Source: Spinacia oleracea
Lineage: Eukaryota > Streptophyta > Magnoliopsida > Caryophyllales > Amaranthaceae
DNA length: 64,000 nucleotides
NCBI RefSeq assembly: GCF_020520425.1
Contig: NC_079492.1
Coordinates: 66,889,671-66,953,670 of the forward strand
Direction: 5' to 3'
In this document: piece by piece, positions 1 to 64,000 of the stretch
Layout of the letters: each line of letters opens with the position of its first letter
Position numbering within the stretch: position 1 is the stretch's first letter
The notes under the pieces: generated by a model
The model's input: the letters and a program-made list of their open reading frames with translations, nothing else
Told to the model about the DNA's origin: nothing
Databases searched by the model: none
Made by a program: the position numbers and the translations under genes

Positions 1-664
1 GATTCTAAGGTTAGGATGAACCCTAATATGGATTAATTTGCAATTGAATTCCTAATTCCCAAACTTTGATTAATTTATAATTCATTTATTGTAGGGTTGG
101 TTTTAATTATCAATATTTCACTAGAAATAGTATTTATTGAATGTGATTAGGTTTGCAATGAAGGTTGATTCTTAATCGACATAAGAACCCTACTTTAATA
201 TAAAGGAAATCACTATGAAAGTATTGATGGAATTTGTTAGGATCTTAGGATGCTATGCATAAAGTCTTTAGTTTGCATGAATCCATGAAAATAGGTAGGA
301 TTGCAATATTTGGGAAGCTATTGATTGATCGAAAGAAATCATTAGTATTATTAATTAGGGCGCATCTATCCTATGAATTATTTGTTAATCAATTAAGGGA
401 AAAGAGAATTGTTTGTTGAATTAATTCATGTTAGTGGGGATTCCTATACCTAGAATTGCCTTTTAATTCTTGATTTTAAATCTTGTTAGTCTTTTAATTA
501 CCTATTAGTTGATTTCTTCATCACTTATTTTGTTTGATTGTTTAGAATTAATTAAAGATAATTTGACTACTTTGAACCAATTAGTCCCTGAGGGATCGAC
601 CCTTACTTGCCCGACTACATAGTTAGGAGGTCCAGTTAGGTTATTATTTTTGTTAGGTACGCGA
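1..664. other. AT-rich stretch without a gene
   Basis: I see no open frame or domain here. The last 100 bases carry a 'ccctgagggatcgaccc' block and 'acgcgacacgcc', which resemble leader or LTR-proximal sequence of plant Ty3/gypsy elements, so this may be the 5' part of the retrotransposon relic that follows. That link is inference; no LTR boundary is visible. Confidence 0.3.
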
Positions 665-3461
665 CACGCCTATCAACCATCTGTCAAACCCCAATTACCA
701 ATGACCAAATTCAATTCTAGGTATGCCAGGAATTTTAGGCATATACCAGCTGATGTTAGAGCAGAAAAAATAGCCAAAGGCCTTTTTTATTATTGTGATC
801 AGCCTTTTGACAGGGGTCACAAATGCTAGTTTAAGGAACCCCAACTGTTTACTGTGGAGATATCTAGTTCTGAAACTGCATCAAGTCCAGTGAGTGATGA
901 GGATGTTCATGAGGAGTTTGAGGAAGACTTAGTAGGTGATCCTGTGTTGTCATTGAATGTACTGTCTGGTAATCAAACCATCCAAACCATGAGAGTCAAA
1001 GGAATGAAGGGCAGTAGGATGTTTCACATTCTTATAGATTCTGGAAGTACTCATAACTTCTTAGACCTTGAGTTAGCTAAGAAGATGGGATGTAATATTG
1101 AATTAATTCCATCTCAAGCAGTGACAATGGCTGATGGAAATCATTTAGCTTGTAAAAATATGTGCAAAGCTTTTAGGTGGGAGATGCAAGGAAACAGTTT
1201 TGTAGCTGACATGATGCTTTTATACCCTTTGGAGGATGTGATATGGTTCTGGGAGTACAGTGGCTGACTACTTTAGGGCCTATTTGCTGGGATTTTAAGG
1301 AATTGTGGATGAAATTTGGCCAGGGTAGTGATCAGTTGGTTTTGAAAGGAGTACATCCTCAAAAGGTGAAGGTTTTGAGTGGGGCACCTATTGCAAAGTT
1401 AATTGATAGTGTAGTTCAGTTGTGCTTACTACAAGTAAGAGATATGTCTTACATGGGAATTCAGACAGAGGATACACCTGTTAGTCCAGTTTTCCCTGAG
1501 TTGGAGGAACTGAAACTCAAGTACAGTGATATTTTTGCAGACCCTGAGTTGTTACCACCTCATAGGGGGGTGTTTGACCATAGTATTCCGCTGGAGGCTG
1601 ATGCTAGACCAGTTAACATTAGGCCGTATAGGTACCCCTTGAAGCAAAGAGATGTGATTGAACAATTGGTTCAGAAAATGTTAGACAGAGGGATAATTCA
1701 GAATAGTGCAAGCCCTTTTGCATCCCTAGTAGTGTTGGTGGGCAAAAAAGATGGTACTTGGAGGTTATGTGTTGACTACAGGGAATTGAATAATAGAACT
1801 ATAAAACACAAGTTTCCCATTCCTGTTTTAGATGAACTAATTGATGAATTGGCAGGAGCTACTGTGTTCAGTAAGTTGGATCTAAGAGCTGGTTATCATC
1901 AGCTAAGAGTGAGTGACAAAGATGTATACAAGACAGCCTTTAAGACACATACATGCTACTATGAATTCTTAGTTATGTCATTTGTTTTAACAAACGCTCC
2001 AGCTTCATTCCAAGGGTGGATGTATAGTATGTTTAAACCCTTGCTAAGGATATGTGTCTAGGTCTTTTTTGATGATATTCTGGTTTACAGCAGATCTCAA
2101 AAAGAACATTGGGAACACTTAGCCCAAGTATTGGAGCTAATGAGAGGAAATATGATGTTTGCAAAAAGTAGAAAGTTTAGCTTTGCTATAAAGAAGGTAG
2201 AATATTTAGACCACTATGTTTCTAAACATGGGGTTGAAACTGATCCATATAAGGTGTCAGTTGTGGATAGTTGGCCTGTACCCAAATCAGTCAAGGAGCT
2301 TAGAAGTTTTTGGGTTTAGCTGGCTATTACAGAAAATTTGTGAAACACTTTTCTATCATTAGCAAACCACTCACTGGTCTTCTAAAGAAAGAAGCTTTTG
2401 AATGCTCAGATAGCTCTGATCAGGCTTTCCTATTACTCAAAAAAGCTTTGGTGTCTGCTACTGTTTTAGCTGTTCCAGATTTCTCTAAGGTGTTTGTGGT
2501 AGAAACTGATGCTTCACAAATGGGAATTGGGGCAGTTTTGATGCAAGATAACCATCATGTGGCTTATATTAGTAGATCATTAGGACCTAAGTGGCAAAGA
2601 CTGTCAGTATATGAGAAAGAACTACTGGCAATTGTTTTTGCTATTCAGAAGTGGGAACAGTACCTGATGAGTTCCCATTTTATCATTAATACTGACCAGA
2701 AAAGCTTGAAATAGTTGCTTCAACAGAAAATATCTACCCCATTTCAGAAGTTTTGGTTATCTAAGCTGATGGGATTCAATTATGAGATTCAGTATAAGTC
2801 TGGAAAAGAGAATGTAGTAGCTGATGCACTGTCTAGAGTTCAAGGAGATGAAATTTTATGTTAAGCTATTTCTGTGATTGCTTCTGATCTTGATGCTCTC
2901 ATTAAGGCAAGTTATATGCTAGACAATAATCTACTGTCACTTCTGCAACCATTACAACAATCAACTGTTATAATTGATTACAATGTGGTGGATGGTTTAA
3001 TAAGAAGAAAAGGAAAAATTATTGTTGGTCCTGATACTAACCTAAGAAACAAGATTATCAACTAGCTTCACTCTGCTCCTGCTCCTGAGAGTGGTCATTC
3101 TGGTAGAGAGCTTACTATTAGAATATTTAAAGGTCTCTTTTATTAGAAGGGTCTCACTAAGGATATTAGGCAGTTTGTGAGACATTGTCATACATGTTAG
3201 ACTTCTAAGTATGATTCTGCAGCAACACCTGGCTTGTTACAACCTTTACGAATCCCAGAAGCTGTCGATTGATATCAGCATGGACTTTATCACTGGTCTT
3301 CCTAAATCAGCAGGCAAAGATGTGATGTGGACAGACTAAACAAATATGGTCATTTCATGTCTTTGGACAATGTGTTCAAATTGCATGGTTGGCCTAGGAG
3401 TATTGTAAGTGATAGGGATGTTGTATTTCTCAGACAACTCTAGAAGGGTTTGTTCAGTTTA
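665..3461 (+). pseudogene. Decayed Ty3/gypsy retrotransposon (gag end, protease, RT, RNase H, part of integrase)
   Basis: This is a broken gag-pol. In order one sees a CX2CX4HX4C-like knuckle (about 785-835, followed by a stop), an aspartic protease with DSGSTHNF (about 1037-1062), and reverse transcriptase with YRELNNRT and DLRAGYHQ (1780-1910). An FFDD catalytic box follows directly after a TAG stop (2059-2061). An RNase H start with DASQMGIG (about 2509), a 'VVADALSR' end (2815-2838), an HHCC integrase zinc finger with stops (3065-3205) and an integrase core fragment with SDRDVVFL (3408-3432) complete it. Frame changes occur near 1250 and 2310, with stops at 2059, 2319, 2712, 2862 and later. 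No chromodomain, LTR or PPT is seen, because the element is cut off in the integrase where an unrelated copia relic begins. The domain order (RT before integrase) fixes it as Ty3/gypsy; the lineage is not determined. Confidence 0.9.
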
Positions 3462-4303
3462 ATTACATGGTATCGAATTCCTCCTTTCTTCAGTTTAATA
3501 ACAATCTGATGCATAATGCCCATATTTTTGGCAATTATAACACTAGACATCGTTTGTTTTTCCACGTTCATTTAAGGTTTTTCCTCCTCTATGTGACCCT
3601 CTTCCATGGCCAAATCTCATTATTATAGTTACGAGGTTGATAGTTTCCACGGTCTCTACCACGTCCACGAAAACCGCCTCTTCGTTGGATACCTCTTTGC
3701 TCAATTAAAGTCAGCTTTGATTCAAGTGCCTGCTCTATCATAACAGGTCCATCATTTTTTTATAATTCTTTGTTCATGCACCTGAAACGATCCAAGAAGC
3801 TCTTCTATTGATAATGTATCACTCAACGACCTTGTAATCTTCAATCTTTTCACCATTCTGCTTTTGTTGGTTAACATTTGTAAGCAAACGAGAAAAAAAT
3901 CTGAGATTGACTCACTATCTGTCATTTTGATTTCCTCAAAATCACCTCGTAAAGCTTGTAACCTAATTTTCTGGACAGGCTCGACTCCTTTGAATACTAT
4001 AACAAGAGTATCCCATGCTTGTTTGCTTGTAGTTGCATTTGAAATTTTGATAAATGTTTCTCGGTCTAACCCGGCATATATAAAAAATAATGCCCTTTGA
4101 TCTTTTTTCTGAATTTCTTTTAATTCGGTTTTCTTTTCTTGGGTATATGAGACTTTTTCCTCATCTGGCGGTTCTTCAAAACCGTCGCTTACAACTTCTC
4201 ATAAATCTTGGGAACCAAATAATGATTTCATTTAAATACACCAATCTTCATATTGGTCTTTGGATAATTGGGGTACTTGTGGCTGAACAAAGTTGGTAGA
4301 CAT
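3462..4303 (-). pseudogene. Ty1/copia gag relic (UBN2-type gag plus zinc knuckle)
   Basis: The minus strand from an ATG at 4303 reads as a copia gag (UBN2 family). It begins with a 'STNFVQPQVPQLSKDQYEDW'-type N-terminus, and the conserved middle (about 4100-3860) includes 'ATTSKQAWDTL' and 'LQALRGDFE'. An Arg/Gly-rich stretch follows (about 3680-3630), then a perfect CX2CX4HX4C knuckle, CYNCQKYGHYASDC, near 3550-3510. Several in-frame stops and frame shifts make it dead. It stops just after the knuckle, where it meets the gypsy relic. On the right, about 35 bases upstream of the ATG, 'tttggtaccaaaaagc' resembles a degenerate tRNA-Met primer binding site, so 4340 onward may be a decayed LTR. 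Open frames on the plus strand here are shadows. Confidence 0.85.
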
Positions 4304-4427
4304 TTTTAAAAAATAACCTTGCTTTTTGGTACCAAATGTAGGAGTTATACAATTTACGAATTGCTAACTCAAATAATTTTAAGGATTATAAAAAGGAGAA
4401 AGAAATATGGATTACAACCCAAGATAA

Positions 4428-4906
<479 letters not shown>

Positions 4907-5685
4907 CAAAGGAAGAAACGATATGTGCCATAAAAGAGAGATTGAAACTAGTTTATACTCAAACTGAGTTAGCTGCTATGTCTCATTACTTTGTGAAAAC
5001 AGTTTATGAGAAAATCATTGGACCAAAACGTGTGATTCAGTGGGATAATATGGTGTGGAATAGGCTGAATATCCCTAAGCATAGATTCATATGTTGGTTG
5101 GCAGTGCAAGACAGGCTTCAAACCACTGCAAAATTGGCAAGATTTGGTGTTAGTAATACTGCAAGTTCCCTGATTTGTGGACAAGCTGATGAAGATCATA
5201 AGCATCTGTTCTTTGCTTGTCCCTATAGCAGCAGATGCATTAGTGCTCTCAAAGCTTGGTTAGGGATTACTTATTCCACTGGTAACCTGAAGCAGCTCAT
5301 GAGGTGTATTGCTCATGGCAGAATGTCAAAGTTTAGAAGGCAGGTTGGCTTTGCAATGCTAGCTGCTGCAGTGTATGTTGTTTGGTCAAGTAGGAATGGT
5401 TGTTTTTGGAATGCTTCCTTTCCAACTGTTCAGAATATGGTAGCTAGAGTTAAGCAAAATGTTAGAGATCGAATTTTGGTTGTTTTACCTAAACATGTAT
5501 CTAGGAGAGATAGCTTGTGGTTTGCTACTCTGTAAGATAGTTTTCTGTTTCTAGCTCTTTGATGGAATGGTCCAACCTAGTTGGTTTGTTTCATCCTTGA
5601 GTTAGTTTAGGTTGTAAATCTGTTTTGAGCTTAATATTATTCGATCTTGCTTGCCTAGCAAAAAAAAAAAATCAAAGGAAGAAAC
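4907..5685 (+). mobile_element. 5'-truncated LINE (L1-type) with 13-bp target-site duplication
   Basis: The insert at 4920-5672 is flanked by a perfect 13-bp direct repeat, caaaggaagaaac, at 4907-4919 and 5673-5685. It ends in a short poly(A) (5660-5671) directly before the right repeat. Only the last part of the LINE is present, as expected for incomplete target-primed reverse transcription. The surrounding sequence (4850-4906 and 5686 onward) was contiguous before insertion. Confidence 0.92.
4942..5535 (+). pseudogene. C-terminal fragment of LINE reverse transcriptase (zf-RVT domain)
   Basis: An open frame of 197 codons encodes the zinc-binding region found at the C-terminus of plant non-LTR reverse transcriptases. 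Recognisable motifs are 'VWNRLNIPKHRFICWL' (about residues 35-50), 'DRLQTTAKLARFGV' and a Cys/His cluster containing CGQADEDHKHLFFACP. The catalytic RT and endonuclease parts are missing because the LINE copy is 5'-truncated, so the fragment cannot move on its own. The stop at 5533-5535 is followed by about 125 bases of 3' UTR and poly(A). The intact frame suggests a fairly recent insertion. Confidence 0.88.
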
Positions 5686-6163
5686 TAGTTTCGAATAAGA
5701 GGTTTCTTTTGTTCTCCATATTTATTTTAGTTATTTGTTTATTTTTTTCCTGAAACAAAGAAACCTGGTAAATGAAAAAGTGGTTTCCTATGCTAGGCAA
5801 AATATTTGATGAATAAAAAGAGACCTATTTTCTTGGAAGGGATCTCTTATATTTCAATCAAAGAAACCTCTTTTCTAATATAATAGGTCTCTTTTATTAA
5901 GAAATCTCTTATTTTACAAAAGAGGTATCTTATTAGTAATTTTTTTGGCCGATTTTGAGGTATTGCAACGTCGAAAAACCTGATTTTGTAAGTTAATTTT
6001 TCACAAAAACCTGATTTTATATGGTGGTTTTTTACAAATTTCCCAAAGTAAAATGTGGTTTAAGATCCTTATTACAAAACGTAAGGCCTCGATCATCCTC
6101 TATTTATAAGAGTAAGACGACAAGGTGTTCTAAGCAATAGGAAAGCAGTAAAACATTGAAAAC
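5686..6163. other. AT-rich repeat-like spacer between LINE and copia element
   Basis: It contains several imperfect copies, in both orientations, of a motif around 'aagaaacctc' and 'gaggtttctt' (5698-5935), and a paired 'aaaacctgatttt' (about 5975 and 6007). It looks like part of an unclassified repeat. A TATA-like 'ctatttataagag' lies at 6100-6112. No coding sequence was found. Confidence 0.3.
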
Positions 6164-6571
6164 TGTTGGTGTACACACTCATGCTCTCAATGCTGATATG
6201 ATCAACTCAAGCTTACAACAATGCAGCAAGCAATTTCGTGCAGTCAAGCAGCAACAACTGCAGCAACAACTAACTGCATCAGCCTTCTAGAATGTTCAGT
6301 GTAACTGAATTCTGTTAGAGCTATTTGTTAGCTTCTGTTTCTGTTATAGAGCATGTTAGTTAGAGCTTGCTGATGTGTTAAATTTGAAGCACATTGATTG
6401 GCTCCAACACGTCACCTAATCATTGTATATAATGCCAATCATGCTGTAATCTTTATTCATTCAATAAGAAAACAATCTATCTCTCTTTCTTCCTCTCTTT
6501 CTCTTTGCATTTACTGTTAAGTTGCTTAGCAACTTTCAGTTTGTGATCAACCAAGAAGGTGATCACTAACA
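6164..6571 (+). repeat. Left LTR of the 5.3-kb copia element
   Basis: It begins TGTTGGTGTACACAC and ends GATCACTAACA. A TATA-like element, 'tgtatataat', lies at 6424-6433, followed by a pyrimidine-rich CT tract (6479-6505), which is the likely U3/R region and start of transcription. It matches the right LTR over its full length except for two substitutions. Confidence 0.96.
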
Positions 6572-6585
6572 TGGTATCAGGGCAG
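6572..6585 (+). other. Primer binding site (initiator tRNA-Met type)
   Basis: 'tggtatcagggcag' immediately follows the left LTR and matches the usual plant copia PBS complementary to the 3' end of initiator tRNA-Met (TGGTATCAGAGC) with one change. Confidence 0.9.
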
Positions 6586-6663
6586 TGACTAAGTCAGATC
6601 CTGCTATAATCCGTTCTTCTTTGCATATTCAATCAGCAAAACACTCAAAAAGGTCAATCAAGA

Positions 6664-9600
6664 ATGCCTGATCAAACAGATCTATCCCAGAATCCTAGTT
6701 ATGTTTACTATCTGAGCAACAATGATCTAAATGCTACAAAATTGGTGAATATTGAATTTGAGGGACAATTTTTCAATGATTGGAAACGATCTATGATGAT
6801 AGCTTTATCTGCAAGAAACAAATTGTGTTTTGTTGATGGAACACTAAATCAGCCAGCAATAAATTCTGCAAACTACAGATTATGGTGCAGATGTAATGAT
6901 TTGGTGATTTCTTGGATGTTAGATTCACTTGAACCTAAAATAGCAAGAAGTGTCTTGTATCTCAAGACAGCAAGAGCAATTTGGCTTGAATTGGCTGACA
7001 GATTTTGTAGAGAATCTGGTCCTCAATTGTTTTCTGTACAACATCAGTTGAGTGAGTTAACACAAGAAGAGGATGAAGGAATTGCTAGTTTTTACACTAA
7101 AATCAAGCTATTTTGGGACCAACTGGATGGATTAGAACCTCTGCCTACGTGTGTTTGCACTGGTTGTAATTGTAATCTCACACAACAACTTCTGAAAACT
7201 CAGCAGAATCAGAGATTGATACAATTTTTGATGAAATTAAACCAGAAATATGAGCATCCTAAAAGTGCAATTCTCATGATGAATCCCTTACCTACAATAT
7301 CTAAGGCTTATGGACTCTTACTCCAAGAAGAGCAGCAGAAAGAGTTGCACACTATCAGAAATCAATTGCAAACAACAGAATCTGCTGCATTTAGTGTCAA
7401 AAGGTTTGACAACAAGTTCTACAAGCCTCAATACAGCTCTAATTCTGGCTCTCAGATTACAACATCAACCAGGAATAATCTCTTTTGTGATCATTGCAAA
7501 ATGAGAAACCATACTGTTGACAAATGCTGGAAGCTACATGGCTATCCAAAAGATTTCAAGAATAAAGGAAAAAGGATTGCAGCAGCAGCACAGCTTGATG
7601 AAAGCTTCAACAAAGAAAATCAGAATGAAACAAATTCAGGAATGGTTCATGCCACTTTTACTGAAGATCAATACAGTCAATTGATGCAATACCTCAACAA
7701 TAATCAGGTTTCTAATCAAGTTGAGAATTCCAGCCCTCACTCACTTGGATTAGCAACAACTTCTCAGCACAAAGGTACTTTCTGTTTATTTTCCAATCTC
7801 AAGAAAAAATGGATTTTAGACAGTGGTGCTAGTGATCATATGTGTTCAGATCTGTCATTATTCAGTTCTTTTGAATCTGTGAATGATGCTCAGCATACTT
7901 TTACTATTCCTGATGGTTCAGAATTAACAGTTAAGCACAAAGGTGTCATTCATTTAGGTGGAAATATTACACTTAAAGATGTGCTGCATATTCCTGAGTT
8001 TCAGTTCAATTTGATATCAGTATCCAAACTTTGTTGTGATGATGGTTATTCTGTTTCATTCACAACTAATGAATGTTTACTTCAGGACCTTTCCAAGAAC
8101 AAGCTTATTCTGCTTGGTAGATTGGAGAAGGGATTGTACAGTTTAAGTGAAGATTTACTGGTGTCTAGCAAGAATAAGTATGCTCTCTCTACTGTTGGGT
8201 CAGTTGCTGTCCAAGAAGCCAAACTCTGGCATCTTAGGTTGGGACATATGTCATTTGGCAAAATAAAGGGATTACAAGGAGTTGATGTATCAGGATGCTT
8301 AGCTGAATCTTTCTGTCAGATATGCCCTTTAGCTAAGCAGGCTAGGTTTCCTTTCTCTAATAGTAGCATCAAAACAACTAGGCCTTTTGAATTAATACAC
8401 ATTGATGTATGGGGCCCTTACTCTATTCCTGATTCTTCTCATTGTAATCAGTTTCTTACAATTGTAGATGATCACACAAGGATGACTTGGACTCATCTTA
8501 TGAGAAATAAAACAGATTCTTTGAAAATCATGACTCAATTTCTTATTTATGTTGAAAATCAGTTTGGCTTAAAGGTTAAACATGTTAGATCAGACAATGC
8601 ACCAGATTTGACAGAAGGTAGCATGAAAGAGTTGTTTCAATCAAGGGGTATCCTAAACCAGAAAAGTTGCAGCTATACACCTCAACAAAATGGGGTTGTT
8701 GAGAGAAAACACAAGCACCTACTTGAAACAGCTAGAGCTCTTTCATTTCAATCCAATCTCCCTGATAAATACTGGAGTGAATGTATTCTTGTTGCTACTT
8801 ATCTCATTAACAGAATGCCCTTGAAAAGTATCAATTTCTGCACTCCTTATGAAAAGCTATTTGGTACAAAACCAGACTTGTCTCATCTAAGGGTGTTTGG
8901 ATGTCTTTGTTACATTACTACTGCAAAGACACAGAGATCAAAATTTGATCCTAGAGCTGATCCATGTGTCTTCATATGATATCCTTGTGATCAGAAAGCA
9001 TACAAGGTTCTTAATCTTGCTACTCATAAACTTGTTACATCTAGGGATGTTGTTTTTCATGAAAAACATTTTCCATATCATTTTTCATCTTCCCCCTATT
9101 CCACTTACAAAACCAAATTTTTCCTTCCAATTGTTACTGATATTTCAGATTCCTCTTCTCTTTCCATTGCTCAAAATGAAGAATCTCATATCTCTTCTCA
9201 TATCTCTTCTATTTCTACTCCTTTAACTTCTCCACTTTCTGCTCACAATTCTCCTTCTTCTATACCATCTCCTTCTTCCCCAGAAACTGTTCACACTTCT
9301 TCAGATCACAATCAACCTTGTGCTCCTCCTCCAAGAAGGTCCACTAGAGTACCAAAACAGCCATCTCACTATCAAGATTTTATTTGTTCAAAGCCAGTTA
9401 GACACTGGTGCAACCTTGTTGCTTTTGACCAATTACCTGACAAACAAAAGGTTATAATTGCAGCAAATATGGACTTGATTGAGCCCACCTCTTATTCTGA
9501 AGCTGCTGGTGATCATAACTGGGTTACAGCCATGGAAAAAGAGATTACAGCTCTCAACAACAATCACACATGGGATTTTGTGGTTCTTCCTAAAGGCAAG

Positions 9601-11148
9601 AAAGCAATTGGCTGCAAATGGGTTTACAGAATTAAGAAAAATGCTGATGGTTCTATTGAAAGGTACAAAGCCAGATTAGTGGCCAAGGGTTTCACTCAAA
9701 AATATGGTATTGATTACCATGAAACATTCTCCCCAGTTGTAAAAATGTCCACAGTTAGATGTCTAATTTCTATTGCTGCAAGCAGAAACTGGAAATTGTT
9801 CCAACTGGATATTAACAATGCCTTTTTACATGGCAATCTTGATGAGGAAGTTTACATGAAAGTTCCTGAAGGTGTCAATGCTCCTGTTGGACATGTGTGC
9901 AAGCTTACTAAGTCCCTTTATGGCCTCAAACAAGCATCTAGGCAGTGGTTTGCCAGACTTTTAGCTGAGTTGAAATCTCAAGGGTTTACACAGTCAAAGA
10001 ATGACTACTCTCTTTTCATCAAACATGATCTTACTGACATTACAGTGGTGGCTGTTTATGTTGATGATATTATCATCACAGGATCAAATGAATCTGTTAT
10101 TACTGCACTAAAGACTCATTTACATCAGACATTTAGCATCAAAGATTTGGGATTACTTAACTTCTTCCTAGGGATTGAAATCTGTCACACAACAGAAGGT
10201 TACATCCTTACTCAGAAGAAGTATACTAAGGAAATGCTCCATGATTGTGAACTGGATCTTTCTAAACCAGCAGTCACACCTTTCCCTTTGAATCTAAAGC
10301 TTTCTCCTGAGGGTGATCTTTATGCAAATCCTGACTTGTATAGATGCTATGTAGGCAAGCTAAATTTTCTCACCAACACAAGACCTGACTTGGCATTTGC
10401 TGTTCAATCACTTAGTCAATTCATGCATTCACCCAGAATTGATCACATTGCTGTTCTCACTCATACCTTGAGGTATGTTAATCACACTGTTGGTCAAGGG
10501 ATTTTGCTTAGAGCTACTGATAAACTCACACTCCAAGCTTTCTCTGATTCTGATTGGGTTGCTTGCCCTTCAACTAGAAGATCAGTAACTGGATATATTC
10601 TCTTGCTAGGCAATTCTCCTATTAGCTGGAAATCCAAGAAGCAAACAACTATATCTAAAAGCTCTTCAGAAGCTGAGTATAGAGCTATGTCACAAGCAGC
10701 TAGTGAAGTCTCTTGGATTGTAAGACTTCTAGAGGAATTGGGGGTCACTGATTTACAACCTGTTCAACTTAATTGTGACAATCAATCTACTCTTCACATT
10801 GCCACTAACCCTATTTTCCATGAAAGAACCAAGCATATTGAGGTTGATTGCCACTTTACAAGGGATAAAGTTCTTGAAGGTCTGTTACAACTCAGCTATC
10901 TTCCTACTCAGCACCAGTTAGCTGACATATTCACTAAGATTCTCCCTAGTCATCAACACAGAACTCTTTCTTCCAAACTTGGTATGACTCATGTTTCACC
11001 CATCCCAAGTTTGAGGGGGGGTGTTGGTGTACACACTCATGCTCTCAATGCTGATATGATCAACTCAAGCTTACAACAATGCAGCAAGCAATTTCGTGCA
11101 GTCAAGCAGCAACAACTACAGCAACAACTAACTGCATCAGCCTTCTAG
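6664..11148 (+). pseudogene. Copia gag-pol polyprotein interrupted by one in-frame TGA
   Basis: One reading frame of 1,495 codons carries all copia domains. These are a gag (Retrotran_gag_3/UBN2-like, about residues 20-240), a zinc knuckle CDHCKMRNHTVDKC (about 275-290) and protease DSGASDHM at 386. The GAG-pre-integrase HHCC region follows (about 520-565), then the integrase core with D, D and E motifs (about 580-690), RT with YVDD at 1132-1135 and RNase H (about 1290-1430). The frame starts at an ATG 92 bases after the LTR. A TGA at 8977-8979 (codon 772) lies where related elements normally have Gly in the 'VFIGYP'-type motif after integrase. Everything on either side stays open in the same frame, so this is one recent substitution that separates RT/RNase H from the start. 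The frame runs through the polypurine tract and 127 bases into the right LTR before its TAG. Confidence 0.95.
11008..11021 (+). other. Polypurine tract
   Basis: 'agtttgagggggggtg' directly precedes the right LTR. It is the second-strand primer site of the element, and here it also lies inside the end of the open reading frame. Confidence 0.85.
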
Positions 11149-11429
11149 AATGTTCAGTGTAACTGGATTCTGTTAGAGCTATTTGTTAGCTTCTGTTTCT
11201 GTTATAGAGCATGTTAGTTAGAGCTTGCTGATGTGTTAAATTTGAAGCACATTGATTGGCTCCAACACGTCACCTAATCATTGTATATAATGCCAATCAT
11301 GCTGTAATCTTTATTCATTCAATAAGAAAACAATCTATCTCTCTTTCTTCCTCTCTTTCTCTTTGCATTTACTGTTAAGTTGCTTAGCAACTTTCAGTTT
11401 GTGATCAACCAAGAAGGTGATCACTAACA
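11022..11429 (+). repeat. Right LTR of the 5.3-kb copia element
   Basis: A full-length 408-bp match to 6164-6571 with two differences (g to a near 11119, a to g near 11166). The last codons of the polyprotein frame lie in its first 127 bases. Confidence 0.96.
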
Positions 11430-11496
11430 AAAACCCAATCAGGAAGAAGCTTGTTAAGCTGTTAATTCTTGCATGATTCAACTTGCGGGTATTATA

Positions 11497-14400
11497 TTAA
11501 TAGGGTGACTTATATCTATAAATAATTGGATCCCGTGCTCCTCCAAAAGCCTTTTCAAGAGACTGATGATGAGCTGTTGTAGTTTTATCAGTATGATCAG
11601 CTTCTGTGGTTTGATCTGGTACTGTATATACTCCAACTCGCGCGCCTGCAGTAAGCCGGCGAGCTAAGCGTTCAGCATCAGGCATTTTGGCAACATGGAT
11701 GACAAGATGTTCAGTCGTAGGATGACGAATAACGCATTTCTTAAGACTAGGGAGTGTAGTAGTTGTTGTAGTAGTAGGAGTTTTAGGGGCTTTTGAAGTT
11801 TCTCCTCCAGACTCGAAAAACTTGCTAATTAAGTAACCAGTTAAGGCTCCGACCGCAACAGCTAATACGACACCAGTTATTATCGAAGCCGCAAGTACAG
11901 CAACTGAAGCAACTACTGTTGTGGTTGCAATCCCTGTCGCAGCAAACAAGGAAACTGTAGCAGCAGTACCTATCATCTCGCCTGCAATCCCACCAGCTAC
12001 CGATGCACCAAACTCCACGGTCTCTTTTACTGCGGTTTGCACTGGATGATCTGATTCAATCGTATCATAAACTATCATGCCCATTTGGAAAATGATGAGT
12101 GCTCTACCGAACCATTTTGCACCCTTTGCTAGATTGGCATACGAACGCTTTCCAGCTTTAACCGCAATTTCATCATAAACCTACAAACATGGTAACGATA
12201 TCAAAATAAGTATCCAAACTATCCACAAGAGATAAATCAGCAAACTCTGCTACTATAGATACATATAATAATTGATCGACCTTTACGCAATTAAACTACA
12301 ATCCCATGATCATCTGGAATCGGGACGTAAGCTCTAACCAACTGAGCTATCAATCACTCTCATGGTAATTTTTATGTAATTGTAAAGAAAAACTATTTTC
12401 ATTCCCATGGTAAATTGGTAATGCTAGTCTACTCAAAATTATCTTTTATTTTTTTCTGTATGAATTTCCATTTATCACCCATTACAAGCCATTTGAGGAA
12501 GCGTATTGGATAGTAATGCAAATTTGTGCAAGTTTAAGATAAAGTTTTATGACTGTGCATATTATGATGTTATTATTTTTTTTATTTTTTTTTGCCAAAT
12601 AGCAGTAAAATAAATCAAACACAAAAATAGTAATATAACAACTTTGAAAAACCATGGACTACAAGTTCACAACAATAAATTCCAAAATAAAATCTAAGAA
12701 TATACCGGAAAAAGTTGTATGATTCGTAGTATTAACTTGCAATTCAAAATAACATATGGTACAATCTACGTAGTATTTGTGTGCTGCTCCTTCTCATTGA
12801 TTTATAGTAATATTAATATTATTTTCGATATGAAAATAAAAAATAATCGACTAATTTCTTATATCAATTAATAGTAAAAAGTAGCATATACAGGGTACAC
12901 AAATTACGGGATATAGGATTTTAACTCAATGTTAAATACAAAGACTTATATTTAAATTATGACTATTGAAGTATTGAATAGATGTTCTATTGAGAGAGAA
13001 AAAGTTTTTAATTTCCCTAGCGTGTTACGGGATACGGAATATTATTTTTCCTTAGGAAGGGTGGGAAAAAAAACAATGATATTTTATAAACACGACAAAC
13101 GCAAGCATTCGGGACAACACACTTGCTTTCTTAACACATATTTTCTCCGTTTCATAATAATATTTTAGTTTCTATATTTATATTTGTCAATCCACAATTT
13201 TATATCATTTATATATACACAGTAATATATATATGTTTCTCCTTATATTTTGGAAATCATTAAAAAGATTCTCTCAAGTTGTGATTTTGTGAATAGTGCC
13301 AAAATTATAAACCGGAACATCATAATTGTGAAACGGGGGAAGTAGTCTAGTAACATAATAATTTACATATACCTCAAGAGTCTCCAAATTCTGTATTTCT
13401 ACCGATTCTTCCAAAGTCACTCCCTCTATCTCGGCAGTATTTGTTTCTGAGACTTCTCTATTTGTTCCTCCCTCTGTTTCTGAGCTATTTCTTCGCGCAG
13501 CGGCCTTAGCTTTGTACCTACATTATGACATAGTGTTTCGAGTTAATAAATTTCAACAATTCGGTTACATTTTAGTTAAAAAATATTAAAAAAAAAAACA
13601 ATAAAATTAAAGCAAGTAATGCAAAGATTTTTATGCCTTATGTTCTAATGAAAAGTTGGTATGTTACGTACTTAACGACGACGTGGTTAAACAAGTTATC
13701 CGTAGGATGCTTGTAAATCCTCCTCGAAAATCTTTTCCGGATTGTAGAAGGGATTTGACGTGACTTTAGAAAATCGAGCGAGAGTTGCTTGTGTTCCATC
13801 AACTCGCCCACGATATTTTCAGCTCGTAAACACTGGACTCCAAGTGCTCCATCAACGACGAAAGACTTAATACGGTCCAACGCCGTGTGCGTCTCTTGTA
13901 CATATTCTCTGATCTTCTTCAAGTACTCGTGGCGAATGTGGAAGCTTGGCAAAGCTCTACAAGCTACACCCACGGAAATATTGGCGAACTCTTTCAGATG
14001 ATCACAAGCCGAAGAAATGGAGTCATCCACCTACATATTCATTTAACGTAACATTGCCATAGTATGACAGATCATACGTTCAAAGGATATACCAAGTATA
14101 TACCTATATTTACGGGTTAGATGTACGTAAGGGTCTTTTTTCTACACATTTTAAACTCTATTTTCCAAACTCTATTTACGGGCTATATATACGACATGCA
14201 AAGTTAGATGAAAAAATGAGTATTAGCAGAAGTTGATGTAGCAGTAGATACTAAATAGTCAAAGATTTTAATAATTAAGATGTGACATGTGATTAAATTA
14301 ACAAATAAAAAGAATAATAACATACTTCTGTTATAATGAAAAAAAAGTAATTGAAATCTACTAATGACCCTCAAGGCCTCAAATGAAACAATGAATGAGT

Positions 14401-15848
14401 ATAAGAATTTTACGTAAAATTTTCCTTGGGAAAAGGATTCGAACTAGCGACCCCTACCTTATTTTTTGTTCTTTATTTACACGAAAAAATTTCTATTCAT
14501 ACTGTAGGAGTTTGTTATACTCCCTCCGTCCCGGAATACTCGATCTGGTTTGACCGGCACACAGTTTAAGGGACTTGAATTGACTTATTTAATTTAATAG
14601 GTAGTAGTTGATAGTGGGGTATTATTTTAAGGTAGTTAGTGGAAAATGTGTAAAGGGGTGGTGTTGGGGGAGAGTAGGGGTCCGGTTGAATTTTTAATTA
14701 TTTTTTGTATGGAGTAGGGGGTAGGTGGGTTAATAGGGGTGGAGTGAGAAATAATATAATATTGTTAGAATATTTCCATTTTTAGAAACAGGTCAAGTAT
14801 TAAGGGACGGCCCGATAAGGAAAACAAGTCAAGTATTCCGGGACGGAGGGAGTAGGATTTTGGGCCTTTTTCTTTGGGCCCAGGGTGACCGGCCCTTATG
14901 CCCTGCCCTAGGGCCGGGTTTGCTATTATTAAACTTCAAGGCAAAGGAATGTGATATCACCACATGTGGCTACATATGTAATGATGACATGATGCTTAGT
15001 TATAGGTTTTGAACATGTGACCTCTCATATTTTAGTCACGTATGATAATCATTATGCCACAACTCATTTTGTTGTTTCTTATACGTTCAAAATTACATTA
15101 AGTCATGTAATTAGAAAAAGCTAGATCTGAATCATTTCTTAATGGATTCACATCACTAATTAGTCATATATATATTACTCTTACGACTTGCTAATTCTTA
15201 CATGATAAATTTTTTTAAAGCATACTCAAAGCAAGATATAGTGTAATGTAAAAAATTAAATTACACTCAAAACGAGTGGTATAATAATGTAAGTGATCTA
15301 TTTCTCTACTATCCAGACATCGTCCCGGACACAAACTAGTTTGCTTTTAAAAACATAGGGTTACTATGATTCATAGAAAGATTAGTATATCTAAAAAAAT
15401 TAGTGTTTAATTAATTATTTGCAATATCTAAACAATTAATAAAGGTTTATTTGTATGCAAAAAGGTACTAGAGAAAACTATTAGTATTCAGTCCACATTA
15501 ATATTATTGTGGACCAAGTCCACACAAGAATAATCCACAAAATTTAGCTTCATGTGGAATTTAACCCTTATTAGCCATTAAGGATGCGCGTAAGGAGAAG
15601 TTTCTTTTTTCTTTTCTTCATTTCATGTTAAGACCCTGTTCTTATAGACTTAATTACAGTTCCATTCAGTTCAGTTCAGTTCAATTCAACGCGCTCCATT
15701 CGGTTCAATTCATTTCAGTTCAGCTCCATTCAGTTCCATTATGTTACGTTTAAAAGAGCGGCATTATGTTCCTCCTCCTCTTTAATGATCTAATTTCATT
15801 ATTATTTTTATTATTATAATATTAAATATTATTATTTATTATATTGCA

Positions 15849-15943
<95 letters not shown>

Positions 15944-17704
15944 GACTATTGTTGTAATTATTACTATTGTTATTATTGTTAGTATTTAATATTTATTATT
16001 TATTATTTATTATTTATTATTATTATTATTATTATTTTTTATTATTTTTTCTTTTTTCTTTTTATTTATTTTTTTATAATTTTTTATTTTTTATTTATAA
16101 TTTTTTAATTTTTATTTATAATTTTTTATTTCTTACTCCCTCCGTTCGTAAATGTTCTTCCCGTTTTTATTTCGGGCGTTCCTATATGTTCTTCCCATTT
16201 CTATTTTTGGACATGACTTTTTACCATAAATTTCCCCACCATCCCTTATTTAATTTATTCACATTTCCCTATTCACCCACCCAACCCCACTTTTATGATT
16301 TTTTATTACTTTATTAAAAATATCTTCTCTCTCCACCACTTCTTTATTATTTTCCTTTACTACTTTATTATTTTCTCTTACATTCAATCATTCATCTTAC
16401 ACCCAATCATTACAAGATTCCATTTTCTTAATTCCCACATCAATTCCCAAATGGGAAGAACATAAAGGAACAGAGGGAGTATTATTTTTTATTTTTTATT
16501 TTTTATTAATTATTAATTATTAATTATTAATTATTAATTATTAATTATTTATTATTTATTATTTATTATTTATTATTTATTATTTATTATTTATTATTTA
16601 TTATTTATTATTTATTATTTATTATTTATTATTTATTATTTATTATTTATTATTTATTATTTATTATTTATTATTTATTATTTATTATTTATTATTTATT
16701 ATTTATTATTTATTATTTATTATTTATTATTTATTATTTATTATTTATTATTTATTATTTATTATTCATTCAATTCCATTTTTTAATAATCATCTAGTAT
16801 TGTCATGTTCAGGAGCTTTATCCGTAGTTGTAATACTTAACAATACGGAGAGAGTAAAAAAAATACAGTAACTTAAGCTAAGAGAATAACAGAGTTTAAT
16901 TTTCGGTAAGTAATCACATATAATTATTAGAGACATTCCGAGTTAATCTCAGTGATTGGAAAACTTTCCAATCAAATGGAAAATTCGTAAATATTTTGTC
17001 GAAAAAGTACTAGTATTTTATCTGTGGACTATATATTAGTAGTTCTTAATTGTATATTAATTGGTGTTGATGGTATAGTATTAGTCGTTGACTGTATCTT
17101 CAATGACTGGTTATGTATTACTAAAATTCAATATTGTTCATTTGTAAGTGATTGATTGTATATTTGTAGTTGTTGATGACATATTAATGAATGTTTATCG
17201 TATATTGCTAGTCGATGACTGTATATTATAGGATTGTTGATATATTCAAAAATATAATGATGACCGTATATGGCCCTACATCAAATAACATGTGACTGTT
17301 CTTAGGCTTACCTTTAATGACATTTACATAACAAAATGTTCATTTATTTATGAGAATATTTGATTAGGACAATTTTCCCAATCAACGAGATTAAATCAGA
17401 AACGTCTAATTATAATTTATTAGGTAGGTAAGTAGAAGAAAACCTTATCATCTTGTTGAAGATCACGCTTACGCTTAAGAAACTCAATCTGCTCGGCGAA
17501 ATCCAGGATTTGAATGGCAGACTCGTAGGTCTTTCGGCAGTCTCGAAGGTACTGTATCCGGTGATATACGGACCTAAATTTAATGGTCTGTATGCGCTGT
17601 GCCTCTTGTAGATACATCAACCAAGCCAGATCCCTTAACTTGTCTTCCGACATCAGAAGTTGAGATATATTGTCAACTTTGCTATGATCAGTTTCTCCTC
17701 CCAT
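11497..17704 (-). CDS. Four-exon plant gene of unknown function; helical N-terminus, Ala/Gly-rich hydrophobic segment
   Basis: Exons on the minus strand are 17704-17444, 14030-13672, 13517-13373 and 12180-11497. All splice sites are GT/AG and the phases join, giving 483 codons with the stop. I do not recognise the family. Residues 1-87 are charged and helical (many Leu, Arg, Glu, Gln). Exon 2 continues with a helical region. Exon 3 is Glu/Thr/Ser-rich and acidic. Exon 4 has 'VYDEIAVKAGKRSYANLAKG', then a long Ala/Gly/Val-rich stretch of small residues, probably one or two membrane-spanning or glycine-zipper helices (about 290-390). It ends in a Thr-rich linker and a basic-to-acidic tail ending YRYKSPY. 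The ATG at 17704 is the first in frame and follows a likely 5' UTR intron. Intron 1 (3.4 kb) holds two MITEs and long microsatellites, intron 2 is only 154 bp and intron 3 holds a MITE and a SINE-like piece. Expression is not proven, but consistent frames and splice sites argue for a real gene. Confidence 0.8.
12297..12368 (-). repeat. tRNA-derived SINE-like fragment in intron 3
   Basis: The minus strand has an A box-like 'tagctcagttggttagagc' and a B box-like 'cccgattccag', and shares a 'gagagtg...tcagttggttag...ccagatgat' framework with the SINE at 55788-55899. The 3' half does not match and no duplication was found. It is not a functional tRNA gene, since no cloverleaf can be formed. Confidence 0.5.
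12369..13140. other. AT-rich intron sequence
   Basis: This is part of intron 3 of the minus-strand gene. It has no domain or repeat structure beyond AT-rich runs; the short open frame at 12959 is not supported. Confidence 0.6.
13141..13342. mobile_element. Stowaway-like MITE in intron 3
   Basis: Imperfect inverted ends ('tctccgtttcataat' against the complement of 'attgtgaaacggggga'), a TA on each side (13139-13140 and 13343-13344) and about 202 bp of AT-rich interior fit a Tc1/mariner-type Stowaway MITE. Confidence 0.75.
14520..14852. mobile_element. Stowaway-type MITE, family A, copy 1
   Basis: 333 bp with inverted ends CTCCCTCCGTCCCGGAATAC and its near-perfect complement, flanked by TA (14518-14519 and 14853-14854). 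It lies in intron 1. A close copy in the same orientation lies at 29609-29934. Confidence 0.92.
15660..15740. repeat. Degenerate CAGTT/CATTC pentamer repeat
   Basis: A run of 'ttcagttcag' and 'attcagttc' variants. A similar tract with the same 'gttcagctccatt' core occurs at 62101-62162, and both lie near a 'ccctgttctt' or 'aagaacaggg' motif, so both may be the ends of one unclassified repeat family. Confidence 0.7.
15849..16135. repeat. Compound microsatellite (TTA)n-(CTA)n-(TTATT)n
   Basis: About 17 TTA units, about 14 CTA units (to about 15945), then irregular ATT/ATTTT-rich low-complexity DNA up to the MITE at 16136. It lies in intron 1 of the minus-strand gene. Confidence 0.95.
16136..16479. 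mobile_element. Stowaway-type MITE, family B, copy 1
   Basis: 344 bp, ends CTCCCTCCGTTC... and ...GGAACAGAGGGAG, TA duplication at 16134-16135 and 16480-16481. The same family in the opposite orientation, also 344 bp, is at 29082-29425 (shared internal blocks such as 'ggacatgactttttaccat'). Confidence 0.92.
16484..16766. repeat. Heptamer satellite (ATTATTT)n preceded by (AATTATT)n
   Basis: About 6 units of an AATTATT-type heptamer (16505-16548) change by one base into about 31 units of ATTATTT running to 16766. It starts right at the end of the MITE. Confidence 0.95.
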
Positions 17705-17708
17705 TTTC

Positions 17709-17833
17709 CTGCAATACGTTCTTTAATTTATTATTACTAGAAAATAGAAGAAAATTACAATCTTGAAAAAAGACTATCAGTAAAACAAAAAAGAAAATAG
17801 AGGAAAAGGGGAAGTAGAGAATAGACGACATAC
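17709..17833 (-). other. Probable 5' UTR intron of the four-exon gene
   Basis: On the minus strand a GTATGT donor at 17833-17828 and a TTGCAG acceptor ending at 17709 bracket 125 bases just before the start codon at 17704. A leader intron is common in plant genes; this one is inferred from the splice signals only. Confidence 0.55.
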
Positions 17834-17900
17834 CGTACGTTTAAGTTCCGATATGATAGGACTATAAGAGTGGAATGTTTAAACAACACTAGCTTGCCAT

Positions 17901-17910
17901 TTTATTTATA
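17901..17910 (-). promoter_or_regulatory. TATA box of the four-exon gene
   Basis: 'tataaataaa' on the minus strand lies about 200 bases upstream of the ATG and about 70 bases upstream of the inferred leader intron, a reasonable core promoter position. Confidence 0.55.
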
Positions 17911-18585
17911 CAGTATGTGGATGACTTTTCAATAGCCATAATAAAGTATTTAAAATTTTTTGTCTGCCCCCGGTCTACAGTATTTTACTGTACATCCAAT
18001 CTAGCGCGTAGAAAGTGAAAAATAGAATTCACTCAAGGTAAAAAGTGATCCAGACCAAAGATAAAAGTATACCTGACCAAAGATATAAGTGAACTTATTT
18101 GAGGAATAAAGTTACCTTACATAAAATAAACAATAAAGTGACTCTCGTCAAGAGTGATATGGTTGTTACAAGTTATAACTATTGACTAATACAACACCAA
18201 CAATGAGAATGCATCAATACACAAGTGTAATATAATATAAGTAATAGTCTATGTGTGGCTTGAACCCACACCATGTACAATATTGTATATTGCTCTCTCA
18301 TTTGAGCTAATAGCCTTGAAAATAAGGTAACTTATAATCACAATAAAGAAAATTAATAGCATCAAAAACGGTAACTAAAAGAACAGAACATGTACGAAAA
18401 ACCTTTATCTTTTGGACCGCCATATAATATATTAACATAGATCGGCCTTTATGAAAAGTTTATGTAAAACATTACCCCACAATCTCAACCATGAATTTCC
18501 AAGAATCTTAACCGCTTGTAAGTTTGATATGTTTTAAAACTAATTATAATTATAAGCATAACCTCCCTATAATATCATATTCACA
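17911..18585. other. Intergenic spacer upstream of the minus-strand gene, with a SINE-like piece
   Basis: No gene is seen. At 18255-18318 the minus strand carries A box-like 'ttagctcaaatgagagagc' and B box-like 'gggttcaagcc', which suggests a tRNA-derived SINE remnant. I found no tail or target duplication. Confidence 0.45.
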
Positions 18586-18833
18586 CTCTCTCAGTCCCAT
18601 TTTTATTGTAATGTTTCTATTTCATACGTTTCAAAATTATAGCCCTGTTTCTATTTTTGGCTATTAAATTTTTTTACTCTCATATATTTTATTAATTAAA
18701 AATGTATTGGTAATACAACAAAACAAAAATTATGTACTACTTCATATTACAACTCTTTGACTCTCTGTGTACTATATTTCACTTTTCAACGTACTATACT
18801 CTCCTTCCTCTTATAAATCAATTACCAATATAT

Positions 18834-20217
18834 TGAAGGAAATAATGCCCTTGGTCCAAGTATGCATTCTATGTTAAGTCTAATAAATGCGGTTCAGTAT
18901 TAATTAACAAGTTAATAATTCAGTGAGATCAAGTGAGCTGAATGCCTAGCTAGAGGCCGCTTCATTTCAAGTGGAATTAATGATATTAATCCACAGCTTA
19001 CTCTTGACTGAACCCGTAGGGTCACACAAATAGTACGTAAACGGATCAAGTATTTAATGGCATTAAATACTCTATCTATGGATATTCGGAATCGACGGAT
19101 CTTGGTTTCAGTGGGAGCTGAGATCGTCACAGGCAAGAAATGAATACTCCGGAAACGATGATATTACCGGAAACGGAAATATGGATCGTATCGGAAATAT
19201 AAATATTATCCAAGTCGTAGATGTTGCCGGAAACGGAAACATGGTACGTATCGGAAAATATTATCGGAAATGGAAATATTACCAGAATTGGAAATATTGC
19301 CGGAAACGGAAATATTGTCAGAATCGGAAATATTACCGGAATCGGAAAATAATTCCGGAAACGGAAATATTAAATATTGTTCGTAACGGAAATGAATTCC
19401 GGAATCGGAAATTTAATCGGAAGCGTATCGTACGAATAAGCATCGGACGAGGCCTGCCGGACGAGGGCCCAGCACGAAGCTAGGCCATCGCCCAGCAAGC
19501 CAAGCGCGCCACACAAACAGCCACGCCAGGCCCAGCGCAAGGCCAGGCCCAGCAGGCCGTGGCAGCGCGCACAGCGCGCGCAGCGCGCGCGGGTGCTTGC
19601 GTGGGCTTGTGGCTCGCGCAGGCCTCGCTGCGTGGGCTGCTGCTCGCACGCACGCATGGGCGGCCCATCGAGGCTTCCGTGTGTGTGTGCGTAAGTGTTT
19701 GTGTTCGTGCACGTTTCCTAAAACGTGCAGAGTTCGGTTAATGATTAAATTCCTAATTCTATTTGATAAAATAATTAAATTAGAGTTCTTGTAGGATTCT
19801 AGGTTTAATTAATTTGTATCTGAATAGGATTCCAATTCCCTTTCCATAACCCTATAAATATGTGGCCTGGGTTCACAATTTATAACGAGTTTTAAAAAGT
19901 ATTTAAAGTGAGTTTTTGAGAGAAAAATTCAGCCACACATCTTGCTCAAAAGTGCCGAAAATTCTAGTACCTTAAGGGCGATTCTAGTTGGTCAATCTTA
20001 AGGCGGATCCGGACGTGCTGTGGACTATCTACGGAGGGACGACACTTGGAGTCCTAAAGACTTGTTCTTGTTCGGTTCGGGCGCAGCTAGGGAGGGCACG
20101 CAACAAAGAGTATGCATCTAAATTATGCTATATGATTATGTGTAAATAATATGTTGTCCTGGGTTAATGGTTGTTTCCGCATGATCTATGTAATGTCATA
20201 TGTATCATAACCTAACA
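18834..20217 (+). repeat. Left LTR (1,384 bp) of the degenerate copia element
   Basis: It contains a stretch of short reiterated 'ccggaaacggaaatatt' motifs (19145-19425), a GC-rich block with 'gcgcgc' runs (19440-19680), a TATA box 'cctataaata' at 19851-19860 and the R/U5 region after it. Open frames on both strands in the GC block are by-products of base composition. Confidence 0.96.
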
Positions 20218-20218
20218 G

Positions 20219-20233
20219 TGGTATCACGAGCCC
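20219..20233 (+). other. Primer binding site of the degenerate copia element
   Basis: 'tggtatcacgagccc' lies one base after the left LTR and resembles the tRNA-Met complement TGGTATCAGAGCC with one inserted base. Confidence 0.8.
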
Positions 20234-20889
20234 CTTATTATTTTCATAATCTAAATTGCATAAACATGGTTAAATATTACAAATTTGCAAGAATTAAAAG
20301 GGGTGATTAATTTTCGTAATTGTTAATTAATTGCAAATTGCGTTTATTTAATTATACGTACGTAGTTTTTCGGCAGTTTCTTCGTTACTCATCCAAATCG
20401 AGTGATTTTTGTGTCAATTCCGCATGTAAAAGGCATTCTAAAATTTTGACTTTTCGAAGGTTTTAGTTTTTCGAATGCAAAATTTCGTAAATTTAAGATG
20501 TTAAATTAAATATTTGCGATTCTTGTTGATAAATCTTGAATTTTTGATTGACCTACTGCATATGTTTAGCAAGTTTGAATGCCTAGTCTTGTTAATTATG
20601 CAATCTAATTTGTAATTATGATTAATTTGTTGAAAATTAGAATAATTTAGAATTAATTTGATTTTCATAATTAATTGTAATTTAATTAGAAACCTATGAT
20701 TAAAAACCACCATAAAAATTGTAAATTTATGATAAATTTTAAATTTTTATGACCTAGACTTGAATCCATAACAATCGGAAATCAATTGGATAATAAATTT
20801 TCGATTTTTCGCCCTAAAATTATGAAATTAATAATATTTATTAATTTGTCATTAATTTTATAAATTTTAATTTTTTTTTATGCGATTCG

Positions 20890-21500
20890 TTCATATAACT
20901 TGCACGCACAAAGCAATGGACGCTTCGTGTTACCCTTAAGGGGTGTTGTATAGTGCGGGCATGCGACGACGAGCAAGGGAGCTCGTCGCCCGTGCGGCAC
21001 GAATGCAATGAGCAAGGAATGGTGCACGTGCACAAGGCAGCAGCCCTGCCTTGTGTCGTGGGCCACAAGCAAGCGAGCGATGTGGGCAGCAAGCGAGCTG
21101 CGCCACAACGCGCACTGCCTCGCGCAAGAGCGCGCAGCCTCGCGCGCAGCGAGCGCAAGCTCGCGTGCCACGAGCGCTGCGCCCAGCGTTGCTCGCGCGC
21201 CCAGCGAGCGATGTCGCGCGCCCAGCGAGCGATGTCGCGCGCCCAGCGAGCGATGGCTCGCACGCACAGCGAGCGATGTCGCGCGCACAGCGAGCGATGT
21301 CGCGCGCCCAGCGAGCGATGGCTCGCGCGCACTGCGAGCGATGGCTCGCGTGCGACGAGCGCTGGCGCGCGCGCAGCAAGCACCACAGCGTGCGATGGCT
21401 TGCGATGGAGATGCAGCAGCTATGCGACGAGCGCATGGGCTGCGCGCACATGGCCAACGATGGCTGTGTGCGTGCGGCCCATGGGCGTGCAATGCGTAGG
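20890..21500. repeat. GC-rich minisatellite with about 21-bp units
   Basis: Units of the type 'cgcgcgcccagcgagcgatg' recur about seven to eight times between 21190 and 21365, flanked by looser variants. Base composition contrasts sharply with the AT-rich surroundings. All six frames stay open over long distances because stops are rare in such sequence; these frames are not genes. Confidence 0.88.
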
Positions 21501-23399
21501 GTGTTTGCGTTACGATTAGATCGTTTTGAATGTTTAATTTGAAAATTTCAGTTCACGTAATTTTAATTAATTTTAAAATTAATAATTTAAATTATTTTCT
21601 TGGATTTTAATTTTGAATATTGTAATTATAATAAATGTTATTTATTCTAATTATTTTACTAAAATTAAAATCATGAATTAATTTAAATACGACTGAAATT
21701 AAATTAAACTTTTTGGATTCAATTATAAATTTATATGAGCTTTAAATTTTAATTAAATTTGTAAGTTTCCGGTTAGACTAGAAATACATTTTTATGTTTA
21801 AAATTAGTAAAGCATATGAATTTATTGGTTTAAGTGGGAGCGCTTTTTAGTCATAAACTCTTGATTAGGTCTACAAATCCTTAAGGTTAAAACAACTTGA
21901 TTAGAATTAATAAGGACTGAATAATTGGTAGATTATTGGTGCCCTTGATTAATTGCTGCAAATGTTTACGTGATGCATAATGTGTTTTACTAACCAGCTA
22001 TGTGGGCCATTCATGATAATGAATGGGTGAATGGTATATATTGTATATGTACTGTTTTGCAGGTTATGAAGTGACTAGTATGGCCCAAATAGGATAGAAA
22101 ATATGGTCTGCGTACCATTAATTTGAATGTAATTGGTCTGAAGTACCAAAGTTATTTTTCAATTCAAATATGGTCTGCGTACCATCAAATAGTTGTAATT
22201 AGTTATAGCTTATCCTATTTGAAGAAAATGGTGCCTCCCACGGAGATTTTCAAGACGGACTTTGAAGTTAAAGTTTCAAGATGAAGTCGGGCCATACTAG
22301 ATCACAAATATCTTATGCATGTTTTAAGTTATTTATTGCTTTTAAATATGTCTTAAAATGCATGAGATCAAAAGCTTGATTATGTTGCATGATTAAGGAT
22401 TTTAGTTCACTTAAAATCTAACCAACATAGTAAGAGCTTTAAGTTCCAAACTTAAAAATTGAGTTAAAAGGTGCCATGCCAAAATATACACTTGCTTGGA
22501 TATCCTTTACATCAATCTAGTAATAGTTTTCGCTCAGCGAGGTGTTACTTATTGGTCCTAAAGGGGCAAGGTACACAAATAATTGTGAGTACATGTTAGT
22601 TTTGGTGAAACTCAACGATATAAGTAAGGAGTCCTTTTATGTCGTGGCAAAATCGATAGGTTTACCTAACAAGTTCTTAGACGTACCTATCAACCAAGAG
22701 TAGTTTCTAGACTATTAGAAAAAGGCTTTTGCTTACCTAAGATGTTTTAGGATTAAGTCGACAAACTGTGCTTAGTTCTTCAATGATTTTAGGGTCTTGG
22801 AATCATTTTATTCACACCTGCCGGAACAATAAAATCGAATAAAATGCTAATAACTTGTTTGAATTGCATGGTTGCTTTAATTTCAAGTTATTATTCATGA
22901 TAAATGTTTAGACTTTGCATGCTTCAATGTATATTTTAATTATTGTTTATAATTAAATATCTTGCACTGCAATAAATCCTTTTAGAAAGGTAACAGTAAA
23001 TTTCCTCGATTGGTAGTGAATCCAAGAACGATTCACGGAAATGAGAGAAAATGAGCAATTTAAAATGTACGTTTCTTATATCGACTTTTATGGTTGTTTT
23101 CGAGAATCAAAATCGAATGGCAAACCGATTGGTGATTGTGAATTCAAAATACAATGTAGTTTTGAGATCATAAAGCATTGAGTTTAATACGCTCAGCTTT
23201 ACCAATGGTTAACAACCTAATATCTTTGTCCATTTAATTCTCGAATGAGTCTAGTCCCTAGACATTCGAATAGATCGATGCTTAGAGAACTTTAGAAGCT
23301 TCTGGTAAGATCATCTAGTTGAAACAAAATATTCAACATAAATTAAAATGGTAAAGAACCTTGTTGGTGACATTGGACATGTCTAACAAAGTATAAAAG

Positions 23400-26300
23400 T
23401 CAACACTAAAGAATTCAATTCTTAAGACTATAAGAAAGGGTACAAGAAATAGGAAAACAAAGGAACACATGAAAGGAATTTACGATTCCGTTTCTACCTA
23501 TAAGTTTATGTTTAAAGAGAAGTAACCTAGCAATCAAACTTCCTTGGTATCATATACCGCTTGAGGTTCTTACTTCGATAATAACTCAAACAATGGAAGC
23601 TAGGATACACTAATGACCTACAAGTGGGAAATGAAGCATGGCAATGCTACATTAGTTGTAGGGTCATCTAGTTTGTTTTAAAGTCCTTTCAAAGGCTGGA
23701 ACTTAATGGCTATTTTGTTCCATAATCAGCATACCTAAATTTCTGCTTCAAACACAGAAAGACTCACATTCAGAAGAACAAAAACAATGCTTGATTGTTT
23801 GTTCATTTGAATGAAATGGTCATTTACAGAATGAGTCAATATGCTTGATTAAAACAAACAACTCTTTAAAGAACTTTACTAGGTTCAAATCAACCCCTTG
23901 ATTTGAGTTCCACTAATCTTTGGCATTGTTGCTTAGACCATATCAACAAGTTAGCATTCAAAAGCTCTATTTTAATGGACTTTTGAAAGTTGGTTGATTT
24001 CTAGATCAACTTAAGACAAGCTAGTCTTACTTGTTGAAAGTAACAAAAGATATGAACTATTGTTAGAACGCCTAGACGATAGAGTTCAAAGCTAAAGAAA
24101 GATTTTATGACTTTATTATTTCACATGGATTTGAGTGAATATAGGTTTATTTACTCAAATGTGATATAAGTTGAATCTGTTTGGCTAGTTCAAAGATTCA
24201 GAAGTATAAAATCCACTTGGCAAGAAATCATAAAGATCTAGGTTAGATCATGTTGATGATTACTTGAGACCAAATATGATCATCAATGATTGTGTGTTGT
24301 AATTTCACAATCTAGCTCCATAAGATATGGCATATCTAAGTTGGAATTATCGAAGTCGATTAGTACTTGATTCAATCAATGATGGATCATAAAGACTTTT
24401 CCTATAATTTCTAAAACAAAATGCTCAACTACCACCAAACTAAACCAAATTCGTCAAAGCTATTGAAAAGTAATTTCAGAATATCTTTTCATAATATATC
24501 TAAAGAGTTCTTAAACTCAGTGGGAGCTTAGTGTTTGTTATTCAACAAACTAAGGCCCAAGTCTAGATATATGTTTCATTGTGATTTATTCAAATGAGAC
24601 ACAAGGGTATTGTTTCTACCACGAATTTTTGAGAACATAATGTTTGTTTGCTCGAAATAATGTCCTTTTGGAGATTCGTTTCCAAAATGACAAGTGGGAG
24701 AAAATAGACCTCGAAAGTCTTCGAGGCGAACAACAAACATAAACGGACATTCCGGAAGCTTTTCGAAGTGCTTCAGAAAAACCGAACTTATTCTTTAAGG
24801 ACTTTAGAAGTGGATTTAAAGAATAGACATCTCTTAGAATACTTTACAAGTGCTTCAAAGAGAATAGAATATTCAAAGGACTCTCAAAGTGCCTGTTGAT
24901 ATTCTATTGTTTGATGTTCTATACCCAAGTAGGCATAGAGTTCAAGTCACTGGAACTATTAGATTCTTCTATTAGATAGTAAAGAAACATAGAGTTCTGG
25001 TCAATGAAACTATGAGATTCTTCTATTAGATAGTGAAGAAACCTACAACTTGCAATCAAACTATTATCATGTAGATTAATGAGTTTGTGACTTGTAAGAA
25101 AGCTATGACGAAACCTAGATTCCCTAAAATGGTTAGAGGCCATATATAGACTCAAATGTTTTAAATGGTTAGAGGCCATAAAACATACTCAATGTTTTGA
25201 TGACAAAATTGAAATTTTGTTGATTTGCAAGAATAGGTTCACACCTATTGGTTGCAAGTTTGTTTTAAGGATAAAAACCATCAAACATGAAATTGTGTTC
25301 ACACACAAAGCGAGATTAGTTGCTAAAGGTTACAAGCAAATTCATGGTGTGAATTGTGTTGAAACCTCATGCATAATCGTAATGCTCAAGTCTATAATTC
25401 AAGCAATGATTGCATATTGGTACATATAGCAATTGGATGACAAAACGTATTCCTCAATCAAATGTTGGAATAAACTATGTACATGGTATGTCATAGGATT
25501 TGTGGATCCAAATAAATGCTTGAAAGAGAAAGCTAGCTTATAAAATCTAAGTACAGATTTAAGCAAGCAATTGGGAATTGGAATTATATTTTAATGAAGC
25601 TAATAAGTATTTTAGTTTCATAAAATATACATGATTCTTATAGATATATAAGAAGTTTAGTGGGAGTACGTAAAACTTAATTGGTCCTATGTGTATCACA
25701 CATATCTCTCTATTGTGAAATAACATTCAAATGCTAATGACTTAGATTTGAAATTATTTATCCATGATGGACCATGGCGAAACTTAGTACATACTGGGTA
25801 TTAAGATCTATTTACAAAGATCTTATAATATTGTTTTGGATTAAGTAATGGCATTTACTAAATCAAACACGAAATACTCCATTGGAGATATTCGACCCAT
25901 GTGAATAAATCTAAGTAAAGGATGTTTGAACTATGTATAAGCATTTACTAAGTTAAACATCAAAGAGTCTAAATGAGATTCTTAACCTATATTATATGTC
26001 AAAGAATTTAGCTGAATTTAGTATCTACTGAAACTAGATATGCTAAAGTTACATGAATAGAATTCAATTGGGAATTATTCTGCAAAAGAATTTATCATGT
26101 ATGATATAATATGAGGATCGCCAAAAACGTATCGTATGACTTTAGGCATGACGAACATATACCAATCTCTATTGATCTAAGTGAAGATCAACTAGATTGA
26201 GATCAAGAATACTTATGGTACTTGAAAAGGTACATAGGAATAGTTCTTGATTCAAGGAAATAAAGATATGCTAAATATTGATGCTACACGCATAAACACT

Positions 26301-27300
26301 GGCAAAGGATCAAGCAAGACCCTTTGGAGTTAACCATTGACAAGGACGAGCTAAAGAGCATCGTGTTTTGAAATGGCAACATGGATTGAAGACCATGAGT
26401 TGTTGCGTGGGAAATTAAATATGTTCTAAGATATTGCTGGAAAGTCTTCCACATATCTGTGAACTGCTTGGATAAGCAAATCCAAACAAAGCATCACTAG
26501 CAACCTAAACAGTTGAAGTAAAAGTACTTATTGCCTAAGAAGCAATAAAACAGAGTTGTTTATATTAATGAGTTCTTCATTGAACTTGGGTGGATCACAT
26601 GTCTGCTAACTTGATGATTCTTCATTACAAAATGCGTAGAACCACTATCGAAGTAAGAAAGACTAGATCACATAATAAACAAACTCAAAAGATCTTATCA
26701 TCATATCTCGAAGAACATTCGATGAAAAGGATATTAAGATTGGCAAAGCATGATAACTAAACCTATGCAACAAGTGAGAAGCAACACTCACGTTGTAGCA
26801 CTGGAAATCAAACATAGCTTTGAATTCCATGAAATGTTTTAAAGATGGGTTAGAGGCCCATGGTTGTAAAACATTGGGGTTGAACATTTATCATATATGA
26901 AATGTGTTTTCATATTCCATTTAATCTTGGTTTAGTATTAAATGATGAGTCCCTTCAATTTGACAATATATTCAAGATAGACTGTCAGGACCAGTCCTGT
27001 GACTAAGAAATGTCTATCAAGTGAACTTGAATGTCAAAAGTTGAAAATGGTCCCTAGTCGGAGTTTTCTATAAAATTGGACGCATAGAAAACGTTAGACG
27101 ACTAGAATGCAAGATGACTAGTAGTTCTGTTTCTTGAACTATGTGGACATGGCAATGTCATAATCATTTGCATAGATACTTACTTTGGGAAGACTAGTAT
27201 CGGACAAGACCTATGAAACTTTACTGTAAGAGATGAAAATCTGTCATAAGTAAATTTCATTAAAATTATTAGACACTAAATCCTCAATACCTGAGTGATT
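23400..27300 (+). pseudogene. Frame-broken copia pol relics (integrase end, RT, RNase H)
   Basis: Recognisable pieces occur in the expected order. A post-integrase motif of the GYxFY...VFARNxVFLE type lies at about 24603-24720. RT block 1, with 'GCKFVLRIKT' and 'HKARLVAKGYKQIHGVN', is at 25217-25429. A 'GFVDPNKCLKEKASL' block lies at about 25497-25540. RNase H relics (YLKRYIGIVLDS at about 26216-26252, INEFFIELGW at about 26564-26593, EFHEMF...RWVRGPW at about 26823-26862) follow. Stops and shifts interrupt every block. I did not find the YVDD box or the DSG protease. Confidence 0.8.
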
Positions 27301-27690
27301 TGAGATTACTTGTTTGAGAACTGGTTGCTTTGACGTTGACCAACCGTCGCACCGTAAAAGGAGGCTATAAAGGCAACGCTCAGGTAATCACCTATCAAAC
27401 GAAGTCTAATCTCAAGATCGCAAGATTGGGATTGTCCTCCCATAAATCGGGATGAGATGCTTAAAAGTTGTACAAGGCCACTCGGAGAGCTAGAAACTGT
27501 GAAATGCATGGCCGTGCTCGGATGAATCATAGGCTATGATTATCTGTTTATTTGATCAGTTGAACTCTGAAACCGAGGAACACCTCTGGACATAATAAGG
27601 ATGACAACTCTTACCTTATGTTCAAGAGCAAGCATCGAGCGACAAAGGAATTAGGAAATGCACACTTGTCCCTAAGGACAAGTGGGAGAC

Positions 27691-29074
27691 TGAAGGAAAT
27701 AATGCCCTTGGTCCAAGTATGCATTCTATGTTAAGTCTAATAAATGCGGTTCAGTATTAATTAACAAGTTAATAATTCAGTGAGATCAAGTGAGCTGAAT
27801 GCCTAGCTAGAGGCCGCTTCAGTTCAAGTGGAATTAATGATATTAATCCACAGCTTACTCTTGACTGAACCCGTAGGGTCACACAAATAGTACGTAAACG
27901 GATCAAGTATTTAATGGCATTAAATACTCTATCTATGGATATTCGGAATCGACGGATCTTGGTTTCAGTGGGAGCTGAGATCGTCACAGGCAAGAAATGA
28001 ATACTCCGGAAACGATGATATTACCGGAAACGGAAATATGGATCGTATCGGAAATATAAATATTATCCAAGTCGTAGATGTTGCCGGAAACGGAAACATG
28101 GTACGTATCGGAAAATATTATCGGAAATGGAAATATTACCAGAATCGGAAATATTGCCGGAGACGGAAATATTGTCAGAATCGGAAATATTACCGGAATC
28201 GGAAAATAATTCCGGAAACGGAAATATTAAATATTGTTCGTATCGGAAATGAATTCCGGAATCGGAAATTTAATCGGAAGCGTATCGTACGAATAAGCAT
28301 CGGACGAGGCCTGCCGGACGAGGGCCCAGCACGAAGCCAGGCCATCGCCCAGCAAGCCAAGCGCGCCACACAAACAGCCACGCCAGGCCCAGCGCAAGGC
28401 CAGGCCCAGCAGGCCGTGGCAGCGCGCACAGCGCGCGCAGCGCGCGCGGGTGCTTGCGTGGGCTTGTGGCTCGCGCAGGCCTCGCTGCGTGGGCTGCTGC
28501 TCGCACGCACGCATGGGCGGCCCATCGAGGCTGCCGTGTGTGTGTGCGTAAGTGTTTGTGTTCGTGCACGTTTCCTAAAACGTGCAGAGTTCGGTTAATG
28601 ATTAAATTCCTAATTCTATTTGATAAAATAATTAAATTAGAGTTCTTGTAGGATTCTAGGTTTAATTAATTTGTATCTGAATAGGATTCCAATTCCCTTT
28701 CCATAACCCTATAAATATGTGGCCTGGGTTCACAATTTATAACGAGTTTTAAAAAGTATTTAAAGTGAGTTTTTGAGAGAAAAATTCAGCCACACATCTT
28801 GCTCAAAAGTGCCGAAAATTCTAGTACCTTAAGGGCGATTCTAGTTGGTCAATCTTAAGGCGGATCCGGACGTGCTGTGGACTATCTACGGAGGGACGAC
28901 ACTTGGAGTCCTAAAGACTTGTTCTTGTTCGGTTCGGGCGCAGCTAGGGAGGGCACGCAACAAAGAGTATGCATCTAAATTATGCTATATGATTATGTGT
29001 AAATAATATGTTGTCCTGGGTTAATGGTTGTTTCCGCATGATCTATGTAATGTCATATGTATCATAACCTAACA
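27691..29074 (+). repeat. Right LTR (1,384 bp) of the degenerate copia element
   Basis: Identical in length to the left LTR. Six substitutions were found by eye (one early in the LTR near 27821, three in the ggaaat repeats, one at about 28337 and one at about 28532). No indels. Confidence 0.96.
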
Positions 29075-29081
29075 TATATTA

Positions 29082-29425
29082 CTCCCTCCATTCCTAAATG
29101 ATATTCCTTTTTGGAGTTTGGGGTGGAAAATAAGAAAATGGAATCTTGTAAGGATTGGATGTAAAAATAATGATTGGGTGTAAGAGAAAATAATAAATAA
29201 ATAAAGGAAAGTAATAAAGAAATGAAGTAGAGAGAAGATATTTTGTTTAAAGTAATAAAAAATCATAAAAGTGGGGTTGAGTGGGTGAATGGGGAAATGT
29301 GAATGAATTAAATAAGGAATGATGGAGAAATTTATGGTAAAAAGTCATGTCCAAAAATAGAAACAAGAAGATCATTTAGGAACGATATTTATAGAAACAG
29401 GAAGATAAAAAAGGAATGGAGGGAG
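29082..29425. mobile_element. Stowaway-type MITE, family B, copy 2
   Basis: 344 bp, TA at 29080-29081 and 29426-29427. It is inserted seven bases after the right LTR of the copia element, inside the older split MITE, and is in reverse orientation relative to 16136-16479. Confidence 0.92.
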
Positions 29426-29608
29426 TATATTCCTTTTTTCTAATGTACTATATTTAACTTTTCTAAAACCTGTGAAAATTATCAAACAGAATTATAAAAA
29501 TGGGACAGACAGAGTATAAAACTCATCTGATCGTACATTTTACAAAATTTATCAAACTGCATCACTAAAAATATAAGGCCCGCCAATAAATTATGACCAA
29601 CCACGGTA

Positions 29609-29934
29609 CTCCCTCCGTCCCGGAATACTCGACCCGGTTTGACCGGCACAGAGTTTAAGGGATTTGAATTGACTTATTTAATTTAATAGGTAGTAGTTGA
29701 TAGTGGGGTATTATTTTAATGTAGTTAGTGGGAAATGTGTAAAGGGGTGGGGTTAGGGGAGAGTAGGGGTTGAATTTTTAATTATTTTTGTATGGAGTAG
29801 GGGTAGGTGGGTTAATAGGAGTGGAGTGAGAAATAATATAATATTGTTAGAATATTTCTATTTTTAGAAACAGGTCAAGTATTAAGGGACGGCCCGATAA
29901 GGAAAACAGGTCAAGTATTTCGGGACGGAGGGAG
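29609..29934. mobile_element. Stowaway-type MITE, family A, copy 2
   Basis: 326 bp, TA at 29607-29608 and 29935-29936. It is nearly the same as 14520-14852, with a short deletion in the 'gtaggggt...' region. Confidence 0.92.
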
Positions 29935-30172
29935 TAGTTTCTTCTGTCATTATTGTCTTCACTGTTCGTAATATTTGCCCAATATTGTGTTATTGTAAAA
30001 TTATCCTTTTAAGGGACTCAAGGGAGTCGTGTGATAGTTTCCTTTTGTCCAAGGTACACATGAAATGTAATGTGGTGAATTATCGATACTAAATTATTTT
30101 TTTGACGAAAACAAATAAATAAAATCGATACTAATTCTAAATACATGCGATGTAGGGTTTTAACATTGAAAA

Positions 30173-30826
30173 CTAGTGTGTGGCTCGGGCGATGCCCCGA
30201 TTGCTACATTGAATAGTTAAAATTTTAGATTTTTCTTGAGCAAAATATTTGATAAGATACATGTAAAGCATTAAGTGAAAGCATTCATCAAGTTCGTCAA
30301 CTACACAAACAAACTAAGTCATTTATCGTGAGAAATAATTTTTCAATTGCATCATCTTACAATTTGTATAATTTGTTTTCTAGTGGAAATAAGTTATTCA
30401 AAATTAACAAACACCAAATTAGATACATGCAGCCATGCAAGGCATTTCTGTAGTTGATGCTTAATTATGAGACTTATGACATCATGGTTATTCATGATTA
30501 TCCTAATTCTTTAATTATTTTTTTTTTCCAAAATAGTCAATAGAAAATAAAAAGTCACATAAAAGTTTAGTTGTTGTAAATTTCATGTTAACATTCATTT
30601 ATAAATTTATGTGAAAAGATAAACCACAAATGGTTGTTGGTTAAGATGGTAATGAGAGTTATCCTCCACACTTGAGGTATCGAGTTCGAACCTCATTGTA
30701 TGTATTGATTTTTGGTTGTCCATGATATGGCATATCATTTGGTGAGTGGATGATGTGGCGCAAAGGGAAGAGTACTACGTGCCACATAGACATTTTTCTC
30801 AACGCCTTTTAATATATTAGTATAGA
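30173..30826 (-). mobile_element. Non-autonomous Helitron
   Basis: On the minus strand the element starts TCTATACTAATATATTAAAA at 30826 and ends with a small hairpin (CGGGGCATCGCCCG) about 11 bases before CTAG at 30176-30173. It sits between A and T, as Helitrons do. At 654 bp it carries no Rep/helicase. The plus strand at 30628-30695 has tRNA-like boxes ('tggttaagatggta', 'gagttcgaacctc'), perhaps a captured tRNA or SINE segment. Confidence 0.82.
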
Positions 30827-31004
30827 TATTAAATTTGTTTATAAAAAGGGAATAAAAAAGTAAACGAGTTATAACATAGGTATAAATGTATAATAGAGAC
30901 CATATAAAATTAAAGTAAAAAGTCGGACTTATTGCAATCCCAAATTCTTATATGAGTCTGTTCTCACCATTAACTGAAGGTGAGACCAGTTCACACTTGC
31001 GAAT

Positions 31005-31670
31005 TTAGGTATGTTACTTCTATAGTTTAGACATGTTACTTTTTTTTATAATTTTAGAGGAGGTACTTTTTTTAGTTTAAGTATGTTACTTCTATAGTTT
31101 ATACATGTTACTTTTTTTATACGGAGTAGTTTTAGGAGAGATACCTTCTTAGTTTAGGTATGTTACTTCTATAGTTTAGACATGTTACTTTTTTTTTATA
31201 ATTTTAGAGGAGGTACTTTTTTTAGTTTAGGTATGTTACTTCTATAGTTTATACATGTTACTTTTTTTATACGGAGTAGTTTAATGGGAGATACCTTCTT
31301 AGTTTAGGTATTTACTTCTATAGTTTAGACATGTTACTTTTTTTTTTAATAATTTTAGAGGAGGTATTTTTTTTAGTTGAGGTATGTTACTTCTATAATT
31401 TAGACATTTTACTTTTTTTAAAAAAAAAATTTAGATGAGGTACTTTTTTAGTTTAGGTATGTTACTTATATAGTTTAGACATGTTACTTTTTTTTTTATA
31501 CGGAATAGTTTTAGGGGAGGTACATTTTTAGTTTAGGTATGTTACTTCTATAGTTTAGACATATTACTTTTTTTATATATATAATTTTAGAGGAGGTACT
31601 TTTTTAGTTTAGCTATGTTACTTCTATAGTTTAGATCTGTTACTTTTTTTTATATAGTTTTAGTGGAGGT
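31005..31670. repeat. Tandem repeat, about 74-bp units
   Basis: About nine imperfect units built on 'atgttacttctatagtttag' plus 'acatgttactttttt', with spacing close to 74 bases. Alternate units contain 'atacggagtagtttta' or 'ataattttagaggagg', giving a roughly 148-bp two-unit period. Confidence 0.9.
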
Positions 31671-31795
31671 ACGCTATTGGTTTTGCGCTCGTCACACCAT
31701 CAAGTTGATGTTGTGACTGGTCTCACAGGAGACGCGCTGTATTGCAATTTAATTTGGCCGGCGATGATAGAGGTCACAAGTTGCGATAAATCATA

Positions 31796-32055
31796 TTTCC
31801 TCCGTCTTTTAATACTCGCAACGTTTGTTCGTTTCACGCATGCCAATGCACAACTTTGATCATTTATATCTTAAATTCTCTTTATGCAAAAATTATAAAA
31901 AGTTGATATTTTGAAAATACACATTGAGACGAATCTAACAAGATCCCACATGACTATGTTTTATCTTATATAAAAAAGCACTAAGAATAGTCAAAGTAGA
32001 TTATATGAATAGTGGCAAAAGTCCAAACGTTGCAAGTATTAAAAGACGGAGGAAG
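31796..32055. mobile_element. Stowaway-like MITE (third family)
   Basis: 260 bp with inverted ends 'tttcctccgtcttttaatac' and its near complement, extended by 'cgcaacgttt' pairing with 'aaacgttgca'. TA flanks at 31794-31795 and 32056-32057. The open frame crossing its left end is not a gene. Confidence 0.82.
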
Positions 32056-32177
32056 TATGTGTTACTCATTTGATGGTACCACGTAGACCGCGACTCATCA
32101 AATTATTTTTATTATCAACACCAATGTTTACCGTGAAAATATTAAAATAAGGCAAACCATTAAAACAATGACATAAT

Positions 32178-32263
32178 TTTTATAATGGTATGTTTTAGCA
32201 AAAATATATTTATTTTATTATTTTATAATGGTATGTTTTAGCAAAAATATATTTATTTTATTA
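32178..32263. repeat. Perfect 43-bp tandem duplication
   Basis: Two adjacent copies of a block starting 'ttttataatggtatgtttta', at 32178 and 32221. It is a small local duplication in AT-rich DNA. Confidence 0.85.
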
Positions 32264-32399
32264 TTTTGTCGCTAATGCGACTTTTATCACTTTGCAATTT
32301 ATAATACTCCGTAATGTTCTACAAATTTAATTATTACTCCGTATTACGTAAAAGATCATTCCTTGGCTATGCGATAATTGTTATGAATGAAGGACCTTT

Positions 32400-33696
32400 T
32401 TGGGCTTGAATGTTGATTTGTATGACAAATCTAATGTTTGAATAATGAGAAGAAATAAATGAAGAAATTAAAACACACACAAAGATTTAAGATGGTTCAC
32501 TCTTCAATGAGCTACATCCACCATGTGGGAGGGTTTTGAGCTTGTATTACTCTTCTTTGGAGAAAAGGTTACAAAGAGGAATTCTCAAAGGGGAAAAAGA
32601 GAGAATTCTATGTATGCTTAGATCTAGGGTTCCAATCTCACTTGTGTTTCTCTCTCTTAATTTTGAAATTCTCATTACATTTGGTATTTATAGTGTTAGA
32701 CATCAAACCAGTCTAAAGGACAAGAAAAGGGCCACGTCGATTGAACCTTGCGGAGAAGAAAACAGTTTACCCGTAGGGTTCAGTCGAACCTTTAAAGGGT
32801 CCGTCCGAACCCAGGTCAGGTTCGGCCGAACTTACCCAAAGTTACTGACTCTCTTCAGGTTCGGTCGAACCATCTAAGAGTTCGGCCGAACTTCCAACAG
32901 GGTTGGCTGAACCTCAAAGCTCGTTGGGCCGAACATCCTGCTTCATGACAGCTTCTCATAAAATAGTCATAACTCCCTCATTTCTCATCCAAAATGAGCT
33001 TATGACCAGCCGTTGGAAAGATATTGAGCCGAGCTTTCACCTCCAACTTGAATCAACTGAATCTAATGAATAGATGATGAGATATGTCCATTTGAAGTCA
33101 GATCTTCCACTATAACACCCTAACATCCTTCAAGGAAGATTCGAGGCACACATAACAATAATATTGTATTCTTTTCCACAAACTTTTACTGAAGGCTGGT
33201 GTACGATTAAGTAATACCCACAGTTGCACACTGTACTTTTTTTTTTAATAAAGCTAGAAGAAAAGTATCTATTTACACCTTCAAAAACTAATACAGTGAT
33301 ACTAGGTGTTATAACGGATGCAAAGAAAGATTAAATTAACGTAATTAAAAAACGCAGAGATTTAACGTGGTTCACTAACAATGTGTTAGCTACGTCCACA
33401 AGCAGAGGGGAGGAAAGTTTTATTGATCTTGAGGAATACAAATTACAGAATTCGGCTAGGTTATGACTAAAGAGTTTATATAGTACTCTCTAGACAGATG
33501 CGGAAAAAGCCAGAAAATAGGCCCAAAACAAATAATCCGTGTCCAAAATAACAGATACCCCGTGCTGGGGCGTTGCAGTAAGGGATTTGACCGATTCAAG
33601 ACATTATCTAACACTAGGGACATGAGAGAGTCAAGTAGAAAATACTACAAAGACTGGAGCTAACTATTTTGTCCAACGTATTCGTACTCCCTCTTT
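32400..33696. other. LTR-like debris with two related 'ggttcac...ctac(a/g)tccac' segments
   Basis: Segments at about 32490-32525 and 33358-33402 both read 'ga(t)ttaa...tggttcac...gctac(a/g)tccac', a theme common in plant LTRs and short non-autonomous LTR elements. From 32780 to 32935 there is a cluster of 'ggttcggccgaac' palindromic motifs. The open frame 32536-32877 crosses this cluster and shows no domain. Element ends could not be placed. Confidence 0.4.
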
Positions 33697-34010
33697 CACT
33701 AGTGGAAAAAGGCTTATTTGCATCCCCGCATTTGCCACGCCATTCTGAACATGTGACGCAAATGACAAATTTTAGCATAAAATTTAGTCATTTGCGTCGC
33801 AGCTTTGTTAAACTGCGACGCAAATGACTCTAGGATGCCCCCCAGAGTCATTTGCGTCGCAGATTAGTAAAACTGCGACGCAATTAACTCAATCAAGTGC
33901 GTCGCAGATTTACTAATCTGCGACGCAAATGACTCTGGGGGGCATCCTAGAGTCATTTGCGTCGCAGTTTAGTAATTCTGCGACGCAAATGATGTTTTGA
34001 ATTTTTCTAA
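33697..34010. repeat. 5' TIR and subterminal repeats of the CACTA element
   Basis: The TIR, about 28 bp with a few mismatches, is followed by repeated 'gtcatttgcgtcgcag' and its complement 'ctgcgacgcaaatgac', forming hairpins (for example 33787-33828 and 33896-33990). Such subterminal motifs are the transposase-binding regions in known CACTA elements; that role here is inferred. Confidence 0.88.
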
Positions 34011-34019
34011 AATTTAATT

Positions 34020-34918
34020 TTGTTGGCGCTAGCTCTCCAATGCGATATTCCACAGCGACCTAAATTGAAACCCAATTGCAAAAGCTTCACCCCTTCACTG
34101 CTTCAATTCCTTCCTCGGCCTTCCTCGTCCTCCGCCGTCAACCTCGTCCTCCGCCGTCAACCTCCGTCTTCCTCGACCTGCTGTTCGTCCTCCTGCCGCG
34201 TCAACCTCCTCTTCGCACAGCTCATTGTCCTCCAACTTCCTGCTCGTCGCCGCCCCCTGATCGTCGTTCAACCCCCGGCCTCTTCACAGGTCACTGTCGC
34301 CGCTTCCTCCTATACTGTCGCCGCTGCTTGCTAACGCCGTCGGCTGCCACGCCGCTGGCCCTCCTCTCTTCAATTGCTCCATCGATTAATTCGGTACATT
34401 TAAATTTTATTTTGTGGATATTATTTAATTGAATTTTAATTGTGCATTTTAATTATAATTGTGGATATTATGTTTGAATTTTAATGGTACATTTTAGTTG
34501 AATTTTAAGATTGAATTTTAATTGTGGATATTATTTAATTGAATTTTAATTGTGCACATTTAAGATTTAGGTTTTGTTGAATTTTAATTGTAGTTTTTGA
34601 TGAATTGTAATAGTTGGTTTTGTTGAAATTATTTGTTTATTACAATTAGGTTTTGTTGAATTAAGGTTATGAAATGAATTTTTGGGTTTGTGTAGGTTTA
34701 TGAGATGGTTTGTGTAGGTTATGAAATGATGTTTTGGGTTTGCTACAAAATTCGGGTTTGTGAATTTGTGATGTGAAATGAATTGTACTATGGGAACTTG
34801 TTATTAGTTATGGTAGGTTTTGTTGGAAGCCATGGATTTATAATGATATGAATAGCCTAGTTTATATTCTAACCTTTGACAAAATTTGGTCATATTGTTT
34901 TATCTTTAGTGGTTGAAA
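34020..34918 (+). other. Transcribed leader and probable 5' UTR intron of TNP2
   Basis: A pyrimidine-rich, low-complexity stretch (34080-34390) with a duplicated 'cctcgtcctccgccgtcaac' block is followed by 'attcg|gtacat' (donor at 34394) and an AT-rich intron ending 'tatctttag' at 34909. The start codon lies ten bases further on. The open frames in the pyrimidine-rich part show no domain. Confidence 0.5.
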
Positions 34919-37900
34919 ATGGATCGGAGTTGGATGTATGGTAGTAAACGATTTTCTACAAGGTTCTTACAAGGGATTCAAGAGTTCATTAAGGTTGCCT
35001 TGAAACATCAATCAGAACATGAATCAAGTTTAATTCTGTGTCCTTGTTGTGATTGCAATAATTCAAGGGGGTATCGGGATATTGATGATATTGTTGATCA
35101 CATAGTTCGTCGCGGTTTTAAGGGTAACTACACGACGTGGACATGGCATGGTGAGAGCATAGATCATGGGGCAAGTTCTAGTATGCCGAGCTCGAGTCAG
35201 CATAATCATTGTGATAATGGTGATGATAATGAAATTGAGGATGATATTGGTGTTGAAAGTGAGGAAGAAGAGGAGAAAGATAGGATAGATGATATGATGC
35301 ATGATGTGGAAGACCATCATTTCGTTGAGCGTCCCCATATGTATGATAGTATAATCAAAGCTTCCGCAACACCATTATATCCTGGTTCTACATAAACTGT
35401 ACTTGGTGTCGTCATCGAATATTTCAACTTAAAGGTGGAAAACGGTTGGACCAACAAGAGTTTTTCACAGTTTTTGGAGGCCACGTCTGGTAATCTTCCT
35501 GAAGGAAACAAACTTCCAAGGTCTAACTATGAGGCCCAGAAGCTTATGTGTCCTTTGGGTATGGATTATGAGAAGATACACGCGTGTCCAAATGATTGCG
35601 TGTTGTATCGAAAGCAGTATGCAAATCTGCATGAGTGTCCAAGATGCGGATTGTCCCGTTACAAGATCGTGGAGAATGATGCAACATCAACTAAGAAGAA
35701 ACCTTCTCCGGCTAAGGTGCTTTGGTATCTTCCAATTATACCAAGATTTAAGCGCCTTTTCTCAGAAGAGAAAACTGCAAAACTCTTGAGGTGGCATGCC
35801 GAAGGGAGGAAGAAAGATGGGTTAATGAGGCATCCTGCTGATTCTCCACAATGGAGGAACATTGATCGAAAGTACAAGGTCTTTAGGGAAGAAGTTCGGA
35901 ATCTCAGGCTTGGTCTTTGCACGGATGGAATGAACCCATTTGGGACACTTAGTACCCAATATAGCACTTGGCCGGTTCTTCTCACCATATACAATTTGCC
36001 TCCTTGGTTATGCATGAAGCGTAGATACATCATGTTGTCGCTCTTAATCTCTGGGCCTAAACAACCCGGAAATGACATAGATGTGTATCTAGAGCCACTC
36101 ATTGAAGATTTGAAATTGTTGTGGGATGAAGGGGTGTTGATGTTTGATGCATACACCAAAACCAATTTCACTTTACGTGCCATGATTTTTTGTACGATAA
36201 ATGATTTCCCGGCTTATGGAAATTTGTCAGGGTATTCTGTAAAGGGAAAGAAGGCATGTCCAGTTTGTCATGATGATTTGGTCTCGAGGCGCCTAAAATT
36301 TTGTGGGAAATATGTGTACATGGATTACCGGATGTATCTTCCTGAAGATCACCCATTTCGAAAAGAGAAGGAAGCTTTTAATGGAGAATTGGAGATGAGA
36401 GAAGCTCCTGCCCCCTTATGTGCGTGTGAGGTTTATGAACGGGTTAAAGACATTGAGACAGAGTTTGGTAAGCCTTATAAAGGTCAGCCAAGTGGTGGTT
36501 ACAAGAAGAGGTCTATCTTTTGGGATCTCCCATATTGGAGAGATTTGGAAGTTAGGCATTGTTTGGATGTAATGCATATTGAAAAAAATGTTTGTGATGC
36601 CATTGTTGGGACATTGTTGAATATGCAAGGGAAAACGAAGGATGGGCCTAAAGTTAGACAAGATATGGCTGCTATGGGTCGCTCCGAGTTGGCACCTCAA
36701 GAAAGGGGAAAACGCTGGTACCTTCCCCCAGCTTGTTTCACCTTGTCTAAAAAGGAGAAAGTTAGCTTTTGTGAGTCTTTGCATGGCTTAAAGGTCCCTG
36801 CCGGTTACTCTTCAAATTTTCGTAGACTTGTGTCCATGTCTGACTTGAAATTAGTTGGAATGAAATCTCATGATTGTCACGTGTTGATGCAACAATTGCT
36901 GCCGGTTGCAATTCGAGGGATATTGCCGCCACAAGTGAGGTATACCATTACAAGATTGTGTTTCTTTTTCAACACAATTTGTAGCAAGGTGATCAATCCA
37001 ACAATACTGGATGATTTGCAGGCTGATGTACTTGAGACCATGTGTCGGTTTGAAAAGTATTTTCCGCCATCATTCTTTGACATGATGCCTCATTTGATTA
37101 TTCATCTTGTTCGTGAAATTAAGCTTTGTGGGCCAGTTTGTATGAGGTACATGTATCCCTTTGAACGGGAAATGGGTACCTTGAAAGATAGAGTGATGAA
37201 TCCGGCCAAACCTGAAGCTAGTATTGTCCAACGAACCGTCGCGGAGGAAGTTGCTGCATGGGTTTCTCAATATATGGCACGTTTGAAAGAAGTCGGAGTA
37301 CCAAAGTCTAGACATGATGGGAGACTTGGGGGTCAAGGTACAATTGGCAAGAAAAGGATATCAATCAGTTCTGAAATGATGTGTAAGGTTGAGCTGTTTG
37401 TGGTGCAAAGTCTTAGTGAAGTCCATCCATACGTGGCTGAGCACATGAACTTTCTTAGAGAGCAATATCCTTCAAAAAATGGTCCTCAACTGATAAAAGA
37501 GCATAATCGTTCATTCCTCACATGGTTCAAGCGTCGAGTGATGGATCAATTTTTCGACACGCCTAATGAGGTATCTGACATGGTGAGATGGTTGGCATAT
37601 GGTCCTAAATGTCAAGTCATATCTTATGAGGGGTACGACATCAATGGCTATTCTTTTTACACGAAGCGACAAGATGACAAAACGACGATGCAAAAAAGTG
37701 GTGTTACGGCAATATGTTTGTCTTCAGAGTATGCTAGTGTAAAAGATAGAACACTTGTAGATAAGACGAACTCTTACTATGGAGTCATTGAAGAAATATT
37801 AGAGTTGGAATATAAGTATTTTAAGATTCCTCTATTCCGGTGCAAGTGGGTTGATATTAGTCGCGGTGTCAAAAAGGATGAACATGGGTACCTGACACTT

Positions 37901-38188
37901 GTAAACTTTAGTCGAGTTGGGCATCTTGCAGATCCTTTCATATTAGCATCACAGGCAAAACAAATCTTTTACATGGTTGACCCTGCCGATCGTAGTTGGT
38001 CAGTTGTTCTGGAAGGCAAAAGAAGAATACTTGGCGTTGAGGATGTAGATGATGAAGAAGAGTATGATGAGCAGTTTAATGAGATTCCACCTTCCTCCTG
38101 GCATATCCCTCAAATGATTGACGATGTTGACATGAGTTATACACGCCGAGATCATGATGAAGGATTTTATGTTGAAAAAGAGAAATAG
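34919..38188 (+). pseudogene. TNP2: CACTA TNP2-family transposase with one in-frame stop
   Basis: This is the DDE-type transposase of CACTA elements, which binds element ends and cuts them. From the ATG at 34919 the frame has an N-terminal transposase-associated domain (MDRSWM, then a Cys cluster CPCCDC). An acidic Glu/Asp linker follows (35220-35310), then the 'PLYPG' and 'YEKIHACPNDCVLYR' region. The TNP2 core has 'NDFPAYGNLSG' and 'DVMHIEKNVCD' (about 36200-36600). A DUF4218-type block (about 36835-37230; 'MYPFEREMG') and a DUF4216-type block (about 37770-38015) complete it. Without the stop it would be one exon of about 1,089 residues. TAA at 35393-35395, after codon 158, is the only break; both sides are in the same frame. 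A start downstream would lack the N-terminal domain. The product is thus probably inactive unless supplied in trans. Confidence 0.95.
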
Positions 38189-38241
38189 TGAGATAGGTAC
38201 TATTTTGGCAACTATTTTTTCACCAAGTTAATTTGTAGATT

Positions 38242-39731
38242 AGTTAAAAGTTGGGTTCGAAAACGTCATTTTTGCCTAAATATGTACTATAACGACCCAA
38301 TTACCCTTAAATGTGGAATAATAGATTAGTACGAGGCTTAGAAAGTTATAACTATGCATATGAGACATGTAATAAGTTTGAAAACATTCCTTAGGTTGTT
38401 TGGTTAAAAGTTGGGTTCGAAAATGTCATTTTTGCTTAAATATGTACTATAACGACCCAATTACCCTTAAATGTGGAATAATAGATTAGTATGAGGCTTA
38501 GAAAGTTATAACTATGCATATGAGACATGTAATAAGTTTGAAAACATTCCTTAGGTTGTTTGGTTAAAAGTTGGGTTCGAAAATGTCATTTTTGCCTAAA
38601 TATGTACTATAACGACCCAATTACCCTTAAATGTGGAATAATAGATTAGTACGAGGCTTAGAAAGTTATAACTATGCATATGAGACATGTAATAAGTTTG
38701 AAAACATTCCTTAGGTTGTTTGGTTAAAAGTTGGGTTCGAAAATGTCATTTTTGCCTAAATATGTACTATAACGACCCAATTACCCTTAAATGTGGAATA
38801 ATAGATTAGTACGAGGCTTAGAAAGTTATAACTATGCATATGAGACATGTAATAAGTTTAAAAACATTCCTTAGGTTGTTTGGTTAAAAGTTGGGTTCGA
38901 AAACGTCATTTTTGCCTAAATATGTACTATAACGACCCAATTACCCTTAAATGTAGAATAATAGATTAGTACGAGGCTTAGAAATTTATAACTATGCATA
39001 TGAGACATGTAATAAGTTTGAAAACATTCCTTAGGTTGTTTGGTTAAAAGTTGGGTTCGAAAATGTCATTTTTGCCTAAATATGTACTATAACGACCCAA
39101 TTACCCTTAAATGTGGAATAATAGATTAGTACGAGGCTTAGAAAGTTATAACTATGCATATGAGACATGTAACAAGTTTGAAAACATACCTTAGGTTCTT
39201 TGGTTCAAAGTTGGGTTCGAAAACGTCATTTTTGCCTAAATATGTACTATAACGACCCAATTAACCTTATATGTGGAATAATAGATTAGTACGAGGCTTA
39301 GAAAGTTATAACTATGCATATGAGACATGTAATAAGTTTGAAAACATTCCTTAGGTTCTTTGGTTCAAAGTTGGGTTCGAAAATGTCATTTTTGCCTAAA
39401 TATGTACTATAACGACCCAATTACCCTTAAATGTGGAATAATAGATTAGTACGAGGCTTAGAAAGTTATAACTATGCATATGAGACATGTAATAAGTTTG
39501 AAAACATTCCTTAGGTTGTTTGGTTAAAAGTTGGGTTCGAAAATGTCATTTTTGCCTAAATATGTACTATAACGACCCAATTACCCTTAAATGTGGAATA
39601 ATAGATTAGTACGAGACTTAGAAAGTTATAACTATGCATATGAGACATATAATAAGTTTGAAAACATTCCTTAGGTTCTTTGGTTCAAAGTTGGGTTCGA
39701 AAACATCATTTTTGCCTAAAAATGACCTAGG
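38242..39731. repeat. 160-bp satellite, array A (about 9 copies) between the two CACTA genes
   Basis: About nine head-to-tail 160-bp units with few differences. Compared with the consensus of array B, it differs at about 19 of 160 positions (about 88% identity). The last units drift toward the array B sequence ('ctttggttcaaag', then 'gaaaacatcatttttgcc' and 'aaaatgacctagg'), so the right edge is a hybrid of the two types. Confidence 0.97.
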
Positions 39732-39827
39732 AAAACGTCATTTTATGGGTTAGAATCGAAATAATGACAGCATGCATGATTGATGGTGTCTTTCATGGGT
39801 TTCGATCTGTTCCAAAATGTTGCAAAG

Positions 39828-40020
39828 CTCAGATCAGAACTGTGCTGATCAGTGCACAGAACTGATCAGAACTGACCGGTTCTATGCACTGATCTGCACA
39901 GCTCAGATCAGAAGCTGTGCAGATCAGTGTACAGAACTGATCAGAACTGACCAGTTCTATGCACTGATCTGCACAGTTCTGATCTGAGCTGTGCAGATCA
40001 GTGCACAGAACTGGTCAGTT
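39828..40020. repeat. Cluster of short direct and inverted repeats before the second CACTA gene
   Basis: 'agatcagaactg', 'ctgatcagtgcacagaactg' and their complements alternate for about 190 bases and can fold into several hairpins ('gctcagatcagaagctgtgc' and similar). It lies 75-260 bases upstream of the start codon at 40095. It could be a promoter or protein-binding region; that is inference. Confidence 0.8.
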
Positions 40021-40094
40021 CTTTATTTTTATTTTAAAATCCTGCTTTTGAAGGTATGTAATTTTGATGATTTTCCAATGCAGTAGCGTCAGGC

Positions 40095-43000
40095 ATGGAT
40101 GAAGATCAACACGCAAATTCAGGTCCTTCTAACAAATCACCAAATCAAGTGCCCCAAAAGCAAAAAAAAAAGCCAAGAGGCCCTACAAAAGGAATAAAAT
40201 CCATGTCCGGGGTTCCAAGAATAATTGAATGGGATCACTTGGACCGACCCACAGGGAAATGGGCAACGGATTACAAGAATCACATTGGCGAGATAAGTCG
40301 CGCAAAGGTTTCAATATTGATCAGAACCTGGGAAGATGTTTCACAAGGAATAAAAGACACTTTGTGGGAAGACGTCAAGGTAACCGGTTTTATTTTGGAA
40401 ATTCAGTTGTACATATCTACGTGTCTTTTTCATGTGCTAAAAGACTTTCTTGTTCCTTTTCTTTTTCTTTCATTTAGAGAGAATTTCATATCACAGATGA
40501 AACTAAGAAAGAAGTTGTCTTAAAGAGTTGTGATAAGCGTTTGAGGGAATTCAAATCAAGATTGACGACTGGTTGGATCCGGGGTACAAGAAAAAGGCCA
40601 AAAGATGAAAAGATGCCATATGATTTGTATAGTCATATAACTAAGGATATATGGAAGGAATTTGTGAAGATACGTACCTCCGAAGAAGCTGAGGTATAAA
40701 AATTATTCTTATTTAAAGTCTTGTTATAATCTAAGTTTTATTTTGTTGTAATAATTTCTTTTACCCCCCTAAAATTAGGAAATAAGTGAGAAAGCAAGAC
40801 AAAGTCAATCTTTCAACATATATCCTCATCATATGGGACAGAAATCATATGCTGAAATGACAAGTGAATGGCAGAGAAAAGGGTACATTCCCTCAGTTTC
40901 TTCGTCATCTGAAGGTTCCTCTGCGTCTACAATTTCTTCAAGTTTGCCGAGTAGGACATGTTTATGGCTTCTTGCAAGATCGGTACCAGATGAGAAAGGA
41001 AATCCTTACTTGCCGGATCAGGGCACACAAAAGGTCAAAGAAAATATTGTAAGTTCATTTAACAATTTTGCGTAATGTTGTGATTCCTCTAATTTCATAT
41101 ATGTTCTTAAATATGAAACCAAGTGTTGAACTTTTCTCAAAACCATTTGATTTCATGTAGGATGAATGGAAAAGGAAACAAGATGAAGGGGAATTTGTTC
41201 CCAAAAGTGCACGAGATGATGTCTTATTTCGTGCACTTGGTAAGACTAAAGAAGGGAGACCACTAACATTTGGTGGTGGAGTAGGCATCAAAGCTGTGTG
41301 GGGGACCGGAGAGCGGCGTAGCTTTCGACGGTATGGAGATGCGGAGATGGAGGAAATGGAAGCAAGAGTGACCAAAAGGGTCAAAGATGAGACAATACAA
41401 GAGATGAACTCCGAGATGGATGCCATGGTCATGGAGAAATTTATCACATTTGCTAAAGAACTTGGTGTCCAAATACCAAGCCATATGAGGATAGACGCAA
41501 ATGTTCATAGTAGTTGTCGTTCCGGGGGTTTAGATCCATTTGCCGACATTACGGTATGATAATTTGTGTTTTTCAAGTAATTTGTTTCTAGTTAATTCTA
41601 TTGAACTTTTCTAACATGTTACATTGTATTTGCGTTATTGTTCAAAATAAATAATAAGGAACCTGTCCCGTGCCATCTATACCTGAACATAGGCTCGGAG
41701 AAAGTCTTTGTTGCCTATGGTACCATATGTCCAGAGTTGCTCCTTGATCACCACAACGACGTCACGTCCGATAACGTGAAAGTGAGCGTTGATGATTTTG
41801 AGCCCGCGTACAAAGAAGCTCCCGTCCCCGTGCCTTCTCAATATATTAAGAAACTTTCTCAAGCTCATGGTACCTTCACTCAGTGGCCAAAGCATTTGGT
41901 GTCGCTTACGAATGAGGAGGTAACTAACATATGCATGATAATTTGAAGTAGAACTATTATACCATGTATGCTCACTAATATGTATATCGTTATTTGAAAA
42001 TCATACCTCAGGTAAACAAGCCTACAAGTAAAGAGCCTAAAGGGAAAGGGAACAAAGGGAAAGAGATAGTGGTTGGGGGAAGTGGAACAAAAGCGTCCAA
42101 CACTAAATCAAAAACCTATTTCCTTGAAAATTATAAAGTGCAAAATTTGAGTGGTAAGTGCAATGTGATGAAAACTATGATGTTGGGATTAAAAGAAGGG
42201 GAGCACGTTAAGGTACATTGCACTAAAAGGACATTCAATATGGAAAAGGACTTTGAAATTAGTGTCACCGTTGAAGACACCGATCAACTTCTCTCGGGAG
42301 CATGGCTCAATATATCAATAATACAAGTTTTTGTTACGTGAGTTACCTAAATTCATATTTTGCCCCTAAATTTGATTTTTATGATTGTCTTAACGTTCTT
42401 ACACTCTATATTATAGGGCTTTGAGTGAGTTGTGTTTTCACGATGATTGTCACCCCAATAGTATTGGATTCATGTGCCCGGAGATGATCTCGGCCACCAT
42501 GTTAAAGTCCGATGCAGATCGAATTCTATTGTACATGACGAGGTCCATGAGTGCACTTAGTTCTAAGACATTCATCTTATGTCCATACTACGAAAAGTAT
42601 GAAAATTACTTTGAACTTCGTTTTTAATTGATTGTTATAAATTTAACTTTTTTTTTTCTAACTACATACGTTTATTGTTTGTATGTAGGAGTCACTGGAT
42701 GCTTTTAGTTCTTTGCTTGTCTAAACGTGAGGTCTACATATTTGATTCTCAACAGAAGAAGAGAAATTTGATGATTAAGGAGCCACTAAACAAGTAAGTA
42801 AAGTATGCATATGAAAATGCCATTTTTGCCTAAATTTTTGCCTAAGGTTCTTTAGTTCAAAGTTGGGTTCGAAAACATCATTTTTGCCTAAAAATGACCT
42901 AGAACGACCCAATTAGCCTTAAATGTGAAATAATAGATTGTAAAGAGACTTAGAAAGTTATAACTAGGCATATGAGACGTGTAATAAGTTTGAAAACATT

Positions 43001-46000
43001 CCTTAGGTTCTTTGGTTCAAAGTTGGGTCCGAAAACATCATTTTTGCCTAAAAATGACCTAGGACGACCCAAATAGCCTTAAATGTGAAATAATAGATTG
43101 TAAAGGGCCTTAGAAAGTTATAACTATGCATATGAGACGTGTAATAAGTTTGAAAACATTCCTTAGGTTCTTTGGTTCAAAGTTGGGTTCGAAAACATCA
43201 TTTTTGCCTAAAAATGACCTAGGACGACCCAAATAGCCTTAAATGTGAAATAATAGATTGTAAAGAGACTTAGAAAGTTATAACTATGCATATGAGACGT
43301 GTAATAAGTTTGAAAATATTCCTTAGGTTCTTTGGTTCAAAGTTGGGTTCGAAAACATCATTTTTGCCTAAAAATGACCTAGAACGACCCAATTAGCCTT
43401 AAATATGAAATAATAGATTGTAAAGGGCCTTAGAAAGTTATAACTATGCATATGAGACGTGTAATAAGTTTGAAAACATTCCTTAGGTTCTTTGGTTCAA
43501 AGTTAGGTTCGAAAACATCATTTTTGCCTAAAAATGACCTAGGACGACCCAAATAGCCTTAAATGTGAAATAATAGATTGTAAAGAGACTTAGAAAGTTA
43601 TAACTATGCATATGACACGTGTAATAAGTTTGAAAACATTCCTTAGGTTCTTTGGTTCAAAGTTGGGTTCGAAAACATCATTTTTGCCTAAAAATGACCT
43701 AGGACGACCCAAATAGCCTTAAATGTGAAATAATAGATTGTAAAGAGACTTAGAAAGTTATAACTATGCATATGAGACGTGTAATAAGTTTGAAAACATT
43801 CCTTAGGTTCTTTGGTTCAAAGTTGGGTTCGAAAACATCATTTTTGCCTAAAAATGACCTAGGACGACCCAAATAGCCTTAAATGTGAAATAATAGATTG
43901 TAAAGGGCCTTAGAAAGTTATAACTATGCATATGAGACGTGTAATAAGTTTGAAAACATTCCTTAGGTTCTTTGGTTCAAAGTTGGGTTTAAAAACATCA
44001 TTTTTGCCTAAAAATGACCTAGAACGACCCAATTAGCCTTAAATGTGAAATAATAGATTGTAAAGGGCCTTAGAAAGTTATAACTATGCATATGAGACGT
44101 GTAATAAGTTTGAAAACATTCCTTAGGTTCTTTTGTTCAAAGTTGGGTTCGAAAACATCATTTTTTCCTAAAAATGACCTAGGACGACCCAAATAGCCTT
44201 AAATGTGAAATAATAGATTGTAAAGGGCCTTAGAAAGATATAACTATGCATATGAGACGTGTAATAATTTTGAAAACATTCCTTAGGTTCTTTGGTTCAA
44301 AGTTGGGTTCGAAAACATCATTTTTGCCTAAAAATGACCTAGGACGACCCAAATAGCCTTAAATGTGAAATAATAGATTGTAAAGAGACTTAGAAAGTTA
44401 TAACTATGCATATGAGACGTGTAATAAGTTTGAAAACATTCCTTAGGTTCTTTGGTTCAAAGTTGGGTTCGAAAACATCATTTTTGCCTAAAAATGACCT
44501 AGGACGACCCAAATAGCCTTAAATGTGAAATAATAGATTGTAAAGGGCCTTAGAAAGTTATAACTATGCATATGAGACGTGTAATAAGTTTGAAAACATT
44601 CCTTAGGTTCTTTGGTTCAAAGTTGGGTTCGAAAACATCATTTTTGCCTAAAAATGACCTAGGACGACCCAAATAGCCTTAAATGTGAAATAATAGATTG
44701 TAAAGGGCCTTAGAAAGTTATAACTATGCATATGAGACGTGTAATAAGTTTGAAAACATTCCTTAGGTTCTTTGGTTCAAAGTTGGGTTCGAAAACATCA
44801 TTTTTGCCTAAAAATGACCTAGGACGACCCAAATAGCCTTAAATGTGAAATAATAGATTGTAAAGGGCCTTAGAAAGTTATAACTATGCATATGAGACGT
44901 GTAATAAGTTTGAAAACATTCCTTAGGTTCTTTGGTTCAAAGTTGGGTTCGAAAACATCATTTTTGCCTAAAAATGACCTAGGACGACCCAAATAGCCTT
45001 AAATGTGAAATAATAGATTGTAAAGAGACTTAGAAAGTTATAACTATGCATATGAGACGTGTAATAAGTTTGAAAACATTCCTTAGGTTCTTTGGTTCAA
45101 AGTTGGGTTCGAAAACATCATTTTTGCCTAAAAATGACCTAGGACGACCCAAATAGCCTTAAATGTGAAATAATAGATTGTAAAGGGCCTTAGAAAGTTA
45201 TAACTATGCATATGAGACGTGTAATAAGTTTGAAAACATTCCTTAGGTTCTTTGGTTCAAAGTTGGGTTCGAAAACATCATTTTTGCCTAAAAATGACCT
45301 AGGACGACCCAAATAGCCTTAAATGTGAAATAATAGATTGTAAAGGGCCTTAGAAAGTTATAACTATGCATATGAGACGTGTAATAAGTTTGAAAACATT
45401 CCTTAGGTTCTTTGGTTCAAAGTTGGGTTTAAAAACATCATTTTTGCCTAAAAATGACCTAGAACGACCCAATTAGCCTTAAATGTGAAATAATAGATTG
45501 TAAAGGGCCTTAGAAAGTTATAACTATGCATATGAGACGTGTAATAAGTTTGAAAACATTCCTTAGGTTCTTTGGTTCAAAGTTGGGTTCGAAAACATCA
45601 TTTTTGCCTAAAAATGACCTAGAACGACCCAATTAGCCTTAAATGTGAAATAATAGATTGTAAAGGGCCTTAGAAAGTTATAACTATGCATATGAGACGT
45701 GTAATAAGTTTGAAAACATTCCTTAGGTTCTTTGGTTCAAAGTTGGGTTCTAAAACATCATTTTTGCCTAAAAATGACCTAGGACGACCCAAATAGCCTT
45801 AAATGTGAAATAATAGATTGTAAAGGGCCTTAGAAAGTTATAACTATGCATATGAGACGTGTAATAAGTTTGAAAACATTCCTTAGGTTCTTTGGTTCAA
45901 AGTTGGGTTCGAAAACATCATTTTTGCCTAAAAATGACCTAAGACGACCCAAATAGCCTTAAATGTGAAATAATAGATTGTAAAGGGCCTTAGAAAGTTA

Positions 46001-49000
46001 TAACTATGCATATGAGACGTGTAATAAGTTTGAAAACATTCCTTAGGTTCTTTGGTTCAAAGTTGGGTTCGAAAACATCATTTTTGCCTAAAAATGACCT
46101 AGGACGACCCAAATAGCCTTAAATGTGAAATAATAGATTGTAAAGGGCCTTAGAAAGTTATAACTATGCATATGAGACGTGTAATAAGTTTGAAAACATT
46201 CCTTAGGTTCTTTGGTTCAAAGTTGGGTTCGAAAACATCATTTTTGCCTAAAAATGACCTAGGACGACCCAAATAGCCTTAAATGTGAAATAATAGATTG
46301 TAAAGGGCCTTAGAAAGTTATAACTATGCATATGAGACGTGTAATAAGTTTGAAAACATTCCTTAGGTTCTTTGGTTCAAAGTTGGGTTCGAAAACATCA
46401 TTTTTGCCTAAAAATGACCTAGGACGACCCAAATAGCCTTAAATGTGAAATAATAGATTGTAAAGGGCCTTAGAAAGTTATAACTATGCATATGAGACGT
46501 GTAATAAGTTTGAAAACATTCCTTAGGTTCTTTGGTTCAAAGTTGGGTTTAAAAACATCATTTTTGCCTAAAAATGACCTAGAACGACCCAATTAGCCTT
46601 AAATGTGAAATAATAGATTGTAAAGGGCCTTAGAAAGTTATAACTATGCATATGAGACGTGTAATAAGTTTGAAAACATTCCTTAGGTTCTTTGGTTCAA
46701 AGTTGGGTTCGAAAACATCATTTTTGCCTAAAAATGACCTAGAACGACCCAATTAGCCTTAAATGTGAAATAATAGATTGTAAAGGGCCTTAGAAAGTTA
46801 TAACTATGCATATGAGACGTGTAATAAGTTTGAAAACATTCCTTAGGTTCTTTGGTTCAAAGTTGGGTTCTAAAACATCATTTTTGCCTAAAAATGACCT
46901 AGGACGACCCAAATAGCCTTAAATGTGAAATAATAGATTGTAAAGGGCCTTAGAAAGTTATAACTATGCATATGAGACGTGTAATAAGTTTGAAAACATT
47001 CCTTAGGTTCTTTGGTTCAAAGTTGGGTTCGAAAACATCATTTTTGCCTAAAAATGACCTAAGACGACCCAAATAGCCTTAAATGTGAAATAATAGATTG
47101 TAAAGGGCCTTAGAAAGTTATAACTATGCATATGAGACGTGTAATAAGTTTGAAAACATTCCTTAGGTTCTTTGGTTCAAAGTTGGGTTCGAAAACATCA
47201 TTTTTGCCTAAAAATGACCTAGGACGACCCAAATAGCCTTAAATGTGAAATAATAGATTGTAAAGGGCCTTAGAAAGTTATAACTATGCATATGAGACGT
47301 GTAATAAGTTTGAAAACATTCCTTAGGTTCTTTGGTTCAAAGTTGGGTTCGAAAACATCATTTTTGCCTAAAAATGACCTAGGACGACCCAAATAGCCTT
47401 AAATGTGAAATAATAGATTGTAAAGGGCCTTAGAAAGTTATAACTATGCATATGAGACGTGTAATAAGTTTGAAAACATTCCTTAGGTTCTTTGGTTCAA
47501 AGTTGGGTTCGAAAACATCATTTTTGCCTAAAAATGACCTAGGACGACCCAAATAGCCTTAAATGTGAAATAATAGATTGTAAAGAGACTTAGAAAGTTA
47601 TAACTATGCATATGAGACGTGTAATAAGTTTGAAAACATTCCTTAGGTTCTTTGGTTCAAAGTTGGGTTCGAAAACATCATTTTTGCCTAAAAATGACCT
47701 AGGACGACCCAAATAGCCTTAAATGTGAAATAATAGATTGTAAAGGGCCTTAGAAAGTTATAACTATGCATATGAGACGTGTAATAAGTTTGAAAACATT
47801 CCTTAGGTTCTTTGGTTCAAAGTTGGGTTCGAAAACATCATTTTTGCCTAAAAATGACCTAGGACGACCCAAATAGCCTTAAATGTGAAATAATAGATTG
47901 TAAAGGGCCTTAGAAAGTTATAACTATGCATATGAGACGTGTAATAAGTTTGAAAACATTCCTTAGGTTCTTTGGTTCAAAGTTGGGTTCAAAAACATCA
48001 TTTTTGCCTAAAAATGACCTAGGACGACCCAAATAGCCTTAAATGTGAAATAATAGATTGTAAAGGGCCTTAGAAAGTTATAACTATGCATATGAGACGT
48101 GTAATAAGTTTGAAAACATTCCTTAGGTTCTTTGGTTCAAAGTTGGGTTCGAAAACATCATTTTTGCCTAAAAATGACCTAGGACGACCCAAATAGCATT
48201 AAATGTGAAATAATAGATTGTAAAGGGCCTTAGAAAGTTATAACTATGCATATGAGACGTGTAATAAGTTTGAAAACATTCCTTAGGTTCTTTGGTTCAA
48301 AGTTGGGTTCGAAAACATCATTTTTGCCTAAAAATGACCTAGGACGACCCAAATAGCCTTAAATGTGAAATAATAGATTGTAAAGAGACTTAGAAAGTTA
48401 TAACTATGCATATGAGACGTGTAATAAGTTTGAAAACATTCCTTAGGTTCTTTGGTTCAAAGTTGGGTTCGAAAACATCATTTTTGCCTAAAAATGACCT
48501 AGGACGACCCAAATAGCCTTAAATGTGAAATAATAGATTGTAAAGGGCCTTAGAAAGTTATAACTATGCATATGAGACGTGTAATAAGTTTGAAAACATT
48601 CCTTAGGTTCTTTGGTTCAAAGTTGGGTTCGAAAACATCATTTTTGCCTAAAAATGACCTAGAACGACCCAATTAGCCTTAAATGTGAAATAATAGATTG
48701 TAAAGGGCCTTAGAAAGTTATAACTATGCATATGAGACGTGTAATAAGTTTGAAAACATTCCTTAGGTTCTTTGGTTCAAAGTTGGGTTCGAAAACATCA
48801 TTTTTGCCTAAAAATGACCTAGGACGACCCAAATAGCCTTAAATGTGAAATAATAGATTGTAAAGGGCCTTAGAAAGTTATAACTATGCATATGAGACGT
48901 GTAATAAGTTTGAAAACATTCCTTAGGTTCTTTGGTTCAAAGTTGGGTTCGAAAACATCATTTTTGCCTAAAAATGACCTAGGACGACCCAAATAGCCTT

Positions 49001-52000
49001 AAATGTGAAATAATAGATTGTAAAGAGACTTAGAAAGTTATAACTATGCATATGAGACGTGTAATAAGTTTGAAAACATTCGTTAGGTTCTTTGGTTCAA
49101 AGTTGGGTTCGAAAACATCATTTTTGCCTAAAAATGACCTAGGACGACCCAAATAGCCTTAAATGTGAAATAATAGATTGTAAAGGGCCTTAGAAAGTTA
49201 TAACTATGCATATGAGACGTGTAATAAGTTTGAAAACATTCCTTAGGTTCTTTGGTTCAAAGTTGGGTTCGAAAACATCATTTTTGCCTAAAAATGACCT
49301 AGGACGACCCAAATAGCCTTAAATGTGAAATAATAGATTGTAAAGGGCCTTAGAAAGTTATAACTATGCATATGAGACGTGTAATAAGTTTGAAAACATT
49401 CCTTAGGTTCTTTGGTTCAAAGTTGGGTTCGAAAACATCATTTTTGCCTAAAAATGACCTAGAACGACCCAATTAGCCTTAAATGTGAAATAATAGATTG
49501 TAAAGGGCCTTAGAAAGTTATAACTATGCATATGAGACGTGTAATAAGTTTGAAAACATTCCTTAGGTTCTTTGGTTCAAAGTTGGGTTCGAAAACATCA
49601 TTTTTGCCTAAAAATGACCTAGGACGACCCAAATAGCCTTAAATGTGAAATAATAGATTGTAAAGGGCCTTAGAAAGTTATAACTATGCATATGAGACGT
49701 GTAATAAGTTTGAAAACATTCCTTAGGTTCTTTGGTTCAAAGTTGGGTTCGAAAACATCATTTTTGCCTAAAAATGACATAGGACGACCCAAATTGCCTT
49801 AAATGTGAAATAATAGATTGTAAAGGGCCTTAGAAAGTTATAACTATGCATATGAGACGTGTAATAAGTTTGAAAACATTCCTTAGGTTCTTTGGTTCAA
49901 AGTTGGGTTCGAAAACATCATTTTTGCCTAAAAATGACCTAGGACGACCCAAATAGCCTTAAATGTGAAATAATAGATTGTAAAGGGCCTTAGAAAGTTA
50001 TAACTATGCATATGAGACGTGTAATAAGTTTGAAAACATTCCTTAGGTTCTTTGGTTCAAAGTTGGGTTCGAAAACATCATTTTTGCCTAAAAATGACCT
50101 AGGACGACCCAAATAGCCTTAAATGTGAAATAATAGATTGTAAAGGGCCTTAGAAAGGTATAACTATGCATATGAGACGTGTAATAAGTTTGAAAACATT
50201 CCTTAGGTTCTTTGGTTCAAAGTTGGGTTCGAAAACATCATTTTTGCCTAAAAATGACCTAGAACGACCCAATTAGCCTTAAATGTGAAATAATAGATTG
50301 TAAAGGGCCTTAGAAAGTTATAACTATGCATATGAGACGTGTAATAAGTTTGAAAACATTCCTTAGGTTCTTTGGTTCAAAGTTGGGTTCGAAAACATCA
50401 TTTTTGCCTAAAAATGACCTAGGACGACCCAATTAGCCTTAAATGTGAAATAATAGATTGTAAAGAGACTTAGAAAGTTATAACTATGCATATGAGACGT
50501 GTAATAAGTTTGAAAACATTCCTTAGGTTCTTTGGTTCAAAGTTGGGTTCGAAAACATCATTTTTGCCTAAAAATGACCTAGGACGACCCAAATAGCCTT
50601 AAATGTGAAATAATAGATTGTAAAGGGCCTTAGAAAGTTATAACTATGCATATGAGACGTGTAATAAGTTTGAAAACATTCCTTAGGTTCTTTGGTTCAA
50701 AGTTGGGTTCGAAAACATCATTTTTGCCTAAAAATGACCTAGGACGACCCAAATAGCCTTAAATGTGAAATAATAGATTGTAAAGAGACTTAGAAAGTTA
50801 TAACTATGCATATGAGACGTGTAATAAGTTTGAAAACATTCCTTAGGTTCTTTGGTTCAAAGTTGGGTTCGAAAACATCATTTTTGCCTAAAAATGACCT
50901 AGGACGACCCAAATAGCCTTAAATGTGAAATAATAGATTGTAAAGGGCCTTAGAAAGTTATAACTATGCATATGAGACGTGTAATAAGTTTGAAAACATT
51001 CCTTAGGTTCTTTGGTTCAAAGTTGGGTTCGAAAACATCATTTTTGCCTAAAAATGACCTAGGACGACCCAAATAGCCTTAAATGTGAAATAATAGATTG
51101 TAAAGGGCCTTAGAAAGTTATAACTATGCATATGAGACGTGTAATAAGTTTGAAAACATTCCTTAGGTTCTTTGGTTCAAAGTTGGGTTCAAAAACATCA
51201 TTTTTGCCTAAAAATGACCTAGGACGACCCAAATAGCCTTAAATGTGAAATAATAGATTGTAAAGGGCCTTAGAAAGTTATAACTATGCATATGAGACGT
51301 GTAATAAGTTTGAAAACATTCCTTAGGTTCTTTGGTTCAAAGTTGGGTTCGAAAACATCATTTTTGCCTAAAAATGACCTAGGACGACCCAAATAGCATT
51401 AAATGTGAAATAATAGATTGTAAAGGGCCTTAGAAAGTTATAACTATGCATATGAGACGTGTAATAAGTTTGAAAACATTCCTTAGGTTCTTTGGTTCAA
51501 AGTTGGGTTCGAAAACATCATTTTTGCCTAAAAATGACCTAGGACGACCCAAATAGCCTTAAATGTGAAATAATAGATTGTAAAGAGACTTAGAAAGTTA
51601 TAACTATGCATATGAGACGTGTAATAAGTTTGAAAACATTCCTTAGGTTCTTTGGTTCAAAGTTGGGTTCGAAAACATCATTTTTGCCTAAAAATGACCT
51701 AGGACGACCCAAATAGCCTTAAATGTGAAATAATAGATTGTAAAGGGCCTTAGAAAGTTATAACTATGCATATGAGACGTGTAATAAGTTTGAAAACATT
51801 CCTTAGGTTCTTTGGTTCAAAGTTGGGTTCGAAAACATCATTTTTGCCTAAAAATGACCTAGAACGACCCAATTAGCCTTAAATGTGAAATAATAGATTG
51901 TAAAGGGCCTTAGAAAGTTATAACTATGCATATGAGACGTGTAATAAGTTTGAAAACATTCCTTAGGTTCTTTGGTTCAAAGTTGGGTTCGAAAACATCA

Positions 52001-54575
52001 TTTTTGCCTAAAAATGACCTAGGACGACCCAAATAGCCTTAAATGTGAAATAATAGATTGTAAAGGGCCTTAGAAAGTTATAACTATGCATATGAGACGT
52101 GTAATAAGTTTGAAAACATTCCTTAGGTTCTTTGGTTCAAAGTTGGGTTCGAAAACATCATTTTTGCCTAAAAATGACCTAGGACGACCCAAATAGCCTT
52201 TAATGTGAAATAATAGATTGTAAAGAGACTTAGAAAGTTATAACTATGCATATGAGACGTGTAATAAGTTTGAAAACATTCGTTAGGTTCTTTGGTTCAA
52301 AGTTGGGTTCGAAAACATCATTTTTGCCTAAAAATGACCTAGGACGACCCAAATAGCCTTAAATGTGAAATAATAGATTGTAAAGGGCCTTAGAAAGTTA
52401 TAACTATGCATATGAGACGTGTAATAAGTTTGAAAACATTCCTTAGGTTCTTTGGTTCAAAGTTGGGTTCGAAAACATCATTTTTGCCTAAAAATGACCT
52501 AGGACGACCCAAATAGCCTTAAATGTGAAATAATAGATTGTAAAGGGCCTTAGAAAGTTATAACTATGCATATGAGACGTGTAATAAGTTTGAAAACATT
52601 CCTTAGGTTCTTTGGTTCAAAGTTGGGTTCGAAAACATCATTTTTGCCTAAAAATGACCTAGAACGACCCAATTAGCCTTAAATGTGAAATAATAGATTG
52701 TAAAGGGCCTTAGAAAGTTATAACTATGCATATGAGACGTGTAATAAGTTTAAAAACATTCCTTAGGTTCTTTGGTTCAAAGTTGGGTTCGAAAACATCA
52801 TTTTTGCCTAAAAATGACCTAGGACGACCCAAATAGCCTTAAATGTGAAATAATAGATTGTAAAGGGCCTTAGAAAGTTATAACTATGCATATGAGACGT
52901 GTAATAAGTTTGAAAACATTCCTTAGGTTCTTTGGTTCAAAGTTGGGTTCGAAAACATCATTTTTGCCTAAAAATGACATAGGACGACCCAAATAGCCTT
53001 AAATGTGAAATAATAGATTGTAAAGGGCCTTAGAAAGTTATAACTATGCATATGAGACGTGTAATAAGTTTGAAAACATTCCTTAGGTTCTTTGGTTCAA
53101 AGTTGGGTTCGAAAACATCATTTTTGCCTAAAAATGACCTAGGACGACCCAAATAGCCTTAAATGTGAAATAATAGATTGTAAAGGGCCTTAGAAAGTTA
53201 TAACTATGCATATGAGACGTGTAATAAGTTTGAAAACATTCCTTAGGTTCTTTGGTTCAAAGTTGGGTTCGAAAACATCATTTTTGCCTAAAAATGACCT
53301 AGGACGACCCAAATAGCCTTAAATGTGAAATAATAGATTGTAAAGGGCCTTAGAAAGTTATAACTATGCATATGAGACGTGTAATAAGTTTGAAAACATT
53401 CCTTAGGTTCTTTGGTTCAAAGTTGGGTTCGAAAACATCATTTTTGCCTAAAAATGACCTAGAACGACCCAATTAGCCTTAAATGTGAAATAATAGATTG
53501 TAAAGGGCCTTAGAAAGTTATAACTATGCATATGAGACGTGTAATAAGTTTGAAAACATTCCTTAGGTTCTTTGGTTCAAAGTTGGGTTCGAAAACATCA
53601 TTTTTGCCTAAAAATGACCTAGGACGACCCAATTAGCCTTAAATGTGAAATAATAGATTGTAAAGAGACTTAGAAAGTTATAACTATGCATATGAGACGT
53701 GTAATAAGTTTGAAAACATTCCTTAGGTTCTTTGGTTCAAAGTTGGGTTCGAAAACATCATTTTTGCCTAAAAATGACCTAGGACGACCCAAATAGCCTT
53801 AAATGTGAAATAATAGATTGTAAAGGGCCTTAGAAAGTTATAACTATGCATATGAGACGTGTAATAAGTTTGAAAACATTCCTTAGGTTCTTTGGTTCAA
53901 AGTTGGGTTCGAAAACATCATTTTTGCCTAAAAATGACCTAGAACGACCCAATTAGCCTTAAATGTGACTACTACGTATATAATTGCATTTACATGTGTA
54001 AACAAAGTATATAATTGCACTTACATGTAAAATATTCTTTGCATTTACATGTGTAAACAAAGTATATATAATTGCATATTTTATCGAATGTGTAGTGCTT
54101 TTCGGAGTTACAAGAGACTAGGTGGACAATCTAAGGGAACTAAATTAACATGGATTCCAGCACAGGTATATATATATATAATTAGTTTATTATTTACCTA
54201 AGAAATAAGTTTTTCAAAATTATAACATACAATGTGATAGAAATTTTACTTGTGTTATTTATTTTAATGCATTTAGTGTGCTCAACAACCGGGATCAGTA
54301 GATTGTGGCTACTACGTCATGCGTTTTATGTACGACATAATAATGAATCATGGTAATAGTCAAGATCTTACTAAGGTATGTTCTCATAAACTACGTACTT
54401 TATATAATAAATTGAAGTACACAAAACTATTATATTGATCAATCGTTGATAAATTGAATTATTTACACTTTTTTAGGATTTTTCAAGAACATTGCCCTAT
54501 TCACCGGAGGAGATTAATGAGGTGAAAGATTTTTGGGCAGATTACTTCATGAACAATGTCGAATTTTTAGCTTAA
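40095..54575 (+). CDS. CACTA second gene: plant transposase-associated protein with C-terminal Ulp1/C48 protease domain
   Basis: Exons inferred from splice sites and frame: 40095-40379, 40478-40693, 40779-41048, 41161-41553, 41659-41919, 42012-42337, 42417-42596, 42689-42793, 54096-54165, 54277-54375 and 54477-54575. They join without a stop, giving 767 residues. The N-terminus is basic (KKKPRGPTKG, about 25-35). Exons 1-4 match the plant En/Spm transposase-associated type (Ptta/Transposase_24-like). A DUF8039-like region and a Lys-rich linker follow. The C-terminus is a Ulp1-like cysteine protease: His in SHWMLL and Asp in YIFDS (exon 8), Gln in CAQQPG and Cys in VDCGYY (exon 10). Ulp1 proteases cleave SUMO; what the CACTA version cuts is not known. 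Intron 8 (42794-54095) is swollen to 11.3 kb by satellite. All four catalytic residues are present, so the frame seems kept by selection or is young. Confidence 0.88.
42840..53968. repeat. 160-bp satellite, array B (about 70 copies, 11.1 kb) inside intron 8
   Basis: Head-to-tail units of exactly 160 bp, with very few indels over about 11 kb. Two main variant pairs segregate: 'taaagggcct' or 'taaagagact', and 'aggacgacccaaatagcc' or 'agaacgacccaattagcc'. Rarer variants mark larger duplications of 7 and 20 units. The array begins about 45 bases after the exon 8 donor and ends about 125 bases before the exon 9 acceptor, so both splice sites are preserved. Confidence 0.98.
53969..54085. repeat. 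Short direct repeats at the right edge of array B
   Basis: Three partial copies of a block with 'gtatataattgca', 'tttacatgtgtaaacaaa' lie between the end of the satellite and the exon 9 acceptor. Confidence 0.7.
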
Positions 54576-54839
54576 TTTGTAATATGAACTTGATCTCTAG
54601 CTAGCTACGTACCTTTGTTGTAATAATTTTATGTTTGTTGTAACATGTTGGTTGATCGATCTATGACGAATTTAATTGCCTTTTATTGGGAACGTTAATT
54701 ACGTTGTAAACTTTAGTGACAGGTATTAATTATAAATGTATTCCCGGTATTGGGAATGAAGCGTCTAATTTCAAAGACGATCATGTCGGAATTTCCAACT
54801 AAAATATTAAAAAACGAATATTTTTTTTAAAAAAAATAA
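54576..54839 (+). other. 3' UTR of the second CACTA gene
   Basis: AT-rich sequence directly after the stop codon up to the subterminal repeats. No clear polyadenylation signal could be singled out. Confidence 0.5.
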
Positions 54840-55315
54840 GTTATTTGCAACGCACGTTAGCTCAATGTGCGAGGCAAATGACTTAATTTTTTGGCGCTAA
54901 AATTGTCATTTGCGTCGCACATTAAGCTATTGTGCGTGGCAAATGACTTTTTTTTTTGCGCCTAAAAGTTATTTGCGTCGCACATTTAACTAATGTGCGA
55001 CGCAAATAACTTTTCAGGCATGGTGCTGAAAAGTCATTTGCAACGCACATTAGCTAAATGTGCATTGCAAATGAACCTTATTTGCGTCGCACATTTAGCT
55101 AATGTGCGTTGCAAATAACTTTTCAGCACCATGCCTGAAAAGTTATTTGCGTCGCACATTAGCTAAATGTGCGACGCAAATAAGGTTCATTTGCGTCGCA
55201 CAAATGTGCGACGCAAATGACTTTTAGTCATTTGCGTCAAGAGCTTTTGCCACGCACGATGTGCGACGCAAATGTGCTTAAAAGTGCGATGCAAATGACC
55301 CTTTTTCCACTAGTG
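54840..55315. repeat. 3' subterminal repeats and TIR of the CACTA element
   Basis: 'tcatttgcgtcgcacatt' type motifs and their complements alternate over about 470 bases, with a large palindrome centred near 55070 ('aatgtgcattgcaaatgaac' on one side and mirrored sequences on the other). The motif is a variant of that at the 5' end ('cgtcgcac' in place of 'cgtcgcag'). The terminal TIR reads CACTAGTGGAAAAAGGGTC on the minus strand. Confidence 0.9.
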
Positions 55316-55318
55316 TTT

Positions 55319-55777
55319 GAGTCTCTGTCCAACTCAAGATTAATATTGACATAAATGAGAGTTGATTATTAAAACTTGCTGAAGGACGGTTCGAATCCTC
55401 TGTCCGTGAAGATATGAAGGAAGTAACAAAAATGGAGCAGGAAGACAAAGATGAGGTGGTGTATGTATGGTATGCCGTATGGTGGAGGAAAGAGAAGCAA
55501 ACAAGTCCAAAAACATTTAAGAGTTGGTCCAATTTATCATATAATTCGTTTTTATTTTCCTTGGGTGAATAATCCATAAGCGCAGTAAAAATTTTAAAAG
55601 GGAAGGGGATTCCAATTAATATGTGATCGACCTATTGTACACAGATCCTGTCTCAGCTTTAACCATTAGGTGAAAATATCATTAGTACTTAATTCATCTA
55701 TTAGCTTAGACTAACACATCCTCTTAATTGAGTGTGTGTCCAAGTATAGGCACAAGCTTATCTGAGAATGGAGAGAG
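55319..55777. other. Intergenic spacer right of the CACTA element
   Basis: No gene is supported. A minus-strand open frame (55278-55577) crosses the CACTA terminus and shows no domain. Confidence 0.5.
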
Positions 55778-55909
55778 AATAGTAATTTTTCTTTTTTTTG
55801 TGGTACGAATGAGCCACAACGGCAGCGATGAGAATCAATCACATTATCATCTGAAATCGAAAGAAAAGTTCTAACCAACTGAGATATACGCACTCTCATA
55901 ATAGTAATT
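55778..55909 (-). mobile_element. tRNA-derived SINE with 10-bp target duplication
   Basis: The body (55788-55899) on the minus strand starts 'tgagagtgcgtatatctcag', has A box-like 'tctcagttggttagaac' and B box-like 'ttcgatttcagatg', and ends in an A-rich tail. Perfect direct repeats aatagtaatt lie at 55778-55787 and 55900-55909. At about 112 bp it is a short SINE; the head resembles the fragment at 12297-12368. Confidence 0.85.
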
Positions 55910-57009
55910 GCTGTGGTTATAACAATCATGTTTTTTTCTCTAAATTTAAATTGAAAAGAGATTTGAGAAAAAAAAAAAAGATCGATGTGAGGCCGATTAA
56001 TAAGCATATGCCACGTATACCGATTCCATTTATAATTTCTTGGTTCTATTATATTGTAAAAGATAATACATTCATAGTATATGTATGAGTAGTATGTATG
56101 ATGTTAATTGAATTTGTTTGTTTGTATATGAATTTTTTAATTCTGCATTTAGAAAATAATATCCGCATTAAGTAACACCCTTCTAATTCAACAGTTTTCT
56201 CTACTTTTACAAACAAGTCCTCTTTATTGAACGCCTTTGCTACTATATGCATGGACCTATCTATGAAGAATGTGAAGCTGGTCCAATTTATTCATTTAAT
56301 TCGATCTTGTTAGGGACAAAAGAAAACACATGCATTATGCATCATCAATTTGCAGAGAGAGGCGTGAGATCCAATTCTAAGCATATGTCACACTCACTCT
56401 GTTTTTAATTTCTTGATTCATAACATCATAATTTGGTTCTTTTTCAAAAGAATAGTTGGTCTTTAATTCAATATGGTTTCCAAAGCCGGAAAAAAGTCTT
56501 AATACAAATTAATTTGGAGGCTCTGCCTTTTTATGCAATGACGACATCTTATCTTTCAAAGAAATTTTCTAATTCCTTAGATTAAATTAATCATAATTTT
56601 TTCTGCAAACGATCCGTCGACAAAAAGAGTATAAACATGATTTCTTGGAATAAAAATTTCTACCCAAGAATTAAGGTGGTCTAGGTCACCGAAAAACCGA
56701 TGTAGTAAAGCTTTTCGGGCAAAATTAGGGTGGAAAGTAATTTTTACTATAGCAATCTGTGGGTCAAAATTGTCCAAGCTAAATATTTACAAACAAGTTT
56801 TTTTTTTTAGTGTAAACCTCAAGCAAAAGATTCTTTGATATGGAAAAAAAAATCTACATAATTGCCCCCTTCTTCTTCAAAGTATACGAAAAAAATAGTA
56901 TAGGTAAATTAATTGTTTTCACAGCAAAAGCAATTAGTTTAAAAATAAATAAAAGTAGTTAAACAGTGATAAATATTAGTTACAGAGGATAGGAGTTATA
57001 CCTATCCAA
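55910..57009. other. AT-rich intergenic spacer
   Basis: No gene is recognised. A minus-strand open frame of 66 codons at 56577-56777 has protein-like composition ('HRFFGDLDHLNSWVEIF') and could be a remnant exon, but I see no family match or splice partners. Confidence 0.4.
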
Positions 57010-57369
57010 CTATATGACATCCCCTCCATCTTCCGTGTATTCTAATTTTACTTTGGACTTCTTTGGCCCTCTTCCTACTTTCCTCTCATCGTTATGTTTA
57101 CCAGCTGCAGCATCTGCACTCGGCTTCCCACCAGCTGGAACATCTACACTTGGCTTCCCAGATGTGTTTTGGGAAGAAGCATCATGATAATCAGATGGTT
57201 TATTAGCATTTTTCTATCTCATTTTGTGAACTGAAACAATAAATGAATGCAGTTAAAACAATTGCAATACGCAAATACAAAGAATGAAAGAGGTGTAATG
57301 AACATAATCAGTATAGATAACAATAAAAACACTAAAACAAATTAAAAAAAACAAAACAATTTCATTATG

Positions 57370-57870
57370 TAACTAATTGCTTTGAATGTTTCACTAACTG
57401 GTTCATATAGTTAACTAATTGGATTGTGCAATTAACTAATTGGTTAAAAAAGTGAACTAATTGGTCAAGAAACTTTTAAGTTAAATAAATAACTAATTCG
57501 TTTAAATATTTAACTAATGAATGCCAGTGTTTAACTTGCTTTGAATGTTTCACTAACTGGTAAAAATAGTTAACTAATTGGAGTGTGCAATTAACTAATT
57601 GGTTTAAAAACTAAACTAACTGGCCAGGAAACTTTTAAGTTAAATAAATCACTAATTCGTTTAAAAACATAACTAATGAATGTCAGTGTGTAACTAATTT
57701 CTTTGACTGATTCACTAACTGGTAAAAATAGTTAACTAATTGGATTGTGCAGTTAACTAATTGGTTAAAAAACTAACTAATTTGTCAGGAAACTTTTATG
57801 TTAAATAAATCACTAATTTGTTTAAAAACTTAACTAATGAATGTCAATACTAAACTAATAACAACAAATA
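57370..57870. repeat. Imperfect tandem repeat of about 160 bp, three copies
   Basis: Copies begin at the 'ctttga(a/c)tg(t/a)ttcactaac' marker at 57380, 57539 and 57701. Each unit is itself full of 'ttaactaattgg' motifs. The similar length to the CACTA satellite is a coincidence; the sequences are unrelated. Confidence 0.85.
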
Positions 57871-58049
57871 CGAAACTACTACATGTGTACTGTTAATAAT
57901 TTACAGTCTTAATACATACCCCATATTAAACAAGAATAAATTGGGAAATATGAAAAAGATCAAAACTAAAAATGCTGGTATCTTAACTAAATACACAAAA
58001 TTCTAAACTAAAAGATCTACAGGTACATAAAATCATACGAAAAAATAAA

Positions 58050-58500
58050 AACAAAAGCAAGTTTGAGCAGACGAAAACACTAAATCAGCAGAAAAAGACA
58101 TTAAAAACCTAAAATCACAAATCGCAGTTACGAAACCCAAAAAAAAGACCAAAAACAGTAAGAAAACCAAAACGAACTTCAAATTATGAACGAATTGAAC
58201 AAAAAGAAGGAGAAATGACAAGAAACTTACAAAGTGTTGTCGAAAATGATGAACAACCGAGATAATCACAAATCGCAGTTACAAAACCCTAAAAAAAGAC
58301 CAAAACAAGTAAGATAACCAAAACGAACTTCAAATTATGAACAAATTGAACAAAAAGAAGGAGAAATGACAAGAAACTTACAATGTGTTGTCGAAAATGA
58401 AGAACAACCGAGATAATCACAAATCGCAGTTACGAAACCCTAAATCCAGACCAAAAACAGTAAGAAAACAAAAACGAACATGCATGAAATGATGAACAAA
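58050..58500. repeat. Tandem repeat of about 151 bp, about three copies
   Basis: The marker 'aatcacaaatcgcagtta' recurs at about 58112, 58264 and 58414, with 'gaaacttacaa(a/t)gtgttgtcg' in between. Confidence 0.88.
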
Positions 58501-58800
58501 TTGAATAAAAAGTAGATGAAAATAGAAGGAACTAATTACCGAATGTTGATGAAGAACAGAAAAAAATCACAATCACACTTTCGAAACCTAAATCGAACAC
58601 AAAAAAGCGAAATTAGTACGAACAAGAGACGAACAAAGAAAAACAAGTAAAAATGCAAAAATCTTACAGAAATTGAAGCAATCGAAGAGAAGATCAAAGA
58701 GAATAAGCTTTCTCTCTCCTAAAATGGAAGAAGTCGAACGGTTTTCTCTCTCTAAGTGGTGAACCGTGATTTGAAAATAAGGAAAAGAGTGGGAAATAGG

Positions 58801-59601
58801 GCTTTTATACTCAACCCGGAAAAAACGATTTTGAACCGCTGATCATGATTTGACCCGCGCCCTGACCCATGGGTGGACACGTGGACAGTTCTGACGCATC
58901 AGACCGCAATTTTTAAAAATTTGTAAATTTAATTTCTTACAATTGAAGAAATAAAAGATGAAACTTCGTACGGAATACACGATAAGTTAAACAGATTTTT
59001 TTTTTAACAGCATTGGGCGGGCGTATTAGCGTTATAGACTTCTTTTTGGTGCAAAATTAAAAAAAAAAAAAAAAAGTAAAAGAAAAAAAATAGTTCGTAT
59101 TTGTTTGAGAATGCCGCCTGTGTTTATAGTTTTACCCTCTCGTTTGTCAGCCTCTATAAATATGCTTTCAAAGCCAAGGCCTAATCATACTGCATACTTT
59201 TGCAATCAATCCTCTTCAAATAGCCTTTGTGTTATTTTCATTCTTCACACATCAGGTGATCCGACTAACAATTTCGCAAAATCTTCAGCTATTTCATCAT
59301 TAATTTACTGCGTAGTTATTTAAATTTTACCCTTTTTTATTATTTTTATTTTTTATTACCAGTTTACTCGGTGGTTTTGTTCCTTTAAAATATTCGCGCT
59401 TTTAAGATTTTACGCATTTCTAAGAGAAAGAAATTTCTTTTTCAAGAATGGCAATTCTTTTAGCCTTATAAAATTAACCTGTCGATCTCTTCTCTTACTA
59501 ACATGGGCAGTCACATGTTAAATTTACAGAGATTAAATCCCTTCACATGTGACCTTTTCACATTGTGGGATATTATATATAATATATGTAATGTTTCATG
59601 A
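58801..59601. other. Spacer with possible minus-strand promoter-like sequence
   Basis: It includes an A-rich run (59058-59075) and a TATA-like 'catatttatagaggc' on the minus strand near 59150-59165. A plus-strand open frame at 59105-59323 has no domain. No gene is supported. Confidence 0.4.
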
Positions 59602-59878
59602 ATCAAAGTGGAGGTTGTTTTTTCGGATATCAGATATGTGTGGCAACACATATCAGCTAAAAGACAAATAGCTAAAAGACAAAAAAGGAAGTACCATTTA
59701 TGTTAAAAAAGTACCATTCTGTAAAAAAAAGTACCATTCAGTTAAAAAAAGTACCATTTTTGTTTAAAAAAGTACCATTTAATTTATTTTTTTTATCATT
59801 TTTCTTATTTTGTCTTTTACTATGATATGAATTTGCCCACACATATCTGATATCCGAAAATACTTCCTCATCAAAGTG
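59602..59878. mobile_element. Mutator-type MITE with 9-bp target duplication
   Basis: Element 59611-59869 (259 bp) has inverted ends of about 36 bp ('gaggttgttttttcggatat' against the complement of 'atatccgaaaatacttcctc') with few mismatches. The perfect 9-bp direct repeats atcaaagtg lie at 59602-59610 and 59870-59878. A 9-bp duplication is typical of Mutator-like elements. The interior holds about five 'aaaaaagtaccatt' units (59690-59785). Confidence 0.85.
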
Positions 59879-60134
59879 AAGCTTGATCACTCTCTCATAC
59901 GTGATCAAATTTTTTATTAGCACAAAGTACAGTAAGGTCGCAACTATTATCTTACTTGGATACAGTGATATGTACTATGTTAATTATAATTATGGAACTG
60001 GGTTGTGCCCAATAGGAGGAGAGCCTTATAAGTAATTGTATATACCTTCTCTTATTAATGTAGGACATTCAAATGTGATATTTCATGAGGCTAGATATTA
60101 ATATTTATTAATATAGCAACAAATATTAAAAGCC
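59879..60134. other. Spacer between two MITEs
   Basis: AT-rich; nothing recognisable. Confidence 0.5.
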
Positions 60135-60403
60135 CACTAAAAGAAATTGTACTATTAACGACGGAAAATTCCGTCGCTAAAGTCTAATAATTGTTGATTA
60201 ATAACGGAATTTGCCGTCGCGAACCCGTCATAAAAGAGGGCCGTCGTTAATGGAATATCCCGTCGTTAACCCGTTATAAAAGACATTTACGACGGTTGTT
60301 CCCGTCTTTGTTGGGTTGTTATCCCCGTCGCAAAAACCCTTGTGCGACGGAATTTTTCCCCGTCGTAATTAGGTTGTCATAAAAGATGCAAATTCTTGTA
60401 GTG
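60135..60403. mobile_element. Miniature CACTA element with gcc target duplication
   Basis: 269 bp, ends CACTAAAAGAAATTG and the complement of CACTACAAGAATTTGC, with 3-bp duplication gcc at 60132-60134 and 60404-60406. The interior carries repeated 'cgacggaa', 'ccgtcgtaa' type motifs in both orientations, which is a CACTA subterminal layout, but it belongs to a different family from the 21.6-kb element. Confidence 0.88.
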
Positions 60404-60406
60404 GCC

Positions 60407-60801
60407 TTTGAACCTATGGTAGATCATAGGTTCATATATATCCTCCTACCTGTTTATAATTTACAATGCTCTTATCATAGGCGGTTCTTAGGGTATGCGG
60501 GATGAGCGACGGCACAGGGCCTCAATTTTCCTATATAAATATATAATATAATTAGTTTCCTTAATTTTTACAAAAACATAATTGAAGTAGTGGTTAACTA
60601 AGGTGTTGTTATGTAATACCCAAGGTCATAAGTTCGATTCTTAACAGTTAATCACGGCAGTCATCGTTGCCCCGATACTTACTCACTCGAGAAAAAAAAT
60701 GCCCTTAGGTGTGCAATATTAAATGGCAAGTTAGGTAATTTAGGTTTTATACATTATTGATCTGGAAGTAATTTCAAAACTCATTGCCATTTTTGCTCCA
60801 G
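60407..60801. other. Promoter/leader-intron region of the jasmonate-induced-protein-like gene
   Basis: No coding sequence. A T-rich acceptor 'tttttgctccag' ends at 60801, 15 bases before the start codon, which suggests a 5' UTR intron whose donor I could not place. At about 60598-60655 a weak tRNA-like 'ggttaactaagg...gttcgattc' motif is present. The CACTA MITE lies just upstream. Confidence 0.4.
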
Positions 60802-60816
60802 GTCCCAGTAGATATA

Positions 60817-62101
60817 ATGGGTTTAAACGTGTTCGGAACTCCCATCACTGTGGACACGGTGAAAGAAATGCCGGAATACCATGAATCGAAGATGATTTAT
60901 TCTGCCGATTGTGCAACTGTGGCACTGGAGATGAAGAATGCAGAAGGTAAGGATATCAGTGCTCGAAGTTTCCTCGAGTATATGGAGCCTCGATTTGGGC
61001 TAGGTGTGAGCACAATGTGTATGATTTACAATGCTACAGGGCATCCATTAACTTTGGTCGATACTCATAGCTGGGAGGGACGTATATGCGAGACTCCGTA
61101 TCCAATGGTAATCTTAAATGGGCAATGGGGTGCATTCCTGCATGGTCAATATCACAATGGAGCTGCCTCTGAAGCGTGCGTTGTGTACAATGGCCTGAAC
61201 TTTGATTGGGTATTATCATTTACCAACTCCAACTCCAACACCAACACCAAAACCAACCGGGTAGTTACATTATCTTTATCATTTAATTCTCATTTTGACT
61301 TAAGATTCTGTTATATTTACCGCATTTTAAATTTTACGTTTTTATATTTATTTCTTCTTCCGTATTTTATTAAAAGATACACGTCCTATAAATAGTCGTA
61401 TTTAATTATAAAATATAATTCCTATTTTTGATTTGCTATGGTTCCCACGTCCGATTTGTTAAGGTGGATAGGTGTAAATAAAAAAAAAATATGAATAAAG
61501 TAAAAAGGTAGGTGGATATAAGAAAAAATAATAAAAATAAGAGAAAGTATTAAAATCCGACCAATGAAACAACACGTGTGAAAATACCACATTGATAAAA
61601 GATGAGAGAGTTAATCATTTAGTAAGGTCAATGTGCTACTGCCCTTATTGCGTATGGTAAACTTTTGGGGTAAAGGATAAGATGACACATTTTCTTATCG
61701 TAAATAATATAAAAGCACAATATAAACAACGTTATTAAACAAACTAAAACAAAAGGTGTAAATATTATTATCAAACAACAGTAGTATTTCGATTTATTGC
61801 TCAGTTTTTTACTCATTGCTTCTCAATTTGATCCTTATACATTGTACTATGAAACTTTACGTCCAACATCATCTTAACTGAAGTTGAGTTTTCATTGTAG
61901 GTGTACACAAATATTAGAACACCACAACATAATGGAGTCGATTGGGATGCTATTAAAAGCAATCTAGATAATGGGAAAACGACGCACACGGGGGTAACGG
62001 CCGGGGTAAGAATGTTCGCTTCTATTGGCGATATTTCAAAATGCACAGTCGAGGCAATATTGACTATTAGTGACGCTCTTGACAATGTTGATATTCAGTA
62101 G
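60817..62101 (+). CDS. 23-kDa jasmonate-induced-protein-like protein (two exons)
   Basis: Exon 1 runs from the ATG at 60817 to 61260 and exon 2 from 61901 to the TAG at 62099-62101. The junction is in phase 0 with GT donor (61261) and 'cattgtag' acceptor, giving 214 residues (about 23 kDa). 'NVFGTPIT' and 'ALEMKNAEGKDI' near the N-terminus, 'STMCMIYNATG' in the middle and 'NGQWGAFLH' (about residues 100-108) fit the family known as 23-kDa jasmonate-induced protein, a soluble stress-related group of uncertain biochemical role, frequent in Amaranthaceae. A Ser/Thr/Asn-rich repeat (TNSNSNTNTKT) lies at the end of exon 1. No signal peptide is seen. The reading frame is intact. A longer start upstream is possible, but the acceptor at 60801 supports the ATG chosen. 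Family identification rests on remembered motifs. Confidence 0.82.
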
Positions 62102-62162
62102 TTCAGTTTAGTTCAGCTCCATTAAGTTCAGTTCAGTTCAGTTCAGTTCAGTTCAGTTCAGC
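62101..62162. repeat. (CAGTT)n pentamer microsatellite just after the stop codon
   Basis: About eight 'gttca' units beginning at the stop codon of the preceding gene, followed by 'aagaacagggcc'. Its non-repeat flank resembles the tract at 15660-15740. Confidence 0.92.
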
Positions 62163-62881
62163 CAAATAAAGTGCAGAAGAACAGGGCCTATATAACATTG
62201 GGCCAACTGGTCGAGCTGCGCGCTGACATGGAATACCGTGATATTGAATTATGTCCACGTTATCCTTAGCTTGCTGACGAGCTTTCATTTCAATTTTTTA
62301 TTTTAGATTTCTGTCTTTTTCTTTTTAAAGTTTTGCTAAGATTTTTGTTTTATCCATATCAACTTCAATAAATTCAGATCTTTTATGGTAGTGTGGTACT
62401 ACAACTCCTCCGTTTCTTTTTATCCGCAATATTTTGCTTTTTTGTAATATTCACATGCTCTATTTTACCTTTAGTGATCTATATTTAAGGAAAAACTTGT
62501 CTTAATATATATTTTATGAATATCAAATTATATATATATTTTTTACTTATGGATAATTATAGATATTCATGGTTCAAGTTATGGATAGAATAAATTTGCC
62601 CACACGACACTGGACAACAACCATGCTTTCCCATTTCTCCTTCTCATTCACACGTATGGCACCACCTTTCAGCCTACTAATCCAATTCCACCACAGCCAG
62701 TCTCTTTCCTCCTAGACCGGTTACGCGTGGTCAACATGGTATTTTTAAACCAAAGCGACAATTAATCTTCACACTGCGTTTTCTAAATTCCCATTACCGG
62801 CCACGTAACCCTGTGTCTTCCATTCGTGACTTGAATTGGAAAATGGTTATGAATGATTAATATTTTCTCTTATTAAAAATA
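62163..62881. other. Spacer without recognisable gene
   Basis: AT-rich. A 'ctcctccgtttctttttatccg' sequence at about 62406 may be one end of a Stowaway-like MITE, but no partner was found. Confidence 0.4.
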
Positions 62882-63372
62882 AGACATGGGAGTTGGTGCC
62901 TCGTCCATCTAAAGTTTATTTGATTCGGTCTATGTGGATTTTTAGTCATAAAGAAAAAGCTGACGGTTCGTTTGAGTGGTATAAAACCCGTCTTGTATGT
63001 AATAGTGTAGATCAACAAGTTGGCGTGGATTGTAGAGAGAACTTTATCCCGGTGGTTAAACCGACAACCATTCGCACTGTTCTCAATCTCGCCCTCTCCA
63101 AATCTTAGTCCATTCACCAATTTGATGTGAAAAATGCTTTGTTGCATGGAGAACTCAATGAAACTGTGTACATGCATCAACCTATCGGCTTCAAGGACCC
63201 AAATCTTCCTTCTCATGTGTACTTATTGGAGAAGTCTCTTTATGATCTTAAGCAAGCCCCTAGAGCTTGGTATAAGAGGTTATCTGATTACTATCCACTA
63301 TTTGGTTCACTCACAATACATCAAATAACTCTCTAATCATTTTCCGGCAAGGTACTAGTATGACTTACTATA
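62882..63372 (+). pseudogene. Ty1/copia reverse transcriptase relic
   Basis: The N-terminal half of a copia RT: 'TWELVPRPSK' (62884), 'RSMWIFSHKEKADGSFEWYK' (62926), 'KPTTIRTVLNLALSKS', a TAG at 63106-63108, then '[20 protein letters not shown]' (63118) and '[12 protein letters not shown]' (63238). A stop and a frame shift follow near 63300-63340, and the fragment stops before the YVDD box. It is truncated at both ends. Confidence 0.92.
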
Positions 63373-64000
63373 GACACCTAAATCGTGTCTCCCCATTGGG
63401 ATGATGACGATACCATTATCCTTGCTAGGTGGTTGGAACAACTCCGTGCGGAAGTCCCAATTGCTAAAACTTATTCAAAATTCAAAGTTCAAAATCCAAT
63501 CCCCGAGATCGTTTCCATCACGGAACTCGGTACAAAATACCATTTCCAAAAATCAATTTCAAAATCCAAGTACAATCTCACCCAATGGACCACTCCATTG
63601 GTTTTACAAGACCTTTTCCAGTCGAAATGACACTAAACAATCCAAATTCGAGAGCCGACCCACAAAACCGAGCAAGCCGGGCCTCATCCCGTAAAATCGA
63701 ATTCAAAAACCCGGAAACGGCTAGTTTTTAATCGCAAACTTCCTTAACCACCAAGCAAAGCTACGTGCCAAAAAACAGTACAATTCGTACAAAGGTACGC
63801 CCACTACAAGCCAAACGCAAGGACGGCATCATTGTCCTTGCTTGGCATCTTCTGTGCCACGTCAGCGGCGCCAGGCGCCGTTGCTGCGCTGGGCGCAGCT
63901 GTCACCTGGCGTTTAGCCCTTCATTTTCCTATTTAAACCCCTAATTTCCAACACTTTAGGGCAGCAAATTACAATCACAACGTCGTAATTCTGAAATTGC
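63373..64000. other. LTR-like sequence at the right edge
   Basis: C/A-rich sequence with long open frames but no domain. 'ggcgccaggcgccg' palindromes (63866-63880) and a TATA-like 'tatttaaa' (about 63930) before 'cccctaatttcc' fit the U3/R part of a Ty3/gypsy-type LTR whose remainder lies outside the window. No TG end could be fixed. Confidence 0.4.

What the first reader, a model, noticed from the sequence alone, without database searches (positions are those of the whole stretch)
42840..53968. An 11-kb satellite array sits inside an intron that splits a protease active site
About 70 head-to-tail copies of a 160-bp unit fill intron 8 of the second CACTA gene. The exon before it carries the catalytic His and Asp, and the exons after it carry Gln and Cys. 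Both splice sites and the reading frame survive. Tandem repeats are known in plant CACTA elements, but an expansion of this scale within an intron of the Ulp1-like gene, while the protein stays open, is unusual. It offers a route by which a mobile element can create and spread satellite DNA.
Basis: partly seen in the sequence, partly recalled or inferred. Interest (0 to 1): 0.88.

Follow-up and report, generated by a model that had tools for sequence, protein, structure and literature searches.

The report
Length-variable satellite inside a transposon intron
In the spinach genome a jumping gene carries a repeated 160-letter DNA block in an intron between the two halves of a protease's active site; the array sits at the same point in the copies that keep that intron's start but varies from 4 to 109 repeats, which makes it a natural record of how repetitive DNA grows and travels on a mobile element.

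Summary
42841-53968 is 69.55 exact 160-bp units in intron 8 of gene 2 of a complete 21.6-kb CACTA element (33697-55315, TSD TTT). Exon 8 encodes His646/Asp663, exon 10 Gln706/Cys712; the 11-exon, 767-codon frame is open. The host is Spinacia, very probably S. oleracea.
The genome changes the interpretation. The array is constitutive for this family: 176 left- and 192 right-junction sites (0 in controls), and 22 of 22 newly read copies found with an exon-8 probe carry it. In 76 coordinate-paired copies it holds 4-109 units, mostly in whole-unit steps; the window is second longest, and the two giants expanded independently. A sister family has a satellite-free 93-bp intron at the same point (3 of 3 copies). 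One annotated spinach protein equals the splice across such an intron. All 37 loci I could group from the array probe's printed rows are in CACTA copies; no free satellite was found.
A quinoa CACTA with a 171-bp array is the closest precedent. Verdict: real, new variant of a known kind. Transcription is untested.

The parts
33697..55315 (+). complete CACTA element, 21,619 bp; TIR CACTAGTGGAAAAAGG, TSD TTT
   Evidence: TIR and flanks; two held copies with both exact TIRs in view, L021 and L022, show 3-bp TSDs ACA and ATT
33697..34040 (.). 5' TIR and subterminal repeats
   Evidence: 8 TTTGCGTCGCA-like motifs (<=1 mismatch) at 33752-33989
34922..35392 (+). gene 1, transposase-associated domain PF13963, followed by in-frame TAA at 35393-35395
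   Evidence: Pfam E 3.9e-22; ORF list
35396..38188 (+). gene 1 continued: transposase PF02992, DUF4218, DUF4216
   Evidence: Pfam; a 99% identical 1084-aa protein without that stop is in the protein database (P0014)
38243..39735 (.). array 1: about 9.3 units of type-1 160-bp monomer, last partial unit (39669-39735) type 2
   Evidence: TRF, monomer typing and edge sequence
39821..40018 (.). 75-bp minisatellite upstream of gene 2, length-variable in other copies
   Evidence: TRF; repeated matches in copies
40095..42793 (+). gene 2 exons 1-8 (40095-40379, 40478-40693, 40779-41048, 41161-41553, 41659-41919, 42012-42337, 42417-42596, 42689-42793); exon 8 has His646 and Asp663
   Evidence: splice model; PF03004 E 1.4e-06 (28.9 bits, cut-off 28.7) and PF02902 E 1.8e-10 on the spliced protein; residues
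42794..54095 (+). intron 8, 11,302 bp, GT-AG
   Evidence: donor matches 8 of 9 consensus positions, the 694 GT sites in the array at most 7 (one site; 71 have 6); sister intron 93 bp
42804..42840 (.). degenerate satellite-derived edge starting 10 bp after the donor
   Evidence: 11-bp exact match TATGCATATGA (15 of 2000 shuffles as long) and a 23-bp 95.7% match to type 1 at 42813-42835
42841..53968 (.). array 2: 69.55 units of type-2 160-bp monomer with a 20-unit block duplication and a possible 7-unit one
53969..54095 (.). intron 8 tail with 31-bp short repeats, conserved in copies; last about 62 bp homologous to the sister intron
54096..54575 (+). gene 2 exons 9-11 (54096-54165, 54277-54375, 54477-54575); exon 10 has Gln706 and Cys712
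54838..55315 (.). 3' subterminal repeats and TIR
   Evidence: 11 TTTGCGTCGCA-like motifs

Best explanation
A Jozin-like CACTA transposon family of spinach carries a resident 160-bp satellite. A seed of it entered a normal, roughly 93-bp intron 8 of the Ulp1-like gene after the split from a sister family (shown: the sister's satellite-free intron and the common junctions; that it happened once is inferred). The array then grows and shrinks by whole units, through in-register unequal exchange or replication slippage and by block duplication (shown: most lengths are n x 160 + 88 or 92, and block repeats; the molecular event is inferred). Transposition has carried it to the 176-192 junction sites now seen (sites shown, route inferred from TIRs and TSDs). 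Splicing removes it, so array length has little or no effect on the protein and is tolerated (inferred; frame, splice sites and one gene model agree). The second array upstream of gene 2 can recombine with the first and delete exons 1-8, giving a derivative without the His/Asp half (product shown in one copy). The 69-unit and 109-unit arrays are independent outgrowths.
For: Same junctions: of 28 array-probed loci, 24 have the left junction at window 42840, and 25 of 25 with that side in view have the right junction at 53969. Of 22 further copies found with an exon-8 probe (20 of them picked because the array probe had not printed them), 22 of 22 show the left junction and 21 of 21 in view the right one. 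Junction patterns: 176 and 192 sites, 0 in reversed-pattern controls. 76 paired copies: 66 have lengths = 88 or 92 mod 160; 70 have 4-16 units, the rest 22, 25, 28, 30, 69, 109 (44 copies read in sequence). Sister family (75-80% nt identity): 93-bp intron in 3 of 3 copies with both exons, same first 13 bp, homologous last about 62 bp, best satellite match E 0.44 (length counted by hand). Block duplication: 15 consecutive units differ at 2 sites at lag 20 against a mean of 30, and the 1,732-bp exact run exceeds the longest in 200 unit-order shuffles, 1,514 bp. The two giants share no exact in-register run over 604 bp; the larger has runs of 1,642 and 1,472 bp at lags 6 and 10, shuffle maximum 1,251 of 60. 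Array1/array2 fusion in L028: five type-1 units run straight into type-2 units. Gene 2: 15 of 15 copies with both halves have 2304 nt without indels, 12 of 15 fully open, the four catalytic residues in 15 of 15. P0004 = splice product of the L025 copy, letter for letter, across a 1,706-bp intron. P0001 (quinoa) and P0002 (spinach) align without a gap across the exon 8/9 junction.
Against: No RNA was seen; P0004 is a database gene model, may be ab initio, and its copy (L025) has lost the His part of exon 8. Other models (P0005 cluster, 9 members) start inside the intron-8 tail, as if exons 9-11 were a separate gene, though none of 19 held copies tested gives P0005 letter for letter. The 15 copies used for the frame had passed a filter (both halves held, each in one unbroken match), which removed copies with large deletions. 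Among them dN/dS is about 1.1 (37 non-synonymous, 11 synonymous, 3 stops; changes shared by two or more copies 9 and 5, ratio 0.6), so selection for the protein is not shown. P0002 lacks the His stretch and has Tyr for the Cys. The source of the seed and the order of the two arrays are unknown. Copies are 99.5% identical on average, so conserved junctions partly reflect youth. The 7-unit repeat (1,437-bp run) lies within the shuffle range. Ten of 76 lengths are off the 88/92 residues, by 1 to 36 bp.
Confidence: 0.82

Rival explanations
1. Capture: a pre-existing genomic satellite was inserted into the element as a ready-made array (the reading its authors give for the quinoa CACTA array).
For: Precedent in PMC8978399 (passages). 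Outside the arrays the unit's only clear match in this window is the array's own edge. Two arrays with 12% different units could be two captures. Two type-1 loci (C1:43.24 Mb, C4:29.32 Mb) could not be placed next to gene-2 parts.
Against: No array outside CACTA among the 37 loci grouped from the array probe's printed rows (placed), and 27 of 29 type-1 loci grouped lie near gene-2 exon or junction hits. One fixed position and whole-unit length steps mean that later size changes happened in place.
Confidence: 0.15
2. The array breaks the gene: exon 8 is not joined to exon 9 in long-array copies, and exons 9-11 are expressed, if at all, from their own start at 54049.
For: An in-frame ATG at 54049 opens into exon 9, with a stop just upstream at 54028; database proteins of the P0005 cluster (9 members) begin with this peptide.
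Against: P0004 joins exons 8 and 9 exactly at the predicted junction across an array. Donor GT kept in 22 of 23 copies where the exon-8 end string was found, acceptor in 25 of 25. The exon 8 donor beats the array's GT sites by consensus count.
Confidence: 0.15
3. Assembly artefact: the array or its length is wrong.
For: 28 of 69 units are identical, so length could be mis-assembled; no reads were available.
Against: The same array, junctions and unit ladder recur in 76 paired copies on contigs C1-C6. The window array has a non-periodic variant order and its own block duplication. No N in the window.
Confidence: 0.04

Closest known systems
C. quinoa CACTA element with a 171-bp satDNA array (PMC8978399)
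   Same: Complete CACTA of the same plant family; one long array (32.5 units, 5.5 kb) towards the 3' end; same array family in three further scaffolds' CACTA elements; FISH evenly dispersed.
   Different: The authors place the array after the predicted coding sequence and call it captured; unit 171 bp. Similarity to the 160-bp unit is not established (37-bp local match, 10 of 2000 shuffles as good; circular global match 52 and 8 of 300). No intron location, length ladder or pre-satellite state in the parts read.
CficCl-61-40 minisatellite from tnp2 of CACTA elements, Chenopodium (PMC7320549, passages)
   Same: CACTA-associated origin of satellite arrays in Amaranthaceae.
   Different: About 40-bp unit from coding tnp2 fragments, arrays attached to broken tnp2; here a 160-bp noncoding unit inside elements with open genes.
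Jozin CACTA elements, domain architecture type 4 (PMC8978399, sections 6-7)
   Same: CACTAGT-type TIR, TATTTGCGTC-type subterminal motif, TAD + Transposase_21 + DUF4218 + DUF4216 + Transposase_24 + Peptidase_C48; 8.3-10.1 kb, against 9.0 kb here without the arrays.
   Different: No intron array in the parts read; membership of one family not tested by tree.
Satellite-filled giant introns of Drosophila Y fertility genes (PMC6508621, listing and start of abstract only)
   Same: Satellite DNA in introns of protein genes that are expressed.
   Different: Host genes, megabase size, special expression programme; here a transposon gene with kilobase arrays at many sites.
Rice genes with intronic heterochromatin regulated by OsIBM2 (PMC7145194, abstract)
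   Same: Plants can transcribe genes with long repeat-bearing introns.
   Different: Intronic TEs in host genes; whether this machinery acts here is not tested.

Membership tests
CACTA (EnSpm) DNA transposon | TIR beginning CACTA at both ends | tested here: met
   16-bp identical TIR at 33697 and 55315
CACTA (EnSpm) DNA transposon | 3-bp target site duplication | tested here: met
   TTT in the window; ACA and ATT in L021 and L022, the held copies with both exact TIRs in view
CACTA (EnSpm) DNA transposon | tnp2 transposase PF02992 | tested here: met
   E 2.2e-91; preceded by an in-frame TAA in this copy
CACTA (EnSpm) DNA transposon | subterminal direct and inverted repeats | tested here: met
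   19 motif copies, 8 left and 11 right, none elsewhere in the window at <=1 mismatch
Jozin-type CACTA family | sequence clade with Chenopodium Jozin | not tested
   TIR, motif and domain set agree with the text of PMC8978399; Jozin sequences not held
Ulp1 / C48 protease | catalytic domain PF02902 | tested here: met
   41.5 bits, cut-off 20.7; best PDB hits SENP8 and Ulp1, E about 1e-4
Ulp1 / C48 protease | His, Asp, Gln, Cys at aligned positions | tested here: met
   alignment to SENP8/Ulp1, present in 15 of 15 copies; residue roles recalled
Ulp1 / C48 protease | fold | tested here: inconclusive
   AlphaFold2 of the quinoa relative P0001: mean pLDDT 35
Ulp1 / C48 protease | protease activity | not testable with these tools
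   needs protein
Satellite DNA | long head-to-tail arrays of a homogeneous unit | tested here: met
   69.55 units and 109.55 units (17,528 bp)
Satellite DNA | independent chromosomal arrays outside a carrier element | tested here: inconclusive
   0 found among 37 type-2 loci, 2 of 29 type-1 loci not placed (C1:43.24 Mb, C4:29.32 Mb); printed rows only, and the search scores only the best candidates
Published spinach satDNAs (SpSat02-05, StuSat01-158-s, SolSat01-171-s, SteSat01-99-s; PMC7840529) | sequence identity | not tested
   only accession numbers MN918725-MN918731 are in the passages read; the 21-bp SpSat01-21 is printed but was not compared by a tool

The most novel reading that the evidence does not exclude
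The two arrays form a self-contained switch. Intron-8 array length sets how much complete protease mRNA a copy makes, through chromatin, early polyadenylation or splicing, and array1 x array2 recombination turns full copies into derivatives that keep the ends and the Cys half but lose the His/Asp half. The satellite would then be a working part of the transposon's own copy-number control, kept in the family for that reason, rather than a passenger.
Probability: 0.1. Interest if true: 0.85.

Novelty: new variant of a known kind. Interest (0 to 1): 0.6.

Why it matters
Satellite arrays are usually seen after they have grown and lost their origin. Here there is a graded series in one genome: an array-free sister intron of 93 bp, copies at one fixed site with 4-16 units, a few with 22-30, and two independent giants of 69 and 109. 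That makes the growth and recombination of a satellite measurable copy by copy, and shows that a long array can ride in a transposon gene without breaking its frame. It also offers a natural series to test how intron repeat number affects splicing and silencing in plants.

Tried and rejected
CpG decay in the array as a sign of methylation: 10 of 90 mismatches and 3 of 27 distinct changes at CpG; too few, dropped. Common origin with the quinoa 171-bp unit: local match 10 of 2000 shuffles as good (1 of 300 and 26 of 300 with plain shuffles), circular global match 52 of 300 (type 2) and 8 of 300 (type 1) as good; left open. Purifying selection among copies: not found. AlphaFold2 of P0001: mean pLDDT 35, not used, no fold search run. 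The unit in viral contigs and genome contigs: 0. My first list of array-broken deletions (note) included L021; its breakpoint lies in the intron flank, not in the array, so it was dropped. Remaining: L001, L002, L016, L026 and L028, 5 of the 28 array-probed loci; for L026 only a 42-bp satellite remnant remains. In the table the first one or two rows of intron arrays are edge artefacts of the anchor and were not read as units. rows for L004, L037 and L047 lose register at an indel; their lengths were used, their unit distances not.

Counting notes: one search used the places printed (100 of 192 and 100 of 176), all 40 and 13 of the 40; 76 pairs formed and 37 of 113 left junctions stayed unpaired, at least in part because the printed lists are cut. 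The 37 loci and 29 are my grouping of printed rows (about 150 of 228 and of 384 matches). Of the 37, 28 were read in sequence and 9 on C4 were placed by exon or junction hits. The frame test used 14 of the 28 array-probed loci plus the window; the other 14 were dropped because the stretch held lacked one half (L001-L008) or gene 2 was broken into pieces by a deletion (L010, L016, L021, L022, L025, L028). Host: four contig lengths equal those printed for spinach proteins; a fifth (P0113, 127,367,889) equals none printed here (C5 is 127,326,777).


Full report
WHAT IS THERE. The window holds one complete CACTA element, 33697-55315, with identical 16-bp TIRs and a TTT target duplication and 19 subterminal motif copies, 8 left and 11 right. 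Gene 1 has the transposase-associated domain and, behind an in-frame TAA at 35393-35395, PF02992, DUF4218 and DUF4216. A 99% identical 1084-aa protein without that stop is in the protein database, so intact copies exist. Gene 2 has 11 exons (40095-54575), a 2304-nt open CDS, and ten introns: nine of 79-112 bp and intron 8 of 11,302 bp. The protein matches PF03004 (28.9 bits, cut-off 28.7) and PF02902. By alignment with SENP8 and Ulp1 (residue roles recalled), His646 and Asp663 are encoded by exon 8, Gln706 and Cys712 by exon 10.

THE ARRAYS. Intron 8 is filled by 69.55 units of 160 bp from 42841 to 53968; 21 sequence variants among 69 full units, 28 units identical. Satellite-derived sequence starts about 10 bp after the donor. 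A second array, 38243-39735, lies between genes 1 and 2; its unit (type 1) differs from the intron unit (type 2) at 19 of 160 positions. Its last partial unit is type 2, and the intron edge carries a type-1 piece. Without both arrays the element would be 8,998 bp, inside the 8.3-10.1 kb given for Chenopodium and quinoa Jozin-type elements (PMC8978399, section 6).

HOST. The close protein matches are Spinacia oleracea and Chenopodium quinoa. Four contig lengths of the assembly (136525004, 160043976, 189052256, 151450279) equal those printed for named spinach proteins; the length printed for a fifth spinach protein (P0113, 127367889) does not (C5 is 127326777). The window is C6:66889671-66953670 of that assembly.

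THE FAMILY. A 321-bp probe from the array hit 37 loci by my grouping of the printed rows (the list is cut and only the best candidates are scored). Of 28 read in sequence, 24 have the left junction at window position 42840, and 25 of 25 with that side in view have the right junction at 53969; the nine others are placed by exon or junction hits. To avoid choosing by the array, exons 7-8 were used as probe: 40 places scored of 238 candidates, all printed as 100%. Of these I read 22 further copies, 20 of them because the array probe had not printed them: 22 of 22 show the array at the left junction and 21 of 21 in view at the right one. Junction patterns with up to 2 mismatches occur 176 times (left) and 192 times (right), 0 times in the reversed control.

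LENGTH LADDER. In 44 copies read in sequence and 76 copies paired by coordinates (overlapping with the 44), array 2 has n x 160 + 88 or 92 bp in 66 of 76; the other ten are off by 1 to 36 bp. Seventy have 4-16 units (mode 8), then 22, 25, 28, 30, 69 (window) and 109. The 109-unit copy at C1:25.78-25.80 Mb has a 17,702-bp intron 8 but lacks element positions 41196-42357, so its gene 2 is broken. The window array contains a 20-unit block duplication: 2 differences in 15 units against a mean of 30, with an exact run of 1,732 bp against at most 1,514 in 200 unit-order shuffles. A 7-unit repeat (1,437-bp run) is within the shuffle range. The 109-unit array has its own block repeats at lags 6 and 10 (runs 1,642 and 1,472 bp, shuffle maximum 1,251 of 60) and shares no exact in-register run over 604 bp with the window. 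So the two giants grew independently.

BEFORE THE SATELLITE. A sister family in the same genome, found with P0009, has intron 8 at the same place with 93 bp in 3 of 3 copies that hold both exons (L053, L054, L056; L055 lacks exon 8). Its first 13 bp equal the window's and its last about 62 bp are homologous to the window's intron tail. Its best satellite match has E 0.44. The array therefore most likely entered a normal intron of this family; the source of the first unit is not known.

DOES THE GENE SURVIVE? 15 of 15 copies (window included) with both halves held in unbroken matches have the 2304-nt spliced length without indels, 12 of 15 are fully open, and all keep His, Asp, Gln and Cys; 14 of the 28 array-probed loci were not usable, six of them because of deletions. 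Donor GT is kept in 22 of 23 copies where the exon-8 end string was found and the acceptor in 25 of 25. Quinoa P0001 and spinach P0002 align across the exon 8/9 junction without a gap; P0002 itself lacks the His stretch and has Tyr for the Cys. P0004, an annotated spinach protein, is letter for letter what the L025 copy gives if exon 8 is joined to exon 9 across a 1,706-bp intron with a 1,532-bp array; L025 has lost the start of exon 8, with the His. Against this: P0005-type models start in the intron tail, no RNA was available, and changes among copies look neutral (dN/dS about 1.1, changes shared by copies 0.6 on 14 events), as expected for young copies (99.5% identical).

WHAT THE TWO ARRAYS DO TO THE ELEMENT. 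In L028 five type-1 units run directly into type-2 units and exons 1-8 are gone, the product expected from recombination between array 1 and array 2. L001, L002, L016 and L026 have a deletion end in or at an array. That is 5 of 28 array-probed loci; the breakage mechanism of the last four is not known.

COMPARISON. A quinoa CACTA with a 171-bp x 32.5 array near its 3' end is described as carrying a captured satellite, found in CACTA elements of three further scaffolds (PMC8978399; outline, passages and sections 6-7 read). A 40-bp satellite from tnp2 fragments is described for the same genus (PMC7320549, passages). Spinach satellites of 21-324 bp are known from reads and FISH (PMC7840529, passages); all but the 21-bp one are given there by accession only, so identity with StuSat01-158-s is untested. 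I saw no paper on an array in a CACTA intron among those listed by the searches (open-licence PMC only; titles and abstract starts, passages of eight papers). Rice genes with repeat-bearing introns and fly genes with satellite introns are transcribed (PMC7145194 abstract; PMC6508621 listing); this is analogy only.

VERDICT. It is a new variant of a known kind (CACTA elements that carry satellite arrays). That it seeds free satellite DNA, or that array length regulates the protease, is not shown.

Noticed in passing
window 35393-35395: In-frame TAA in gene 1 of this copy between the TAD and tnp2 parts; a near-identical intact protein exists (P0014).
   Followed up: partly
window 39821-40018: 75-bp minisatellite upstream of gene 2 that also seems to vary in copy number between element copies.
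   Followed up: no
window 19067-19717 and 27924-28574: Very similar 0.65-kb stretches about 8.86 kb apart in the same orientation (similar ORFs), perhaps LTRs of a retrotransposon.
   Followed up: no
L010 and L016, element positions 41196-41206: Two copies have a deletion starting within about 10 bp of the same point in exon 4: possible breakage hotspot or shared ancestor.
   Followed up: no
G000:C4:33849425-33853904: Type-1 array of about 28 units near CACTA intron-8 junctions at C4:33844143-33846074: array 1 can also grow large.
   Followed up: no
G000:C1:43242756-43244035 and G000:C4:29323815-29324294: Type-1 arrays with no gene-2 hit nearby in the printed lists: the only candidates for free or strongly deleted arrays.
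   Followed up: no
window 57376-57843 and 58113-58512: Two other tandem repeats with units of 159 and 151 bp, 2.9 and 2.6 copies, outside the element.
   Followed up: no
window 60775-61392: ORF with a Nakanori-like domain (PF21230, E 6e-25).
   Followed up: no
P0011 (spinach, contig 151450279): Annotated protein joining the start of gene 2 exon 1 to exon 10: looks like a deletion derivative annotated as a gene.
   Followed up: no
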